NCBI GenBank assembly: GCA_013002305.1
Contig: JABDKG010000099.1
Location: 1-64,000 of the forward strand
Direction of reading: 5' to 3'
Length of the DNA: 64,000 bases
Origin: Hellea sp.
Lineage (GTDB): Bacteria; Pseudomonadota; Alphaproteobacteria; Caulobacterales; Maricaulaceae
Each line of letters begins with the position of its first letter. Position 1 is the first letter of the stretch. Of the stretch, positions 1-64,000 are shown piece by piece. The position numbers were made by a program, and so were the translations under genes. A model generated the notes under the pieces. That model made no database searches. It was not told the DNA's origin and saw only the letters and a list, made by a program, of their open reading frames with translations.

Positions 1-112
1 TCAATCGAAACAGACGTTTCCTGTGCATCGTCTTGATACAATAAGAGGCATAAAATTTGATTAAGTGAGAGTTGACTGTTTATTAAGCATAATCGCCCTG
101 ATAAGGGGCGCT

Positions 113-1405
113 ATGACACAGGATAAATCCCGCCAGAAACCAAATGCAAGATTGATCGCTGTCAAGGCGTTGACCCGGATTGAGGAAAATCAAGAGCTTC
201 TGGAATCTGCTATTGAGCGCGATCCGGAATATAATTCCCTGGAAACTCGCGACCGGGCATTTATTCGTATGTTGGTGAGTTCCTATTTCCGCTCAAAGGG
301 ACAAATTGATCAGATTCTGAACGGCTTTGTTGATCGAGAGCCGCCAAAATTCGTCTTGAATGCGCTAAGAATAGGCGCTGTTCAAATATTGGTTCTTGGG
401 ACTGCGGATCATGCCGCTGTTGGCGAAACTGTGACGCTGGTGAAAAATCACAAAAAATATGTCAAATTTGCGGGGCTGGTAAATGCCGTGTTGCGCCGGA
501 CGATCCGCGAAGGAAAAGCCGCCATGGGCGCGATCCCGCCGCGTGAGAATATTCCGGCTTGGATATATAAGAGCTGGGAACGCGCATATGGCCGCGCCGC
601 CGCCCGGCAAATGGCAACCCAGCTGCAAAAAACACCGCCGCTCGATTTGACCGTCAAATCAGACCCGCAGGGCTGGGCTGAAAAACTTGGCGGTGAGGTC
701 ATGTTCGGAAATACGATCAGACTGCCCAAGGCGGGGCAGTTGATGGAGCTGGCAGGCTATGATAGCGGCGATTGGTGGGTGCAGGATCTGGCCTCTAGCT
801 TGCCGGTGCAAAGCCTTGGCAATATTGAAGGTAAATTGGTGCTGGATATGTGCGCAGCGCCGGGCGGAAAAACTCTACAATTAGTCGCCGGCGGAGCCGA
901 GGTCGTTGCGCTTGATCGATCCGGCCGCAGAATTGATATCTTAAAAGACAATCTCGCCCGCACGCAGCTATCAGCGGAAATAGTCGTCGCGGATGCGCTA
1001 AGTTGGGACGATGAACGCCGCTTCGATATTGTGCTCTTAGACGCGCCGTGTAGTGCCACAGGCACCTATCGGCGCCATCCGGATGTCTTATACGGAAAGA
1101 CGGCCAAACAATTGGGGCAATTGCAGAGACTACAAGCCAGTCTATTGGAAATAGCAGTAGAAAAATTGCGTCCGGGCGGAATATTAGTGTACTGTACCTG
1201 TTCCTTACAGGTGGAGGAAGGTGAAGAACAGATGAATCGTTTCTTGCAAAAGCAGAGTGATTTTGATCTGATTCGTTTTTCAGAAGAAAAATGGTGCGAG
1301 TTTGGGAACTCAGGCGGGTATTTGCGGCTTTTACCACACCATTTAAGGGAAAATGGTGGTCTGGACGGCTTCTTTATAGCCAAGTTCAGTCGAAAGACAG
1401 AGTGA
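113..1405 (+). CDS. rsmB: RsmB-type 16S rRNA (cytosine-5) methyltransferase
   Basis: Predicted SAM-dependent m5C methyltransferase of the RsmB/NOP2/Sun family acting on 16S rRNA in the cytoplasm. The N-terminal ~150 residues look like the NusB-type RNA-binding domain of this family. The catalytic domain has the SAM loop VLDMCAAPGGKT, motif IV DAPCSATGTYRRHPDV with the release cysteine, and motif VI with the nucleophile cysteine in YCTCSLQ. An in-frame GTG lies at 65, but I chose ATG 113 because AAGGGG sits six bases before it and the family begins close to this point. The product is 430 residues, normal for RsmB. It stands alone; the next gene downstream is an unrelated lipoprotein. The family call is firm; the exact rRNA position methylated is inferred from the family. 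Confidence 0.9.
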   Translation: MTQDKSRQKPNARLIAVKALTRIEENQELLESAIERDPEYNSLETRDRAFIRMLVSSYFRSKGQIDQILNGFVDREPPKFVLNALRIGAVQILVLGTADHAAVGETVTLVKNHKKYVKFAGLVNAVLRRTIREGKAAMGAIPPRENIPAWIYKSWERAYGRAAARQMATQLQKTPPLDLTVKSDPQGWAEKLGGEVMFGNTIRLPKAGQLMELAGYDSGDWWVQDLASSLPVQSLGNIEGKLVLDMCAAPGGKTLQLVAGGAEVVALDRSGRRIDILKDNLARTQLSAEIVVADALSWDDERRFDIVLLDAPCSATGTYRRHPDVLYGKTAKQLGQLQRLQASLLEIAVEKLRPGGILVYCTCSLQVEEGEEQMNRFLQKQSDFDLIRFSEEKWCEFGNSGGYLRLLPHHLRENGGLDGFFIAKFSRKTE

Positions 1406-1485
1406 ACGTAAACACAAACTTCATGTTTATTTGGTCTATAAGTTGCAGAAAAGGACATCAAATGTTTCAAAATGGGAGGCCTAGT

Positions 1486-2265
1486 ATGGGCACGAATAAC
1501 TTAATACGAAACGGCGCAATTGCCGCAATGGGTATCGCCGGTCTAACTCTTTCCGCTTGCGCAAGTAGTGGTCAGACAAGTGATCGATATGGCGGAATTT
1601 CCGAATATGAAAGTGGTGCAAGCTGCGATTCCTACCGTTATGGTAGCAGTGGTTGTGAAGCTGTTATGGTTCAGCCCGCGCCAATGCCAGCGTACTCAAC
1701 CGGCGTGGTTTACGCGGATTGTTCACAATTTAGCGGCATGAATTGCGGTACAGCGGCTCCAATGCCCGCGCCAGCTCCAATGCCTGCGCCAGCACCGACG
1801 ACTTATCCGATGACAACATATCCAGCGACGGTTCAGTCCTCGGGGACTATGTCTATGGGAACTATTGATTGCCCTGCCGGAACAACGGCTCAATCTGACG
1901 GGACCTGTATGCAGACATCCAGCTCTTACAGCTCAGGGTCTTCTTCATCATATTCATCAGGGTCAACCAGCTCCTATTCCGGATCTTCTTATGCGTCCGG
2001 CGGAACAGTGGACTGCCCTGCCGGTACAACCGCTCAATCTGATGGCACCTGCATGCAGACGGGTTCATCATATTCTAGCGGATCGACCTATTCTTCAGGT
2101 TCCAGCTATTCATCCGGTTCAATCGCGAGCACAGGCCCAGTTATCTGTCCAGCGGGCACGACTATGCAGCCGGACGGAACTTGCATGCAAGGCGCCTCAT
2201 CAACGGGCGGCTACAGCTCAACGGGTTCTTATTCTTCAACTGATTATTTGCCAATTCGCAAATAG
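1486..2265 (+). CDS. Low-complexity lipoprotein with three Cys-pair repeats
   Basis: Unrecognised secreted lipoprotein of 259 residues. The N-terminus has a hydrophobic segment ending in the lipobox LSAC, so it should be lipidated at the cysteine and anchored in a membrane, probably the outer one. The mature part has a Met-Pro-Ala-rich stretch (APMPAPAPMPAPAP) and then three copies of a cysteine-pair unit of the form CPAGTTxQxDGTCMQ, separated by linkers made almost only of Ser, Gly and Tyr. The third copy is more diverged (IC, TTMQPDGTC). ATG 1486 is preferred because GGGAGG lies six bases upstream and the signal peptide begins there; ATG 1462, also with a Shine-Dalgarno-like AAGGA, would add eight residues. 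A strong terminator follows. The cysteine pairs suggest small disulfide loops; no function can be assigned. Confidence 0.8.
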   Translation: MGTNNLIRNGAIAAMGIAGLTLSACASSGQTSDRYGGISEYESGASCDSYRYGSSGCEAVMVQPAPMPAYSTGVVYADCSQFSGMNCGTAAPMPAPAPMPAPAPTTYPMTTYPATVQSSGTMSMGTIDCPAGTTAQSDGTCMQTSSSYSSGSSSSYSSGSTSSYSGSSYASGGTVDCPAGTTAQSDGTCMQTGSSYSSGSTYSSGSSYSSGSIASTGPVICPAGTTMQPDGTCMQGASSTGGYSSTGSYSSTDYLPIRK

Positions 2266-2290
2266 GTCGTTTGACAGAAATGAAATTACG

Positions 2291-2318
2291 CCGCGCCCTT
2301 TGAGGCGCGGTTTTTTTT
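2291..2318 (+). terminator. Rho-independent terminator after the Cys-repeat lipoprotein
   Basis: A perfect seven-base-pair stem (CCGCGCC / GGCGCGG) around a six-base loop is followed directly by eight T residues. It lies 25 bases after the lipoprotein stop codon and only 14 bases before the next start codon, so the VOC gene must use a promoter overlapping this region or depend on read-through. Confidence 0.9.
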
Positions 2319-2331
2319 ATGGGCTATATGA

Positions 2332-2760
2332 ATGACGAAAACTAAGTTTCCGCCTCTCAAAGACTTTAAACCATTTCTGGGATATAGCCCTGAAAACTTT
2401 GAAGCCGCCAAGCAATTTTACCGCGATATCGGGTTCAAGTCCTATTGGGAGAACGACAATGTTTGCGCCTTTGATACTGGGATCGGACAGCGGTTTTTGG
2501 TGACACTTCATTACGGGCTAGAGCGGGACAGCGCCGGCATGCTCCAACTTTGGGTCGATAGTGTTGATGACTGGCAAAAACATCTCGCCAAGCTTGACCT
2601 TCCGCAGAAATTTGAGGGCGTTAAAGTCGCCGAACCCACCATCACAGAATGGGGCTGGCGCATATTATATGTGTGGGATCCAGGCGGGTATCTGCTCCAC
2701 ATTGGAGAGCCATATTCGCCGGAAAATATCGAGTTTTTTGAGAGTTTGGATTTAGCCTAA
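2332..2760 (+). CDS. VOC-family (glyoxalase/bleomycin-resistance fold) protein
   Basis: A 142-residue protein with the single-module vicinal-oxygen-chelate pattern: an N-terminal beta-alpha-beta unit (GYSPENFEAAKQFYRDIGF), a central beta segment around MLQLWVDSVDDW, and a C-terminal strand with VWDPGGYLLHIGEP, where the His and Glu fit metal or substrate ligands of the fold. The substrate cannot be told from sequence; relatives include glyoxalase I, antibiotic-binding and dioxygenase-like proteins. No clear Shine-Dalgarno is visible before ATG 2332. Its last nine bases overlap the end of a possible convergent small gene. Confidence 0.75.
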   Translation: MTKTKFPPLKDFKPFLGYSPENFEAAKQFYRDIGFKSYWENDNVCAFDTGIGQRFLVTLHYGLERDSAGMLQLWVDSVDDWQKHLAKLDLPQKFEGVKVAEPTITEWGWRILYVWDPGGYLLHIGEPYSPENIEFFESLDLA

Positions 2761-2991
2761 TTGGGTGTTGAGCTGCCTCAGCTCATGTACAGCCGCTTCG
2801 TGCAATTCTTTTAAACGGGTCCACTCGCCATTATCCAGATCGTGCCATAAATTCAGCTTCATCTGCGTAAATTTTATACGCCATTCCAAATCGGCAATTC
2901 TCTTGTTCGCGGGGCGCTGCAGGCTTGCCAATGTGTAAGTTTCGACGGCAGATGTGCCGCTTCGGGTTTGACTATTGTGGGCATTCGCCAT
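2752..2991 (-). CDS. Possible small coiled-coil hypothetical protein
   Basis: A 79-residue open frame on the minus strand, read from the ATG at 2991 (an in-frame start further out at 3033 would overlap the plus-strand ORF more). The C-terminal two thirds is a charged, probably helical segment (RIADLEWRIKFTQMKLNLW, then NGEWTRLKELHEAAVHELRQ), which looks like real protein rather than antisense noise. It converges with the VOC gene with a nine-base overlap. I do not recognise a family and there is no neighbour that suggests a role. Confidence 0.4.
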   Translation of the reverse strand: MANAHNSQTRSGTSAVETYTLASLQRPANKRIADLEWRIKFTQMKLNLWHDLDNGEWTRLKELHEAAVHELRQLNTQLG

Positions 2992-2997
2992 GAGATC

Positions 2998-3171
2998 GTG
3001 CTCCAAATAAAGCTGGACCATTCCAGCTTGCAATCTCTTGTCGCAAAACTCGTGCCAGAATATGATGCAGACTCAATTTTAGCCTGTTACGAACGTTTCT
3101 TCACCAAAGTAACCCCCAACGACGCCGCCGAGTTGACAATTGATCAAATCGATCTCATCGTTTTCGTTTAG
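2998..3171 (+). CDS. Possible small hypothetical protein upstream of serine hydrolase
   Basis: A 57-residue frame starting at GTG 2998 and ending 17 bases before the serine hydrolase start, with which it could be co-transcribed. The sequence (SLVAKLVPEYDADSILAC, then FFTKVTPNDAAELTIDQIDL) is balanced and acidic, unlike random antisense translation. It is divergent from the small minus-strand frame starting at 2991. No family is recognised and the start is uncertain. Confidence 0.35.
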   Translation: MLQIKLDHSSLQSLVAKLVPEYDADSILACYERFFTKVTPNDAAELTIDQIDLIVFV

Positions 3172-3188
3172 AGGTGAGAGGCTTCAAG

Positions 3189-4376
3189 ATGATAAGAAAA
3201 GCTGGCTTGTTTTTAGCCGCGTTGACGGTCTTAATGCTTGGTTTTCTACAGTTAACCTACGGGTTAGGATACATTGCCCGGGTTTACATAAAACAAGATG
3301 CCAACTTTGATGATTTTTACTGGAAGCCGAGTGTGTCAATTTACGCGCCGACTCCGAGAAAGTTGAGGCCCGCTAATTTTGATATAGAGGGCGTAGAAAA
3401 GGCCTTTGAAGCCGATGCAAACATAATCGATTTACATGATTTTCTTGAAAAGTCGGGTACAACCGCATTTATAGTTATAAAAGACGGTGTTCAAATTTAT
3501 GAATCACATTTTCGTTTACATGAGCCAGGGGAGGCCGTGGCAACGTTTTCAGTCTCCAAATCGGCTTTTTCAATTGTATTGGGACGCGCCATAGAGGCCG
3601 GATTGATTGAGGATATTGATCAGCCAATCACGCACTATCTGCCGGAATTGGAGGCGCGCAATTCAGAGTTTTCAAATATTACGCTGGCGCATTTAATCGA
3701 TATGCGGTCAGGAATCGAGTATGATAAAAGTACGACGTTTCCCTTTTATAATCAGGATGAGCCGCTTGTTTATTACGCCGATGACTTGCGAAAAAATGTA
3801 TTGAAATATCCAGAGATAATGGAACCGCCGGGAAATTTTCTTTATAATAATTATAATCCGAATATGCTGGGTTTGGCGTTGGAACGATCGTCAGGAAAAT
3901 CGCTGCCTGATTTACTACAAGAAGAGCTCTGGTCACAATTTGGTGCAGACTATGATGCCATTTGGTCGACTGATTATAACGGTTTTCCGCTCTTAGAAAG
4001 CGGCCTCGTTGCCGCACCGATTGACCTTGCTTGGTTTGGTCAGGCCATGCTTGATAGCGCAAATCCGGACACCATCGACCCTTTTATCAACCAGGAATGG
4101 TATGAACGGTCAACGCAGTTTACGTCCGAGAGTAATTTCGACGCTTATGACGGCCGTCAGTGGGCATATAAAAACGGATGGTGGTTAATATTGCGTCCAG
4201 ACGGTCCGCCAGACTATGCGGCGATAGGACGGTTTGGACAGTTCATCTATGTTTCACCTCGCAACAATGTCGTATTAGTTCGAACGGGTATCGACACAAT
4301 TGGCCTTGGAGATGGTGATTTCACATCTGCCTTTTACGCCGCATCCGATCGGTTATCTAATCGATCGGGTCATTAA
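3189..4376 (+). CDS. Serine hydrolase of the beta-lactamase/class C family
   Basis: Predicted exported or membrane-anchored serine hydrolase (396 residues). The N-terminus is one hydrophobic segment (LFLAALTVLMLGFLQLTYG) that may be a signal anchor. The catalytic SxxK tetrad is seen in TFSVSKSAFS (about residue 125) and a YxN-type motif in FLYNNYNPNMLG (about residue 220), both standard for the AmpC/esterase EstB-like beta-lactamase fold. The third motif is less clear. Proteins of this group are esterases, peptidases or amidases more often than true beta-lactamases, so no resistance role is implied. ATG 3189 is chosen over GTG 3174 because AGAGG precedes it by seven bases. It converges on ccmH with a two-base gap. 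Confidence 0.8.
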   Translation: MIRKAGLFLAALTVLMLGFLQLTYGLGYIARVYIKQDANFDDFYWKPSVSIYAPTPRKLRPANFDIEGVEKAFEADANIIDLHDFLEKSGTTAFIVIKDGVQIYESHFRLHEPGEAVATFSVSKSAFSIVLGRAIEAGLIEDIDQPITHYLPELEARNSEFSNITLAHLIDMRSGIEYDKSTTFPFYNQDEPLVYYADDLRKNVLKYPEIMEPPGNFLYNNYNPNMLGLALERSSGKSLPDLLQEELWSQFGADYDAIWSTDYNGFPLLESGLVAAPIDLAWFGQAMLDSANPDTIDPFINQEWYERSTQFTSESNFDAYDGRQWAYKNGWWLILRPDGPPDYAAIGRFGQFIYVSPRNNVVLVRTGIDTIGLGDGDFTSAFYAASDRLSNRSGH

Positions 4377-4378
4377 AC

Positions 4379-4789
4379 TTATGCCTGTTTACCCGACTGT
4401 CGTTTCGCCGCGCGCCAGAACCAGATAAATGCCAGAAACAGCAGAAGAAACGGCAGGGCCCATAAGAAGTAAGTTTGAGGCTTAAACGGCGGCGTTAACA
4501 GCACAAAATCGCCATAACGGCTCTGCATATAGTCGAGCACTTGCTGGTTGCTGGCACCGTCTCTGATCTTGGCCCGAACGATTGTGCGCATATCCTCGGC
4601 CATGGCGACGTCGGATTCTTCAATCGACAGATTTCGGCATACCACGCAGCGCAATTGACGCCCGACCTCGCGGGCGCGCTGCTCGACCACTTCTTCGCTG
4701 ATTTGAGGAGCGTCCTGCGCGCTTATCACGGGCGTCAGGGCGAATGCGGCGAACAACACGCTCAGCATTATCAGGGTTTGCCGTATCAT
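4379..4789 (-). CDS. ccmH: Cytochrome c maturation protein CcmH (haem lyase thioredox subunit)
   Basis: Short CcmH/CcmL-type protein of 136 residues. A signal peptide (ending ISAQ) is followed by the redox motif LRCVVCRNLSIEES, the CxxC that reduces the apocytochrome haem-binding cysteines, then the conserved VRAKIRDGASNQQVLDYM segment and one C-terminal membrane anchor. It acts in the periplasm with CcmG and CcmF to attach haem to c-type cytochromes. Its ATG overlaps the ccmG stop codon by four bases, so the three genes are translationally coupled. No ccmI-like TPR extension or gene follows. Confidence 0.92.
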   Translation of the reverse strand: MIRQTLIMLSVLFAAFALTPVISAQDAPQISEEVVEQRAREVGRQLRCVVCRNLSIEESDVAMAEDMRTIVRAKIRDGASNQQVLDYMQSRYGDFVLLTPPFKPQTYFLWALPFLLLFLAFIWFWRAAKRQSGKQA

Positions 4790-5325
4790 GTTTCGCCCTC
4801 CAATAATTCGATCAAAGGCAGAAAATCGCGCTTCCAGATGTCCGGCGTCATTACGCCGACATGTTTTAACCGAATACGACCTTTTTTGTCGATCAGGTAA
4901 TTTTCGGGCGCGCCGGTGACGCCGATGCCGACGGCCAGTTCGCTGATTTCGTCAAATAGGATAATATCATAAGGATCGCCATGTTTATCCAGCCACGCCC
5001 GGCCTTTGGCGCGCTTATCGCGCCAATTCATACCGACCATTTGGACCCGGCCCTGCTGGCTGATCTTCATCAAAACCGGATGCTCGACGACGCAGGCGAC
5101 ACACCAAGATCCAAAAACATTGACCAAGCTAACCCGGCCTTCCAAAATGGTCTGATCGACCGTTTGATCAGGATTATCGAGCGTCGTCAAAATAAATTCA
5201 GGAAATGGTTCATCAATTAGGTTTGAGGGCAGTTTGTCATCCTTGTTAAAAAATAAGACCGCGGCAAGACCAATGGCCAAAAGACCAAACAGGATTAACG
5301 GAAGAAAGGATCTGAGCCGGTTCAT
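4786..5325 (-). CDS. ccmG: Thiol:disulfide interchange protein CcmG/DsbE
   Basis: Membrane-anchored periplasmic thioredoxin of the DsbE/CcmG family, 179 residues. One N-terminal transmembrane helix (LPLILFGLLAIGLAAVLFF) precedes a thioredoxin fold with the active site GSWCVACVVEHP. The later GVTGAPENYLIDKKGRI strand carries the family's cis-proline equivalent region. It supplies reducing power for CcmH and apocytochrome. It overlaps both ccmF and ccmH by four bases. Confidence 0.92.
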   Translation of the reverse strand: MNRLRSFLPLILFGLLAIGLAAVLFFNKDDKLPSNLIDEPFPEFILTTLDNPDQTVDQTILEGRVSLVNVFGSWCVACVVEHPVLMKISQQGRVQMVGMNWRDKRAKGRAWLDKHGDPYDIILFDEISELAVGIGVTGAPENYLIDKKGRIRLKHVGVMTPDIWKRDFLPLIELLEGET

Positions 5326-7256
5326 GACATCACCGCTTCCGTCTCATCTCGCAGCCGCAGCCGCCGATCCGCGAGCGAAATAAATCCGGCGAGCGCAATC
5401 ATAAGCCCGCCAATCCATATCCACACAATCATCGGGTGATGATAAACCCGCATAACCCAGCCATTTTCAGTTTTATCATTGATCGCTGCAAATATTGTGT
5501 CTTTGATTTTAAAATCCAAACCGGCTTCGGACGTCCACATTTGGCGAGCCGGATAATAACGCCGCTCTGAAAATAATGGATCCAGCGCATGGCCGTTTTT
5601 AGAAACGTCTATCCGAGCCCGGATAAAGGCATAATTATCGCGCTGAGATTCTGTGACATCGGTCAGAGTAAACTCATAGGCTCCCAGTTCAATGGTCTCG
5701 CCAATTTGTACCCTGTCAGCTTTGTCAGCGCCCCAGACAACCATCACCGTGATCGCCATGGTCACAACTGCTAGCCCTAAATGGCCAAATACAAATCCCC
5801 AAAACGCTGCCGTTTGCTGTTTGATCTGTTGCCGGCGGTTCCGGATAGCCAGCAAAACTCCAATTGCCAAATATCCTGCAAGCCCCAATCCTAAAGCTGC
5901 AAAAAACGACTTTCCGAAAATTGCTGCGAGTAAAACGATTGCCATAGCTGGCAGAAGCAGACGCGGCAAAATAGTTTTCAGCCTCGGCCATTTGTCTCGT
6001 TCCCATTTTAATAGCGGGCCAAATCCCATCACCAGGATCAAGAGGCTCATAATGGGGATAAAGGTCATGTTAAAATAACCTTCGCCATTGGAGCCCATCC
6101 GGTAATTAAAGACGGCCTCGACAAATACCGGATAAAAAGTCCCGAGAAAGACGGTCGCCGTTGCGACCACGAGCAGCAGATTATTGATAACCAATGCACC
6201 GCTACGGGAAACGGGCTCAAACTGATTTTGGGAGCGTAATTCTTTCGCCCGCAGGCCGTAAAGCCACAGCGCCGCGCCCGTATAAATCGCTAGTAGCACC
6301 AACAAATAGAGGCCTCGTTTTGGATCTTCGGCAAATGTATGGACTGACATTAATAGGCCAGATCGCACCACGAATGTCCCGATCAGGCTCAGCGAAAATG
6401 TCGTTATGGCGAGCAAAACCGTCCAGCTCGGCAATGTGTGCCGCGTTCCCAGGACTGATATGGAATGGAGCAGGGCGGTCCCCGCGAGCCAGGGCATAAA
6501 GGAGACATTTTCGACCGGATCCCACATCCACCAGCCGCCCCAGCCCAGCTCATAATAGGCCCAGAGACTGCCCAGCGTAATGCCGATGGTCATAAAGCTC
6601 CACGCCAGCAGCACCCAAGGGCGCAGCCATCTGGCCCAGATGGCGTCAACCTTGCCTTCTATCAGAGCGGCACAGGCAAAAGAGAAGCTCAGCGAAAATC
6701 CGACATAGCCCAAATATAGAAATGGCGGATGAAAGGCGAGACCCGGGTCCTGCAAAAGCGGATTAAGGCCGAGGCCTTCCTGCGGCATCGGGCTGATCCG
6801 TTCAAACGGATTGGAAGTGAAAAGGACAAAGCCCAAAAATCCGGCACATAAAAGCCCTTGTATGCCAATCGCGCGGGCTTTGAGACTGTCCGGTAATGCT
6901 TTACCAAAAATCGGCACCATCGCCCCGTAAATCGCTAAAATTAGCACCCACAGGAGGATCGAGCCCTCATGGTTGGCCCAAACGCCGGTAATTTTATACA
7001 GGAGCGGCTTGGCCGTATGGGAATGATCCGCGGCGAGCAGAACGGAAAAATCCGATGTAACAAAGGCTGTTGTCAAAAGCGCGAACGCACCGATCAGGGC
7101 CAAGGCCTGCAAAATCGCCGCTCGGCTCCCAAATGCCATTAGCGCCTTATCTTTCTGATGCGCCCCCCAGAGCGGCAAAACCGTCTGGAAAACCGCAATG
7201 ATCAACGCGCTGATCAGGAGAATATGACCGAGTTCGGCAATCATGGCGCCAGTCAT
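5322..7256 (-). CDS. ccmF: Cytochrome c haem lyase subunit CcmF
   Basis: Large multi-pass inner-membrane protein (644 residues) that transfers haem from CcmE to apocytochrome c. The diagnostic WWD haem-handling motif is present as GWGGWWMWDPVENVSFMPW at about residues 235-255, with conserved histidines nearby (FHPPFLYLGYVG, ALLHS). Length is typical. The start is uncertain: ATG 7256 and ATG 7244 are both possible and neither has a clear Shine-Dalgarno. It opens a ccmF-ccmG-ccmH operon; ccmE, which usually precedes ccmF, is not here, since tRNA-Leu lies immediately upstream on the other strand. Confidence 0.93.
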   Translation of the reverse strand: MTGAMIAELGHILLISALIIAVFQTVLPLWGAHQKDKALMAFGSRAAILQALALIGAFALLTTAFVTSDFSVLLAADHSHTAKPLLYKITGVWANHEGSILLWVLILAIYGAMVPIFGKALPDSLKARAIGIQGLLCAGFLGFVLFTSNPFERISPMPQEGLGLNPLLQDPGLAFHPPFLYLGYVGFSLSFSFACAALIEGKVDAIWARWLRPWVLLAWSFMTIGITLGSLWAYYELGWGGWWMWDPVENVSFMPWLAGTALLHSISVLGTRHTLPSWTVLLAITTFSLSLIGTFVVRSGLLMSVHTFAEDPKRGLYLLVLLAIYTGAALWLYGLRAKELRSQNQFEPVSRSGALVINNLLLVVATATVFLGTFYPVFVEAVFNYRMGSNGEGYFNMTFIPIMSLLILVMGFGPLLKWERDKWPRLKTILPRLLLPAMAIVLLAAIFGKSFFAALGLGLAGYLAIGVLLAIRNRRQQIKQQTAAFWGFVFGHLGLAVVTMAITVMVVWGADKADRVQIGETIELGAYEFTLTDVTESQRDNYAFIRARIDVSKNGHALDPLFSERRYYPARQMWTSEAGLDFKIKDTIFAAINDKTENGWVMRVYHHPMIVWIWIGGLMIALAGFISLADRRLRLRDETEAVMS

Positions 7257-7386
7257 ACGATAATGCAGATTTTGCGCAAGAGCCGAGGCGTCGCAGCTTG
7301 GCCGTCAGTTTGCGCTCCGCCATTGTTGACGGGCTTGCCGCTTTCCCATATAGAGCGCGCCTTGCCGAGAGGCAGTTTGGTCATCA

Positions 7387-7473
7387 GCCCTGGTGGCGGA
7401 ATTGGTAGACGCGCTAGCTTCAGGTGCTAGTTTCTGTATGGAAGTGGAAGTTCGAGTCTTCTCCAGGGCACCA
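7387..7473 (+). tRNA. tRNA-Leu (anticodon CAG)
   Basis: An 87-base class II tRNA with acceptor stem GCCCTGG / CCAGGGC, D-arm with GGCGGAATTGGTAGACGC, anticodon stem CTAGC / GCTAG closing the loop TTCAGGT (anticodon CAG at 7421-7423), a long variable arm, T-loop TTCGAGT and encoded CCA at 7471-7473. The direct repeat that bounds the following 8.9-kb segment begins in its last bases. Confidence 0.97.
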
Positions 7474-7505
7474 AACCACCGTTTTACTCCATCCGATATA
7501 GTCCA
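7468..7505 (+). repeat. Left copy of a 38-bp direct repeat (putative attachment site)
   Basis: This segment starts in the last two acceptor bases of tRNA-Leu and continues past its CCA. It matches 16387-16424 at 33 of 38 positions without gaps and in the same orientation; mismatches are at 7471, 7475, 7480, 7490 and 7491. The longest shared block is TCCGATATAGTCCA. The position at a tRNA 3' end is typical for a site-specific recombinase target. Confidence 0.6.
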
Positions 7506-7528
7506 AAAACCCTTGTAATATATGGGTT
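7505..7528 (-). terminator. Weak possible terminator of the giant surface-protein gene
   Basis: On the minus strand AACCC pairs with GGGTT across an 11-base loop and is followed by a short T run. The stem is short and the T run brief. It is placed about 55 bases beyond the giant gene's stop codon. Confidence 0.3.
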
Positions 7529-7583
7529 GATTATGACTTTCGTCTAAAAACATCCAATTGTGTGACGGTCGATCCCGCGCGAT

Positions 7584-10500
7584 TTATTCAATCGGGAAGT
7601 AGATCCCGACCTTACCGCCATAGGCCTCATAATTAGTAGCACCGATGCCGTCGTAGAATCCAACAAATGTCAAACGCGTGTCTCCTCCAAATCCGAATGT
7701 TAGGCCCGACTCCGCTCTGGCGCGAAGTTTGTCGGTTCCGGTGGCCAGACCTGTATTGAGGTTAAGGATATCAGCTTGCTGGAAATCCCAAATGCCGCGC
7801 AGTCCAAAGTTTGGTGTTATCGATGTGGTCCCACCTTGTCTGAATGTCTTGCTAAAGCGTGGTCCAAATGTCATTCGCCCGAGACTAATTGTTTGCTCAG
7901 GGATCATGATATTGAGCGAGTCCACATAAGCTTTTTGGTCCTCTTCAAAATAGATTACTGAAAGGTTTGGATTAAAGCGCCAGTCATCAAGCATAAAGTC
8001 ACCCGTGAACTGCCCTTTGAGCAACCAGCGATTGGTTTTGAAATTATCTGTGTAGGTTTGGAATGGGCTGACATCATTGCTCGATTTGCCCCAGGCTGCA
8101 CGTCCATCAAATATCAATTTGTCGGATAGTCGTGTCACCATATAAGGGCCAACCATCCAGCCACTGCCGGATATCTCAAAGTTTTGAGTTCTATCTTCTT
8201 CTTCGGCCCAGTCATATTGACCCATAATTCCGATAATGGTGTTATCACCCACTCGGTAATCTATACCGGCATAGATCAGGGCTAGATCATTGTCAGTGGT
8301 GTCCTGGTGCAGGCTGACGAGGCTGGCCTCAGTCCAGAGATTTATCTTGGCTGCCCTATCCGCTCCGAAGATTCCGGCCAGATTGGCATCTTCGCCGCTT
8401 AGGCTTCCGTTAAAGGCGAGACGGGTTGTATGCCGCTCGGCATGGCCATTTAATCTGCCGTCGGATCCTTCATTGAGGAACCTATCTGAAAGGTCAGGAT
8501 CATTGAGCGTTATTTGATCAGCGCGGCGCACGAGGAAGTTGTTAATAATTCCCATTGTTCGGGTGCGAACAAAGTCTTCATCAATATACTCAGTGGAAAC
8601 TGGGTCTCCTGCGGTGTTGCCATTGCCAGCCGCGTCTTGGGCTGCGTCTGCGGGCACTTCTATTGTTACCGTTCCGTGCGCTGTTGGCGTGATTGTGACC
8701 ATATAAACGCTCGGACTAACGGAAACGAGGTTTGACGCACTTCCATTATCGATAACGAGGTCTGATGCTGTAAATCCGGTGACGTCTTCGTTAAATGTCA
8801 CCGTAATTACAAACGGACCTCTAACATCTGCTGGCAGGGCAGCTATAGCAACGCTTGGTGAAGTGGCGTCAAAGGTTGTTGTGGCTTGTGCTGCAGCCGT
8901 ATTATCATTGCCGACATTGTCTTGCGCGACTGCCGCTGGGACATCAATTGTCACGGTTCCATCAGCTGAGGGTGTTATCAAGGCAGTATAAACAGCGCCG
9001 CTTCCGGCGAAATCAGAAGCCGTTGCATTGCCGAGGACTATATCTCCCAGCACAAATCCTGTGACATCTTCGGAGAAGGTGAATGTTGCCGTGAATGCAG
9101 AATTTGACGTATCCGGTACCCCGGAAATCACAACGGTTGGCGCCATATTTTCAAGGATTTCAATATCGACAGTGTCAGCTACCGAGTCCACCTGCCCATC
9201 GTTGACAATGAGCGAAAACGTCAGCGTCGTTGTGGCCGTTAGTGCAGGTGCAGTAAATGTAGGGCTGTTTGACGCAGAGCTTGAAAGCGTGACCGATGGA
9301 CCGCTGGTTTGGGTCCAGGCAAATGTCAGGCTATCCCCGTCCGGGTCCGAAGACCCTGTACCGTCAAGCGTGACAATCGTTGCGTCTATTATACCAGTTT
9401 GATCGATTCCGGCGTCCGCGACGGGAGCCTCGTTGACGTTATTGACGGTAATATCAACCGTGTCGGTTACAGAATCGAGAGTGCCATCATTGACGATGAG
9501 AGAGAATGTTAGAACTTCCGGTGTGTTGGACGTCAATGTCAATGCGGTAAATGTCGGGCCGACCGCCGTAGCATCAGAGAGCAGAACTGCCGTTCCGCTC
9601 GTTTGTGTCCAGGCATAGGTCAAGGCATCACCATCCGGGTCAGAAGATGCGCTGCCATCGAGCGTAACCATCGTGGCTTCAATTACACTTGGTTGGTCTG
9701 GGCCGGCATCAGCGAGCGGCGTCTCATTGATATTCGTGACAACCACATCGACGGTATCGGCAACAGAATCGACCGTGCCATCATTGACAATCAAGCTGAA
9801 GGTTAATGTTTCGGCGATATTGGTTGCCAGAGTTGGAGCGGTGAAAGTCGGACTGGATGCGGATGCATCAGATAGTATCACCGACGTACCCGAAGTTTGT
9901 GTCCAGGCATAGGTCAGGCTGTCTCCATCAGGATCAGACGATCCGCTGCCATCCAATGTAACAGAACTGGCTTCCAATACTGGATCCTGATCGGGCCCTG
10001 CGTCAGCAAGCGGAGTTTCATTGACATTGTTGATGGTCACATCAACCGTATCCGCCACTGAATCGATGATACCGTCATTGACAATCAGGCTAAAGGTCAG
10101 GGTTTCCGGCGTGTTGCTGGACAGCGTAGGCGCCGTGAATGTTGGACCGGCGGCTGTTGTATCGGACAGTGTTACGGTTGTGCCGACAGTCTGAGTCCAG
10201 GCATAGGTCAAGGCATCACCATCCGGGTCAGAAGATGCGCTGCCATCGAGCGTAATGACTGTTGCTTCGGAAGCAGATGGTTGATCTGGGCCGGCATCAG
10301 CGAGCGGCGTCTCATTAACATTGTTGATTGTGATGTCGACGGTATCAGCGGGCGAATCCAAAGTTCCATCATTAACGACTAAAGAGAATGTCAGGGTTTC
10401 AGGCGTGTTTGTCCCGAGTGTTGGCGTCGTGAATGTTGGGCTGGCGGCGGTTGAGCTTGAAAGCGTAACAGTGGTGCCGCCCGATTGAATCCAAGCGTAA

Positions 10501-13500
10501 GTGAGGCCATCTCCATCCGGATCGGAAGATCCAGATCCGTCAAGTGTTGCTACCGTCGCTTCCAAGACGGCGGGTTGATCGGCGCCAGCATCTGCGACCG
10601 GTACCTCGTTGACATTGTTGATCGTGATATCGACTGTATCGGCAACAGAGTCTACGAACCCGTCATTTACAATCAAACTAAATGTCAATGTTTCAGGTGT
10701 GTTCGAAGATAATGTCGGTGCTGTGAAGGAGGGGCCCTCAGCAGTGGCGCTCGATAGCATGACGGGGGTCCCCGCGGCTTGGCTCCAGCCATAGGTTAGT
10801 CCGTCTCCATCCGGGTCTGAAGACCCGCTGCCATCAAGTGTTACGAGCGTTGATTCCGTAACTGAACCTTGATCTGGGCCCGCATCGGCCAATGGAAGTT
10901 CGTTAATATTACCAATGACGACATTAACCGTGTCGGCGACTGAGTCTACTGTTCCGTCGTTCACGATAAGGCTGAAGGTTAGAGTCTCAGGCGCATTGCT
11001 GGACAATGACGGGGCGGTGAATGTCGGGCCAACAGCGGTGGAGCTTGAAAGCGTAACAGCTGCGCCCGCGGTCTGAGACCAGGCGTATGTCAGACCATCT
11101 CCGTCAGGATCAGATGATCCGCTGCCATCCAGGGTCACGAGCGTGGCTTCAACGACAGAGGGCTGGTCAGGGCCGGCGACCGAGATCGGCGCCTCGTTGA
11201 TGTTATTGATGGTGATATCGACAGTGTCAGAAACCGAGTCTACGGCACCATCGTTCACGATCAAGCTAAAGGTCAGTACTTCTGGTGTATTGCTGGCGAG
11301 CACAGGGGCGGTAAAGGTCGGACCGACTGCTGTTGTGCTGGACAGCGTAACCGTCGTACCTGCAGTTTGGCTCCAAGCATAAGTTAGACTATCCATATCG
11401 CCATCGGATGAACCGCTGCCATCCAAAGTGATCAAAGTTGCTTCGACTGCAGAAGGTTGATCGGGGCCGGCATCTGCCACTGGAATTTCGTTGACGCTAG
11501 TCACTTCAGTGTCAGAGTTGAATCCAGGAACATTATCAATCGCGTCGCTTGCTACAGACACACTCGCCGTTAGATCTGCTGTCGTGGCAGCATTTACGGA
11601 TACCGTGACATTAAAAGATGCATTTCCACTGGCGCTGATGGTTCCTAGAGAACAGGCCGGAATTCCACTGGGATCTGCCGCACATCCGGATGTTGAAACA
11701 AAGGTGACACCCGCTGGCAGCGTAAATGTTGCAATTGTGTTTGTGGCGGGACTAGGGCCGGCATTGGTCACGAGAGACGTATAGGTAACATTCGATCCTG
11801 CCGTAACCGGGTCGACGCTATCCGTCATAGTAACCGAAAGATCAGCTTCCGCGGATATAACTGTATCGGCGTCAGTTGCGGAGTTGTTTCCGGAGGCCGG
11901 ATCTGTATTCGAGCCTGAAATTGTCGCTGTATTTGACAGGGTTCCGGTCGCCGTAGGACCTACCGCACATATAGCGCTGTAAGTGGCCGTAGAACCAGAT
12001 GGCATGTTCAATGTTTCAGAAATGTCGCCTGAGCCAGAAAATGAAATGCCTGAAGCTCCGCCGGTTGTAGATGAGGTGTGCGTACAGGTTAGGTCACTCG
12101 GGAAATTGTCAGTGACCAAAGCCGCTGTTTCCGTGGATGGCCCCGCATTCGAAGCGACAATAGTATAGGTGATATTGGAACCCTGCGCCGCGCTTGTCAC
12201 GCCATCTGTTTTGGTGATGGACAAATCAGATTCAGGCGACAGCACGGTATCGCTGTCTGTGGCGCTATTATTGCCGGGCACTGTATCTGTTATTGAACTG
12301 GTTGCAGATGCTGTGTTCGACAAAGTACCTGTCGCGTCCGCATCAATTGCGCAGATTGCCGTATAGGTGGCCGAAGAACCAGAGGGCATGGACAGTGTCT
12401 CAGAAATATCGCCCGAACCAGAAGCCGTGTTGCCTGTCAAACCACCGGCTGCAACCGAGGTATAAGTACAGGTCAAATCTGCCGGAAAAGTATCTGTCAA
12501 TGTTACAGACGGGTCAGCTGAGGGACCGGCATTCGCCGCAACGATAGTGTAGGTCAAAGAACTACCTGGTGCAGCGCTTGTCACACCATCAGTCTTGGTC
12601 ACGGAGATATCAACCTCTTCAATACCGGTACCGCTTAGCGCTATGTCATACGGAGACTCATCAGAGTCATCGCTGAGCACGTCGATATCAAATGAGAACG
12701 CCCCGGCCGCTTGCGGAGTATAGGTTACTGTAAAAGTTGCGGTGCCACCGCTTGCGGCGACTGTGGCCGAACTATAGTTCCCGGGTGTAGGCATGCCGAC
12801 ATTGACACCGCCTGATAGGCTGGGGCCAGCATTGGTTAAATTAAGGGCCGCGCCGCCAGTATTTGTGATCGTGTAGGTCACGACTTTGGCAGTACCAACA
12901 ACTTCATTGCCCTGCGCATCGGTTCCGCCATCGGCGACAGCGCCGCTTTCAGACGATGAAATTTCAATTTCCGGCGCTTGGATATCAAGTGAATCGGTAG
13001 CGGGCGCTGCGACAACGGAAGTTCCAGAGGTCAAATCGCTGGTTGTATTTGAGTTGCTTGACCCGGGCATCGCTCCAGCAGGAACCTGAAGCGTTACAGA
13101 AAATGTGCAATCGCCACCGATGTTCAGGTTGCCTCCGGTGAAAGACAGGTTGCTCGTGCCGCTCAAGCTGGAACCGGATCCACATATATCATTGGCAGGT
13201 AAGCCGGTTGCGACCAAACCAGAAAGCGTCGCGTCTAAATCATCGGTGAACCTCATATCAGTGAGGCCGCCGGTTCCGGTGTTTGCAATCGAAAATTCTA
13301 AGTTCACTGTACCGCCAGGAACTGCCGGGTCATTGGTGAAGGATTTCGTAAATGTTGCGGACCCGTCCGAAACCACGAGATCAGCATTTGCGCCGGCTAT
13401 AGAAGAGGCGACGCCGCCCATGGTCGCGTAAACATCGCTGGTTGAATTTGAATAAGTCGCGGCGGCTGCAGCGGCTGGAATGCTAACTGCTACGCTGAAT

Positions 13501-16238
13501 GTACAGTTATCATTGGCAGCTACGCTTGCCCCGGAAAGGGAAATCGTCGATGTACCGGATAAAGTTCCACCGCAAGCTGCCACGGGCAGGCCTGTTGCAA
13601 CTGTGCCTGTTAACATGGCGTCCAAATCATCAGTGAAACTAATCACTGTTGCACCGTTGACGGTGTTGTCGTTGGCAAGTGTGAACTCCAGATTGACGGA
13701 TTGGCCAGGCTCAACAGGATCATTTGTGAATTCCTTAGTTAGGCTTAGATCAAAGGCCGCAGATCTGACCTCCAACGTATCGGTAGCGGGGGCAAGGATC
13801 CCGGCGCTGGTGATCAAATCGCTTGTTACATTACGGTAAATTCCGGGAGAGCTCGAAACTGGCACGGTTGTCACAACTTCAATAATGCAGGAAGAATTTG
13901 CAGGCAAAGTTCCGCCAATATAAGTGAGGAACGTAGTTCCGCTCATAGTGCCTCCGCATGTGTTCGTAACTGGGGGTAGAGTGGCCGTAAGTCCGGGTAA
14001 ACTTGCGGCAAGGTTGTCGGTAAAAAAGGTAATCGATTCGACCGACGTGCCGGCATTGTCGATGGTGAACCGAAGATTTGTAGTGTCGCCTTGAGCCACG
14101 GGATTGGTCAAAAACTCCTTTGTAAAGGTTATGTCGCTGCTAACAATCAGATCCGCAGTGGCTGGGCTGGCTGTAAATCCGACGCCGCCGGCAGTGCCGG
14201 TTAAATTGCTGGTCGTATTTGTATAGCTGCCACCGCCCGCTGCAGGAGGAACAGTTGTCGAAACTTCAATCGAACAAGTGCCAGTTGCGGTCACAGTGCC
14301 GCCGGTAAACATGATACTAGTCGTACCAACCCCGGTAACCGTGCCGCCGCAACTGTTACTGGTCAAGCTGGCATAGGTAAGGCCCGTTAAAGCCGCGTTG
14401 AGATCATCTGTGAAAGCGAGGGCAGTGGCATCGACCGTAGATTCCGCTGAGCTTGTAATCGTAAATACCAGCGTCGCAGCGTCACCGGGATCCACCGGAT
14501 CGTCCGTGAACTCTTTTGCCAGCGTGACTGTCGCTCCGCCATTGACGACAAGCGTATCGCTGGCCGGTGGGCCCGTTACCGCTGCGCCTGCGAACGTTCC
14601 GGTTATGTCGCTAGTTGTGTTGGGATAAGACCCACCCGGGAAACCGGCCGGAATATCGACGCCAAAATTAAAGGTGCAAGATCCGGAGGCGGGTAGGTTG
14701 CCGCCTGACATCGATAAAGCTTGACCAAAACTGGTAGACACAATTGCAAATGTGGAGCCAGCACCGCAAGATCCCGCCGCGGGTAAAGTTGAAGATATGG
14801 GAGACGGCAGGAACGTCGTCAGTTCGTCAATAAATGTCAGATCGGTCACCGCGCCTGCCGCATTTGGATTCATTACCGTAAATTCCAGATCGACCGTGTC
14901 GCCCGATCCGATGGGATCGTTTGTAAATGACATAGAAAGCTGGGGCTGAGCCGCTTCAATAAAGAGCGTGTCAGTCGCGGCAGCGCCAACACTTGGGCTG
15001 CCGCCAATTGTGGCTGTGATCGAACTTGTTGTATTCGGGTAAGACCCTGTCGCTGCAGTGCCTGGAACTGTGAGGCTTGTGACAATTGTACAAGAGCCCT
15101 CGGGCGCGATTGTGCCGCCGGAAAAACTAATAGATGTTGTTCCGACCCCGGCTACAGAACCACCACAATCATTTGATGTCAGGCTTGTATAGGTTAGGCC
15201 CGTCAGAGTTGCGGCTAAATTATTTGTAAAGGCTACAGCCGTCGCCACGCCGGTGCGATTTGTGTTCTGAATTGTGAACTCAAGCTCAACTGTAGCGCCC
15301 GGCAGAACAGGATCACCGTTAAATGTTTTGTTGAGTTGAAGCGCGGTCGCTGTTACAGCCAAGGTCGCTGACGCTGCGCCCGCTGAAACAAAATCTGACA
15401 GCAAATTGCCTGAAATATTGTTGAGCATGCCTACACCCGTCGCTGTTACGTTCACGGAAACGGTGCAAGCCGCGCCGGCTGACAAAACCTCAGCGCCCGG
15501 AAATAAAGTGCTACCGTTTGCATCCAAGGCCATGGATGTTGCGCCGGCAACGGCGGTCAAAGTTGTATCGTTAATTAAGGCACTGACACAGTCAGTGTTG
15601 GCGTTAGGCGGAGACGCTATTTCCATTCCAGTTGGAAAATTATCCGTAAAATCCAAATTACCAATGACAGCTGTATTAGATGTATTATCGATCGTAAACG
15701 TCAAAGTGGATGTTCCGCCAAGGCTGGTAGAACTTGGCGAAAACGACTTGGTGAAACCAGGGAGGGTGGAGACAACCATCAAATCGTCTGTAGCCGTTCC
15801 GCTATTGCCTTCAGACGAGGTCAGGTCGCCGGATACGTTCATGTGGGTACCGACTGTTGATGACGTCACGTCAACGGAAACTGTACAAAACGCGCCCGAT
15901 CCAATACTGCCATCAGCAAATGTAACGGTTCCGCCGCCATTGGGCGCGGTAAGGGTGCCTGCCACACAATCATGAGAAGCATTAGAGGGAGTTGCGATGG
16001 TTAAACCAACGGGCAACACATCGGTAAAAGCCATATCGGTTACCGGAACAGCATTTCCGGTACTATCAATCGTAAAGGTGAGGGTGGTGGTGCCGCCTGG
16101 TCCTATAGTATCCGGTGAAAAAGTTTTGGAAAAAGTTGGCGGAGCGGCAAGGGCCAATCCCGAAACTGATAGCGTTGCCAATACCCAACAAACAATTGAA
16201 TATCCAACTCGAAAAACATTTTTACGTCTAATCCCCAT
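7584..16238 (-). CDS. Giant repeat-rich surface protein with C-terminal beta-barrel
   Basis: A 2884-residue exported protein, likely displayed on the cell surface. After a signal peptide (ending SGLALA) come, roughly by residue: 29-1083, eight ~130-residue modules beginning like FTNDPVxPGxxVxLEFTI and each holding a conserved Cys pair (CGG...CxI); 1083-1206, one domain resembling HYDIN/choice-of-anchor beta-sandwiches; 1206-1583, three DUF11-type modules (TKTDGVTSAAPGSSLTYTIV); 1583-2363, eight 98-residue PKD/REJ-like modules (ADAGPDQ, then SGSSDPDGDxLTYAW); 2363-2553, two bacterial Ig-like modules (FSEDVTGF); 2553-2884, an autotransporter-like barrel. It ends in IYFPIE rather than with the usual terminal aromatic residue. 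ATG 16238 is preferred over 16286 because AAGGGG lies eight bases upstream and the signal peptide starts there. Adhesion is the likely role, inferred from architecture only. It is the only gene between the two direct repeats. Confidence 0.85.
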   Translation of the reverse strand: MGIRRKNVFRVGYSIVCWVLATLSVSGLALAAPPTFSKTFSPDTIGPGGTTTLTFTIDSTGNAVPVTDMAFTDVLPVGLTIATPSNASHDCVAGTLTAPNGGGTVTFADGSIGSGAFCTVSVDVTSSTVGTHMNVSGDLTSSEGNSGTATDDLMVVSTLPGFTKSFSPSSTSLGGTSTLTFTIDNTSNTAVIGNLDFTDNFPTGMEIASPPNANTDCVSALINDTTLTAVAGATSMALDANGSTLFPGAEVLSAGAACTVSVNVTATGVGMLNNISGNLLSDFVSAGAASATLAVTATALQLNKTFNGDPVLPGATVELEFTIQNTNRTGVATAVAFTNNLAATLTGLTYTSLTSNDCGGSVAGVGTTSISFSGGTIAPEGSCTIVTSLTVPGTAATGSYPNTTSSITATIGGSPSVGAAATDTLFIEAAQPQLSMSFTNDPIGSGDTVDLEFTVMNPNAAGAVTDLTFIDELTTFLPSPISSTLPAAGSCGAGSTFAIVSTSFGQALSMSGGNLPASGSCTFNFGVDIPAGFPGGSYPNTTSDITGTFAGAAVTGPPASDTLVVNGGATVTLAKEFTDDPVDPGDAATLVFTITSSAESTVDATALAFTDDLNAALTGLTYASLTSNSCGGTVTGVGTTSIMFTGGTVTATGTCSIEVSTTVPPAAGGGSYTNTTSNLTGTAGGVGFTASPATADLIVSSDITFTKEFLTNPVAQGDTTNLRFTIDNAGTSVESITFFTDNLAASLPGLTATLPPVTNTCGGTMSGTTFLTYIGGTLPANSSCIIEVVTTVPVSSSPGIYRNVTSDLITSAGILAPATDTLEVRSAAFDLSLTKEFTNDPVEPGQSVNLEFTLANDNTVNGATVISFTDDLDAMLTGTVATGLPVAACGGTLSGTSTISLSGASVAANDNCTFSVAVSIPAAAAAATYSNSTSDVYATMGGVASSIAGANADLVVSDGSATFTKSFTNDPAVPGGTVNLEFSIANTGTGGLTDMRFTDDLDATLSGLVATGLPANDICGSGSSLSGTSNLSFTGGNLNIGGDCTFSVTLQVPAGAMPGSSNSNTTSDLTSGTSVVAAPATDSLDIQAPEIEISSSESGAVADGGTDAQGNEVVGTAKVVTYTITNTGGAALNLTNAGPSLSGGVNVGMPTPGNYSSATVAASGGTATFTVTYTPQAAGAFSFDIDVLSDDSDESPYDIALSGTGIEEVDISVTKTDGVTSAAPGSSLTYTIVAANAGPSADPSVTLTDTFPADLTCTYTSVAAGGLTGNTASGSGDISETLSMPSGSSATYTAICAIDADATGTLSNTASATSSITDTVPGNNSATDSDTVLSPESDLSITKTDGVTSAAQGSNITYTIVASNAGPSTETAALVTDNFPSDLTCTHTSSTTGGASGISFSGSGDISETLNMPSGSTATYSAICAVGPTATGTLSNTATISGSNTDPASGNNSATDADTVISAEADLSVTMTDSVDPVTAGSNVTYTSLVTNAGPSPATNTIATFTLPAGVTFVSTSGCAADPSGIPACSLGTISASGNASFNVTVSVNAATTADLTASVSVASDAIDNVPGFNSDTEVTSVNEIPVADAGPDQPSAVEATLITLDGSGSSDGDMDSLTYAWSQTAGTTVTLSSTTAVGPTFTAPVLASNTPEVLTFSLIVNDGAVDSVSDTVDITINNINEAPISVAGPDQPSVVEATLVTLDGSGSSDPDGDGLTYAWSQTAGAAVTLSSSTAVGPTFTAPSLSSNAPETLTFSLIVNDGTVDSVADTVNVVIGNINELPLADAGPDQGSVTESTLVTLDGSGSSDPDGDGLTYGWSQAAGTPVMLSSATAEGPSFTAPTLSSNTPETLTFSLIVNDGFVDSVADTVDITINNVNEVPVADAGADQPAVLEATVATLDGSGSSDPDGDGLTYAWIQSGGTTVTLSSSTAASPTFTTPTLGTNTPETLTFSLVVNDGTLDSPADTVDITINNVNETPLADAGPDQPSASEATVITLDGSASSDPDGDALTYAWTQTVGTTVTLSDTTAAGPTFTAPTLSSNTPETLTFSLIVNDGIIDSVADTVDVTINNVNETPLADAGPDQDPVLEASSVTLDGSGSSDPDGDSLTYAWTQTSGTSVILSDASASSPTFTAPTLATNIAETLTFSLIVNDGTVDSVADTVDVVVTNINETPLADAGPDQPSVIEATMVTLDGSASSDPDGDALTYAWTQTSGTAVLLSDATAVGPTFTALTLTSNTPEVLTFSLIVNDGTLDSVTDTVDITVNNVNEAPVADAGIDQTGIIDATIVTLDGTGSSDPDGDSLTFAWTQTSGPSVTLSSSASNSPTFTAPALTATTTLTFSLIVNDGQVDSVADTVDIEILENMAPTVVISGVPDTSNSAFTATFTFSEDVTGFVLGDIVLGNATASDFAGSGAVYTALITPSADGTVTIDVPAAVAQDNVGNDNTAAAQATTTFDATSPSVAIAALPADVRGPFVITVTFNEDVTGFTASDLVIDNGSASNLVSVSPSVYMVTITPTAHGTVTIEVPADAAQDAAGNGNTAGDPVSTEYIDEDFVRTRTMGIINNFLVRRADQITLNDPDLSDRFLNEGSDGRLNGHAERHTTRLAFNGSLSGEDANLAGIFGADRAAKINLWTEASLVSLHQDTTDNDLALIYAGIDYRVGDNTIIGIMGQYDWAEEEDRTQNFEISGSGWMVGPYMVTRLSDKLIFDGRAAWGKSSNDVSPFQTYTDNFKTNRWLLKGQFTGDFMLDDWRFNPNLSVIYFEEDQKAYVDSLNIMIPEQTISLGRMTFGPRFSKTFRQGGTTSITPNFGLRGIWDFQQADILNLNTGLATGTDKLRARAESGLTFGFGGDTRLTFVGFYDGIGATNYEAYGGKVGIYFPIE
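9150..11490 (-). repeat. Eight tandem 294-bp units encoding PKD/REJ-like modules
   Basis: Coding repeats with a 294-base (98-codon) period inside the giant gene. Each unit encodes ADAGPDQ, a VTLDGSGSSDPDGD turn that may bind calcium, LTYAW, PTFTAP and SLIVNDG. Units differ by many substitutions, but 9607-9667 and 10195-10255 are identical over 61 bases at exactly two periods apart. Confidence 0.9.
12990..16150 (-). repeat. Eight diverged ~130-residue N-terminal modules of the giant protein
   Basis: Degenerate coding repeats recognisable in translation: an opening of the type KEFTNDPV, a Gly-rich turn, LEFTI, a TDDL motif, a CGG cysteine and a second cysteine in the SCTI context. They are too diverged to be obvious at the DNA level. 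Confidence 0.75.
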
Positions 16239-16546
16239 TACTCGGCCCCTTAATGTAGAGTTGTTAAATGTTGAATTTCTTGGCAACTCCTATCATCCAT
16301 ATCACAACGAAATCGCACAGTGTGCAAGTAAAAACTAACGAAAATTTGCCGTGGCTCTTAAACAACTTTCGGGCGGATACGTTCCAGCATCAAGCCACAG
16401 TTTTACTCAGTCCGATATAGTCCATGGGTTTATGGGCAAAGAAAAAGGATTATCATTTAGAATTTATCCAGCGATTAGCCCAGTGCGTGAAAGAGTGCAA
16501 CGAAACCGGCTCCATAAGTTTAAACAGAGAGAAAATTCCTTATAAT
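16239..16546. other. Intergenic segment holding the giant gene's promoter side and the right direct repeat
   Basis: About 300 bases without a supported gene. A 64-codon open frame at 16351-16545 has no ribosome site or plausible composition. The segment contains the right copy of the tRNA-adjacent direct repeat and must hold the giant gene's promoter, but I see no convincing -35/-10 pair. Confidence 0.6.
16387..16424 (+). repeat. Right copy of the 38-bp direct repeat (putative attachment site)
   Basis: Same orientation as 7468-7505 and 33/38 identical, 8919 bases further on. It marks the far end of the segment that carries only the giant surface-protein gene, just before the remnant genes at 16.5-17.7 kb. 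Confidence 0.6.
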
Positions 16547-17395
16547 TTATGGAGCCGACGATCTTGACGCTGCTCTTATCATCAGGGCGCTGATGCCGCC
16601 GATAATCAAGGCAAGAGCGGCGATGGCTATTCTGCCACCGACTGGATTGGGTATGATCAGCATAAAACCGATAAAGGTAGCGATGGCGAGGCCGAACCGG
16701 CCGATGGTTTTGAGCTGGGCCAGATCATTGCCGGCGCCGATCTCGGCTTTGAAATCAATCGGCGTTTTCATCTCGGTAATGAACTTATCGACCATGGTCC
16801 GGTGTGTTGAGCCCTTGGCCGGAGCGAACGGAATGGATATCAGAAAGCCCAGCGACCCGGCGGTCAGTACGCCGAAAAACTTGGCTTGGAACGTCCATGT
16901 CGCATCGGGTGAAAACCCGAAGGTTGATAGCGGCACGTTCAGAAACGCCAGAAGCGCAACCAAGAGGCCGCAACTGATTGAGAGCAGCGCCGCCCATGAC
17001 GGGGTCCTGCGGATGAACAGCCCCCACATCAGAGGGATCTGGATCGGCGACATCAAGAGCGCGCCAACATCGAGCATGATCTCGAAAATACCTTTGCCCT
17101 TTTGCTGCGCCAGATAAAGCGCCAAAAATATGATGATGACCCCCATCAGCCAAGTGTAAATCCGGCCGTAGCGCAAAAGCTCGGTTTCGGATTTTAATTG
17201 CCACTGAAACCGCTTTTGGAGCTTGGGATAAATATCCTTGATCAGAATAGCGACATTGGTGTTCAGCCCCGTATCCATCGAGCTCATCGTCGCGGTCAGG
17301 ATCGCGACCACGATTAGACCAATCAGCCCGACCGGCAGCAATTTGATACTGGCAATGGCGTAGGCCGTTTCGGCCGGTTTACTGATCCCGAAATA
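16547..17395 (-). pseudogene. 5'-truncated sodium:solute symporter (SSS family) remnant
   Basis: C-terminal half of an SSS-family sodium/substrate symporter (about 280 codons; intact members are roughly 500-600). The frame reads in through ISKPAETAYAIASIKLLPVG and has the family hallmark ILTATMSSMDTGLNTN, followed by several hydrophobic segments. It runs upstream without a start codon into the kduD remnant at about 17391-17402, so the first half is lost. A TTG at 17341 gives an open frame but is internal by comparison with the family. The substrate was probably a sugar acid, judging from the uronate genes beside it. Confidence 0.8.
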
Positions 17396-17730
17396 TCGCT
17401 TCTATGCTGACCTTTCAAGGCGGCGTGCGCGTCCCGGCCTATACGGCGTCCAAAAGCGGCGTTGGCGGGCTGACCAAAGCGCTCGCCAATGAATGGGCGG
17501 GACATGGCATAAATGTCAACGCCATCGCGCCTGGCTATTTTGCGACAAATAACACGGCAGCTTTACAAGCTGACGCGAAACGCAATGCAGAAATCTTAAG
17601 CCGTATTCCAAGCGGCCGTTGGGGTCAGCCAGCAGATTTGGCCGGCGCCGCCGTCTTCCTCGCGTCAAGCGCATCGAATTACGTCCACGGCATTACTCTG
17701 CCCGTTGATGGCGGCTGGCTCGCGCGGTAA
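17392..17730 (+). pseudogene. kduD: 5'-truncated kduD (2-dehydro-3-deoxy-D-gluconate 5-dehydrogenase, SDR) remnant
   Basis: C-terminal ~112 codons of a KduD-type short-chain dehydrogenase (intact ~250 residues). Readable from NIASMLTFQGGVRVPAYTAS with the catalytic YxxxK (YTASK), then NVNAIAPGYFATNN, GRWGQPADLAG and the closing DGGWLAR typical of KduD. The NAD-binding half is absent; the frame begins inside the join with the symporter remnant on the opposite strand. In an intact locus KduD would interconvert diketo-uronate and KDG. ATG 17404 is the methionine of the conserved IASMLTFQGG segment, not a true start. Confidence 0.8.
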
Positions 17731-17759
17731 CATTTACAGCGTATTTATAGTTCTGAAGT

Positions 17760-19043
17760 TTAAGCTGGCGTCGTTTTCGCAGTGATCTCCTGCCATACGC
17801 CTGTCACGCCAAGGTATGACGTGAAGAGAGAAAACAGCAAAATCGCCGCTAGAAAGACATTGGCAAGCCAGGTATTTCTATAATTACCCATTAAATCTTG
17901 GCGATTGGTCAGGTAAAAAATACAACCTACAGTGACAGGCAAAATGATGGCATTGAAGGCTTGGGACATAATCATTACGGCGACGGGCCTGGCCTCGAAC
18001 AAAGGTACGACTAAGCCCAGCAATGATATCAGAAAAACCATAATCCGGTATTTTGGCAGCGTCATATTGCGATCTGTTTCGGTGTAATCGCAAATTAGCC
18101 AGGGCAGCATCAGCACGTTCGGAAATTGCGACGAGACGCCGGCCGCGATGATCCCAACAGCAAATATTGACACGGCCAGAGGACCGGCCAGTGGTTTTAG
18201 AAGTTCGATCATTTGTGAGGCTTTTTCGAGTCCGATATTTCCGGCATGAAGCGTGCCTGCCGCTGCCGCCATGACGGCGGCGCTAATGACGAACATTAAG
18301 ACAACTGCAAATATTGCGTCTCTTCTTTGGGTTTTTGCATCTTCTAAGGTCCAGCCGGCTTCTTTGACCAATGTCGTTCGGATGATGAAAAGGCCGGAAA
18401 ATACTGTGGTTCCGACCATAGAGGCTATAACCAATAGAGGTCCTTTCTCTGAACCCGATGGAACTTCCGGAATGCTTGGGACAAATCCTTTTATGATATC
18501 GATTGGCGGCGGCATCATTATGAAAAAGTTGATCAAAAAGCTCGCCGCCATTACGGCGACAATTACCGCCAGACTGCGTTCGAAAAATTGAGTATTGCCG
18601 TTCCAGAAAATGAAAAAGACCAGAGCGGAAAAGAACGAGGCAAAATATATCGGTGCTATGCCGCCTTCGATCATCGTTTTTGACCATTCCGAGCTGATCT
18701 CCGCGACGATGCCCATGACGCCCATGACGCTGCCGCAGACGCCCAGTGTTAAAGCGATGATAAAATAAATACCGACGGCCGGGTGGATATGTTTTTTAAA
18801 GGCCTGAAGTGCGGTTTCGCCGGTCACCAATGTGTAGCGGCCATAAAGATTGATCATGAAAAAAGTACATAAGCAGGACGCCGCAAGCGCCCAAAGCAAT
18901 GTCATCCCGTAATCGGCGCCGCCTTTCGCCATGGCCGTAATGCTGCCGGTTCCGATATTGAAACCCAGCAGGAAAATTCCAGGCAAAAACAAAGCCAGCA
19001 ATGCCGCAAATTTTTGTCCGATGGTAAGTTTTGTATCTGTCAT
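17760..19043 (-). CDS. Nramp-related transporter without canonical metal ligands
   Basis: Integral membrane protein of 427 residues with the Nramp (NRAMP/MntH) fold pattern: about eleven hydrophobic segments, with TM1 readable as LPGIFLLGFNIGTGS followed by GGADYGMTLLW. True Nramp metal transporters carry DPGN in TM1 and an A-x-x-MPH motif in TM6. Aligning on the shared GxxxGxxLLW spacing, DPGN is replaced by GTGS, and the TM6 region reads AAGVSSQFPNVLML, with no Met-Pro-His. It is therefore unlikely to be an ordinary Mn/Fe importer. It lies 13 bases after uxuA in the same operon, so a role in uronate or sugar-acid uptake, or supply of the UxuA metal by another mechanism, is inferred. Confidence 0.75.
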   Translation of the reverse strand: MTDTKLTIGQKFAALLALFLPGIFLLGFNIGTGSITAMAKGGADYGMTLLWALAASCLCTFFMINLYGRYTLVTGETALQAFKKHIHPAVGIYFIIALTLGVCGSVMGVMGIVAEISSEWSKTMIEGGIAPIYFASFFSALVFFIFWNGNTQFFERSLAVIVAVMAASFLINFFIMMPPPIDIIKGFVPSIPEVPSGSEKGPLLVIASMVGTTVFSGLFIIRTTLVKEAGWTLEDAKTQRRDAIFAVVLMFVISAAVMAAAAGTLHAGNIGLEKASQMIELLKPLAGPLAVSIFAVGIIAAGVSSQFPNVLMLPWLICDYTETDRNMTLPKYRIMVFLISLLGLVVPLFEARPVAVMIMSQAFNAIILPVTVGCIFYLTNRQDLMGNYRNTWLANVFLAAILLFSLFTSYLGVTGVWQEITAKTTPA

Positions 19044-19056
19044 GATTTACCTGTGC

Positions 19057-20250
19057 CTAAGCGGATAGCGCCCGGATGACCCCGCGGACCTCGGCGAGCC
19101 CTTTGAGGCGCCCGATTGTCGAATAGCCCGGATTTACGGTTTTTCCGATATCGTCCATCATTTGAAAGCCGTGATCCGGGCGAATGAATATTTCTTGCTG
19201 CGCCGATTCCTCGCGCCTGCGCCGAGTCTCTTCGGCAAGCAGTTCTTTGATAACCGCCACCATGTCGATGTCGCTATCCAGGTGACTGGCCTCATAAAAA
19301 GAACGCTGTTCTCCCGGATCCCGACTTACACCCCGAAGGTGCGAAAAATGAATTCGCGGACCAAATTGCCGGGCCATGGCCGGAAGGTCATTATCAGGAC
19401 GGCTGCTATAAGTACCCACACATAAAGTGATACCGTTGGCAGGGCTCGGCTGGGCCTTAAATAAAATTTCCAGATCGTCGGCCGTGCAAATAATACGGGG
19501 CAGTCCCAGCATATCGCGCGGCGGGTCGTCGGGGTGAATGGCTAGATTGACGCCGGCTGCTTCGGCGCGCGGCAAAACCACGGACAAGAATGCAAATAGA
19601 TTTGCCCGTAAAGCATCGGCGCTCACGTCTTGGTAATTGGCCAGCATGGCGCGAAAATCATCCAAGCCGTAACTTTCGGTCATCTTGCCCGGCAAACCAG
19701 CGATGATATTGTTGGTGAGCTCGGCGCGCTCGGCCTCAGACATGCTTTCGAATATTTGCTTGGCTTCATAAATTTCCTCGGCGCTATAGTCAGCCGCCGC
19801 ATTCTCGCGCTTCAGAATGAACAGATCAAATGCGGCAAATCTGTTCTGGTCAAAGCGCAGCGTGTAGGCGCCGCCGGGTAATTTATGTTTGAGATCGGTG
19901 CGGGTCCAATCAATCACCGGCATGAAATTATAACAGATGGTTTTAATGCCGCACTTTGCGAGATTTTCCATCGATAGAGCCCAGTTCTCGACATATTTCT
20001 CATGGCCGTGCCGGGCCAGCTTAATATTCTCATGAACGGGTATGCTTTCGACGACCGTCCATTTGAGCTGTGTGAGGCTGCTATCGCCGTCTTCTATAAG
20101 CGCTTGATGCTCTTTAATGGCTTCAAGCGGCCAGACTTCGCCAGCAGGAATTGCGTGAAGCGCGCTGACAATATCCGTAGCCCCGGTTTGCCGAATGTCG
20201 TCGATGGTTACAGGGTCGCTCGGACCGAACCATCTCCAGGATTCACGCAT
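19057..20250 (-). CDS. uxuA: Mannonate dehydratase
   Basis: Converts D-mannonate to 2-keto-3-deoxy-D-gluconate (KDG) in the cytoplasm, the last step of the glucuronate branch. The 397-residue protein matches the UxuA family in length and begins MRESWRWFGPSDPV. Metal and active-site positions are visible as HPDDPPRDMLGLPRI, the cysteine in ITLCVGTYSS, the histidines in IHFSHLRGVSRD and the aspartate in RPDHG. It is the first gene of an operon with the Nramp-like transporter. A promoter with TTGACG and a 17-base spacer lies upstream and an ATTGGT-N3-ACCAAT palindrome overlaps its -35, suggesting repression by the GntR protein at 27.3 kb. Confidence 0.95.
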   Translation of the reverse strand: MRESWRWFGPSDPVTIDDIRQTGATDIVSALHAIPAGEVWPLEAIKEHQALIEDGDSSLTQLKWTVVESIPVHENIKLARHGHEKYVENWALSMENLAKCGIKTICYNFMPVIDWTRTDLKHKLPGGAYTLRFDQNRFAAFDLFILKRENAAADYSAEEIYEAKQIFESMSEAERAELTNNIIAGLPGKMTESYGLDDFRAMLANYQDVSADALRANLFAFLSVVLPRAEAAGVNLAIHPDDPPRDMLGLPRIICTADDLEILFKAQPSPANGITLCVGTYSSRPDNDLPAMARQFGPRIHFSHLRGVSRDPGEQRSFYEASHLDSDIDMVAVIKELLAEETRRRREESAQQEIFIRPDHGFQMMDDIGKTVNPGYSTIGRLKGLAEVRGVIRALSA

Positions 20251-20295
20251 AATACCCCTATACCCTTCCGAATTGCCGTTAGTGGCTGTGTGATT

Positions 20296-20324
20296 TTATT
20301 GTCACATTTCAAATAAATCGTCAA
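20296..20324 (-). promoter_or_regulatory. Likely promoter of uxuA
   Basis: On the minus strand TTGACG (20324-20319), a 17-base spacer and CAATAA (20301-20296) form a sigma-70-type promoter about 45 bases before the uxuA start. The -35 element overlaps the first two bases of the palindromic operator. Confidence 0.5.
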
Positions 20325-20339
20325 TTGGTAATACCAATT
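20323..20339. promoter_or_regulatory. GntR/UxuR-type operator between uxuA and TonB receptor 1
   Basis: Perfect palindrome AATTGGTA-A-TACCAATT with core ATTGGT-N3-ACCAAT, which fits the T-GT-N3-AC-A pattern of FadR-subfamily GntR regulators and resembles the UxuR/ExuR operator. It sits between divergent genes and could control both directions. Confidence 0.7.
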
Positions 20340-20451
20340 AATGCAAATCGGTATAATAATAGGTTGACAATAAGTAATGTATTGGTTCATTGAAGCTCGC
20401 AAAGTTAACACCAATCCAATTAAACCAGTAATTCTAAGGGGAATTCAGGAC

Positions 20452-23400
20452 ATGTCTCAGATTAATTCAGACGTCAGCAATGGCAGAACTTATACAAAAT
20501 CGTGGTTAAAAGGATCGCTCCTGTTAGGTGCCAGCCTTTCAATGTTAGCGACTGCCACGCCAGCGTTTGCTCAGGATGCTCCGGGCGAAGACGAAATTAT
20601 TGTCACCGGTATCCGCGCTTCACTTGAAAACGCGCTTGTCGAGCAACGCGAAGCGGTCGGCCTGACAGAAGTTATTCTTTCTGAGGATATTGGTAAGCTG
20701 CCAGACCAAAACCTCGCTGAAGTTCTGGAGAACATTACAGGTATTCAAATTACGCGTACCGCCGGTGTCGGTACGGGCGTTCAAATTCGCGGTACAAATT
20801 CAAACCGGACCGAGATTAATGGTGTCTCCACGGTCGGTGCAGGCTCTGGTCGTAGTGGCATTAGTTTTGAAGATGTCTCTGCTGGCATTATTGCTGGCGT
20901 TGAGGTTATCAAGTCTCCGGACGCGCAAACAATTGAGGGATCTGTTGGTGGTACGGTTAATTTACGGACGATCCGTCCGCTAGATCTAACCGAAACCCTC
21001 GCGACTGTGCGTTTGCAAGGGGAAAACAGTAGTCTTTCAAGCGAAGGCGGCTGGACACCTAGGGGTTCTGCAACACTCGGAAACAAGTGGGAAAATGCCA
21101 AGGGGCAAGAAATCGGTGCGGTGATCAGTATGAGTTATACGGAGCAAGAGGCCTCCGCATATCGTCCTCGGATAGACCGTGACGGTAGCCTTGTCGAAAA
21201 TCGCAACGTGAACATGGTCGATGGTGCCCGCGAAAATGCAGTGGATCGTCCGGCGGCTCAGGATTTTGACTTTTTAGGTATTCAGTTCTTGAACCAAGAG
21301 TTTGAAAACTTTGAGTATGACACTCTTAATATAGCGGCCAGTGTTGAGGCGCGCCCAAGTGACAATGTGAAACTGTATTTTGACGCGATCTATAATGATC
21401 AAGAGCGCCGTCAAGACAGCACGAGAGTCCAGGCGTCTGGTGTTTCCAGTCACCCGATACTAAACACCAATTTGCCGTCGCAATTTGAAACGGTCAATTT
21501 TGGTTCAATCGGCGGCACGCAAATCGGGAGTATTCAGGCGGCCGTCGTCGGTACAATTCAACCAAATTTCATTGGCACGCCGAATGTTGGTGGTGATGAT
21601 GATGATCCGAATTTGCGTTTTAATAGTGATACCGGTGCACGTGTCACCCAAAGCAATTTGTTCAGATTGGGCTCAGAGTGGGAAAAGGGAAGAGTTTTTG
21701 CCCGTGTGGAGGCGTCGTCGTCAACATCTGACTCTGAAACACCGACTTTGAGCACGCAGCTTAACTTCATAAACCCTAATCCTCTGACGCCCCTTGATGG
21801 CACAAGCAATGATAATTCTGTGCCATTCAGATATAATTTGACGGGCGGCGCCCTAACATTTGGCATCGATTTTGACTCAATTTATGCGCCGAATGTTGCA
21901 GATTTAACCAAGGCTGAAAATGTCGTCTTGGATCAGGTGGATCTAAGTAATAACTTTAATGTGAACTCTGAATCCGCACTTCGGGCAGACTTTTCTATTG
22001 ATTTAGAAGACAGTTTCTTAGGTGAAGTTCCGCTTACATCTTTTGATTTTGGTATTCGGCACAATAAAACCCAAAGTACCTTTAATCGCGTAAATGAACG
22101 CATTGGCGGCTTTAGCCGAATGGTCAACAGTCCAAACGGATCCCTGTTTTCTGAGCTACTTGTTGCCGGTCCAAATAATTTTGGTGAGTCAGATGGTAGA
22201 GAGCTTGCATTCCGTAATTTCATTATCGTCGACCCTGATCGCGCTTTTAATGATCCGTTGGGTACACTGGCTATTTTGGAAGCCGCGCTTGCAGCACACG
22301 ATCCGAATTACACTCCGGTTGATTTTGCCCCGGATGAGGAAGCTTTCTTTGATATTGAAGAGAAAACCAACGCCTTGTATGCGCAAGCCAATTTCGAATC
22401 TGGCATGTTCCGCGGTAACGTAGGTGTGCGTTACGTCGAAACCGACATTGCTTCGACGGGTAACACAATTATTAACGGTGTGGCCTCGCCTGTGGTAACG
22501 GAAGGGACTTATAACTTTGTCCTTCCACGTGCCAATTTGGTTGTTAGCCCAACGGACGACGTACAGCTGCGCTTTGGCTGGGGTAAAGATGTCAGAAGGC
22601 CGGATTTCAATGATTTGAACACATCCATAGCCTTCAGCACTAATTCCAACTCAGTTGTGAATATCGGCAACCCAAGCTTAGAGCCTGAAGAAGTCAACTC
22701 GTTTGATGTTGCTGGCGAGTGGTATTTCGCGCCGGCTGCAGTCGTCCGGGTTGGTTATTTCAATAAAAAGCGGACTAATATTATTGGTGATGTGTTTACA
22801 GACGCGGGAACGGATGCAAATGGGTTTCTCAGTGAAGATCCTTCCTGTCCGCTCGGGGGTTACTACAACCCGATTGCCGAAGGCCGCGGATTTATTGCGC
22901 GCCAAGGCGCCGTGGGCTTGTGTACTGGGTTTAATACGGGCGTAAATGATCCGGACACCACTACTCAGCAAGGTATTGAAGCGTCATTCCAATATGATCT
23001 ATCTAATCTCGAGGATGAGCTTGGTAGTATGGCCTGGGCGTCAGGTTTTGGTGTGCTAGCGAACTATACCCATCAAACCTTTAAGGGCGGTTCCATTACT
23101 GACACTGTTTCTTCAAACCGCGGTATCGATGTTTTCAACGCGATTAACGGCAATTATGATAGAAGTACATTTACTTCAGTTTCTCAGCCGCGCGGGCTTC
23201 TTGACTTCTCAGAGGACGCTTACAATGTCACAGCATTCTACGAGAAATATGGTTTTTCAGCGAGAGCACGCTACACATGGCGTGACGCTTTTAAGACTTT
23301 AGACACAGCGGCGGGTGCCAGCCTGAACAGTACTTTGGGTTTCCCGGTTGTCACATCGGCCAGAGGACAGCTTAATGCGGGCATCAATTATGATGTAACG

Positions 23401-23541
23401 GATAATTTCAACATTGGTGTTGAGGGTGTAAACCTCACTAAGTCTGGTATTAAGCAGTGGTGTGTTAATGATGGCGCTCTACTTTGTGCCCAGGGTATTC
23501 CGGATCGTCGTATTGTCGCCGGTGCCAGCTACAAGTTCTAG
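20452..23541 (+). CDS. TonB-dependent receptor 1 (oligouronate uptake, inferred)
   Basis: Outer-membrane TonB-dependent receptor, 1029 residues. Signal peptide ending in TPAFAQDA, TonB box-like DEIIVTGIR, plug domain (LPDQNLAEVLENITGIQIT; VEVIKSPDAQTIEGSVGGTV), then a long beta-barrel ending with the expected terminal phenylalanine (SYKF). The start at ATG 20452 is chosen over 20377 because the signal peptide begins there and AGGGGA precedes it. Placement next to uxuA, the second receptor and alginate lyases implies import of alginate or uronate oligomers; ligand choice is inference. There is no SusD partner. A TTGACA (20364-20369) may be its -35 element. A terminator follows. Confidence 0.92.
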   Translation: MSQINSDVSNGRTYTKSWLKGSLLLGASLSMLATATPAFAQDAPGEDEIIVTGIRASLENALVEQREAVGLTEVILSEDIGKLPDQNLAEVLENITGIQITRTAGVGTGVQIRGTNSNRTEINGVSTVGAGSGRSGISFEDVSAGIIAGVEVIKSPDAQTIEGSVGGTVNLRTIRPLDLTETLATVRLQGENSSLSSEGGWTPRGSATLGNKWENAKGQEIGAVISMSYTEQEASAYRPRIDRDGSLVENRNVNMVDGARENAVDRPAAQDFDFLGIQFLNQEFENFEYDTLNIAASVEARPSDNVKLYFDAIYNDQERRQDSTRVQASGVSSHPILNTNLPSQFETVNFGSIGGTQIGSIQAAVVGTIQPNFIGTPNVGGDDDDPNLRFNSDTGARVTQSNLFRLGSEWEKGRVFARVEASSSTSDSETPTLSTQLNFINPNPLTPLDGTSNDNSVPFRYNLTGGALTFGIDFDSIYAPNVADLTKAENVVLDQVDLSNNFNVNSESALRADFSIDLEDSFLGEVPLTSFDFGIRHNKTQSTFNRVNERIGGFSRMVNSPNGSLFSELLVAGPNNFGESDGRELAFRNFIIVDPDRAFNDPLGTLAILEAALAAHDPNYTPVDFAPDEEAFFDIEEKTNALYAQANFESGMFRGNVGVRYVETDIASTGNTIINGVASPVVTEGTYNFVLPRANLVVSPTDDVQLRFGWGKDVRRPDFNDLNTSIAFSTNSNSVVNIGNPSLEPEEVNSFDVAGEWYFAPAAVVRVGYFNKKRTNIIGDVFTDAGTDANGFLSEDPSCPLGGYYNPIAEGRGFIARQGAVGLCTGFNTGVNDPDTTTQQGIEASFQYDLSNLEDELGSMAWASGFGVLANYTHQTFKGGSITDTVSSNRGIDVFNAINGNYDRSTFTSVSQPRGLLDFSEDAYNVTAFYEKYGFSARARYTWRDAFKTLDTAAGASLNSTLGFPVVTSARGQLNAGINYDVTDNFNIGVEGVNLTKSGIKQWCVNDGALLCAQGIPDRRIVAGASYKF

Positions 23542-23580
23542 GAAATAGCTCGTAATACTCTTTGCGACTAAAAAACAGAA

Positions 23581-23608
23581 AACGCCTCACATTTGTGGGG
23601 CGTTTTTT
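23581..23608 (+). terminator. Terminator after TonB receptor 1
   Basis: An 11-base stem (AACGCCTCACA / TGTGGGGCGTT, one G-T wobble) with a tight loop is followed by a run of T, 40 bases after the stop codon. Confidence 0.9.
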
Positions 23609-23747
23609 ATTATCTGCCATGATCATGACGGTATTGCGGGTTGCGATTCGCAATCGGCCTTAGTCTAAGTGCATCATTCAAGTAGCATTGGCTCTTTCCT
23701 CGTTCTGATAGTGTGTTGGTTATACAACAGAAAAAAGAAAAAACGAC

Positions 23748-23762
23748 ATTGGTCCTACCAAT
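23748..23762. promoter_or_regulatory. GntR/UxuR-type operator before TonB receptor 2
   Basis: Perfect ATTGGT-CCT-ACCAAT, the same half-sites and spacing as at 20323-20339, 103 bases before the start of receptor 2 and 27 bases before a TTGACA element. Confidence 0.7.
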
Positions 23763-23864
23763 TATGCTGGATCGGTCCGCTTAAGAGGTTGACAAAGAAT
23801 AAATATGTAGTTTTGTTAGTTCCGATATTTATTCAATAACATCATAATCTCGGGGAGATACTTA

Positions 23865-26800
23865 ATGCCGATATCAAGTCCTAAGTCAGCACATATAAAA
23901 TCAGTCAGATCGTTACTACTAGCGGGCGCTTCTTTATCCATTCTGTCAGTATCACAAGTCGCACTTGCGCAAGGAGCCGACCCAACAGCCGTTTCTGAAG
24001 ACGAGATTGTCGTCCTTGGCACGCGCCAAGTCATTCAAGACTCCATTGCGTTAAAGCGTGGCAATACACAGATTGTTGACGGACTTTCAGCCGATGAGAT
24101 TGGTGACATCCCGGCGCTCTCCATTGGTGAAGCCCTGGAAACCATCACAGGTGTTGCATCACACCGTGAAAATGGCGGCGCAACAGAAGTTTCGGTTCGG
24201 GGTCTCGGGCCCTATCTGTCTTCGACCGTCGTCAACGGCCGGGCGGCAACAAATGGATCAGGTGACCGATCCGTCAACTTCTCACAATTTCCATCTGAAT
24301 TGATGAATAAACTCGAAGTTTTTAAAACTCAGGATGCGAGTCAGGTTGAGGGCGGCGTTGCCGGCCAAATTAATATGGAGACAATTAAGCCGCTGGATTA
24401 TGGCAAGCAAAGGGCCCAGTTCGAAATCAAAGGAAACGTTAACCCCGACCAGCTTGATCAAAAGGACACCGAAGCCGGCGATCTGGGCTATAGATTTACC
24501 GCAAGCTATACGGATCAATTTGAGGCCGGAACTGGCGATATGGGTTTCTCCATTGGTGTTCAGCGCAGTGACATTTCTCAGCCCGAAGCCGAAAGTCGCC
24601 AAACAGGACCGACAAGTAATTCCCGGCCTGCTTGTTTGATTACAAATGGCAATCCCAATTATATCGAACCGGAAACTGGCGGTACTGTAACAGGTTTTTC
24701 TAACCAGCCAGAAACAGCCCGGCGCGGCGATGACGATTGTGACGATGTCAATCTGGAAGGCTTTAACGGTGATCTAACCAATTTCGGCCGAGGTAGCTCG
24801 GTGGAAGGCGTCGATACGTCACTCGTCAATGGCCAACCTGTTGATGCAGGCGTACCGTTTGTGTTCGCACCGTCGCAGCGCCATTTTCGCCAAAATGATA
24901 CGCGCGATCAGCGAGATGCTATCTTCGGAGCCTTTCAATGGCAGCCACATGATAGGCTCGACATTAATCTGGATGCCCAATGGTCAGAGCGTTTGCAGTC
25001 CGAGCGCCGTAATGATCTAACCTTCAACGGCGGTCGTCGCAATGATACGTCTTTGAACATAGGAACTGGTATCGATGTCACAACATTAGATACGCTGGAA
25101 TATACACCTAGCGGCGCTATTTTGTACCAAATCACTGACAGCACGATCGAAGTTCAGGGTGGTGATTGGCAGAGAGAAGAAAACTATCTCGGCGGCGGTT
25201 TGAATGTCGAATATGATGTTTCAGATAAATTGACGGTAGCTGCCGACTTCGGTTATTCCAAAACCAAGCGGACTGAGGATGCGGTAGAATTCCGTATTCA
25301 ATCCAATATTTCTCCGGTTATTGTGTTTGATCGTCGGAACAACAATGTTCCGACCTATTCCCTATATGACGAAGAGTTTGACGTTAATAACCACGACAAT
25401 TATGTGGATCGTCTCCGCGTTCGTATTGATAATGATCGTCTTCGCGAAAACACAATCAAAGCTGCTCGCTTTGATGTTGACTATGATCTTGGAACGGGGT
25501 TCTTCACAAATCTAGAAGCGGGCGTACGCTGGGCTGATCAAGATTATCTTGAATTGCCGGGCGGCGTAGATTCTGGTGATCCGTTCAATATCACATCGGG
25601 CCGTTTCTCATTCGAGATCGAAGATAATACTGACTTGAATATCAATAACCGCCAGGTCGTTGATGGTTCTGGTTCAGCAACGACAGGTCTTGCATCTAAT
25701 TGGGTCGATATCATCGCATCAACAAACCAAGCTTGCCGCACGCAATTCCCGGAAGGCAATTCCTTCCTAAGTAGTCAGCGCAATGGCAATTTGGTGACAA
25801 ATTATACGGATGATGGAACAGTTCTTAGCTCGACCAATTCATGGGCAACATTTGATGCCACCTGTATGGCCAACACGGCTGTATCCTCTCTGAATGCTAT
25901 TCTTGCTGAAATTAATTTGGCGATCGTGGACCGCGGTGACGTGGACGGCATGCTGACAGCATTTAACGCCGGTATTCCGGGCCTCAGTGAAATAAACAGC
26001 CGTACAATTGATGTACAAGAAGTTACGACAGCATTTTATGCCATGACAGGCTATGAAACAACGTTGAGCGATTTGCCGCTTTCGGGTAATATCGGTGTTC
26101 GTTTGGTGCAAACGGAAGTGGATGCTACCGGGTATCGTCCTGAGCTGATGATTACAGATACTGCCGGGGTCCTGTCGGGGTCATTTGGCAATCTTCAACC
26201 TGTCACGGCTTCTCATAGTTATACCGAATTATTGCCAAGTGCTAACGCAATCCTAGAATTGTCAGAAAACAAGCTTATTCGGCTTGGCGTATTCCGGGCG
26301 TTGTCGCGTGCTGACCCTGCCGATATGGGGTACGGCCGGACTATTTCGCTGGAAGACGATGATGATTTGGAACCAGCAACGCTTGACGAACTGATTGAAA
26401 ACATCAGTGCCGCCGGCAATCCGGAGTTAGATCCGCTGACATCTTGGAATTTTGATGCTGGTTTCGAATGGTATCCCAACCCGGACTCAATATTGGCAAT
26501 TGGAGCCTATTATAAATCCTTCCAAGGTGGTTTCGAAAATGTAAGACAAAATGAAACCTTCGTGATTGACGGACAGAATTTTGAATTTCCGGTTTCCGTT
26601 CAGCAAACTAATAACGACACAAGCAGCTTATTTGGTATCGAGTTTACCGGCTCGCACAGCTTCAGTTATTTGCCAGGATTATTGAGCGGTTTGGGGGCGA
26701 AAGTTAGCTATAACTATGTCGACTCAAATTTCGAATTTGAGGATAGCCGTTATGGTAACGCTTATACCCGCCAGCTTGATGGGTCCATTATACAAACCAA

Positions 26801-27146
26801 TCAGGGAATAATTGCCCCGGGCGGACTGCCGGGATTGTCCGAGCACACCTTCACAGCTCAGGCTTACTATCAAATCGATGATTTTGATTTTGGCATAAAC
26901 TACAAATATCGCGACGATTATTTCCAGCCATTCACATCTGACGGTACACGGCTTAGATTTATCGGCGATGTTGGTGTCTGGGAAGCGCGCGCTGCATATA
27001 AGATAAACGATAACTTCCGCCTATCTGCTGAAGCTATTAACCTCTTTAGCGCCCCTAAAGAGCAGTATGCATTTGTCAGAGATGATCTTTATGAAGTCAA
27101 TGATTACGGCCCACGTATATTCGTTGGACTTCGCGGAAGGTTCTAA
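23865..27146 (+). CDS. TonB-dependent receptor 2 (oligouronate uptake, inferred)
   Basis: Outer-membrane TonB-dependent receptor of 1093 residues, a distant relative of receptor 1. Signal peptide ending SQVALAQGAD, TonB box-like DEIVVLGTR, plug (LSIGEALETITGVASH; EVSVRGLGPYLSSTVVNGR; FKTQDASQVEGGVAGQI), then the barrel ending in phenylalanine (GLRGRF). GGGGAG lies eight bases before the start. It is flanked by its own upstream operator and a terminator, and is followed by the GntR gene. Having two different receptors may cover oligomers of different size or composition. Confidence 0.92.
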   Translation: MPISSPKSAHIKSVRSLLLAGASLSILSVSQVALAQGADPTAVSEDEIVVLGTRQVIQDSIALKRGNTQIVDGLSADEIGDIPALSIGEALETITGVASHRENGGATEVSVRGLGPYLSSTVVNGRAATNGSGDRSVNFSQFPSELMNKLEVFKTQDASQVEGGVAGQINMETIKPLDYGKQRAQFEIKGNVNPDQLDQKDTEAGDLGYRFTASYTDQFEAGTGDMGFSIGVQRSDISQPEAESRQTGPTSNSRPACLITNGNPNYIEPETGGTVTGFSNQPETARRGDDDCDDVNLEGFNGDLTNFGRGSSVEGVDTSLVNGQPVDAGVPFVFAPSQRHFRQNDTRDQRDAIFGAFQWQPHDRLDINLDAQWSERLQSERRNDLTFNGGRRNDTSLNIGTGIDVTTLDTLEYTPSGAILYQITDSTIEVQGGDWQREENYLGGGLNVEYDVSDKLTVAADFGYSKTKRTEDAVEFRIQSNISPVIVFDRRNNNVPTYSLYDEEFDVNNHDNYVDRLRVRIDNDRLRENTIKAARFDVDYDLGTGFFTNLEAGVRWADQDYLELPGGVDSGDPFNITSGRFSFEIEDNTDLNINNRQVVDGSGSATTGLASNWVDIIASTNQACRTQFPEGNSFLSSQRNGNLVTNYTDDGTVLSSTNSWATFDATCMANTAVSSLNAILAEINLAIVDRGDVDGMLTAFNAGIPGLSEINSRTIDVQEVTTAFYAMTGYETTLSDLPLSGNIGVRLVQTEVDATGYRPELMITDTAGVLSGSFGNLQPVTASHSYTELLPSANAILELSENKLIRLGVFRALSRADPADMGYGRTISLEDDDDLEPATLDELIENISAAGNPELDPLTSWNFDAGFEWYPNPDSILAIGAYYKSFQGGFENVRQNETFVIDGQNFEFPVSVQQTNNDTSSLFGIEFTGSHSFSYLPGLLSGLGAKVSYNYVDSNFEFEDSRYGNAYTRQLDGSIIQTNQGIIAPGGLPGLSEHTFTAQAYYQIDDFDFGINYKYRDDYFQPFTSDGTRLRFIGDVGVWEARAAYKINDNFRLSAEAINLFSAPKEQYAFVRDDLYEVNDYGPRIFVGLRGRF

Positions 27147-27173
27147 AATCTAAGTTTTAACGTCCTTAAAAGG

Positions 27174-27212
27174 CACGGCTTTCATTTATTTGAAAGTTGT
27201 GCTTTTTTTTTG
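27174..27212 (+). terminator. Terminator after TonB receptor 2
   Basis: A 12-base stem (GCACGGCTTTCA / TGAAAGTTGTGC with two G-T pairs), six-base loop and nine T residues, 27 bases after the stop codon. Confidence 0.9.
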
Positions 27213-27219
27213 CTTTAAA

Positions 27220-27256
27220 TTGGTCTAGACTTTGAAGGAATTTTTGATTTATTGGT
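27220..27256. promoter_or_regulatory. Two operator half-sites before the GntR gene
   Basis: ATTGGT occurs at 27220-27225 and 27251-27256, each followed by a poor second half. They resemble half-sites of the local palindrome and could allow weak autoregulation. Confidence 0.35.
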
Positions 27257-27268
27257 ATAGGGAAATTA

Positions 27269-28015
27269 ATGGCCGAAAAACGCTTATACCATAAAGTTGC
27301 TAATCAAATATTGGAATTGATTGACTCTGGCGTATTCCCGCCGGGTAGTCGGTTGCCGGGCGAACGGGACTTGGCTGAAAAGTTTGGCGTCAGCCGCGTT
27401 GCCGTCAGAGAGGCTGAAATTTCATTACAGGCGCAAGGAAGGTTGGAGATTAAGGTCGGTTCCGGCGCCTATGTGCTGGATGGCAGCTCCGGTCCGCTCA
27501 ATGGCTTGCCCAGAGTTGGCCCTTTTGAACTTACGGAAGCAAGAGCACTGTTTGAGGCTGAAGCTGCGGCACTCGCGGCGCCTATTATTACCGACGAAGC
27601 TATAACAGAACTTGAAGACTATATCGCCATAATGTCGGGCAAACCCAGCGAGAAAATGACTGCTGATGAGGCCGATGCAGCGTTTCACAATGCGATTGCG
27701 CGCTCGACAAACAATCACGCAATCATGTTTGTCATTGATAGTATGTGGCAGATGCGAACCGAAGCGGCGCAATTGCAAGCGGTCTATAGGAAAGTTTGCG
27801 ACGAGGATCCCAGCCACCGGGAGGATGAGCATCAGGCGATCTTGGAAGCGTTGAAGAACCGCGATTCCGTTGCGGCTAGAAGCGCCATGCGGGCACACTT
27901 TACGCGTATGATTGATGCCTTATTGGAGGCGTCCGAAGAAGAAGCCTATCAGGAAGTAAAGCGCAAAGCATCGGAAAGTCGATCCCGATATATGCTTGCC
28001 AAGCAACTATCTTAA
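27269..28015 (+). CDS. GntR-family regulator, FadR/FCD subfamily
   Basis: Cytoplasmic transcription factor of 248 residues. The N-terminal winged helix has the GntR signature (PPGSRLPGERDLAEKFGVSR, residues ~25-45). The C-terminal FCD domain is helical, with metal/ligand residues of the class in DADAAFHNAIARSTNN and later HREDEHQAILEAL. This subfamily includes UxuR, ExuR and KdgR-type uronate regulators. It lies inside the locus between receptor 2 and the lyase operon, and ATTGGT-N3-ACCAAT palindromes sit before uxuA and both receptors, so it is probably the local repressor relieved by a uronate intermediate. AGGGA precedes the start by seven bases. Confidence 0.9.
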   Translation: MAEKRLYHKVANQILELIDSGVFPPGSRLPGERDLAEKFGVSRVAVREAEISLQAQGRLEIKVGSGAYVLDGSSGPLNGLPRVGPFELTEARALFEAEAAALAAPIITDEAITELEDYIAIMSGKPSEKMTADEADAAFHNAIARSTNNHAIMFVIDSMWQMRTEAAQLQAVYRKVCDEDPSHREDEHQAILEALKNRDSVAARSAMRAHFTRMIDALLEASEEEAYQEVKRKASESRSRYMLAKQLS

Positions 28016-28023
28016 GCATCTAT

Positions 28024-28084
28024 ACCAATATTTTTAAATTGGTTTAATATATTGGTTGACACAACGGCCTAAATTGCTGATATT
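28024..28084 (+). promoter_or_regulatory. Promoter and operator half-sites of the alginate lyase operon
   Basis: TTGACA (28056-28061), a 17-base spacer and GATATT (28079-28084) form a plausible promoter. Immediately upstream are ACCAAT (28024-28029), ATTGGT (28038-28043) and ATTGGT (28051-28056); the last overlaps the -35 element. None forms the perfect palindrome seen before the receptors. Confidence 0.5.
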
Positions 28085-28172
28085 TTCCTCCGCTTAAAAA
28101 GATAAAAAATTTGAATGGGCGGGGCGCATAAAAGACTTTTAGTGCCCGTCAAATGACAAGGGATCGGAATAA

Positions 28173-30428
28173 ATGAGCTTGCCTTTTGCGCGCAGAAAAC
28201 TTCTGACAATCATCCCTTTGGTGTTTGCGTTTACGGCGTGCGGCAATGTCTCTGATGGTAACCTCATTAAAAACCAAGATGAGTTCAAAGAGGCGGTCAG
28301 TAATGCTGCGCCGGGCGATACAATTATCCTAGCCAATGGGGTTTGGGAGGATTTCGAGATCCTGTTTAAAGGTGAAGGTGAAGAAGGTAATCCGATCCGG
28401 TTGACCGCCGAAACCAAAGGCGAAGTTATATTATCCGGCCAGTCTAATCTTCGGTTAGCCGGCAATTATCTGGAGGTTTCCGGCCTGGTGTTTAAAAATG
28501 GTTCTACGCCGACGCAGGAAGTCGTCAGCTTTCGCCAAAATAAGGATAATCTCGCCAATAATTCTCGCATCACCGAGATCGTCATCGATAATTACAATCA
28601 AGCCGAACGCCAGGAAGCCGATTTTTGGGTGATGATGTATGGCAAAAACAATCGGTTTGATCACAATCATTTGGTCGGGAAGCGCAACAAAGGCGTGACC
28701 ATGGCGGTTCGGCTTAACACCGAAGAGAGCCAGCAAAATAATCATAGGATTGATCACAATTATTTTGGACCGCGGTCAATCCTTGGATCAAATGGCGGCG
28801 AGACCCTGCGGATTGGCACGAGCCATTATTCGCGGACCGACTCGTTTACCACTGTCGAGAGTAATTATTTCGACCGGTGTGACGGAGAACTGGAGATCAT
28901 TTCGAATAAGTCGGGCAAGAATAAATTTCTAAATAATATATTTTACGAATCTCGCGGCACGCTGACTATGCGGCACGGGAATAATAACCTCGTGGAAGGC
29001 AATGTCTTTTTCGGCAATGACGCCGATCACACGGGCGGTATTCGCGTCATTAATGCGGGCCAGACGATCCGCAATAATTACATGGAAGGCCTCAAGGGCA
29101 CGCGCTTTGGCGGCGCTTTGGTTGTGATGAACGGTGTGCCGAACGGACCTATCAATCGTTACGACCCTGTGATCAATGCGCTGATCGAAAATAATTCGTT
29201 GATTAATAGCGACAATATTCAGCTCGGCGCCGGCAGCGACGAAGAGCGCAGCGGACCTCCGTCTGATAGTGTTTTTCAAAACAATCTTATCTATAATGAT
29301 GGCGGCCGCGACGTGTTTACAGTCTATGATGACATGTCGGGGATTGACTTCAAAAACAACGTTTTAGGCTCAATGGATCCGCCCGATTTTACAAGCGGGT
29401 TTGAACGTCGACAGGTGACATTAACGCGCGCCGACAACGGATTACAATACCCGCAACCTGACATCAAGGCTGGCGTTTCTCGTGATCTTGTCGTGACCAC
29501 CAAAGATATGACCGGGGCGTCCTGGTATCCTAAATTAGAGCCCACGATTGCGTTTGGGTCCGGCGAAACCATCAAAATTGCGCCCGAAGAAGGCATTTTG
29601 CTGAGGACGATCAAGCAGGCAAACCCCGGTGATACAATTATCCTTTCCGAAGGCGATTATGTTGCGGCTAAGTTTTTGAAGCTCACCAAGCCGCTAACGT
29701 TCAAGGGTGAGGGCGAAGTGAATATAACGTTCGAGCGCTCGGCCATGTTTGAAGTTTTGGAAGGCGGGAGCCTTCAGCTGATCAATCTGAATATTTCGGG
29801 TGAAGACAGTCCGGATTATGCCGGTAACTCCGTTATTCGGACCAGCCCATATGCCCAGCTTGAAAACTTCCGTCTGGAAATTATTGACAGTGATTTCACT
29901 GCCATCGACAAAAACCATACCTTTAACGTGGTCAAAGCCTCCAAGGGCACTTTTGCTGACAATATCCTTGTCCAAAATTCGACTTTTGAAGATGTAACCG
30001 GCGCCATCTTCAGCCTTGATAAAGAAGATGATGATTACGGAATTTACAATGCGGAATATCTGACCATCACAAATTCGACATTTAAAAACGTCGAAGGAGA
30101 CCTTGTCGATTATTATCGCGGAGGCCGCGATGAAAGCACGTTTGGACCGCATTTTAAAATGACGGGCTCGACGCTTGATAATGTCGGCAAAGGCAATCGT
30201 AATCAGTCCAAGTCATCGATTTATCTGCATGGTGTTCAGGTGACCAATATGTCGGACAATATTTTTAAAAACAGCGCGCCGTTTTTGATTAATCATACAG
30301 TTGGTGAACCTAAAACCCGTATCACTGGAAACAGATTTTCCGGAACACCCGGGCCTGCCGTTTACGAGCTAAATAGCATCCTGGAAAACACCGCAATTAT
30401 TACCAACAATGATGGACTGAACCCATGA
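28173..30428 (+). CDS. Alginate lyase of polysaccharide lyase family 6
   Basis: Secreted lipoprotein (751 residues, lipobox FTAC) with a right-handed parallel beta-helix built from repeated NNRIDHNYF-like turns, matching PL6 (chondroitinase B/AlyGC type). Two helix domains can be seen: residues ~20-440 with the catalytic region (DGELEIISNKSGKN supplies the Lys base, TLTMRHGNNN the Arg), and ~460-750, a second helix as in two-domain PL6 enzymes. It would cleave alginate by beta-elimination at the cell surface or in the periplasm; endo- or exo-action and M/G preference cannot be read from sequence. First gene of the lyase operon; it overlaps the PL17 gene by four bases. Confidence 0.9.
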   Translation: MSLPFARRKLLTIIPLVFAFTACGNVSDGNLIKNQDEFKEAVSNAAPGDTIILANGVWEDFEILFKGEGEEGNPIRLTAETKGEVILSGQSNLRLAGNYLEVSGLVFKNGSTPTQEVVSFRQNKDNLANNSRITEIVIDNYNQAERQEADFWVMMYGKNNRFDHNHLVGKRNKGVTMAVRLNTEESQQNNHRIDHNYFGPRSILGSNGGETLRIGTSHYSRTDSFTTVESNYFDRCDGELEIISNKSGKNKFLNNIFYESRGTLTMRHGNNNLVEGNVFFGNDADHTGGIRVINAGQTIRNNYMEGLKGTRFGGALVVMNGVPNGPINRYDPVINALIENNSLINSDNIQLGAGSDEERSGPPSDSVFQNNLIYNDGGRDVFTVYDDMSGIDFKNNVLGSMDPPDFTSGFERRQVTLTRADNGLQYPQPDIKAGVSRDLVVTTKDMTGASWYPKLEPTIAFGSGETIKIAPEEGILLRTIKQANPGDTIILSEGDYVAAKFLKLTKPLTFKGEGEVNITFERSAMFEVLEGGSLQLINLNISGEDSPDYAGNSVIRTSPYAQLENFRLEIIDSDFTAIDKNHTFNVVKASKGTFADNILVQNSTFEDVTGAIFSLDKEDDDYGIYNAEYLTITNSTFKNVEGDLVDYYRGGRDESTFGPHFKMTGSTLDNVGKGNRNQSKSSIYLHGVQVTNMSDNIFKNSAPFLINHTVGEPKTRITGNRFSGTPGPAVYELNSILENTAIITNNDGLNP

Positions 30429-32602
30429 GGCTGAAGTGGAAAAATATCTTGGCGGCCGTCCTTACGGGTAGCGTCGCGGCTTGTGCTCCAAGTTCGGAAA
30501 CAGCCGTAAAGACGACGGCGGCTACGTCGGTTCAATCGGGCGCGTCTTTTGAAACAACTATGGACGCCGCCAAGGATAGCCTGTCGGCGCAGATGAGCAC
30601 GCCGCTGATCATTCCCGTGCCCAAAGACGCAGGCGGCGGATACACGCACGAACAACATAAGAAAAACGCTAAACTGATATATGATGCCGGGCAGCTTTAT
30701 AAGCTGACAGGCGAGACCCAATATGCGGATTTCGCCAGCAAGGCCATGCTCGATTACGCCGAAGTTTACCCGAGTTGGGGGCTTCATCCTGCTAAGAAAG
30801 AACAAGATCCCGGGCGCATGTTTTGGCAAAACCTGAACGAGAGCATGTGGCTTCTCCATGTGGCGCAGAGCTACGGTGCCATTAAGGACACCGTCTCGCC
30901 AGAGCAGCGCGAAAAAATCGAAACCGATCTTTTGCGCAATATGGCAGATTTTATGTCGGAAGGATCGCCGACAACGTTTAACAAGATACACAATCACGGA
31001 ACTTGGGCCACGGCGGCTGTCGGGCTAACGGGCTATGCAATCGGCGATGACGATTATGTCGAGCAGGCCCTCATGGGACTGGATAAATCAGGCGACGCCG
31101 GTTTTCTGAAACAGATGGATCGGCTGTTTTCACCCGATGGATATTACAATGAAGGTCCATATTATCAGCGTTTCGCGCTCAAACCCTTCGTTATTTTCGC
31201 CCAGGCCGTTGAGAAAAATAACCCTGAACGAAAGATTTTTGAACAGCGCGACGGGATTTTGAAAAAGGCAATTTATACGACTATTCATCAGAATTATGGC
31301 GGGCTGTTTTTCCCGATCAATGACGCCATAAAAGAAAAAGGAATATCAACAAATGAGCTGCTTCACGGTGTTGCCATTGCCTATGAGTTGACCGGTGACA
31401 AAGGTTTGCTGTCAATCGCCCAGGCGCAAAACACATTTGTTTTGACGCCGGAAAGCCGCAAATTATCGCAAGATCTGGCCGCGGGTATGGCGGAGCCTTT
31501 TGACTATAAAAGCATGCGCCTCGGAGACGGCGAAGATGGAACAGACGGCGCGCTTGATATCCTGCGCGCCTCTGCAGATCCAAATGGTCTTGCCGTTGTC
31601 GCCAAGAATACATCGCAAGGTCTGGGTCATGGGCATTTCGATAAACTCGGACTTCTGGTTTATGATGCGGGGCATGAAATTTTACGTGATTACGGCGCAG
31701 CGCGCTTTCTCAATGTCGAAGCCAAATATGGCGGGCATTATCTGCCGGAAAATAATGCTTACGCCAAACAGACGATTGCTCACAATGCCTTGGTCGTGGA
31801 TGAAACCAGCCATTTTAACGGCGACGTCAGGATCGGCAATGTAAACGCGCCAGAGCTTGGGGCCTTTGTCAATGACGGCGCTTTGAAGGCGACTACCGCT
31901 GAAATATCCACTGCTTATGACGGCGTTGTGATGAGCCGTACTGTTGCCATTATTGAGGACGATGCTTTTCCGGGTCCCGTAATTGTCGATCTCGTCGAAG
32001 GACACGCCGAAGGTTCACATCAATATGATTTGCCGTTTCATTATAACGGACACATGATCGAAACCAATTTCAAGGTCGCGGCTGATCCCGTCTCGCTGGT
32101 GCCGCTGGGTGATAAAAACGGATATCAGTTCTTATGGAAGCTTGCCGAAGCGACGCCGATAGATGGACTATCCCAAATAACGTTCTTGCTTGATCGCAAA
32201 TTTTATTCAGTCACCTCATCGGTTCCAGACAACACGTCGATAATTTTTGCAGAGACCGGAGCAGGAGATCCTAATTTCAGCCTGCGTCATGAGCCTGCCT
32301 TTATTCTGCGTTGTCAGAGTACAGATGGCGTTTCTTATGCGTCTGTCATTGAGCCTCACGGCGATTATAATCCGGTTGTCGAATACACACTCGACAGTCA
32401 TAGCCACGTAAAAACCGTATCGCATTTCGAAACAGGTGCCGATGAGTTCGTTTTGATTGAAACTAAAGACGGCCGCTTTGTCGGCCTCGGCATTTCGGGC
32501 GATCCGGACACAAGCATTTCACACACAGTTTCAGTGAACGGCGCAGACAAAACATGGACGGGTCCTTACAAACTTTTCCATTCCACACAGGAAGGTCAAT
32601 AA
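30425..32602 (+). CDS. Oligoalginate lyase, polysaccharide lyase family 17
   Basis: Lipoprotein (725 residues, lipobox VAAC) with an N-terminal alpha/alpha toroid (alginate lyase domain) and a C-terminal heparinase II/III-like beta-sheet domain. Expected catalytic Asn-His are in NKIHNHGTW and the Tyr in GYYNEGPYYQRFAL; the metal-site histidines and aspartate fit GHGHFDKLGLL, LRDYGAARF and IAHNALVVDE. PL17 enzymes release the unsaturated monouronate DEH exolytically, completing what the PL6 enzyme starts. Coupled to PL6 through a four-base ATGA overlap. Confidence 0.92.
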   Translation: MRLKWKNILAAVLTGSVAACAPSSETAVKTTAATSVQSGASFETTMDAAKDSLSAQMSTPLIIPVPKDAGGGYTHEQHKKNAKLIYDAGQLYKLTGETQYADFASKAMLDYAEVYPSWGLHPAKKEQDPGRMFWQNLNESMWLLHVAQSYGAIKDTVSPEQREKIETDLLRNMADFMSEGSPTTFNKIHNHGTWATAAVGLTGYAIGDDDYVEQALMGLDKSGDAGFLKQMDRLFSPDGYYNEGPYYQRFALKPFVIFAQAVEKNNPERKIFEQRDGILKKAIYTTIHQNYGGLFFPINDAIKEKGISTNELLHGVAIAYELTGDKGLLSIAQAQNTFVLTPESRKLSQDLAAGMAEPFDYKSMRLGDGEDGTDGALDILRASADPNGLAVVAKNTSQGLGHGHFDKLGLLVYDAGHEILRDYGAARFLNVEAKYGGHYLPENNAYAKQTIAHNALVVDETSHFNGDVRIGNVNAPELGAFVNDGALKATTAEISTAYDGVVMSRTVAIIEDDAFPGPVIVDLVEGHAEGSHQYDLPFHYNGHMIETNFKVAADPVSLVPLGDKNGYQFLWKLAEATPIDGLSQITFLLDRKFYSVTSSVPDNTSIIFAETGAGDPNFSLRHEPAFILRCQSTDGVSYASVIEPHGDYNPVVEYTLDSHSHVKTVSHFETGADEFVLIETKDGRFVGLGISGDPDTSISHTVSVNGADKTWTGPYKLFHSTQEGQ

Positions 32603-32604
32603 AC

Positions 32605-32964
32605 ATGCAAAGCCCTAATTTTGTTTTCGACAAGGATGTTCCGAAAGAAGACGTTGATCCCGGGATTAAACGCCAGATCCTCAGCCATAGTGACGATATT
32701 ATGCTGGTCAAAGCGACTTTTGAAACCGGCGCCGAAGGCTATATGCACGAGCATTACCACAGCCAGATCGCCTATGTCGAAAGCGGCGTTTTTGATGTCA
32801 CGGTCGACGGCGAGACCAAGCGGCTTAAGGCCGGCGACAGTTTCTTAATGATGCCCCATGTCATGCACGGCGCTATCTGCATCGAAGCCGGAGTCTTGCT
32901 CGACATGTTTACGCCCATTCGCGAAGATTTTTTTGAAAATTATAAAAAAGGGAAAAGTTCATGA
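32605..32964 (+). CDS. kdgF: KdgF-like cupin (unsaturated uronate linearisation)
   Basis: Small cupin of 119 residues. The metal site fits the KdgF pattern: HEHYHSQ in the first cupin motif, then the histidine in MMPHVMHGA. KdgF speeds ring opening of the unsaturated monouronate made by alginate and pectin lyases to the linear keto form DEH. ATG 32605 is used because GGAAGG lies just upstream; an in-frame ATG at 32554 would extend into the PL17 gene. It overlaps the transporter gene by four bases. Confidence 0.88.
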   Translation: MQSPNFVFDKDVPKEDVDPGIKRQILSHSDDIMLVKATFETGAEGYMHEHYHSQIAYVESGVFDVTVDGETKRLKAGDSFLMMPHVMHGAICIEAGVLLDMFTPIREDFFENYKKGKSS

Positions 32965-34271
32965 TGAAGGGGAAATTACGCTGGGTTGTTGTCAGCCTGG
33001 TCGCGTTAGCAACGGTCATCAATTACATTGACCGCCAGACAATCACTGTATTATGGCCTCAACACATGGCGCCCGATCTTTTTCCAGACATGGATGCGGA
33101 TGGACATAAGTCAATTTTAGGGTTGGTATCGGCCATTTTTATTCTGTCATACGCGGCAGGACAGGCAATTTTTGGTAAAATATTTGACTGGTTAGGTACA
33201 CGCTTGGGGTTTGTTCTCTCTATCGGCGTTTGGTCTATGGCAACCGCGTTGCATGCCTTTGCGCAAGGTGTTTTGAGTTTAAGTTTTTTCCGAATATTAT
33301 TAGGCGTTTCGGAAGCCGGTAACTGGCCGGGAGCGGCCAAAGCCAATGCCGAGTGGTTTCCAACCAAGGAAAGAGCGTTGGCTCAGGGAATATTCAATTC
33401 GGGTGCGGCTATCGGGGGTATCATATCGATCCCGCTTTTAGCCTATTTGGCTGTTTTTCTAGATTGGAAAATCATCTTTGTATTAGTGGCCGGATTGGGC
33501 CTACTTTGGTTGCTGCCTTGGTTAATCATTGTCAAGGCGCCGCCAAAATACCATTCCTGGATATCCGATGAAGAGCGCGAATACATCCTAAGTGGTCAGA
33601 TAAACGAAGACATGGACGGCGAATCAGACGGTGGTTATGCTCCATCAACGGGGGAGCTCTTGTCTCGAAAACAAAGCTGGGGTGTCATAATCGCGTCTGC
33701 AGCAATTGACCCGATTTGGTGGTTGTTCATTGTCTGGATTCCCACATATTTATTCGAAGTTCACGGCTTTAACATTAAAGACCTCGCTGTCTCTGGATGG
33801 TTGCCGTATGTAGGCGCCATGGTTGGTGCCTGGTTCGGAGGGTTGTTGGCTCAATGGCTCCTTGGAAAGGGATGGTCAGTCAATAAAACTCGAAAGTTCA
33901 CGATCACACTTGGCTGCCTGATTATGCTGCCTGCGCTTCTCGCTATGTCTGCGGCATCGACAGCAGTTATCGCAATTACTTTGATGTTTATCATCCTGTT
34001 TGGGTTCCAAACTGCGATTGGCAATGTTCAAACATTACCCAGTGATTTTTTGGGTAAAAAGACGGTTGGTACTTTATCTGGGTTCGCGGGGATGGCGGCA
34101 AAGTTGACGGCGTTCGGACTAACACTCTTAGTGCCGGTGATGACTAAGGGCGCAAATTACACAACCGTTTTCATTTTGGGGGCTTTCCTGGCGTTAACTG
34201 CAATCGCGGCAATTTGGGTCCTGTGCGGAAAAATTGAACCTTTAAAACCGCTTTCGGCAAACGAAGCGTAA
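32961..34271 (+). CDS. MFS transporter, anion:cation symporter (hexuronate) type
   Basis: Twelve-helix inner-membrane transporter of 436 residues. The N-terminus INYIDRQTITVLWP and the loop GKIFDWLGTRLGF match the ACS/ExuT subgroup of the major facilitator superfamily, as does GVSEAGNWPGAAKANAEWFP in TM4-5. In an alginate locus it most likely brings unsaturated monouronate (DEH) or other uronates from the periplasm to the cytosol. Tightly spaced within the operon. Confidence 0.88.
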   Translation: MMKGKLRWVVVSLVALATVINYIDRQTITVLWPQHMAPDLFPDMDADGHKSILGLVSAIFILSYAAGQAIFGKIFDWLGTRLGFVLSIGVWSMATALHAFAQGVLSLSFFRILLGVSEAGNWPGAAKANAEWFPTKERALAQGIFNSGAAIGGIISIPLLAYLAVFLDWKIIFVLVAGLGLLWLLPWLIIVKAPPKYHSWISDEEREYILSGQINEDMDGESDGGYAPSTGELLSRKQSWGVIIASAAIDPIWWLFIVWIPTYLFEVHGFNIKDLAVSGWLPYVGAMVGAWFGGLLAQWLLGKGWSVNKTRKFTITLGCLIMLPALLAMSAASTAVIAITLMFIILFGFQTAIGNVQTLPSDFLGKKTVGTLSGFAGMAAKLTAFGLTLLVPVMTKGANYTTVFILGAFLALTAIAAIWVLCGKIEPLKPLSANEA

Positions 34272-34304
34272 ACAGAAATTTAGACTGAAAAAGGAGTCAT
34301 AATA

Positions 34305-35186
34305 ATGTCAAAACCAGTCATCGGATTCATCGGCCTCGGCTTGATGGGCGGGAATATGGTCGAAAACCTGCAAAAGCGCGGCTATGAAGTCGTCGTCATG
34401 GATCTTAACCCGGACGCGGTCGCAGCGGTACTGGCTCGCGGCAACGCGACAGAAGCCAGCTCACCTAAAGAACTTGCCGAGAAAAGCGATATCGTAGAGC
34501 TTTGCCTCACGACATCTGCTGTGGTTGAGAAAATCGTTTACGGCGATAACGGCATTCTCGCCGGTATCAAAGAAGGGTCGGTTCTCATTGATTTTGGAAC
34601 ATCGATCCCGGCGTCTACACAAAAGATCGGCGCGGCTCTGGCCGAAAAAGGTGCTGGTATGATCGACGCGCCGCTCGGACGCACGCCGGCTCACGCCAAG
34701 GATGGTCTTCTGAACATTATGGCCGCTGGAGATAAAGCGACTTTTGATAAGTATGAGCCAGTTCTCAAAGAGCAAGGCGAGAACGTCTTCTATCTTGGAG
34801 CGCTCGGTGCCGGTCATGTCACCAAATTGATCAACAATTTTATGGGCATGACATCCGTTTGTGCCATGTCGCAAGCCTTCGCCGTCGCAAAACTCGCTGG
34901 TGTCGACCGTCAACAGCTTTACGATATTATGTCAGCCGGACCGTCTAATTCTCCGTTTATGAGATTTTGTAAAAACTACGCTGTCGACGACGTGAGCGAT
35001 CTCGGTTTCTCCATTAACAACGCCAACAAAGACCTCGGCTATTTTGTCCAGATGGTTTCGGACCTGGGCTCAACCACAGCCATCGGCGAAAGCACTTCTG
35101 CCAATCTTCAGGCAGCTGTCGCGGCCGGAATGGGTGATGGCAATGTTCCGGAAATTTTTGATTATTTTGTCAAACTAAAAAAATAA
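34305..35186 (+). CDS. Beta-hydroxyacid dehydrogenase-family reductase (DehR-like candidate)
   Basis: NAD(P)-dependent oxidoreductase of 293 residues of the 3-hydroxyisobutyrate/tartronate-semialdehyde reductase family. Rossmann motif GFIGLGLMGGNM at the N-terminus, substrate loop DAPLGRTPAHAKDG in place of the DAPVSGG of HIBADH, and the catalytic Lys in GHVTKLINN. Members in alginolytic Vibrio (DehR) reduce DEH to KDG, and the context supports that here. A glycolate/tartronate-type activity is the alternative. AAGGAG precedes the start. Confidence 0.82.
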   Translation: MSKPVIGFIGLGLMGGNMVENLQKRGYEVVVMDLNPDAVAAVLARGNATEASSPKELAEKSDIVELCLTTSAVVEKIVYGDNGILAGIKEGSVLIDFGTSIPASTQKIGAALAEKGAGMIDAPLGRTPAHAKDGLLNIMAAGDKATFDKYEPVLKEQGENVFYLGALGAGHVTKLINNFMGMTSVCAMSQAFAVAKLAGVDRQQLYDIMSAGPSNSPFMRFCKNYAVDDVSDLGFSINNANKDLGYFVQMVSDLGSTTAIGESTSANLQAAVAAGMGDGNVPEIFDYFVKLKK

Positions 35187-35198
35187 CAGGACCAAGAC

Positions 35199-35954
35199 AT
35201 GAGTAACCTTGAAGGAAAAGTCGCTATTGTGACAGGCGGAACCCGCGATATCGGGAGATCCTGCTCAATCAAGCTTGCTGAAGCGGGCGCAAAAGTTGTT
35301 GTGAATTACTGCAATAATAAAGCGGCAGGCGAAGAAACCGTCGCGGCGATCGAGAAAGCCGGTGGCAAAGCTATCCTTGTTAAGGGCGACATGACCAAAA
35401 AAGCAGATGTTGATAATCTTATCGCCGAAGCCCGAAAGGCATTTGGCGACGAACTTCACATATTGGTCAATAATGTTGGCGGCTTGGTTGCGCGTAAGAA
35501 AATCGGTGAAATGGATGAGGATTTTTTCAACTACGTCATGTCCCTTAATCTGAATTCAACATTTCTCTGCACCCAAGCCGTGGTGCCACATATGCCCCCG
35601 GGTAGCGCGATTGTGAACCTGGCGTCGCTGGCAGGTCAAAATGGCGGCGGTAATGGTTCCTCTGCCTATTCGACATCAAAAGGCGCTGTCAGCGCATTTA
35701 CGCGCGCTATGGCCAAAGAGCTCGGTCCGCAGGGCATTCGTTGCAACGCGCTAAATCCGGGTATGATCGCCACGACTTTCCATGACACGTTTTCGACGGA
35801 CGAGGCGCGCCGCAACGTCGAAGCCACAGTACCGCTGCGTCGTCAGGGCCATCCGGATGATTGCGCTGATGCGGTTGTTTACCTAGCCTCAGACGCATCA
35901 TCTTATATCACCGGCGCGAATATCGATATTAACGGCGGAATGTATTATTCCTAA
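35199..35954 (+). CDS. Short-chain dehydrogenase, candidate DEH reductase (A1-R-like)
   Basis: Classical SDR of 251 residues with cofactor motif TGGTRDIGRS, NNVGG, catalytic Ser in NLASLAGQ and Tyr/Lys in YSTSK. It ends in a DINGGMYYS tail. In Sphingomonas and Flavobacterium, SDRs of this type reduce DEH to KDG. It follows the beta-hydroxyacid dehydrogenase gene by 12 bases, so the operon encodes two unrelated enzymes that could perform the same step. Confidence 0.82.
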   Translation: MSNLEGKVAIVTGGTRDIGRSCSIKLAEAGAKVVVNYCNNKAAGEETVAAIEKAGGKAILVKGDMTKKADVDNLIAEARKAFGDELHILVNNVGGLVARKKIGEMDEDFFNYVMSLNLNSTFLCTQAVVPHMPPGSAIVNLASLAGQNGGGNGSSAYSTSKGAVSAFTRAMAKELGPQGIRCNALNPGMIATTFHDTFSTDEARRNVEATVPLRRQGHPDDCADAVVYLASDASSYITGANIDINGGMYYS

Positions 35955-35987
35955 AAGCCAAACTTTTTAAACTAGAAGCAAAAAAAT

Positions 35988-37019
35988 ATGACTGACTTTC
36001 TTTCATTTGGCGAGATTATGCTCCGCCTTCGCACCAACGGTTATGAGCGCTTTTTCCAAAGCCCGTCCTTCGAGGCCACCTTCGGCGGCGGCGAAGCTAA
36101 TGTTGCCGTATCCCTATCTAATTACGGATTTAATTCCGGGTTCATTTCGGCCTTGCCTGATAATGATATTGGTCAGAACGCGGTCAACTCGCTACGCGGG
36201 CTCGGGGTAGATATATCTAACATCAAACGCCAAGGCGACCGTGTCGGAATCTACTTTCTCGAAACAGGCGCGAACCAGCGCCCATCCAAAGTTATTTATG
36301 ACCGCGCGGCATCGTCAATCAGCCAGTGTAAGCCGGGTGATTTTGACTGGCCTTCAATCTTCAAAGGCGCCAAATGGCTTCACATAACCGGTATCACGCC
36401 GGCGCTGTCTCAAGACTGTGCTGACTTATCTCTGGAATGCGTCGAGGAAGCCCAAAAGGCTGGTGTCACAGTGTCCTGCGATTTCAATTTTCGGGGCAAG
36501 CTTTGGAAATATGGCAAGACAGCACCAGAGGTTATGCGCGACCTCGTCAAACATGTCGATGTCGGCATAGCCAATGAAGAAGATTGTCAAAAGTCACTGG
36601 ATATATCAGCAGATGTCGATGTTGAAAGCGGGCACCTCGATATGAAAAAATACGAAGCCTTATCTCAGAAAGTTCTCGATATCTATCCGGGCATGTCGAC
36701 CATCGCCATCACCCTTCGCGAGAGCATCAATGCTAATAAAAACGGCTGGTCTGCCTGTATGCGGGACCGCGAGAACGGCTTTCTTCTTTCTAAACATTAT
36801 GAGCTATCCGATATCGTCGACCGCGTTGGCGGCGGCGATAGCTTCGCTTCAGCCTTCATCGCCGGGCTCAATCTTTATGAAGACCGCCAGCAATCGCTCG
36901 AATTCGCCGTAGCCGGTTCGGCGCTGAAACACTCAATTCTCGGCGACTATAACCGCGTGTCCCGCGCCGAAGTCGAAAACCTCATGGGCGGCGACGGATC
37001 AGGCAGAGTGCAAAGATAA
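35988..37019 (+). CDS. kdgK: 2-keto-3-deoxygluconate kinase (PfkB family)
   Basis: Sugar kinase of 343 residues with the ribokinase fold. N-terminal FGEIMLRL and [13 protein letters not shown] match KDG kinases; the C-terminal PfkB signature [18 protein letters not shown] carries the catalytic Asp. It phosphorylates KDG to KDPG. It is the last gene of the lyase operon; a weak inverted repeat near 37015-37043 could serve as a shared end with the convergent aldehyde dehydrogenase gene. Confidence 0.9.
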
Positions 37020-37039
37020 GCTCCCTTTTAAAGACAGCT

Positions 37040-38404
37040 TTATCCCACATATACCGTTTTGACGTTACAAAAAGCGCGAATGCCTTCGGCGGCAAGTTCT
37101 CGGCCATAGCCGGACCTTTTGATGCCGCCAAAAGGCAATCTCGGGTCTGACGACGTCATGGCGTTGACGAAAGTCGCGCCGGCTTCGAGGTCCCGGATTG
37201 CCAAGGCTTGCTCATCGACGTCATGTGTCCAGACCGATGAGCCGAGTCCAAATGGGCTATTATTGGCGAGCTCAATAGCCTCCTCAATCGACCCTACTAC
37301 ATAGAGCGCGGCTACAGGTCCGAAAATCTCTTCATGGAAGGCTTTAGAGGTCTTGGGAATATTCTCCAAAATTCCGGGCTGAAAATAATAGCCTGGGCCG
37401 TCAATGATCGTCCCGCCGGTAATGAGCGTTGCGCCGTCTTGCACCGCGCTATTCACCTGCTCAGCGATTTCGTTTCTGCTGGCGGCGTTTACGAGCGGAC
37501 CGATATCAGTATTTTCGTCTGTTGGGTCGCCAACTTGTAAGGCTTCAATGGCGCTCTTAAATTTCGCTCTAAATTCCTCGTAAATATCCGCGTGGATAAT
37601 AAAGCGTTTGCCGGCTATGCAGCTTTGGCCGTTATTTTGAGTTCGCGCCGTAACGCCGACACTAACCGCTTTGTCCAGGTCAGCACTCGGCATAACAATA
37701 AAGGCATCCGAACCGCCAAGCTCAAGCACGGTTGGCTTTATCTCTTGCCCACAGATCGACGCCACGGAAGCCCCGGCAGGCTCAGAGCCTGTAAGGGTTG
37801 CGGCTTTGACCCTGTCATCCCGTAACACAGGCTCGACTTTACTTCCGCCAATTAAAAGCGTTTGGAAAGCCCCATCCGGAAATCCGGCACGTTTAAAAAT
37901 GCTCTCTATGTACAGAGCGCATTGGGGAACATTTGAGGCATGTTTGAGCAGTCCCGTATTGCCCGCCATGAGGGCTGGCGCTGCAAATCTGACAACCTGC
38001 CATATTGGATAGTTCCAGGGCATGACGGCGAGGACAGGGCCAATAGGTTGGTAGGCGCGATAAGATTTCGAGGCATTGGTCTCGACGATTTCATTCGCCA
38101 AGTGCTGCGCGGCCATATCGGCATAATATTCCGCGCCGATTGCACATTTTTTAACTTCAGCGATAGCAGATTTCAGCGTCTTTCCCATTTCACGCGTGAT
38201 AATGGCGCCCAGCGTTTCGGCTTCAGAGCGTAAAATGTCCGCGGCGCGGCGCATAGCTTCGGCGCGGCGCTCAAAAGACCATAAGCGAAGCTCGGAATAG
38301 GCGCGCTCTGACTTTGCGATTATCGCATCGACTTGCTTATCGGAATGAGGCTCAAAAGATTTTAAAATTTCACCAGTTGCGGGATTTTGGGACTGAATGG
38401 CCAT
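37040..38404 (-). CDS. NAD(P)-dependent aldehyde dehydrogenase (succinate-semialdehyde type)
   Basis: ALDH-superfamily enzyme of 454 residues. The cofactor and catalytic landmarks are MPWNYPIWQ, Glu in VLELGGSD and the nucleophile Cys in NNGQSCIAGKRF, closest to Sad/GabD-like succinate-semialdehyde dehydrogenases. Its substrate in this locus is unknown; it may oxidise an aldehyde from a side branch of uronate catabolism. It is convergent with kdgK and divergent from eda. Confidence 0.85.
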   Translation of the reverse strand: MAIQSQNPATGEILKSFEPHSDKQVDAIIAKSERAYSELRLWSFERRAEAMRRAADILRSEAETLGAIITREMGKTLKSAIAEVKKCAIGAEYYADMAAQHLANEIVETNASKSYRAYQPIGPVLAVMPWNYPIWQVVRFAAPALMAGNTGLLKHASNVPQCALYIESIFKRAGFPDGAFQTLLIGGSKVEPVLRDDRVKAATLTGSEPAGASVASICGQEIKPTVLELGGSDAFIVMPSADLDKAVSVGVTARTQNNGQSCIAGKRFIIHADIYEEFRAKFKSAIEALQVGDPTDENTDIGPLVNAASRNEIAEQVNSAVQDGATLITGGTIIDGPGYYFQPGILENIPKTSKAFHEEIFGPVAALYVVGSIEEAIELANNSPFGLGSSVWTHDVDEQALAIRDLEAGATFVNAMTSSDPRLPFGGIKRSGYGRELAAEGIRAFCNVKTVYVG

Positions 38405-38438
38405 GGATTTTTTCCTGAAGGATCAGTTGACGGACGTT

Positions 38439-38456
38439 TTCTTGGTTGGTCAAGAA
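38439..38456. promoter_or_regulatory. Inverted repeat between aldehyde dehydrogenase and eda
   Basis: TTCTTG-N6-CAAGAA has perfect six-base arms and lies in the ~200-base divergent intergenic region, 35 bases before the aldehyde dehydrogenase start. It differs from the ATTGGT-N3-ACCAAT operators. Possible operator of another regulator. Confidence 0.35.
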
Positions 38457-38607
38457 TTTCTTCCCATCGCGCCCGTCAATAATCAAGGTCGGCTTTTATT
38501 TATTATCTGTTGAACCTCGGGAATATTCTCGAATTATCTACTGAAATGACTAGTATCGGAGGCAAATATCAATATTAACAACGGACGAATTAGGCCTAGG
38601 AAAAATC

Positions 38608-39240
38608 ATGACCAGTAAACTTATAGATTCCTTGAAAACCAAACGGGTTGTTCCGCTTGTTCAATCGGATGATCCTAAAACTGCTCTAAAAATTTCTGAT
38701 GCCTTGCTTGAGGGCGGATTGGACGTGCTCGAGGTTGTGCTGCGAACCGATGCGGCACTTGATTGCCTAGAAGCAATTGCCAAAGAATTTCCACAGGCGC
38801 ATGTCGGCGCGGGGACTGTGCTGAGCGCAGATCAGTCGCAAGAAGTTATTCGGCGCGGCGCGAGTTTCATTGTGTCGCCAGGCCTCGATCCGGCCTCGGT
38901 CAAAGTTGCCAATGACGCAGGCGTTCCGATCTTGCCGGGCATTTCCACGGCTACAGAACTGCAGCAGGCTTGGAACCTAGGCCTTCGAACCGTGAAATTA
39001 TTTCCGGCTAGCCTCGTTGGCGGCCCAAAGATGTTAAAGGCGCTATCATCTGTTTTTCGGGATGTTCAATTTATGCCGACAGGCGGCGTTAATCCGGGTA
39101 ACCTCAAGGACTATCTTGCGGTGCCGGCGGTGTTGGCCTGCGGCGGGTCTTGGCTCACCCCGGGTGACGCAATCGCAAAAGGTGATTTTGAAGCCATTAC
39201 AAAGCTTGCCGAAGAAGCCATCGCGCTCGCAAAATCCTAG
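38608..39240 (+). CDS. eda: KDPG aldolase (2-dehydro-3-deoxy-phosphogluconate aldolase)
   Basis: Class I aldolase of 210 residues that splits KDPG into pyruvate and glyceraldehyde-3-phosphate. The Schiff-base lysine is in RTVKLFPASLVGGPKML, with the catalytic Glu region near VLEVVLRTDAAL and phosphate-binding MPTGGVNP. It closes the route KDG, KDPG, pyruvate. It has its own promoter region, divergent from the aldehyde dehydrogenase gene. Confidence 0.95.
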   Translation: MTSKLIDSLKTKRVVPLVQSDDPKTALKISDALLEGGLDVLEVVLRTDAALDCLEAIAKEFPQAHVGAGTVLSADQSQEVIRRGASFIVSPGLDPASVKVANDAGVPILPGISTATELQQAWNLGLRTVKLFPASLVGGPKMLKALSSVFRDVQFMPTGGVNPGNLKDYLAVPAVLACGGSWLTPGDAIAKGDFEAITKLAEEAIALAKS

Positions 39241-39255
39241 TCTCTAGCCGGCATC

Positions 39256-39630
39256 TTAACGCCAGCGTTTCCAGACTGTCCACCCGATCCACATCAAAAT
39301 GAACTGCACAAGAACCCGAATAATTGCGGCGCTATGCGGTGTGATTGCCGGGTTTTCGCGCACCAAATCCCACAAGTGAAGCGGTAAAAATGCGAGGCAC
39401 AAAACCGTAAAGCCAATGCCTGCTATTGCCCGTGTACGCGGCCATAAAACCCCCAGTCCGATCAAAAGCTCCGGTATTCCCGATAAGAGGACGACTTCTT
39501 TTTTGGGTAGGAAATCGGGGACGATGGCGTAGAACTTGTCTGGAAAGAAAAAATGGCCGAAAGCGCCTCCAAGCATCCAAATGGCAATCAAGGCTATCGC
39601 TAAATAATGTAACAGGCGCGGGATATTCAC
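39256..39630 (-). CDS. DoxX-like small membrane protein
   Basis: 124 residues with four hydrophobic segments, the DoxX/DoxD-like pattern (LLSGIPELLIGLGVLWP after FFPDKFY). Function unknown; some relatives act in redox or respiratory roles. It converges on eda with a 15-base gap. Confidence 0.7.
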   Translation of the reverse strand: MNIPRLLHYLAIALIAIWMLGGAFGHFFFPDKFYAIVPDFLPKKEVVLLSGIPELLIGLGVLWPRTRAIAGIGFTVLCLAFLPLHLWDLVRENPAITPHSAAIIRVLVQFILMWIGWTVWKRWR

Positions 39631-39668
39631 GACCTGAGTCTAACGCGGAATAACGCTGTTGAACAGGC

Positions 39669-40544
39669 TTATTGCGGCATCATTGTTCGGCGCTTATATC
39701 CACTTGGCGGTTCAAAATCATCGGGGTCGAGAGTGCGTTCAGAGACCGATTTTAAGACCGTTTCACTTTCAAGTTCGCCGTCCTGAAAATCACGCGTTAC
39801 GATCGGGAAACCGCTGATATGTGTGAAAATATCAATATCATTGCGATCACCGCTCATAAAACCGCCTCCCGGTAATTGCGAAGTGGACTCCATCATTTCT
39901 TCCCAGAAATCGGCCATCTCTTTGAAGGTATCGCGAATGTCTCCGCTGCCTTTGACATTGTCCCAATCGGTGACCCAGAGTTCCCGAACTATTTGACCGC
40001 CTCGCAGCACCTCATATTTGACACAAGGATAGCCATTCTTGACCGCTGTTTCGCCGGTATTTCTATAGTCGCTTTTGACTCTCTTGGGTGATGTATGGGT
40101 TTGCGAAATTCCCATACCGCCTAAACCCTGACCATTGCCTTTCATCAGTTCTTCGACCATAGCTCTTTGCGCCGGATCAAGGCCTTCCAAATGTTTATTC
40201 ACCTCTTTCATAGCCTGATCGATTTGAACGGCAGCGTCACCCATTACCTGGTTCATAGTCTCCGCGTCCATCACCATATAATATTGCTCTTCGTGATTAA
40301 TGACGACCATTTCGCGCCGATCACCTCTGAAAATAGCAGTATCCTGCTGACCTTTTGACGCCCTAGAGCCTGACGCGATTTCCATTTTTAAATTGGGTTT
40401 TTCAACGGACATTTCGCTCACATCCACGCCTGTCGAACCGGAATGATAGGTCGTTTCGACTTCGAATACGACCCCGGCATCCGCCGACATGGCCGCTAAA
40501 ATGATCGCTGCAGATGTAATGGCAAGCCTGTTAATAAAACGCAT
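39669..40544 (-). CDS. DUF4412-type periplasmic protein
   Basis: Exported protein of 291 residues with a signal peptide ending SADAG. Residues after it (VVFEVETTYHSGS, then IFRGDRREMVVINHEEQYY and GYPCVKYEVLRGGQIVRELWV) fit the DUF4412 beta-sandwich family, which resembles lipid-carrier folds. No partner genes hint at a role. Confidence 0.7.
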   Translation of the reverse strand: MRFINRLAITSAAIILAAMSADAGVVFEVETTYHSGSTGVDVSEMSVEKPNLKMEIASGSRASKGQQDTAIFRGDRREMVVINHEEQYYMVMDAETMNQVMGDAAVQIDQAMKEVNKHLEGLDPAQRAMVEELMKGNGQGLGGMGISQTHTSPKRVKSDYRNTGETAVKNGYPCVKYEVLRGGQIVRELWVTDWDNVKGSGDIRDTFKEMADFWEEMMESTSQLPGGGFMSGDRNDIDIFTHISGFPIVTRDFQDGELESETVLKSVSERTLDPDDFEPPSGYKRRTMMPQ

Positions 40545-40852
40545 ATTGTCTTCCCCGTATAGATTTTAATGAAATAGTCGCGCCGAAATGTGTTTTGCAT
40601 AGTACATTAAATTTGTATTTTTGTCGAATTTAGCGGCAATTGACCCTGTCGAACGCACAAATTCCTACGTGCTTCGCCAAGTCAATTTAAAGCCTTACAA
40701 CCTAGAATAAGGGCCCGTTTACAAGCAATTAACGATGATAATTTTGACTTAATTTACTTTGTCTTTTCATCAAAGATTTCAAGTCTTCTTATATAAGCCC
40801 TGCAAAGTCCGACAAAACGTAAAAGTCCGGACAGTTAGAAGGCGGGATTTCA
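40545..40852. other. Intergenic region upstream of the tad operon
   Basis: About 310 bases, A+T-rich toward its end. I looked for a short Flp pilin frame here and found none. It must contain the cpaB promoter; an eight-base palindrome GTCCGGAC lies at 40825-40832, 20 bases before cpaB. Confidence 0.6.
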
Positions 40853-41794
40853 ATGAGGCAGTCTACCATCATAACCTTAGGGGCTTCGGTCGCGTTTGGC
40901 GTCTTTGCGGTTGTACTGGCCCGAGGCTGGATCAATGATGCGATCAAAGACGAATATTCGAAACGGGTAGTGCCCGTCAATCAGGTTGTCGGGACGCCGT
41001 CTGGTGCTGATATGGTGTCTGTAATTATCGTCGATGCCGATCTCAATTTTGGCGACGTGTTGACACGCGATATGTTGCGGGTTGCTGAGTTTCCCAAAGA
41101 TGCGGTTCCCGTCGGCGCTTACGAAACCATGAACTCAATTTTTGTCAATCCAGTCCAGCCTACAGTTGTCCTGCGCCGTATGGCCCGAAACGAAGCCGTG
41201 CTTGACTATAAAATTAGTGGGCCGGGTGCGCGCGGATCTTTAAGTGCATTGATCAATGAAGGCATGCGTGCCGTTTCTGTTCGCGTTACCGACGTGTCAG
41301 GCGTCGCCGGATTTGTGATGCCGGGCGACTATGTCGACGTGATCTATACGCGCGATGAAGAGGTGCGCCGCAATGGCAATAATTTGAAGTCTGATGTGTT
41401 ACTCCAAAATGTCAAAGTTCTGGGGATCGATCAGGACCTTAATAATGATAGCGAACTGCCAAGTGTCGTAAAGACGGTTACTCTGGAAGTTTCCAATGTC
41501 GATGCTCAAAAACTACATTTGGCCGAAGATGCCGGCAAATTGGGCTTGGCCCTGCGCCGTGCGGGTGACACGCAAATCCAGCCTGTAAAAACAGTTCAGC
41601 AACAATCTATTCTCAGCAATCCGCAAAAGGCAGCGCCGGTAAGAACCGCTCGGCGCATTTATGGGGCGCCCAAGAAAACACCGTCCAATCTAGCTGAGAT
41701 AACTGTATTTCGCGGCGAAAAGCGCGATCAGGTTCAGGTCATAAAAGATCCGTCCGAAACCGACGGTTTAAATAACACTTTGGCGGGGGGCTAA
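40853..41794 (+). CDS. cpaB: Flp pilus assembly protein CpaB/RcpC
   Basis: Periplasmic/outer-membrane-associated subunit of the Tad secretion channel, 313 residues. One N-terminal hydrophobic segment, then a SAF/beta-clip domain (VPVGAYETM; LRRMARNEAVLDYKI) and the RcpC-type segment GMRAVSVRVTDVSGVAGFVMPGDYVDV, which is diagnostic. First gene of an 11-gene tad operon. Confidence 0.92.
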   Translation: MRQSTIITLGASVAFGVFAVVLARGWINDAIKDEYSKRVVPVNQVVGTPSGADMVSVIIVDADLNFGDVLTRDMLRVAEFPKDAVPVGAYETMNSIFVNPVQPTVVLRRMARNEAVLDYKISGPGARGSLSALINEGMRAVSVRVTDVSGVAGFVMPGDYVDVIYTRDEEVRRNGNNLKSDVLLQNVKVLGIDQDLNNDSELPSVVKTVTLEVSNVDAQKLHLAEDAGKLGLALRRAGDTQIQPVKTVQQQSILSNPQKAAPVRTARRIYGAPKKTPSNLAEITVFRGEKRDQVQVIKDPSETDGLNNTLAGG

Positions 41795-41795
41795 A

Positions 41796-43127
41796 ATGAC
41801 AAAAATTAAAAAACTCCTTCTTTCCACGCTTATATTCGGGACAATTGCTGCGCCCGCGCAGGCCAAATCCTGGATTGACGATATGTCGGGCACACGTTCC
41901 GCCACAAGCGTCACAATTGATGATCTCATTGTAATGAGAACCGAAGAGTCGTTTAAAGAAGTACGGGTGGCCAACGCCGACATCGCAGATGTTTTGGTTT
42001 TGACGGATCGCTCTTTCCAGGTCATGGGGAAAAAGGGCGGTAAAACCAATGTCCTCCTTTATGATCAGGACAAGCAGATTATCGACATTATCAGTGTCAC
42101 CGTAGGATATGATCTCGCTGAGCTAAAGAAAACATTGTTTGAAACGATGCCTGGTCAAAACATTGAAGTGCGTCCCATGGGCAGCGGAGTCTATTTGTCG
42201 GGCGAAGTCTCCAGTCAGGGCGCCGCCGTACAAGCTGAGAAAATTGCTCAGGCCTATGCGCCGGGCCGCGTCACCAGTGCGATCAGCGTCAATGATTCGC
42301 ATCAGGTAATGCTTGAAGTTCGTTTTGTCGAAGCTAGCCGAACAGCCATTAAAGAACTCGGCATTGGCATTTTAACCGGCAGTTCGGCCGGTGATGGGTT
42401 TCAGCTTGGCGGCGGCCTATTGACCGGCAGTGCACCGACCTTGGCCGGAACGCTTCTCAGTAGTTCCGGTAACTTTTCTTTGGACACTAATATTCAGGCG
42501 CTTGAAGAACAGGGCGTAATCCGTACCCTGGCCGAGCCTAATCTGGTTTCAATGTCCGGTGACACAGCGAGCTTCCTCGCGGGCGGAGAATTTCCAATAC
42601 CAGTGTCAGCTGATGACGGCCAGATCGGGATCGAGTTCCGCCAATTCGGTGTTGGGCTTTCGTTCACACCGACAGTACTGGATGACGGCATCATTAATCT
42701 CGAAGTCAAACCCGAAGTCAGTCAGATTGACACCACGAATTCAGTTAGAATTGCCGGCACTGAAATTCCTTCCCTCCGGGTGCGGCGCGCCGATACGACG
42801 GTCGAGCTGAGAAACGGCCAAAGCTTTGCGATTGCCGGACTTTTGCAAAATGATAAGACAACGACGAAGTCGCAAGTGCCGTGGCTGGGCGATGTTCCTG
42901 TACTTGGCAGTTTATTCCGGTCGAGCCGATATAAGAACCAAGAGACCGAGCTTGTGATTATTGTCACGCCGCGCCTGGTTAAACCGGCCCCGGATATTAG
43001 CGATCTTGCGACGCCCCATGATTTCACAAAACCCCCTTCGGAGCTTGATTTGTTCCTGGGCGGCGAGTTGGAAAAAACATCTGATGCAGGCGGGTTAGCC
43101 GGCAATTACGGCCATACTCTTCAATAG
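41796..43127 (+). CDS. cpaC: Tad pilus secretin CpaC/RcpA
   Basis: Outer-membrane secretin of 443 residues. Signal peptide ending PAQAK, N-terminal pilus-assembly/BON-type domains (VANADIADVLVLTDRSF), and the secretin domain with VPWLGDVPVLGSLFRS and ELVIIVTPRLVKP. It forms the pore for the Flp pilus. It starts one base after the cpaB stop codon. Confidence 0.93.
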   Translation: MTKIKKLLLSTLIFGTIAAPAQAKSWIDDMSGTRSATSVTIDDLIVMRTEESFKEVRVANADIADVLVLTDRSFQVMGKKGGKTNVLLYDQDKQIIDIISVTVGYDLAELKKTLFETMPGQNIEVRPMGSGVYLSGEVSSQGAAVQAEKIAQAYAPGRVTSAISVNDSHQVMLEVRFVEASRTAIKELGIGILTGSSAGDGFQLGGGLLTGSAPTLAGTLLSSSGNFSLDTNIQALEEQGVIRTLAEPNLVSMSGDTASFLAGGEFPIPVSADDGQIGIEFRQFGVGLSFTPTVLDDGIINLEVKPEVSQIDTTNSVRIAGTEIPSLRVRRADTTVELRNGQSFAIAGLLQNDKTTTKSQVPWLGDVPVLGSLFRSSRYKNQETELVIIVTPRLVKPAPDISDLATPHDFTKPPSELDLFLGGELEKTSDAGGLAGNYGHTLQ

Positions 43128-43137
43128 GATCTCTGAT

Positions 43138-43398
43138 ATGAAATATTTAAAAACAGTTCTCATACTATCTGCGGCCGCCTCACTTGGAGCCTGCGCGACA
43201 AACGACATGTCGATGACCTCTGACACATTTGGTATGGCCGTCCGTCATAATATCGCGGTTCAGACCGTCGAACCAACACCAGAGCAAAAGCAAAACACAT
43301 ATATTCAGCCCGACGCACAGCGCATGGCAAATGCCCAAGAGCGCTATCGCAAAGATGAGGTCGAAGAACCCGAGGATCTGTCAACGCTCGATGATTAA
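43138..43398 (+). CDS. Small Tad-locus lipoprotein
   Basis: 86-residue lipoprotein (lipobox LGAC). The mature region FGMAVRHNIAVQTVEPTPE...AQERYRKDEVEEPEDL follows a pattern I associate with short uncharacterised proteins of alphaproteobacterial tad loci at the cpaD position. It is far shorter than CpaD (~220 residues) and may be a functional substitute or a pilotin for the secretin; this is inference. Confidence 0.75.
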   Translation: MKYLKTVLILSAAASLGACATNDMSMTSDTFGMAVRHNIAVQTVEPTPEQKQNTYIQPDAQRMANAQERYRKDEVEEPEDLSTLDD

Positions 43399-44880
43399 AT
43401 GAAAAAAACCATTCTACATTTAGGTCGCCGCTTTTGGCGAGACAGATCAGGGGCAATGGCCATCTGGGCTGTTTTAGCGATGCCTGTATTCATTGCTGGC
43501 GCAGCTTTGTCTGTCGATGTTTCGCGAATGTATAATCTGGAGCACGAATTGCAAATCGGCGCAGATGCGCTCGCTAAAGCGGGCGCAGCGGAGCTTGATC
43601 AACGCTCTGATTCAATTATCCGGTCTAACCGCGCAATCGCCAATCTTGTCGAGAATAATCAAAAGTTTTCTGAAAATGGTGCCGGTGAAGTGACGACGCA
43701 AAGCGTACGCTATTTGACCGATTTGCCGGACAATGACTACGAAATTCCGGGGACAGAACTTGAAACTACCGATCCCTATCAAGCGCGCTATGTAGAAGTG
43801 AATGTCAGTCCGGAAACAGTGAAAGTCCTGTTTTCACGAAAGCTCGCAGATTCAATAAGCTCGGCCACGCTTGAAGCCACATCCATTGCTGGAACCGGAA
43901 ATGGTGTTTGCGGCGCAGCGCCTCTCTTTGTTTGTAACCCTTATGAAGGAACAGGTACTTCCATCTACGAAGCGATGGAAACTCAAGAGTTTCAACGCCA
44001 GTTGATTCAATTCAAAACGACGACGAAAAACAATGATCCGTACGGCCCGGGAAATTTTGGATTTCTGGACCCATATGGGAACGGCGATAATTCCAAAATT
44101 GATGAGGCCATAGCGATAAACAAACCAGCTGTCTGTTTCAGTAAAGCGCAGGGCGTGAATCTCGAGACCGGTAATATCGCATCCTTGAGAGTTGCCCTAA
44201 ATACGCGGTTCGACATGTATGAGGGCAAATTCAAGCAAAAGAAAACCGACGCAGATTACGCGCCCGCGGCAAATGTAACCAAAGGGTTTTCCGGAAATAA
44301 TTGTAATTCTTCCCCGGACCCGAACGCAATGGCACTGCCGCGCGACAAATGTTTTTATGATGATAGCTGCCCCAATATGAACGGCCGTCAAGGCGATGGG
44401 GATTGGGATATGGTTTCCTATTTTGAAATCAATCACAATGCGGCTAAGAAAGTCACGATTGAGGGACAACAATATAACTTAAATTTCAATGCCCGTAAGG
44501 TGACGCCCAAAAATAAACTTCCGAGCCGGTACCAGGTTTATAGATGGGAAATTGATACGGGGTCGATCCCGGGCAAAGTTTCCTACGGCAATTCCTCGAC
44601 GCCGGAAGAAGGCACGCCGCAATGTCACGCATCCGGTGCCAGTTCATCACCATTTGACCGGCGTATTATGTACGCCGCTGTGATGAACTGCGTCGAGGTC
44701 GAGGCCCAGTACGGACTAAATGGTTCACAGAAGAATTTGCCGGTTGAGACTTTTGTCAAAGTCTTCGTGACCGAACCGATGGGAAAAGGGCATAACAATA
44801 TGATTTGGGGCGAAATCGTCGGGCCAATTGTGAAAGGGAAAGATCCGGGAGCAACAGATCAGGTGAGCGTGTCGCGATGA
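43399..44880 (+). CDS. tadG: TadG-like pseudopilin/minor pilus protein
   Basis: 493-residue protein with the TadE/TadG N-terminus: basic residues, RSGAMAIWAVLAMPVFIAG as the single hydrophobic segment, then VDVSRMYNLEHELQIGADALAKAGA, typical of TadG-N. The large remaining part has paired cysteines (CNPY, CNSS, CFYDDSC) and should be periplasmic. It begins right after the small lipoprotein gene. Confidence 0.85.
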   Translation: MKKTILHLGRRFWRDRSGAMAIWAVLAMPVFIAGAALSVDVSRMYNLEHELQIGADALAKAGAAELDQRSDSIIRSNRAIANLVENNQKFSENGAGEVTTQSVRYLTDLPDNDYEIPGTELETTDPYQARYVEVNVSPETVKVLFSRKLADSISSATLEATSIAGTGNGVCGAAPLFVCNPYEGTGTSIYEAMETQEFQRQLIQFKTTTKNNDPYGPGNFGFLDPYGNGDNSKIDEAIAINKPAVCFSKAQGVNLETGNIASLRVALNTRFDMYEGKFKQKKTDADYAPAANVTKGFSGNNCNSSPDPNAMALPRDKCFYDDSCPNMNGRQGDGDWDMVSYFEINHNAAKKVTIEGQQYNLNFNARKVTPKNKLPSRYQVYRWEIDTGSIPGKVSYGNSSTPEEGTPQCHASGASSSPFDRRIMYAAVMNCVEVEAQYGLNGSQKNLPVETFVKVFVTEPMGKGHNNMIWGEIVGPIVKGKDPGATDQVSVSR

Positions 44881-45344
44881 CCCTGTTCAAGTCATTCATT
44901 CGCAATAAGAGGGGCGGGGTCATCGTCGAGTCCGCGCTAATTTTACCGCTCATGATTTCAGCAGGACTTAGCGGTTTAGATGCATCTAACATGCTGATTC
45001 AAAATCATAAATTGGAAGGCCAGCTCGCCATGGCCGGGACCTATCTGTCAAAATCAGATAATCCCGTAGCCCGGGAGAGCGCCGCGAAAAATCTCGCCGT
45101 CACTGGCGATATTTCAGGAACAGGGCCGGCTCGCGTAAAGGGCTGGACGGCCGGCGATATAACGGTTTCCTATTTGGCGACTTCCAACACAAATGGCGAC
45201 TATCGCGGCGAGAGCAATATTGAAACCGTCAAGATATATACAGAACTCGATTACAAAGGCTTCGGAATTTTATCGTCGATCATGCCTAACGGGATCACGA
45301 TAAAAGCTGAAGTGCAAGAGCGGATTGTAGGCGGCGGTCTATGA
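44877..45344 (+). CDS. tadE: TadE-like pseudopilin 1
   Basis: 155 residues with the TadE prepilin-type segment KRGGVIVESALILPLM; the Glu is five residues after the presumed cleavage glycine, as in processed Tad prepilins. ATG 44877 overlaps the tadG stop codon by four bases and is preferred to the upstream in-frame start at 44805, which gives an Arg-rich non-family N-terminus. Confidence 0.85.
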   Translation: MTLFKSFIRNKRGGVIVESALILPLMISAGLSGLDASNMLIQNHKLEGQLAMAGTYLSKSDNPVARESAAKNLAVTGDISGTGPARVKGWTAGDITVSYLATSNTNGDYRGESNIETVKIYTELDYKGFGILSSIMPNGITIKAEVQERIVGGGL

Positions 45345-45952
45345 GATTATTAGTTCAAAATTGGCTTCAAAATGAGTCGGGCAGTGTGAGCGTTTCAGCC
45401 GCCTTCATTCTGACGACTTTTATTGTGATATTCGGCTGCGCCGCAGAGCTCACAAATGCCTATTTCAAAACCAATTCGTTGCAGCACGCCGCCAAAGCTG
45501 GCGCAAGGATTGCGGTGACCTCCGAACCTGTCGCGTCGGCCCTTACAACAATGACCGGGCTGGAAGGGAGCGGCGAAGTTGGCGATCCCATGCCGACCTA
45601 CAAGATTGTCTGCTCCGGGGAGACGCAATCCTGTTCGCAAGGATCGTTCAACCAGGCGGCATTTGACAAAATTTTATATGGCCGTGACAACGATGATACT
45701 TGTCAGGCGACCAGCAAAGAACGACGCGGCATGTGTGACATGTTCGATCAACTGAATGCTGAAAACGTTACAATTACCTATGAGAATTCGGGCATGGGCC
45801 GCGCCGGAAATCCACCGCGAATAATACCTTTGGTGACAGTGGCTATAGCCAATGTTGATCAGGACTATTTGTTTTTAGACATGGTCAATGACGATCTTGG
45901 ATCGGCCAAATTGAAAGCTCAAGCCATGTCTATCGGCGAGGATTTGAAATAA
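45341..45952 (+). CDS. TadE/TadF-like pseudopilin 2
   Basis: 203 residues starting LLVQNWLQNESGSVSVSAAF followed by a hydrophobic helix and KTNSLQHAAKAGARIAV, the TadE/F layout. The +5 glutamate of processed prepilins is replaced by serine (GSVSVS), so cleavage may differ. Overlaps the previous gene by four bases. Confidence 0.8.
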   Translation: MRLLVQNWLQNESGSVSVSAAFILTTFIVIFGCAAELTNAYFKTNSLQHAAKAGARIAVTSEPVASALTTMTGLEGSGEVGDPMPTYKIVCSGETQSCSQGSFNQAAFDKILYGRDNDDTCQATSKERRGMCDMFDQLNAENVTITYENSGMGRAGNPPRIIPLVTVAIANVDQDYLFLDMVNDDLGSAKLKAQAMSIGEDLK

Positions 45953-45953
45953 A

Positions 45954-46835
45954 ATGGATCAGTCTGCGAAAAACATCCATACTTTGCATGAGGGAATTGC
46001 GATCCCGTCCCATGATGATACCGGCCGGTCAAAGAATCCCCTAATTTTTGGGTTTACCGGCGCGAGTGGCGGGGTTGGCGTGACAGTTTCGTCCATACAA
46101 GCCGCATATCACCTCTCACGGCAAACGAATTTGCTCGGCCAACCTCTAAAAACCTGCTTACTATCCTTGGATTTCGAAAATAGTGCGCTTAGTCAATATC
46201 TCGATCTTGAACCATCGGTTTCAATCGCCGAGTTTCAGATCGACCCTGCGAAAGTGGATGCATCATTGTGTCAAAACTGGATGATCAAAACGGCTGCCGG
46301 ATTCGATGTTCTGATATTGCCGGGCACAGTCAATGGTAATGCTTTGGTCAATCCGAATACGGTCTTGGCTTTCTTAGATCAAATGTGCGAGCTTTATGAC
46401 GCTATTGTGCTCGATATTCCGAGGCTCTGGAGCCGCTGGACCCACGCAGCCCTTGGCGCTGCCGATAGGGTAGGAATGCTCGCTGAGCTCAATGTGCCGT
46501 CATTGCATTTTGCCCGAACCCGAAGCGCGGAAATCTTGAAAACGGTGAATGAGCTTTCAAAGTTCGAGTTCATCATCAACAAATTTGAGCGCCGATCTTT
46601 TCGCAATAGCGTGAAACTTTCTGATGCTGAAAGCGCCTTAAGGGAAGCTTTTTTACATACGATTTCAGTTTCTCAGGATAAATTACGTGATGCGCTGAAC
46701 CGTGGCGAACCCCTGGGTGTCAGCCACGGAGAAGCGCGCGTAACCCGCGATATAAACGTAATTTTAGATGATTGGACAAAAACCGAACTAGCGCGGCGAG
46801 AGCATGAAGGCCTGCGGATGGCAACTAATCGTTAA
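45954..46835 (+). CDS. cpaE: CpaE/TadZ-like ATPase homologue with degenerate Walker A
   Basis: 293-residue MinD/ParA-like protein at the cpaE position. CpaE/TadZ localises the Tad machine. It lacks the N-terminal receiver-like domain, starting almost directly with the nucleotide-binding fold. The P-loop reads GASGGVGVT, missing both the signature lysine and the GKT lysine, so ATP hydrolysis is doubtful. Other fold elements remain (CLLSLDFENSALSQYLDLEP; YDAIVLDIPRLW). Confidence 0.82.
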   Translation: MDQSAKNIHTLHEGIAIPSHDDTGRSKNPLIFGFTGASGGVGVTVSSIQAAYHLSRQTNLLGQPLKTCLLSLDFENSALSQYLDLEPSVSIAEFQIDPAKVDASLCQNWMIKTAAGFDVLILPGTVNGNALVNPNTVLAFLDQMCELYDAIVLDIPRLWSRWTHAALGAADRVGMLAELNVPSLHFARTRSAEILKTVNELSKFEFIINKFERRSFRNSVKLSDAESALREAFLHTISVSQDKLRDALNRGEPLGVSHGEARVTRDINVILDDWTKTELARREHEGLRMATNR

Positions 46836-46882
46836 TCTTAAACCTAAACCGAATAATTACAGCGATTTGATAAGAGTGGGAT

Positions 46883-48364
46883 ATGGGACGTTTTTCAAAA
46901 ATAATAAAAAGTGAAACGCCGCGCTACGTTGCCGAGGCCAAACCGGCTGCGGAACCGGTACCGGGCCCGGAGCTGTTGATTGAGGCGGTCTCTACAAAGC
47001 CTGAGAGCGCCGAACGTCGCCGCGCGGAAAAACCACAATCCAAAAAAAATCAAGAAAAAGCCTTAGAGAAAAGCATTTATCTTCATGGCAGACTCCTCGA
47101 TGAAATTGATTTGTCGCAGCTGGAAGGGCTCGACGAAGACGCCATGCGCAAAAGCGTTAATGTCGTTGTCCGGGATCTCGGACGCAAAGAGGGATTGAAC
47201 CTAAACCGCTCTCAATTTGATGACCTCGTCTCGGGAATAATTGACGAGATGACAGGGCTTGGACCGCTTGAAAACCTTCTTAAAGATGAAAGTGTGACAG
47301 ACATTCTGATTAATACTCATAATCAGGTTTATGTCGAACGCGGGGGCGAACTTGAGCTTAGCAAAATTCGCTTCGCCGATGAAAAACACTTGCTGCGTAT
47401 AATCAATCGTATCGTTGCCGCGGTCGGCCGGCGGGTGGATGAAAGTCAGCCTTTGACCGATGCGCGGCTTTTAGATGGTAGCCGGGTTAATGTTGCGATC
47501 GCGCCAATTGCCGTTGATGGTGCGCTTGTTTCCATTCGGAAATTCTCAAAAAAACCCTTCACACTCGACAAGCTGGTCGAATTTGGCGCGGTTCCCGACG
47601 CAGTTGCGCAATTCCTTTGGGCGGCGTGTAAAGCTCGGGTCACGATTTTGATATCGGGCGGAACGGGCTCGGGCAAGACGACATTGCTCAACGCTATGTC
47701 GCAGTCGATCAGTCATAAAGAACGTCTCATCACAATCGAAGACGCCGCCGAATTGCAACTGCAACAGCCGCATGTTGCGCGGATGGAGACCCGCCCGCCA
47801 AATATTGAAGGCAAAGGCGAAATACGCCAGCGCGAGCTGGTTAAAAACGCGCTTCGGATGCGTCCGGATCGGCTGATACTTGGTGAGGTGCGGGGCGAAG
47901 AAGCATTTGATATGCTACAGGCAATGAACACCGGCCATGAGGGCTCAATGTCAACTCTCCACGCCAATACGCCGCGTGATGCTATCACCCGACTTGAGCA
48001 AATGGTGGCGATGGGAGATTTGAAAATCACGCCCGAAGCGATCGCCGGACAGATTGCCAGCGCCATTGGCATTATCGTTCAGGCTCAGCGCCTGTCAGAT
48101 GGTCAGCGTAAAATTACTTCAGTTTCCGAAATTACCGGCATGGAAGGCACGGTCATTCAGATGCAGGAAATATTCAACTATACGCGTACCGGATCCGGGC
48201 CTAATCACGAAGTTATTGGTGAATTTCGCGCGACGGGTATCCGTCCGAATTGTCTGCCGGAGATCGTGACGCGTAATATTCCACTGCCCGAAGGCCTATT
48301 CGAGCCAAAGGTTTTGCCGGTTGGCAAGGCCTTTGAAAAAACCATTAAAGAGCGAACGGGGTAA
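46883..48364 (+). CDS. cpaF: Tad pilus assembly ATPase CpaF/TadA
   Basis: Secretion ATPase of the GspE/VirB11 superfamily, 493 residues, powering Flp pilus extension. Walker [15 protein letters not shown], the Asp box [12 protein letters not shown], Walker [15 protein letters not shown] and His box [14 protein letters not shown] are all intact. The first ~80 residues are a variable, charged linker. Confidence 0.95.
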
Positions 48365-48367
48365 GAC

Positions 48368-49330
48368 ATGCCTCAGGACACGCAACTCATCGTATTTTAT
48401 GCGCTCATTTTCGCCAGCACATGCCTGGCGATTAGTGCGTTGACGGGTGCTGGACTGGAAATGTACCGGACGCAGTTTCACGCTAATATGCGCGAAAAGA
48501 AAAAAGAAAAAATGGATACGCCCGAGGCGCTTTTGATGCGTATGCGGCGAGACCGCGGGCTTAGCCGAGAAGGTTATCTGCGAAATTTAAACTACCGAAT
48601 TGGTAAGCTTGTCATGCAATCGGGATTGCCGCTGAAGTCCAATTATATTTACCTGATTATGGCGGGGATGATTTTGGTTTCGGCCGGGGTCATGTTCCTT
48701 TGGAAAGGCGTCTTGCTATTCGCACTTGGGGCCGGAATAGCTGGCGCATTTTTGCCGCTTCTTATTGTCGATCGGTGGGTCAAACGCCGCCGTAAAAAGG
48801 CCGCGAAACAACTGCCAGAGGCGCTGGATGTGATCATTCGATCGTTGAAAGCCGGGCATCCTGTTCCTGTTGCGCTTGGTCTAGTGGGACGCGAAATGGC
48901 GGATCCAATCGGATCCGAATTTGGTATGGCCAGCGACGAGATCAGTTTTGGCGGAACCGTTAGCGGCGCAATACAGCGTATGGCAGATCGCATAGGTCAG
49001 GAAGATTTCGATCTGTTCGCCGCGATGATCCGATTGCAGGAAAAAACCGGCGGTAATCTGGCCGAGCTTTTGCAGGGCAACGCTGCGACCATTCGGTCCC
49101 GGCAGCGATTACGCCTGAAGGTTCGCGCAGCGTCGGCTGAAGGCCGGGTATCAGCTTTGATCTTAAACGCGGCCCCTGTAGGACTTTACTTTTTGGTCAA
49201 TGCCTTGGCGCCGGATTTCTATGGCGATGTTGAAAACACGACGGCCTTATCCTACGGATTTATAGGGATCATTTGCTGGATGTTGATCGGCAATATCGTC
49301 ATCCGCCACATGATCAATTTCAAGGTTTGA
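48368..49330 (+). CDS. tadB: Tad inner-membrane platform protein TadB
   Basis: 320-residue GspF-type membrane protein: helices at the N-terminus and at ~100-140, a cytoplasmic T2SSF domain (LPEALDVIIRSLKAGHP; LFAAMIRLQEKTGGNLAELL), and two C-terminal helices. It forms the platform with TadC for CpaF. Confidence 0.93.
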   Translation: MPQDTQLIVFYALIFASTCLAISALTGAGLEMYRTQFHANMREKKKEKMDTPEALLMRMRRDRGLSREGYLRNLNYRIGKLVMQSGLPLKSNYIYLIMAGMILVSAGVMFLWKGVLLFALGAGIAGAFLPLLIVDRWVKRRRKKAAKQLPEALDVIIRSLKAGHPVPVALGLVGREMADPIGSEFGMASDEISFGGTVSGAIQRMADRIGQEDFDLFAAMIRLQEKTGGNLAELLQGNAATIRSRQRLRLKVRAASAEGRVSALILNAAPVGLYFLVNALAPDFYGDVENTTALSYGFIGIICWMLIGNIVIRHMINFKV

Positions 49331-49331
49331 C

Positions 49332-50258
49332 ATGTTTGGGTTAACGTCAACAAATCAGCTGATTATCGTCGTTGCGCTATTATTTATCGCGTTCGCGATC
49401 ACCTTAATATTTGTCGCTATGAAAGATGCGCTGGAAGACAGCCGCAAAATTAAAGCCCGACTGGCTGGTAATTGGAAAGAAGAAAGTACGGGTACAATCC
49501 TGAAGCAAAATCAGGCTTTTCAGAACTTCGCCAACCATTTGTCAATGCCAGACGAAGAAGAGATTACGAAAATTCGCGCCCGCCTTTCCAAGGCCGGTTA
49601 TTATGGCAAGTCAGCCGTTAAAACCTATTATGCGGTCCGGATTTTATGTCTGGTCGTTCCGCAGCTCATTTTCATGCTCAATTGGGCGATATTCATGCCG
49701 CAGCTTGAGCAAAATTTAGCGATATCTATCAGTTGCGGTTTAATCGTTGCCGGCCTATTGGGTCCGCCAATCTTGATTCGGTACAAAATGAGCCGCCGCA
49801 CCCGGCAAGTCCGAAATGGCTTTCCGGACATGATGGATTTGATGGTGGCCTGTATCGAGGCCGGGCTGGGCATGAACGCCGCGCTTCTGCGCGTCGCCGA
49901 GGAAATCGGCAATCGTTATCCCGTCCTCAAGATAAATCTTGATCTATTGAACATAGAACTTCGGGCCGGGCGAGAGCGGCATATCGGGATGCTAAATTTT
50001 GCCAATAGGGTGAATATGGAAGAAGCCAAAGCCCTCGCTGTCATGCTGAGGCAATCTGAAGAAATGGGCTCGAGCCTCGGTAAATCGCTGCGAACTTTTT
50101 CCGATGAAATGCGCAATAAACGCATGATGCGCGCGGAGGAAAAAGCGATGGCGCTACCGGCCAAAATGACGGTCCCGCTTATCATCTTTATTTTCCCGGC
50201 TATCATGGCCATGCTTTTAATTCCAGCCGGACTGCGCATGATGGAAGGTTTCGCCTAG
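49332..50258 (+). CDS. tadC: Tad inner-membrane platform protein TadC
   Basis: 308-residue partner of TadB with the same T2SSF layout: FPDMMDLMVACIEAGLGMNAAL and MLRQSEEMGSSLGKSLRTFS, then a C-terminal hydrophobic segment. One base separates it from tadB and it shares one base with tadD. Confidence 0.93.
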   Translation: MFGLTSTNQLIIVVALLFIAFAITLIFVAMKDALEDSRKIKARLAGNWKEESTGTILKQNQAFQNFANHLSMPDEEEITKIRARLSKAGYYGKSAVKTYYAVRILCLVVPQLIFMLNWAIFMPQLEQNLAISISCGLIVAGLLGPPILIRYKMSRRTRQVRNGFPDMMDLMVACIEAGLGMNAALLRVAEEIGNRYPVLKINLDLLNIELRAGRERHIGMLNFANRVNMEEAKALAVMLRQSEEMGSSLGKSLRTFSDEMRNKRMMRAEEKAMALPAKMTVPLIIFIFPAIMAMLLIPAGLRMMEGFA

Positions 50259-51181
50259 TGATCAGATCTCTGGTCATATGCGGGCTCAGTATAAGCCTTA
50301 TCGGCTGCGCCAATATGGTCGAAGTGACGCCTGTCTATTACGACTCCACCGAAGAAATAAAATCTGATCCTTTCGATCCAGATGGTGGTTTTACCTTGGC
50401 CGAAACTTTGTTCCGCTCGGAGCGATATGCCGATGCGCTGGTCGAATTTGTCAAAGTAATGGAACATGACCCGTCGCGGGTCGAGGCGCGGTTCGGCGCG
50501 GGCGAAAGTTTTTTGGCACTTGGAAAATATCACGCGGCGGCCAAAATTTATTGGGACGATGAATTTAATTGGCCGGACGACGAAGCAGGCGACACATTGC
50601 AGATCGGGCGAATATTATCGGGCATCTACACGGATCGCTTTGAAAATCAGGCTAGCGCTATTCATGACGGGATGGTGCTAAGCACAAACGATGCTCGGCT
50701 CTGGAACGCTAAAGGACAATGGCATGATCGCCGCGCCGAATGGATGGATGCACTCGTTTGTTATGTAACGGCGATGGATATCGGCGAAAGACATTCCGGC
50801 ACAATCAACAATATGGGAATGTCGCTTATGCTTCAGGGCCGTTATGAAGAGGCACTTGGCAAATTTTCTCAGGCGAAATACCTTAGTCCTAAAACGGAAA
50901 TTTACGACAATAATCTCAGAATGAGTCAAATTATGATGGGCGAATTACGGTCTGCTTTGTCGGATATTGACGAAAGCCGCGGCGCCGATATTTTAAATGA
51001 TGCGGGATTTGTGGCTTACCAGCGAGGCCAGATAAAACAGGCATCGAAACTCTACCAGAAAGCCATAGAAATCAGCCCGGTTCATCACGTTAAGGCCCAG
51101 GCTAATCTTGATCTGTTACGACAGGAAGCGGGACTGGATTTAAAACCCGCCGCCCGTTCGGAAGCCACCCGAACGCCCTGA
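50258..51181 (+). CDS. tadD: TPR lipoprotein TadD
   Basis: 307-residue tetratricopeptide-repeat protein with a lipoprotein-like N-terminus (LIGC). TPR units are visible as RYADALVEFVKVMEHDPSR, NNMGMSLMLQGRYEEAL and RGQIKQASKLYQKAIEISP. TadD is the likely pilotin of the secretin. Its GTG start overlaps the tadC stop codon. Its last 42 bases overlap the convergent coiled-coil gene. Confidence 0.9.
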   Translation: MIRSLVICGLSISLIGCANMVEVTPVYYDSTEEIKSDPFDPDGGFTLAETLFRSERYADALVEFVKVMEHDPSRVEARFGAGESFLALGKYHAAAKIYWDDEFNWPDDEAGDTLQIGRILSGIYTDRFENQASAIHDGMVLSTNDARLWNAKGQWHDRRAEWMDALVCYVTAMDIGERHSGTINNMGMSLMLQGRYEEALGKFSQAKYLSPKTEIYDNNLRMSQIMMGELRSALSDIDESRGADILNDAGFVAYQRGQIKQASKLYQKAIEISPVHHVKAQANLDLLRQEAGLDLKPAARSEATRTP

Positions 51182-52618
51182 TGATCTGCCAGACGAGCGC
51201 GGTAATTTTACTTTCGGTAATGAAGTACGCGGCATACGCGGGATAGAGGTCCGGCTACGCGGGCTGCGATGGGTCCTACTTGTTCGCGGCAGACGCAGGC
51301 CTTCTGTCCAATCAACTCCGCCAAAATCACTATCTGAATATCGCCGGGTTGTTCTTTGCGCCCGTTCGATTTGGCGCCAAAGACTATCCCCGTCGAGCGC
51401 GCCGGCTAAAACCCGGAGCAACAAAGCGCCCACTAAGTTCCCGTCAAAAACAGATGAGGGCGCGTCATAGCGGCGTGACTTGAAACGACGCCGAATATCT
51501 TCAAGTTCTTTGAGGGTGCGCTCATATTTGCGTATCAGTGTTTTGGCTTCTTTTTGCTCGTCCTCGAGCTCATCGGAAACTCGCGCTAAATCCAATATTT
51601 CTTCTATGGCTCTGTCATCGTCCCGGCCGGTCGTTTGAGACGCCAAACGTCTAAGCTCGTTAAACTTAATTCGAGTCATGGCTTCTGAAACAACATTGAT
51701 CGCCTCGCGGAAAGACCCGGTATCTCCGGCCAGTAGGCTTTGATGTGCAGCTCGAATTTCCGAATATTCGCGCTCTGCGCCCGCGATCTTTTCGTCAGTT
51801 TTCTCAAGACCGGACTGGGCTTTAATCGAGGCCTTATGAAGGGCGGTGACACCTTTTGCTTCTAAAATCTCCGCTTCAAGTTTTTCTAGCGCCGCGCGCG
51901 CTTTGAGGACTTTATCCTCAAGGGCTTTGACGTGATTGCCTAGCCGGGTAGGAATGGCTTGGAGCCGTTGGTAATTCTCAGCTGCGCGGCGATATTTGAT
52001 AATGGACGCAACCCAGCTATCGAGCATTTTGGTTAAAAACCAGCCCTTCGCCTTTTTGGTGCCGTATCCGCGTTTATGCAAATAGCTAAACAAAGGATCA
52101 TTTTTATAAGGCGCGCCTTTTTCAAGCTCGTCCTGACGGGCGACTTCCAGCTTTTCGCTGGCGCGGATGACGGTATTTTCGGCCTGCTCAACTCGGTCCA
52201 GAGCGGCTATATAGGCAGGATCTTTCAAAATCTCTTTTTCCGCTTTCGCCGCGGCTTTGTCGTAAGCGTCGATTGCCTTATTGACTTTCGTTTCAAGATT
52301 ACGGCGTTCTGATTCCAGTTTTTCAATGCGTGCGACGGCTTTGTCCAGTTTAGAGCCCATAGCGGCCAGTTCTTTGTCATGGGCCTTCAGATATTTACCC
52401 GCTTGGCGGTCGACATATCCCAGCTCACCGCCTTCGCCCTTGGAGATCAGTCCAAGCCGTTCTTCGGCGATTTTATCATAAGCCAGAGATTGTTGACGGC
52501 GCAATTCGACCAAAGCTTCAGCGCTCCGCTTTGGCAAGAGCGAGGCTTCCGTGACGGCCGACCGCGCTTTGACAATCGCCGTATCAATATCGTGAAGAGT
52601 TTTTAGACCGCTTTTCAT
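51140..52618 (-). CDS. Coiled-coil protein with Arg/Ser/Gly-rich tail, unknown function
   Basis: 492-residue soluble protein without signal peptide. Residues ~1-400 are charged heptad-like helix (LEKLEAEILEAKG; EQKEAKTLIRKYERTLKELE). The last ~60 residues are basic and low-complexity (SGRSSGRSGGFRTGGGF), suited to binding nucleic acid, anionic lipid or peptidoglycan. ATG 52618 lies one base after the upstream gene's stop codon; a longer frame from 52672 would overlap that gene. Third gene of a three-gene operon. No family recognised. Confidence 0.8.
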   Translation of the reverse strand: MKSGLKTLHDIDTAIVKARSAVTEASLLPKRSAEALVELRRQQSLAYDKIAEERLGLISKGEGGELGYVDRQAGKYLKAHDKELAAMGSKLDKAVARIEKLESERRNLETKVNKAIDAYDKAAAKAEKEILKDPAYIAALDRVEQAENTVIRASEKLEVARQDELEKGAPYKNDPLFSYLHKRGYGTKKAKGWFLTKMLDSWVASIIKYRRAAENYQRLQAIPTRLGNHVKALEDKVLKARAALEKLEAEILEAKGVTALHKASIKAQSGLEKTDEKIAGAEREYSEIRAAHQSLLAGDTGSFREAINVVSEAMTRIKFNELRRLASQTTGRDDDRAIEEILDLARVSDELEDEQKEAKTLIRKYERTLKELEDIRRRFKSRRYDAPSSVFDGNLVGALLLRVLAGALDGDSLWRQIERAQRTTRRYSDSDFGGVDWTEGLRLPRTSRTHRSPRSRTSIPRMPRTSLPKVKLPRSSGRSSGRSGGFRTGGGF

Positions 52619-52619
52619 A

Positions 52620-53606
52620 TCACCAATCCAAAATCGTTCCGCCGGTTGTTTCGACGGAATATTCGGGTTCAAGATAGCCGCGTTTCTTCTGACCTATAAT
52701 GGCATTTTGAACAATTTGATCGTCTTTCTTATCTGCCGCGACAGCATTAAAAACCGCTTCAGAAACGCGAACGCCCCAAATATTTGTAAGTTCGCTTTTC
52801 TGATCTTCTTCGCTATTGATCATCACTTTGGCGTGTTCGCCCCCAGGCGTGATGCCTTCGACGATGAGATAATAATTTGTCACCTGCGTGCCGCTATCTT
52901 CGTTGATCCGGAAAACGCCGCTATATTCTTTTGGCCGCGAGACTATGCGGATTGTGTAAACCTGTGCCAACGCGTTTGATAATTGCTCAAGCTGCGCGAG
53001 CTTTGCTTCTGCGGCGCCGGCGTCCTGATTTTTCAAATCATCCTTGGCAAGGTTATATAAATCATCGGCCTTACTTTGCAGCGCGTCGGTTTTGGCTAGG
53101 CCCAACGCTTTTTCGTGAGCCGCTTCCAGCTTGTCCGGGATCGTATTGTTGATCAGTCTTTCGACGCGGTTGGCTTCGGCTTGCTGCGGGCGTTGAAATC
53201 CGAAGTAATTTATCGCGAATGCGGCGACGACGATAAAGATAATGGTGTAAATGAGTGGCAGCCATTTCCGGCGATTGACATAAATTTTCGCCAAGCGCGT
53301 AGAGAGACTTTTATTCGGCGGATCATAGACAAAACGCTGCTCTTCAAGCGCCAACACGCCGTCCATCAAAATTTCATCCGGAACATCAATTCCTTGCGCG
53401 TCGTAAATTTCTCGAAGCCGTACGATAAGGGCGCTGCGGCGTTCTTCGCCCGATAGTTCTTTTTCGACCATCAAGCGCTCATGCCGTAGCGTGTCGACAA
53501 CATCCATGGCGAGCATGACATCGTCGAGTTTTTGCTCAGATTTTTTGGCAGGCACGGCCGATTCTAGCGTTTCCGCCTCGCGCAAAATGTCATCAGTATT
53601 TACCAT
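52620..53606 (-). CDS. Membrane-anchored DUF6384-like protein
   Basis: 328 residues: a cytoplasmic N-terminal part (KLDDVMLAMDVVDTLRHER; ILMDGVLALEEQRFVYDPP), one transmembrane helix at ~115-135 (WLPLIYTIIFIVVAAFAIN) and a periplasmic helical-plus-beta part. The N-terminal motif recalls proteins labelled DUF6384; I am moderately sure of that name. Function unknown. Middle gene of the operon, 29 bases after the TelA-like gene. Confidence 0.75.
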   Translation of the reverse strand: MVNTDDILREAETLESAVPAKKSEQKLDDVMLAMDVVDTLRHERLMVEKELSGEERRSALIVRLREIYDAQGIDVPDEILMDGVLALEEQRFVYDPPNKSLSTRLAKIYVNRRKWLPLIYTIIFIVVAAFAINYFGFQRPQQAEANRVERLINNTIPDKLEAAHEKALGLAKTDALQSKADDLYNLAKDDLKNQDAGAAEAKLAQLEQLSNALAQVYTIRIVSRPKEYSGVFRINEDSGTQVTNYYLIVEGITPGGEHAKVMINSEEDQKSELTNIWGVRVSEAVFNAVAADKKDDQIVQNAIIGQKKRGYLEPEYSVETTGGTILDW

Positions 53607-53635
53607 CGGAGCATCTTACAAACTCAAATTTTTTC

Positions 53636-54814
53636 TTAGGTCTGATCAATCAGTAAAGTGGTTGAAGCGCCGCTCTCGGCCAATTTGGCAAGACGACGTT
53701 TTCCGTCTTCAACAATGACGCGGATTTCCTTTGAGTTTTCAGATGCCAAATGACGCATTTCCGCGATTATTTCATGGCTTCGCTCCTGATAGGATACGAC
53801 TGCGTCTAATAGTTTCTTTACGGCTGCCGCTGAAACGGTTGGGCCATAGCCGGATCTAATCGCAGCTTCCTGAACCTTATCTCCGACTTCGGCGAGCACT
53901 TCCAAGCTTTCATTCATACCTTTTTTCATGGCTTCGAGCGTTTGCGTACTTTCATGAAGGCCGTGCATTCCGGTCAGGGTTGCGGACAGGGCGGTTAAAA
54001 CGACTTCATTAGTGCTAAAGAATGAAATGCTCTGCGCGTAAACCCGCTCTTTGGCGTTTTTGGTCTGAACCAAGCGCGCCATAACCACTTCTGATGTGTT
54101 ATACCCAATCGTCAAATTATCCGACAGATCTTTAGCGACCTGATATCGTTTATCCGAAGTTTGTAGCGCCCTGAGTTTTTCGTCGCGATCAAGTTCGAGC
54201 TCGGCGCGTTTTGTTTTGTCATCGCCCGTATAGGCCTCGACAGTTTTAACTGCGACTCCAACAACCTCTTTAGCCTGCTCAAGTTCGGCATGGGCTTTTT
54301 CAAGGACGTCGAATGACAGAACTTCAGCGTTCTTCATCGCGCCGCGAAAATCCATATAGGCTTCGAGGATCAGCTGTTCACGCTCTATCTGAGTGGAAGT
54401 GTCTTCGGTGACGTCAGTATAAAGGTCTTTGATTTTATCAAAACGGGAGGCAATAGTTCCGCGCCTCAATTTCATCCAAAAATTGGAGACTTTTTCCATA
54501 GTTCCAATTTTGCCGTCAGCATATTGGTCGACCAGCGCTTTGGTATCATCACGGATTGAATTAAAGGCTGTTGTGATCCCTTCATACCGGGCGGCGACTT
54601 TTATCCCGGAAACCTGTTCGCGTACAACTTCGTTAAAATAAGAAGCTTGATTTAATGTGCGGGCAATAGCCGTTACATTGGCTTCATCAAGATCTGAGAT
54701 TTGGTCTAACAATGTTACGATCGGCACTGGATCGCTTTCGCCTTTAAGCAAGCCGAGCTCGCGTAATCCGCCTAATGCTTTGTCCAAATATTGTAGTGCG
54801 CTGAGTTTCGCCAC
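53636..54814 (-). CDS. TelA-like helical cytoplasmic protein
   Basis: 392-residue all-helical protein with distant resemblance to the TelA/YceH toxic-anion-resistance family (IEREQLILEAYMDFRGAM; VYAQSISFFSTNEVVLTAL). The start is taken as GTG 54814, because GGAGG lies just before it; the in-frame ATG at 54826 includes that Shine-Dalgarno in its own coding sequence. First gene of a three-gene minus-strand operon with a membrane protein and a coiled-coil protein. No role can be stated; relatives are linked to envelope stress in other bacteria. Confidence 0.7.
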   Translation of the reverse strand: MAKLSALQYLDKALGGLRELGLLKGESDPVPIVTLLDQISDLDEANVTAIARTLNQASYFNEVVREQVSGIKVAARYEGITTAFNSIRDDTKALVDQYADGKIGTMEKVSNFWMKLRRGTIASRFDKIKDLYTDVTEDTSTQIEREQLILEAYMDFRGAMKNAEVLSFDVLEKAHAELEQAKEVVGVAVKTVEAYTGDDKTKRAELELDRDEKLRALQTSDKRYQVAKDLSDNLTIGYNTSEVVMARLVQTKNAKERVYAQSISFFSTNEVVLTALSATLTGMHGLHESTQTLEAMKKGMNESLEVLAEVGDKVQEAAIRSGYGPTVSAAAVKKLLDAVVSYQERSHEIIAEMRHLASENSKEIRVIVEDGKRRLAKLAESGASTTLLIDQT

Positions 54815-54891
54815 TTCACCCTCCATTGTTTATTGTAAGGCTAATATAGGAAAGGCGGGGGTGCCTGCAAACGGATTCCATAAATAGCATG

Positions 54892-56628
54892 CTAATGGGC
54901 CTCAAAATCCAAAAATTGAGCTGTCATGAGGCCGCGCAGGGAATTTCCGACATAAATCTCGCTCGCCTTTTTAAGGTCATCCAATCCAAGAATTTTTTGA
55001 CTAGCCTTGCCTGTTTCCACAAGTTCCGCGCGCAATATTCCGGGTAAAAGCCCTGAGCTGAGCGGCGGTGTAAACAGCTCATCCTCGATCAATGCAAAAA
55101 TGGTCGTAAAGCTACCTTCGCAAATCTCGCCGTCTGGATTGAGAAAAATGGCTTCGTCGCATCCTGTGAGCGCCGCTAATCGCGCGCGTTCGCCATCGTA
55201 GAAATCGCGCGCGAGTACTTTGTGGCGATATTCCTGCACCCGCAACGACAAAGGATGTTGAGACAATGAAAGCCGCACGGGCGCCGTGAACTCGATTAGC
55301 TCACTTTGTTCAATGGATACGGATCCATTTTCACTTAGAATTAAGCGGCATTTTTGCGGCGAAGTCGCCGCGATGGTTTGAAGGGCGGTTTGAAGTTTGA
55401 CCTCATTAAACTCATAGCCCAGGCTTCTGGCGCTATTGGCGAGCCGCGCAAAATGGCGCTTTCGGCGAATTATCCCGTTTTCCGGATCCCAGCGAAAGGT
55501 CTCGACCAGACTTGGAATATCAGACAGAACTTTGGCTTTAAGAAGGCATTCTTCATATTCAGCCCGCACGTCACTATCCAGTACCACACCGCTTCCAACA
55601 TGATAGCGCAGCTGATTATTGCTCAAAATGGCCGTTCGAATGGCGACGTTGAAACAGGCTTTCCCGCTTGGGTCCATATAGCCGATGGCGCCGCAATAAG
55701 GACCGCGCGGACCGCTTTCCAGATCATCGATTATTTCCATCGCCCTAATTTTCGGCGCGCCGGTGACCGAGCCGCAGGGAAATAGGTTTTTAAACAAATC
55801 CAGCGCCGAAATGTCTGACGGTAACTCGGCTGTTACGGTCGATGTCATCTGGTGCAAGGTTGGATAGGTTTCCAGCGAAAAGAGATGCGGGACATTGACG
55901 CTGGCCTTCTCCGCGATCCGGGATAAATCATTGCGCAACAAATCCACTATCATAAGGTTTTCGGCCATAGATTTTTCGTCGTGCCGCATGGCTTCACACA
56001 GGGCTAAATCATCGCTGGGATCAAGGAGTCGTTTGACGGTCCCTTTCATCGGCCGCATTGTAATTTTGTCGCCCTCTTTGTCAAAAAAAAGTTCAGGCGA
56101 AAAACTGACAATATCCGGCCCGCCGAGCGAAATGACGCCGCCATAATGAACCGGCTGACGCGCCCGAAGCGTATCGTAAAGACAAAGGGCCGACCCAGAA
56201 TATTCGCAGGTCAGCGGAAAGGTCAAATTGACCTGATAAATGTCGCCCGCCTTGATATAGTCAATGACCTTCTTAAATCGCTCAATATAGTCGTTTTCCT
56301 GCCAATCTGGCTTGAGATCAAGTCGGGGGGCGACCTCACATGGCGGTTCTGGATAATTCGATGACCAATTGTCAAAGACGCCCATGATTAATAATGGTTC
56401 GGTCGATTGTTGAAAACGCGGGTTTAACTTTGGCTCTAAAACCAAACCTGCCTCATAGCTTATATAGCCCGCAATGAACCAGCCCGCATCCAAACGATCC
56501 TGAATAGTTTTAATTGCGCCGAGTAATTCATCCGGCGTAAAGGCTTGTATGATCTCCACCGGATTTTCGTAAAATCGCGATTGGCCGGAAAGCTGATCAT
56601 CGAGTAAAATGAAGGCGCTTTGCGTCAT
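54892..56628 (-). CDS. pabB: Fused aminodeoxychorismate synthase I and aminodeoxychorismate lyase
   Basis: 578-residue bifunctional protein for p-aminobenzoate (folate) synthesis. Residues ~1-355 are PabB: DIYQVNLTFPL, MRPMKGTVKR, ENLMIVDLLRNDLSRI and the anthranilate-synthase-type LFPCGSVTGAPKIRAMEII. Residues ~370-578 are a PabC-type PLP fold: FRWDPENGIIRRKRH, SLRVQEYRHKVLARDFYD and EICEGSFTTIFA with the lyase consensus. ATG 56628 lies four bases after the pxpC stop codon; earlier in-frame starts would overlap that gene. Confidence 0.9.
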   Translation of the reverse strand: MTQSAFILLDDQLSGQSRFYENPVEIIQAFTPDELLGAIKTIQDRLDAGWFIAGYISYEAGLVLEPKLNPRFQQSTEPLLIMGVFDNWSSNYPEPPCEVAPRLDLKPDWQENDYIERFKKVIDYIKAGDIYQVNLTFPLTCEYSGSALCLYDTLRARQPVHYGGVISLGGPDIVSFSPELFFDKEGDKITMRPMKGTVKRLLDPSDDLALCEAMRHDEKSMAENLMIVDLLRNDLSRIAEKASVNVPHLFSLETYPTLHQMTSTVTAELPSDISALDLFKNLFPCGSVTGAPKIRAMEIIDDLESGPRGPYCGAIGYMDPSGKACFNVAIRTAILSNNQLRYHVGSGVVLDSDVRAEYEECLLKAKVLSDIPSLVETFRWDPENGIIRRKRHFARLANSARSLGYEFNEVKLQTALQTIAATSPQKCRLILSENGSVSIEQSELIEFTAPVRLSLSQHPLSLRVQEYRHKVLARDFYDGERARLAALTGCDEAIFLNPDGEICEGSFTTIFALIEDELFTPPLSSGLLPGILRAELVETGKASQKILGLDDLKKASEIYVGNSLRGLMTAQFLDFEAH

Positions 56629-56632
56629 GGCG

Positions 56633-57565
56633 CTAAAAAGAAAAGCCTTCGATGAGGTTGCCATAAAATGCATTGCGCCGCGCCAATACATCAAAAGAAT
56701 CTGTTCCAATCGAACGTTTGAAGCTGATTTTTGTGCCAGGCTTGATTTGCCCCATCAGCCATAAATCAGCTCGGATGACTTGCAGCGCCCGAAGATAACC
56801 GCCTGTGCAGTGACCGTCGGTCATTGCCAAGATAGGTTGCCCGTCCGGCGGACATTGCAATGTCCCGGGCAGCAGAGGAGAACTGATCATATGGCGGGTT
56901 ATTTCGGGGACAACCAGATTGCCTTTGAGGCGCGCGCCCATACGATTTGTATATTGGGTGGCGCGGTACGGGTCGATGAACAAATGACGTTGGCTCGATA
57001 ATGAAAGCTCGTAAAATTCGGGGCCCTCTAGCGCGCGTAAAACAATATGATTTGAGTGAAACGGTTTATATCCGGTCGGGATTATGTTGGGAGAAGGGTT
57101 AACATCTTTGATTTCGAGTATATCTTTGCTTTGCAGCGCCCTGCCATCAAAACCGCCGAGCCCTGCTGGTAGATATGTCGATACGCTGCCCAAAAATTCG
57201 TCCCCGGAAAAACCGCCGGGTATAGCAAGATATGCGCGGCATCCCGTACGGGCGAAACTAAAGGTTAAAATATCGCCTGATTTAACTTTGAATGAAGTGC
57301 AATTTTCGACGTTCTGACCGTTTACCTGTGCCCACATTTCGGCGCCGGCGATGGCAACTGTCATGTCTTTTTGAAACCGGAAATGCTGGCCGCCCAGGAC
57401 ACATTCCAAAGCCGGGGTGTCCCAGGGATTTCCGACCATGAAATTTGCCAGAGCAAAACTCAGCTTATCTGCGGCGCCGCCGCGCGGAATACCTTCATGT
57501 CGATGGCCAGGTCGTCCTGCATCCTGGATGGTCAGCCGGGTTCCGGATTGGCGGACTTCAATCAT
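56633..57565 (-). CDS. pxpC: 5-oxoprolinase subunit PxpC (KipA/biotin-dependent carboxyltransferase-like)
   Basis: 310-residue protein, the largest subunit of the bacterial ATP-dependent 5-oxoprolinase PxpABC. RLTIQDAGRPGHRHEGIPRGG at the N-terminus and GHCTGGYLRALQVI near the C-terminus are characteristic. ATG 57565 overlaps the pxpB stop codon by eight bases; a start further upstream at 57607 lies deeper inside pxpB. Confidence 0.9.
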   Translation of the reverse strand: MIEVRQSGTRLTIQDAGRPGHRHEGIPRGGAADKLSFALANFMVGNPWDTPALECVLGGQHFRFQKDMTVAIAGAEMWAQVNGQNVENCTSFKVKSGDILTFSFARTGCRAYLAIPGGFSGDEFLGSVSTYLPAGLGGFDGRALQSKDILEIKDVNPSPNIIPTGYKPFHSNHIVLRALEGPEFYELSLSSQRHLFIDPYRATQYTNRMGARLKGNLVVPEITRHMISSPLLPGTLQCPPDGQPILAMTDGHCTGGYLRALQVIRADLWLMGQIKPGTKISFKRSIGTDSFDVLARRNAFYGNLIEGFSF

Positions 57566-58229
57566 GAAAGTCCCCGGCTTTGATAGGTTTAAACCGAACC
57601 CGGTCACCGGCTTTTAACAGGAACGGTGTCTCGCGCTCGCCATCAAATAATTTGACCGGGGTCCGGCCGATTATTTGCCAGCCGCCCGGGCTTTCAAGTC
57701 CGTATATTCCGGTTTGCCAGCCAGCAATACCGACGGAACCGGCTGGGACAATATTTCTCGGAGATTCCCGTCTCGGATGGTGCAGAGTTTTGGGCGCTTC
57801 TGATAAAAAAGTAAAACCCGGGATAAATCCCATCATGCACACTTTATAAACGGGCCTTGAGTGGCGTTTAATAACGACGCTTTTTGTCAGGCCGCTACTT
57901 TGCATAATATTATCCATATCAGGCCCATATTCACCACCATAACAGACAGGAATATCAATTATTTTGCCGCGCCTAATGGAAGGCATCCGGCTTGTTCTCA
58001 GCGCTTTTCGAAGCTCGCCGATGGCTTTCTGAGGGGGAAATGTTGTCGGGCAAAAATAGGCCAGAAGACTATTGTAACCCGGGACCAGTTCTTCCCAATT
58101 TCGCTGTTTGCCCAAAACTGCGATGAGGCCATGAATATGCTCGGTAACAGCTTCAGAATAGCCAGCAACATCAAACTTAATCAAGTAAGCAGAGTCGCCA
58201 TATGGCAGGATCTCATAACTAGCCGGCAT
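57558..58229 (-). CDS. pxpB: 5-oxoprolinase subunit PxpB (KipI family)
   Basis: 223-residue protein with the KipI/AHS1 pattern: ILPYGDSAYLIKF, DIPVCYGGEYGPDM, CMMGFIPGFTFLSE and GIYGLESPGGWQIIGRTP. With PxpA and PxpC it opens the 5-oxoproline ring at the cost of ATP to give glutamate. It overlaps pxpA by 11 bases and pxpC by eight. Confidence 0.93.
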   Translation of the reverse strand: MPASYEILPYGDSAYLIKFDVAGYSEAVTEHIHGLIAVLGKQRNWEELVPGYNSLLAYFCPTTFPPQKAIGELRKALRTSRMPSIRRGKIIDIPVCYGGEYGPDMDNIMQSSGLTKSVVIKRHSRPVYKVCMMGFIPGFTFLSEAPKTLHHPRRESPRNIVPAGSVGIAGWQTGIYGLESPGGWQIIGRTPVKLFDGERETPFLLKAGDRVRFKPIKAGDFHD

Positions 58230-58998
58230 TGGTAAAAGCCTTAATGTCAGCGCCGCGGGATATCAGGGCGTCACAGATAGTTTTGGCTGTTTTATCGGCG
58301 CCGGGACTATCGCTGTGGATACAGAAAGTGTCGACATCGAGACTAAGTGGCTGCCCTGTATTTGTGAAAACCTGGCCTTGGGTTAGAAGCGAAATAGCCT
58401 GATTTTCGCGTTCAGTTTGAGATTTTAAAACCGCGCTATCTTCTTTCCGGCTTAGTAAATGTCCATCGTCAGTATAACGGCGATCGATAAAGCCTTCGGC
58501 AATAAATTTAAGGCCGTGATCATGCGCTGCTTGTGTCAGGCAAGAATTTGGCGCGCCCATAAGCCAAAGGCCGCAATCTATATGCGCGACAGTTTCAGCG
58601 ATCAAATCCGCGAGTTTAATGTCAAACACCGCATCATTATATAGCGCGCCGTGGGCTTTGACATAGGTTATAGCGCCGCCTTGCTCTGACGCTATTTCGG
58701 CCAATCTTGAGATTTGCGCCGTTATCGAATTGGCCAGTTCCAAACTCGAAATATCTGTTCCTAAAATAAGCGGCTTGCGCCCGAAATTTTCGCGGTCCGG
58801 ATAGGCGGGATGGGCACCAATATTGACATTATTCTCAAGCGCGAGCGACACGGTTCGGCGCATAGATTCATCATCACCCGCATGCCCGCCGCAAGCGATA
58901 TTGGCCGAGGTAATATAACCCATAATAGCCGCTTCGACCGCCTGCCATTCGGCAGTGTCGGCTTCGCCTGTATCTGCATTAAGGTCGATGGCTCTCAT
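58219..58998 (-). CDS. pxpA: 5-oxoprolinase subunit PxpA (LamB/YcsF family)
   Basis: 259-residue LamB/YcsF protein: DLNADTGEAD at the N-terminus, SANIACGGHAGDDESM, IGAHPAYPDRENFGR and VKAHGALYND. First of the three pxp genes. The family sequence normally has DxNxDxGE; here it is intact. Confidence 0.95.
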   Translation of the reverse strand: MRAIDLNADTGEADTAEWQAVEAAIMGYITSANIACGGHAGDDESMRRTVSLALENNVNIGAHPAYPDRENFGRKPLILGTDISSLELANSITAQISRLAEIASEQGGAITYVKAHGALYNDAVFDIKLADLIAETVAHIDCGLWLMGAPNSCLTQAAHDHGLKFIAEGFIDRRYTDDGHLLSRKEDSAVLKSQTERENQAISLLTQGQVFTNTGQPLSLDVDTFCIHSDSPGADKTAKTICDALISRGADIKAFTNAG

Positions 58999-59040
58999 GG
59001 CTTGAGACCTAGAGTAAATTGCCGAGCTTGAAAACCGTTT

Positions 59041-60213
59041 TTAAACAGCTTGGCCTGCCGCATATCCGCTGGCCCAGGCCCATTGGAAATTATGACCGCC
59101 CAAATGTCCGGTAACATCGACGACCTCGCCGATAAAATATAAGCCAGGCACGATTCTAGACTGCATGGTCTTGGATGATAGGGTTTTGGTGTCAACGCCG
59201 CCGAGCGTGACTTCGGCGGTGCGAAAGCCTTCAGTGCCAGCGGGTTTAACGAACCAGCTATTAATCTGCAGGGTAATATTGACGAGTTCCTTGTCGCTCA
59301 TATCGGCGAGTCGTTCTTTTTTTACGTCGCGGCAAATATAATCCACGAGCCGCTGCGGCAATATTGCGCCCAAACAGGTTTTCATATGCTGACGCGGGTG
59401 CTTGGTTCTGGCCATTTTTAGCCGTGCGAGAATATCTATATCCGGCGCTAGATTAATCGTGATCGCTTCGCCGGGTTTCCAATAGGACGATATTTGCAAA
59501 ATAGAGGGTCCTGAGAGACCGCGATGGGTAAAGAGTAAGTCTTCATCAAAACTGGCGCGCTCATTGTGCACGCGCGCAGAAACGCTTACGCCCGACAAGG
59601 TTTTGAGCGGATCTTTAAGCTCATCTGTAAAGGTGAGGGGGACCAGAGCCGGGACCGGGTCAATGAGCCCGTGACCAAACTGCTCGGCGATTTTATACCC
59701 GAACCGGCTTGCCCCCATCTTCGGAATAGAGGCTCCGCCGCAAGCAATCACGAGGCTTTCGCATGAGATCGATTGACGATTGGTCGTCACTACAAATCCA
59801 TTATCGCCAGAGCGGACGTCGAGAACTTCAGTGCCGAGCCATAATTCATTGCCGGACTTTTCACATTGCGCGATCAACATATCGATGATCTGTTGCGAGC
59901 GGCCATCACAAAATAATTGTCCTAAAGTTTTCTCATGCCAAGAAATGTCGTAACGTTCGACCAAGTCAATAAAATCTTGCGGCACGTAGCGCGACAGAGC
60001 CGACTTACAAAAATGAGAATTATCCGAAATGAAATTTTCGGGATTGCTGTAAATATTGGTGAAATTACATCGTCCGCCGCCGGAGATGCGGATTTTCTCG
60101 CCTGGCTTCTCAGCGTGGTCAATCAGAAGTACTCGCCGTCCTTTCTGTCCGGCAATTGCGCCGCACATTAGGCCGGCCGCTCCTGCGCCAATAATGATCA
60201 CATCAAAATCCAT
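59041..60213 (-). CDS. HI0933/YhiN-family FAD-dependent oxidoreductase
   Basis: 390-residue flavoprotein of uncertain substrate. FAD-binding motifs DVIIIGAGAAGLMCG, GEKIRISGGGRCNFTN and the C-terminal GLYFIGEVVDVTGHLGGHN with WAWASGYAAG define the family. ATG 60213 is preferred to 60270 because AAAGGAGG lies just upstream and the Rossmann motif starts at once. It lies 42 bases before pxpA in the same direction and may share its operon. Confidence 0.9.
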   Translation of the reverse strand: MDFDVIIIGAGAAGLMCGAIAGQKGRRVLLIDHAEKPGEKIRISGGGRCNFTNIYSNPENFISDNSHFCKSALSRYVPQDFIDLVERYDISWHEKTLGQLFCDGRSQQIIDMLIAQCEKSGNELWLGTEVLDVRSGDNGFVVTTNRQSISCESLVIACGGASIPKMGASRFGYKIAEQFGHGLIDPVPALVPLTFTDELKDPLKTLSGVSVSARVHNERASFDEDLLFTHRGLSGPSILQISSYWKPGEAITINLAPDIDILARLKMARTKHPRQHMKTCLGAILPQRLVDYICRDVKKERLADMSDKELVNITLQINSWFVKPAGTEGFRTAEVTLGGVDTKTLSSKTMQSRIVPGLYFIGEVVDVTGHLGGHNFQWAWASGYAAGQAV

Positions 60214-60263
60214 GGCGCCTCCTTTGAACAAGGGCGAGGGGCGAGACAAGCGGAAAATAAGAT

Positions 60264-60303
60264 ATGTCACAAAACTATCATGAAACTACAACATAGCTGT
60301 CAC
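60264..60303 (+). promoter_or_regulatory. Four-unit Pho box (PhoB binding site)
   Basis: Four heptamers at exact 11-base spacing: ATGTCAC, CTATCAT, CTACAAC and CTGTCAC, each separated by four A/T-rich bases (AAAA, GAAA, ATAG). This fits the CTGTCAT-N4-CTGTCAT PhoB consensus, with unit three the weakest. It ends 71 bases before the porin gene and predicts induction of the porin-pst genes under phosphate limitation. Confidence 0.8.
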
Positions 60304-60374
60304 ACAGGGTCGGCAATGGGGACTCGTTTTTGGAACATACGGAATACGCCGGTTTCGAGCTATAAGAGGTTAAA

Positions 60375-61553
60375 ATGTCAAAACTATTCAGCTACGCCGC
60401 AACAATGGCTCTGGCAACCGCATTGATCGCCGCAGAAACGGTTCAGGCACAGGAAATTACGCATAAGATTGGTGGACGGGTCCAGATGGATTGGTCGATG
60501 GTCGACGCCGATAACGCCAATATGGACTGGAATGCGACAGAACTGCGCCGCCTGCGCCTCGGCGTCTCCGGTAAGGTAGGCGATGATGTAAAATATAAAG
60601 TCGAGCTGAATACGAATAGCAGTGAAGATGTAAATGTTGAAGACGCTTATGTGCAGTGGAGCCCCAAGGGTGGTGACTGGTCAGTGAAGCTAGGTCAGTT
60701 CAAAACGCATAACTCACTTGATGAACAAACGTCTTCGCGTTTCATCTCCACCCTTGAACGTGCCGCATTTACAGACGCGTTCGAATTTAATCGCCGACTT
60801 GGTTTGGCCGTGGGTACAAGCGGTGACAATTACACAATCAATGCTGGTGTTTTCGGGGATAACCTTTCAACGTCTTCAGCTGAAGAAGGTCACGCAATTT
60901 CGGTCCGCGCTACGTTTACCCCGGTTAACGATGACTCGGCACTGGTTCATTTGGGCGCGTCTGCACGCTATCGTAAGCAAGGCGACACTCAGAGCGATTT
61001 TCGCTACCGCCAGCGTCCCGTTTCACACATTCCAAGCCGTATCATAAGCACGGGACGCGTCGCCGAGAGCGATGTATTCTACGGTGTTGAAGCAGCTGCG
61101 ATCATGGGACAATTCTGGACCTCCGGTGAATATGGCGTATTAGACGCCAATTGCAATGCTTGCGCCAGTGATCCAAGCTTTCATGGTCAATATGTAGAAG
61201 CCGGCGTATTTTTTGGCGGCCAGAAAACCTATAAAGGTGGTAAATTTAACCGTCCGAAAGTCGACAAGCCTATCACCGATGGCGGAATGGGCGCTTTTTC
61301 TGTTGTTGCCCGTTATGACTCGCTGGACTTGCAAGACCAGTCGGTCAACGGCGGCGATCTAGACAGTTTAGTTCTGGGCGCTGACTGGTGGCCCACCAAA
61401 TATACGCGGATCGGTGTAAACTATTTTGATGCCGATGCAAATCTGGGTTCAAGCACGTCCGGGCTTGACGCGGCCTTCGCGGCGCTGGTTACAGGCGGCA
61501 TTACCGAAGAAGAGGTTAGCGGATTTAACCTGCGCGCACAGTTTGATTTTTAA
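60375..61553 (+). CDS. Phosphate-selective porin (OprP/OprO-like)
   Basis: 392-residue outer-membrane barrel protein with a signal peptide ending ETVQAQ. ATELRRLRLGVSGKVGDDVKYKVELN and the motif VEDAYVQWSPKGGDWSVKLGQ match the OprO/P porin family; it ends in phenylalanine (AQFDF). Its Pho box and co-linearity with pstS support phosphate or polyphosphate uptake across the outer membrane. Confidence 0.88.
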   Translation: MSKLFSYAATMALATALIAAETVQAQEITHKIGGRVQMDWSMVDADNANMDWNATELRRLRLGVSGKVGDDVKYKVELNTNSSEDVNVEDAYVQWSPKGGDWSVKLGQFKTHNSLDEQTSSRFISTLERAAFTDAFEFNRRLGLAVGTSGDNYTINAGVFGDNLSTSSAEEGHAISVRATFTPVNDDSALVHLGASARYRKQGDTQSDFRYRQRPVSHIPSRIISTGRVAESDVFYGVEAAAIMGQFWTSGEYGVLDANCNACASDPSFHGQYVEAGVFFGGQKTYKGGKFNRPKVDKPITDGGMGAFSVVARYDSLDLQDQSVNGGDLDSLVLGADWWPTKYTRIGVNYFDADANLGSSTSGLDAAFAALVTGGITEEEVSGFNLRAQFDF

Positions 61554-61574
61554 GGAATGAACAGGAGAATAATT

Positions 61575-62666
61575 ATGAAGAAAATGTACCTAACAGGCGC
61601 AACTGCGCTTACTTTGATCCTCACCGGATGCGGCGGCGGTGACAAGCCAGACTCAAAAAATTCAGAAGCTGGAAAACCGGCTCCAGTTGCAGCTGAACAG
61701 ACCGAAATCCGGATTGTCGGATCTTCAACGGTCTATCCCTTTTCCACGAAAGTGGCGCAGGAATATAAAAACAAGACCGGGCAAAACGTCGTGGTCGAAT
61801 CAACAGGTTCCGGCGGCGGACATAAGCTGTTTTGCGAAGGTAAAGGCCCGTCCACACCGGACATCACAAACTCTTCGCGCCGTCAAAAGAAAAGCGAATT
61901 TGACCTTTGCGGGGAAAAAGGTGTTAGCGACATAATCGAGGTCAAAATTGGATTTGACGGTATCGTACTGGCCAATGCGCTGGATGCCACGCCGCTCAAC
62001 TTGACCAGCAAGCAGATTTTTCAAGCCTTTGCCAAGCAGGTTCCAATGAGCGATTCAGACTGCACATTACAGGACAATCCTTATAAAACATGGGCTGACA
62101 TTGACACGTCATTACCAGCAACAACCATTGAAGCTTACGGTCCGCCGCCAACCTCCGGAACCCGTGATGCATTTGTAGAGATTGCCATGGAAGGCGGCGC
62201 TAAACAGTTCGCCTGCTTGGCCGATCTTCGCAATGCCGACAAGAATTCCTTTAAAGATGTATCCCACACCATCCGTGAAGATGGCAAATGGATAGACTCC
62301 GGTGAAAATGACAATGCAATTGTTGGTACATTGGTCAACACGCCGTCAGCTTTAGGTATATTCGGATTTTCTTTTCTGGATCAAAACGCCGACCAAATAA
62401 AAGGTGCTAATGTTGATGATATCGAGCCGACATTTGAAAATATCGCAGCCGGGGATTACGCTATATCCCGGTCTTTATTCTTCTACATCAAGAAGGATCA
62501 CGTTGCCACTAAGCAAGGCATTCAAGACTTCGCGCTGGAATTCACGTCTGAGGAGAGCTGGGGCCCAGGTGGATATCTGGAAGAAATCGGGCTGGTATCC
62601 CTGCCAGATGCCGAACGTGCAAGCTATCGCGCAGCTGTGGAAAACCTGACCGGTTACCATCAATAG
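61575..62666 (+). CDS. pstS: Phosphate ABC transporter substrate-binding protein
   Basis: Periplasmic phosphate-binding lipoprotein of 363 residues (lipobox LTGC). The phosphate site is seen in IVGSSTVYPFSTKVAQEY, TGSGGGHKLFC, SSRRQKKSEF and PPPTSGTRDAF. This is the PstS/SphX-type with a long C-terminal domain. ATG 61575 is chosen because AGGAG precedes it; ATG 61557 has no spaced ribosome site. It starts 22 bases after the porin gene. Confidence 0.93.
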   Translation: MKKMYLTGATALTLILTGCGGGDKPDSKNSEAGKPAPVAAEQTEIRIVGSSTVYPFSTKVAQEYKNKTGQNVVVESTGSGGGHKLFCEGKGPSTPDITNSSRRQKKSEFDLCGEKGVSDIIEVKIGFDGIVLANALDATPLNLTSKQIFQAFAKQVPMSDSDCTLQDNPYKTWADIDTSLPATTIEAYGPPPTSGTRDAFVEIAMEGGAKQFACLADLRNADKNSFKDVSHTIREDGKWIDSGENDNAIVGTLVNTPSALGIFGFSFLDQNADQIKGANVDDIEPTFENIAAGDYAISRSLFFYIKKDHVATKQGIQDFALEFTSEESWGPGGYLEEIGLVSLPDAERASYRAAVENLTGYHQ

Positions 62667-62688
62667 ACGGCTTGCTATTAAGCTCAAC

Positions 62689-62708
62689 AGGCGGCAGAAA
62701 TGCCGCCT
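62689..62708 (+). other. Intercistronic hairpin between pstS and pstC
   Basis: A perfect eight-base stem AGGCGGCA / TGCCGCCT with a GAAA tetraloop, not followed by a T run. It lies in the 59-base gap between pstS and pstC. It may stabilise or process the upstream mRNA so that PstS is made in excess over the membrane subunits; it is not a classical terminator. Confidence 0.6.
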
Positions 62709-62725
62709 AAATAATTATTAGGTAC

Positions 62726-63946
62726 ATGTTGAATTCTGTCTTTTTACTCGTGCTCGTGCTGGCTGCCTTAATGGCGGCTTCGTTCGTATTTGCGCGCCGT
62801 AAAGCCAAAGCTACCGTTGTCGCTGCCGGCGAGGGCGCGGGCCTGATATTTCACTCTCAGCCTGGTTACTATGGCTGGCTGGCCGGGATTGTTTCCGGTT
62901 TGGCGGCACTTATGGCACTTGTTGCCGGAGCAAACCTTTCTCTAAATCCTTGGATGACACTCACGCTAATGATGGTCGTGGGACTAGCCGGAAGCTATTT
63001 TGCCGCCTCACGGGTAAGCGCCGAATTTCGTGCCCGAACCTATGTGGAATTTTTTATCAAAACTCTGCTGGTGACCTGTTCCCTGATCGCAGTTTTCACC
63101 ACAGTCGGGATCATTTTGTCTCTGGTGTTTGAGAGTTTTCGTTTTTTCCAAGAAGTGTCGTTTCTAGATTTTTTAACCGGCTTACAATGGTCACCACAAA
63201 CAGCTATGAGGTCTGACCAGGTTGGACAATCCGGTGCATTTGGCGCCATCCCGGTCTTCACCGGTACGTTCCTGATTATGGCGATAGCCATTGTTGTCGC
63301 GGCGCCGATTGGGCTATTGATTGCGATTTACTTGTCCGAATATGCCGAAAAGCGGACCCGCAAGATAGTCAAGCCTGTGATCGAAATTCTCGCGGGTGTT
63401 CCGACCGTTGTATACGGGTTTTTTGCATTGATGACTGTTGGTCCGGCGATCCGCGCTCTGGCCGAAACAATGGGCTTTTCAGTACCGACCCAAAGCGCGA
63501 TTACCGCGGGTCTTGTCATGGGAATTATGATTATTCCTTTCGTATCGTCACTGTCTGATGATGTGATCAACGCCGTGCCGCAAAGTATGCGCGATGGTTC
63601 ATATGCGCTGGGCGCTACGAAATCCGAGACGATGACCAAGGTGGTTTTTGCAGGCGCATTGCCGGGTATTATCGGCGCGCTATTGCTGGCGGTTAGCCGC
63701 GCCATTGGCGAAACCATGATTGTGGTTCTGGCTGCTGGCCGCGCCGCCAACCTCACCGGAAATCCTTTTGAGGCAGTCACCACGGTGACTGTCCAAATTG
63801 TAGCGCTTCTAACAGGTGATCAGGAGTTCGATAGCGCCAAGACATTAGCGGCGTTTGCGCTCGGTTTGATGCTCTTCATTATCACGCTCGTATTGAACTT
63901 TATTGCTTTGATTATTGTCCGACGTTACCGCGCGAGGTATGAATAA
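62726..63946 (+). CDS. pstC: Phosphate ABC transporter permease PstC
   Basis: 406-residue inner-membrane permease with an N-terminal extension of two or three helices (LLVLVLAALMAASFVFA) ahead of the usual PstC core. The permease core has the EAA-type loop ATKSETMTKVVFAGALPGIIGALLLAVSRAIGE. Stop codon overlaps the pstA start by one base (TAATG). Confidence 0.93.
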   Translation: MLNSVFLLVLVLAALMAASFVFARRKAKATVVAAGEGAGLIFHSQPGYYGWLAGIVSGLAALMALVAGANLSLNPWMTLTLMMVVGLAGSYFAASRVSAEFRARTYVEFFIKTLLVTCSLIAVFTTVGIILSLVFESFRFFQEVSFLDFLTGLQWSPQTAMRSDQVGQSGAFGAIPVFTGTFLIMAIAIVVAAPIGLLIAIYLSEYAEKRTRKIVKPVIEILAGVPTVVYGFFALMTVGPAIRALAETMGFSVPTQSAITAGLVMGIMIIPFVSSLSDDVINAVPQSMRDGSYALGATKSETMTKVVFAGALPGIIGALLLAVSRAIGETMIVVLAAGRAANLTGNPFEAVTTVTVQIVALLTGDQEFDSAKTLAAFALGLMLFIITLVLNFIALIIVRRYRARYE

Positions 63947-64000
63947 TGCCTGAGAATAATTCCATTCACGCCTCCGAATATGCACTAAAGCGCCTAAATA
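63946..64000 (+). CDS. pstA: Phosphate ABC transporter permease PstA (partial, runs off the window)
   Basis: Only the first 18 codons are present. The start overlaps the pstC stop codon in the normal pstC-pstA order; identity is mainly from that position. Confidence 0.6.
   Translation, partial: MPENNSIHASEYALKRLN

Follow-up and report, generated by a model that had tools for sequence, protein, structure and literature searches.

A direct repeat starting in tRNA-Leu(CAG) and a giant autotransporter gene in Hellea sp.: a probable tandem of decayed P4-type islands

In the 64,000-nt stretch of Hellea sp. DNA analyzed here (contig JABDKG010000099.1; hereafter, the window), two copies of a 38-bp direct repeat, the first of which starts in the last bases of tRNA-Leu(CAG), bracket one giant gene. 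A sequence-only reading had seen in this pair the footprint of a tyrosine integrase without the integrase itself, which raises the question of what kind of element, if any, brought the gene there and what became of its recombinase. We consider it probable that two P4-type islands were inserted in tandem at this tRNA and that their integrases decayed, leaving att-flanked cargo behind (table 1).

The repeat pair and the gene between its copies

When recomputed, the repeat came out as that reading had described it: the copies at 7468-7505 and 16387-16424 lie in the same orientation with 33/38 identities and start in the last bases of the tRNA (7387-7473). A gapped alignment lengthens them to 7462-7505 and 16383-16424, with a 2-nt gap. 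A chance repeat is ruled out, since this identity exceeds the best of ~490 control 38-nt positions, whose best partners within 12 kb reached at most 32/38 and mostly 20-23. A common genomic repeat, the case that the sequence-only reading had named against itself, is ruled out as well: in a BLAST search of the whole genome, the right copy was recovered as a match for the left one (E=1e-6), and no further copy was found beyond these two.

The survey of genes and Pfam domains likewise agreed that the interval holds only the predicted repeat protein of ~2884 residues, the 2884-codon gene being the only gene between the two copies. Its product has a signal-peptide-like start, 8 DUF7933, 8 PKD, and 3 DUF11 stretches, and a C-terminal autotransporter barrel. 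The proposed comparison of codon use at 7584-16238 with the flanks revealed no foreign signature, and this normal codon use neither helps nor hurts the island reading. At the two loci examined elsewhere, no relative of the giant gene was found beside an att site. In G002 and G006, Ig/PKD-domain proteins are encoded directly behind tRNA-Leu and read towards it, and in G004 a related one is encoded two genes further from tRNA-Leu (loci L064 15099-15920, L067 363-1457, and L184 1541-3920); all fall far short of the giant protein in size and have no such barrel.

Table 1. Features of the tRNA-Leu(CAG) region, with positions in the window
Feature	Position	Strand	Evidence or content
tRNA-Leu(CAG), putative integration target	7387..7473	+	ARAGORN and Rfam
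Putative att core 1 (left copy)	7468..7505	+	33/38 direct repeat; match to att-core profile of relatives
Relic of integrase-proximal att arm, without integrase	7482..7583	+	Profile of 13 intact att arms
Giant autotransporter gene, 2884 aa	7584..16238	-	Pfam, translation
Putative att core 2 (right copy)	16387..16424	+	tRNA tail 2 nt shorter; weak second-ranked profile match
Probable P4-type integrase relic, arm-binding domain, ~31 codons	16429..16521	+	Six-frame profile, tblastn
SSF symporter fragment, C-terminal part	16547..17341	-	Pfam SSF positions 289-404 only
SDR fragment, C-terminal part	17404..17730	+	Pfam adh_short_C2 positions 141-235 only
Alginate utilization locus, presumed distal-island cargo	17760..39240	.	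Pfam; absent at site in congeners. Nramp, UxuA, two TonB receptors, GntR, cupin, MFS, PL6-like and PL17-like lyases, dehydrogenases, PfkB, KDPG aldolase
tad pilus cluster, congener synteny resumes	40853..48364	+	

Relatives with intact integrases

The DNA right of the tRNA can be assigned to an integrase family. Indeed, a profile of 13 intact att arms, from which this genome had been left out, matches the window at 7482-7582 (E=7e-11), and the left arm is still matched (E=1e-9) by a profile derived solely from elements with a target other than Leu(CAG), while the reversed window gave nothing of note. This match identifies the DNA right of the tRNA as a relic integrase-proximal att arm, at the expected place and on the expected strand. 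The stop codon of the giant gene begins at 7584, within 2 nt of the arm, so that this gene now ends where the integrase should lie. An att-core profile drawn from relatives also matches 7461-7508 (E=1.1e-7). The right copy is the second-best window match of the 13-arm profile, with an E-value of 0.1 that is weak alone.

An illustration of what may have stood here is provided by G031: behind the same tRNA lie related sequence, arm sites of the form GGGGGTA, and a P4-type integrase that is intact, with Arm-DNA-bind_3, Phage_int_M, and Phage_integrase domains. A family search returned 29 related integrases in 27 genomes, 20 of them directly behind a tRNA (12 behind Leu(CAG), the other targets being Thr, Phe, Gly, or other Leu tRNAs), and most of these tRNA-adjacent loci share the layout CCA–N17–GTCCGATAWAGTCC–…–GTGGGGGTATATCC–int. 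In four intact islands (G100, G105, G148, and G154), an att-R lies 4.7-13.3 kb away, and its tRNA tail has lost 1-2 nt from the GGG that precedes the discriminator, like the right copy of the window; the pattern used to detect this was written with that copy in mind. No convincing second copy was found in the DNA searched for G031, G082, G083, and G145, whose integrases are intact. The att pair of G100 is only 80% identical although its integrase is intact, so the divergence of the arms does not prove age; the earlier suggestion of an old, immobilized island is supported, and the islands are presumably immobile at present.

Among the intact islands that relatives have at this tRNA-Leu, some include defence genes: those of G100 and G148 have type III restriction genes, and DarT/DarG lies beside the att-R of G148 (loci L147 4640-11227 and L156 4505-9052). 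At L114 and L118, only the 3' half of a tRNA, starting near the anticodon, precedes the integrase, the arrangement that the second member of a tandem should show.

With regard to the core itself, a scan of the genome collection found it downstream of tRNAs in several lineages of Proteobacteria; an integrase is present in some of these stretches and absent from others, and some of the matches in coding DNA are due to chance. The core GTCCGATAWAGTCC follows Leu, Thr, and Arg tRNAs across these lineages, and Aquitalea offers a pair of such sites: the core follows an intact tRNA-Arg in one species, and in another the tRNA is truncated and leads into the same chromosomal sequence downstream, which reads as an empty site and an att-R. 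On this basis, the core is part of attB, which explains why the repeat lies mostly beyond the CCA. Because the core extends far beyond the tRNA and is retained whether the site is empty, occupied, or decayed, CCA-N17-GTCCGATAWAGTCC could also be a standing docking site at which integrase-less cargo, here the 8.7-kb adhesin gene, is exchanged in trans, a reading that we regard as distinctly unlikely.

The same comparisons bear on the idea that no integrase was involved, the tRNA 3' end and the sequence downstream having been duplicated locally and the giant gene having arrived otherwise. That only the last tRNA bases are duplicated and that the giant gene has no foreign codon signature would fit such a duplication; against it, the similarity of the left segment to integrase att arms spans 100 nt, and the same motif is found with an integrase behind different tRNAs in other Proteobacteria, which leaves it highly improbable.

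The right copy and the region beyond it

At the right copy, only the last ~12 tRNA bases are recognizable, with a 2-nt deletion. Five bases further right, on the same strand, a candidate integrase relic follows (16429-16521): nine different integrases among the ten best tblastn matches obtained with the integrases of relatives point to it, and it is the best match in the window of a six-frame integrase profile (11.0 bits, E=0.017), when the reversed window reached 6.4 bits at best. The encoded peptide, FMGKEKGLSFRIYPAISPVRERVQRNRLHK, retains the GKEK-LSF-YP-S-R pattern of the arm-binding domain. Pfam did not call an integrase on this peptide, and a piece so short cannot be called by Pfam alone. 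A search of 136 other genomes of the family returned no match to the surroundings of the right copy. The absence of an integrase between the copies, as first described, was confirmed, the only trace being this probable relic of ~31 codons past the right one.

The position of the candidate relic suggests that it belonged to a second island, and core 2 would then likely mark where two tandem islands meet, serving as attR for the proximal one and as attL for the distal one, rather than being a plain att-R; integrase-like codons 5 bp past an internal core are what would mark a second element, and they are weak evidence alone. The rival is a single 8.9-kb P4-type island with the two copies as attL and attR, in which case the DNA right of 16424 would be resident chromosome and the integrase-like peptide a product of chance. 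Its length falls within the 4.7-13.3 kb range of the controls, and in G100, with its intact integrase, ordinary chromosome follows the att-R. Yet the best integrase match of the window lies 5 bp past the right copy and on the right strand, and the alginate locus, too, is an addition relative to the congeners, for which reasons we judge a single island unlikely.

The tandem that we favor would have arisen from two elements with P4-type (Arm-DNA-bind_3) tyrosine integrases, which target the 3' ends of tRNA genes, the repeats being their att cores. Both would have been inserted at tRNA-Leu(CAG), the later one, presumably the proximal element, next to the tRNA, giving the order tRNA - [core 1, relic arm, giant gene] - [core 2, integrase relic, alginate locus] - tad chromosome. 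The proximal island (8.9 kb) would carry the giant autotransporter gene as its sole cargo and the distal, older one (~23 kb) the alginate genes as its presumed cargo, which starts ~26 nt past the probable relic; both integrases would have decayed, leaving att-flanked cargo without its own recombinase, in a CIME-like pair. Counting against this model are the 11 bits of the relic, the E=0.1 of the right core, the lack of a third core, the loss of a backbone gene described below, and a genome assembly that is split into 102 contigs.

The same site in congeners is consistent with accretion. In five of them, ccmF adjoins tRNA-Leu(CAG). The empty site that the sequence-only reading had suggested looking for exists in G009, where a gene of 176 aa starts 47 nt past tRNA-Leu and is followed by two MscS-like genes (named by eye), two more genes, and the tad pilus cluster. 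The 176-aa gene and the MscS-like pair are also present in G001, G002, and G007, with differing genes between them and tRNA-Leu, so that the site is empty or otherwise occupied in relatives, as tandem accretion predicts. With the homology of the left arm, the att-R of relatives, and the lack of further copies in the genome, this empty site bears out the proposed footprint of a tyrosine integrase. Repeats of the same kind were absent from the tRNA-Leu junction of five congeners.

In the window, ~33 kb separate tRNA-Leu from the tad cluster, consisting mainly of the giant gene and the alginate locus. The latter is absent from the tRNA-Leu site in congeners, only 2/9 of which have a PL17-like alginate lyase gene, and no tRNA was found at the alginate loci examined. 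Two broken genes had been placed at the right end of the insertion as a sign of a rearrangement hotspot. Both exist, as SSF and SDR fragments whose truncated 5' ends face each other at 17341/17404. The repeat is not at this break, which lies ~0.9 kb further right and is a distinct event, a deletion inside the alginate locus.

Neither a third att core where the alginate locus ends nor the right end of the distal island was found. A weak profile match at 40794-40822 was rejected as a third core, as it lies in the tad promoter region, and the upstream part of that region is conserved in G007. This genome lacks the 176-aa gene of the common backbone, which makes the right boundary a backbone replacement, not a clean insertion, and the lack of a far end together with the missing backbone genes indicates that the distal boundary has changed since insertion. 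At 39256-40544, a gene shared with the tRNA-Leu locus of G007 and a DUF4412 gene stand in place of the MscS-like pair of congeners.

Relation to known island types

P4-type tRNA islands are a known kind, of which the present case is unusually readable. The islands of G031, G100, G105, G148, and G154 have the same tRNA and att layout; they keep an integrase, whereas the pair in the window has none, and the cargo of G100 and G148 includes defence genes when that of the proximal island is an adhesin. A CIME retains attL and attR after loss of the integration and transfer genes, derives from an ICE or IME, and can be mobilized in cis after accretion of a functional element (PMC5704250). In the window, both cores are present with no integrase or transfer gene between them, and, as in CIMEs and tandem accretion (PMC5704250), an att-flanked segment without integration genes adjoins a second element at the same tRNA; in contrast to the ICE/IME origin of CIMEs, no conjugation or transfer gene, nor a relic of one, is seen. 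The structure is therefore best called a tandem of CIME-like decayed islands. As in Islander-type tRNA islands, the intact tRNA at one end has its counterpart at the other in a displaced 3' tRNA fragment of the same orientation, with a small deletion near the discriminator of the kind that the Islander authors note in displaced fragments (PMC4383910). Islander requires an integrase gene inside the island (PMC4383910); none lies in the present one, and this loss would lead the algorithm to reject it.

What is unusual is that one giant adhesin gene is the only cargo and that the att arm remains recognizable without its integrase. Through its integrase-proximal att arm, an integrase-less island can thus still be recognized and oriented, and the motif of such arms offers a way to find islands that integrase-based island finders miss. 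In this alphaproteobacterium, the acquisition of a giant surface adhesin, and probably that of alginate degradation as well, is tied to one tRNA hotspot, which in related genomes holds defence systems, other genes, or nothing.

As for a possible source of recombinase, no P4-type integrase was found in the assembly (102 contigs, ~97% complete). The genome encodes three tyrosine recombinases, none matching the P4-type integrase, and two of them look, by inspection, like XerC and XerD. The third, of 476 aa (L211 583-2013), adjoins tRNA-Val and tRNA-Asp, and its locus is possibly another island.
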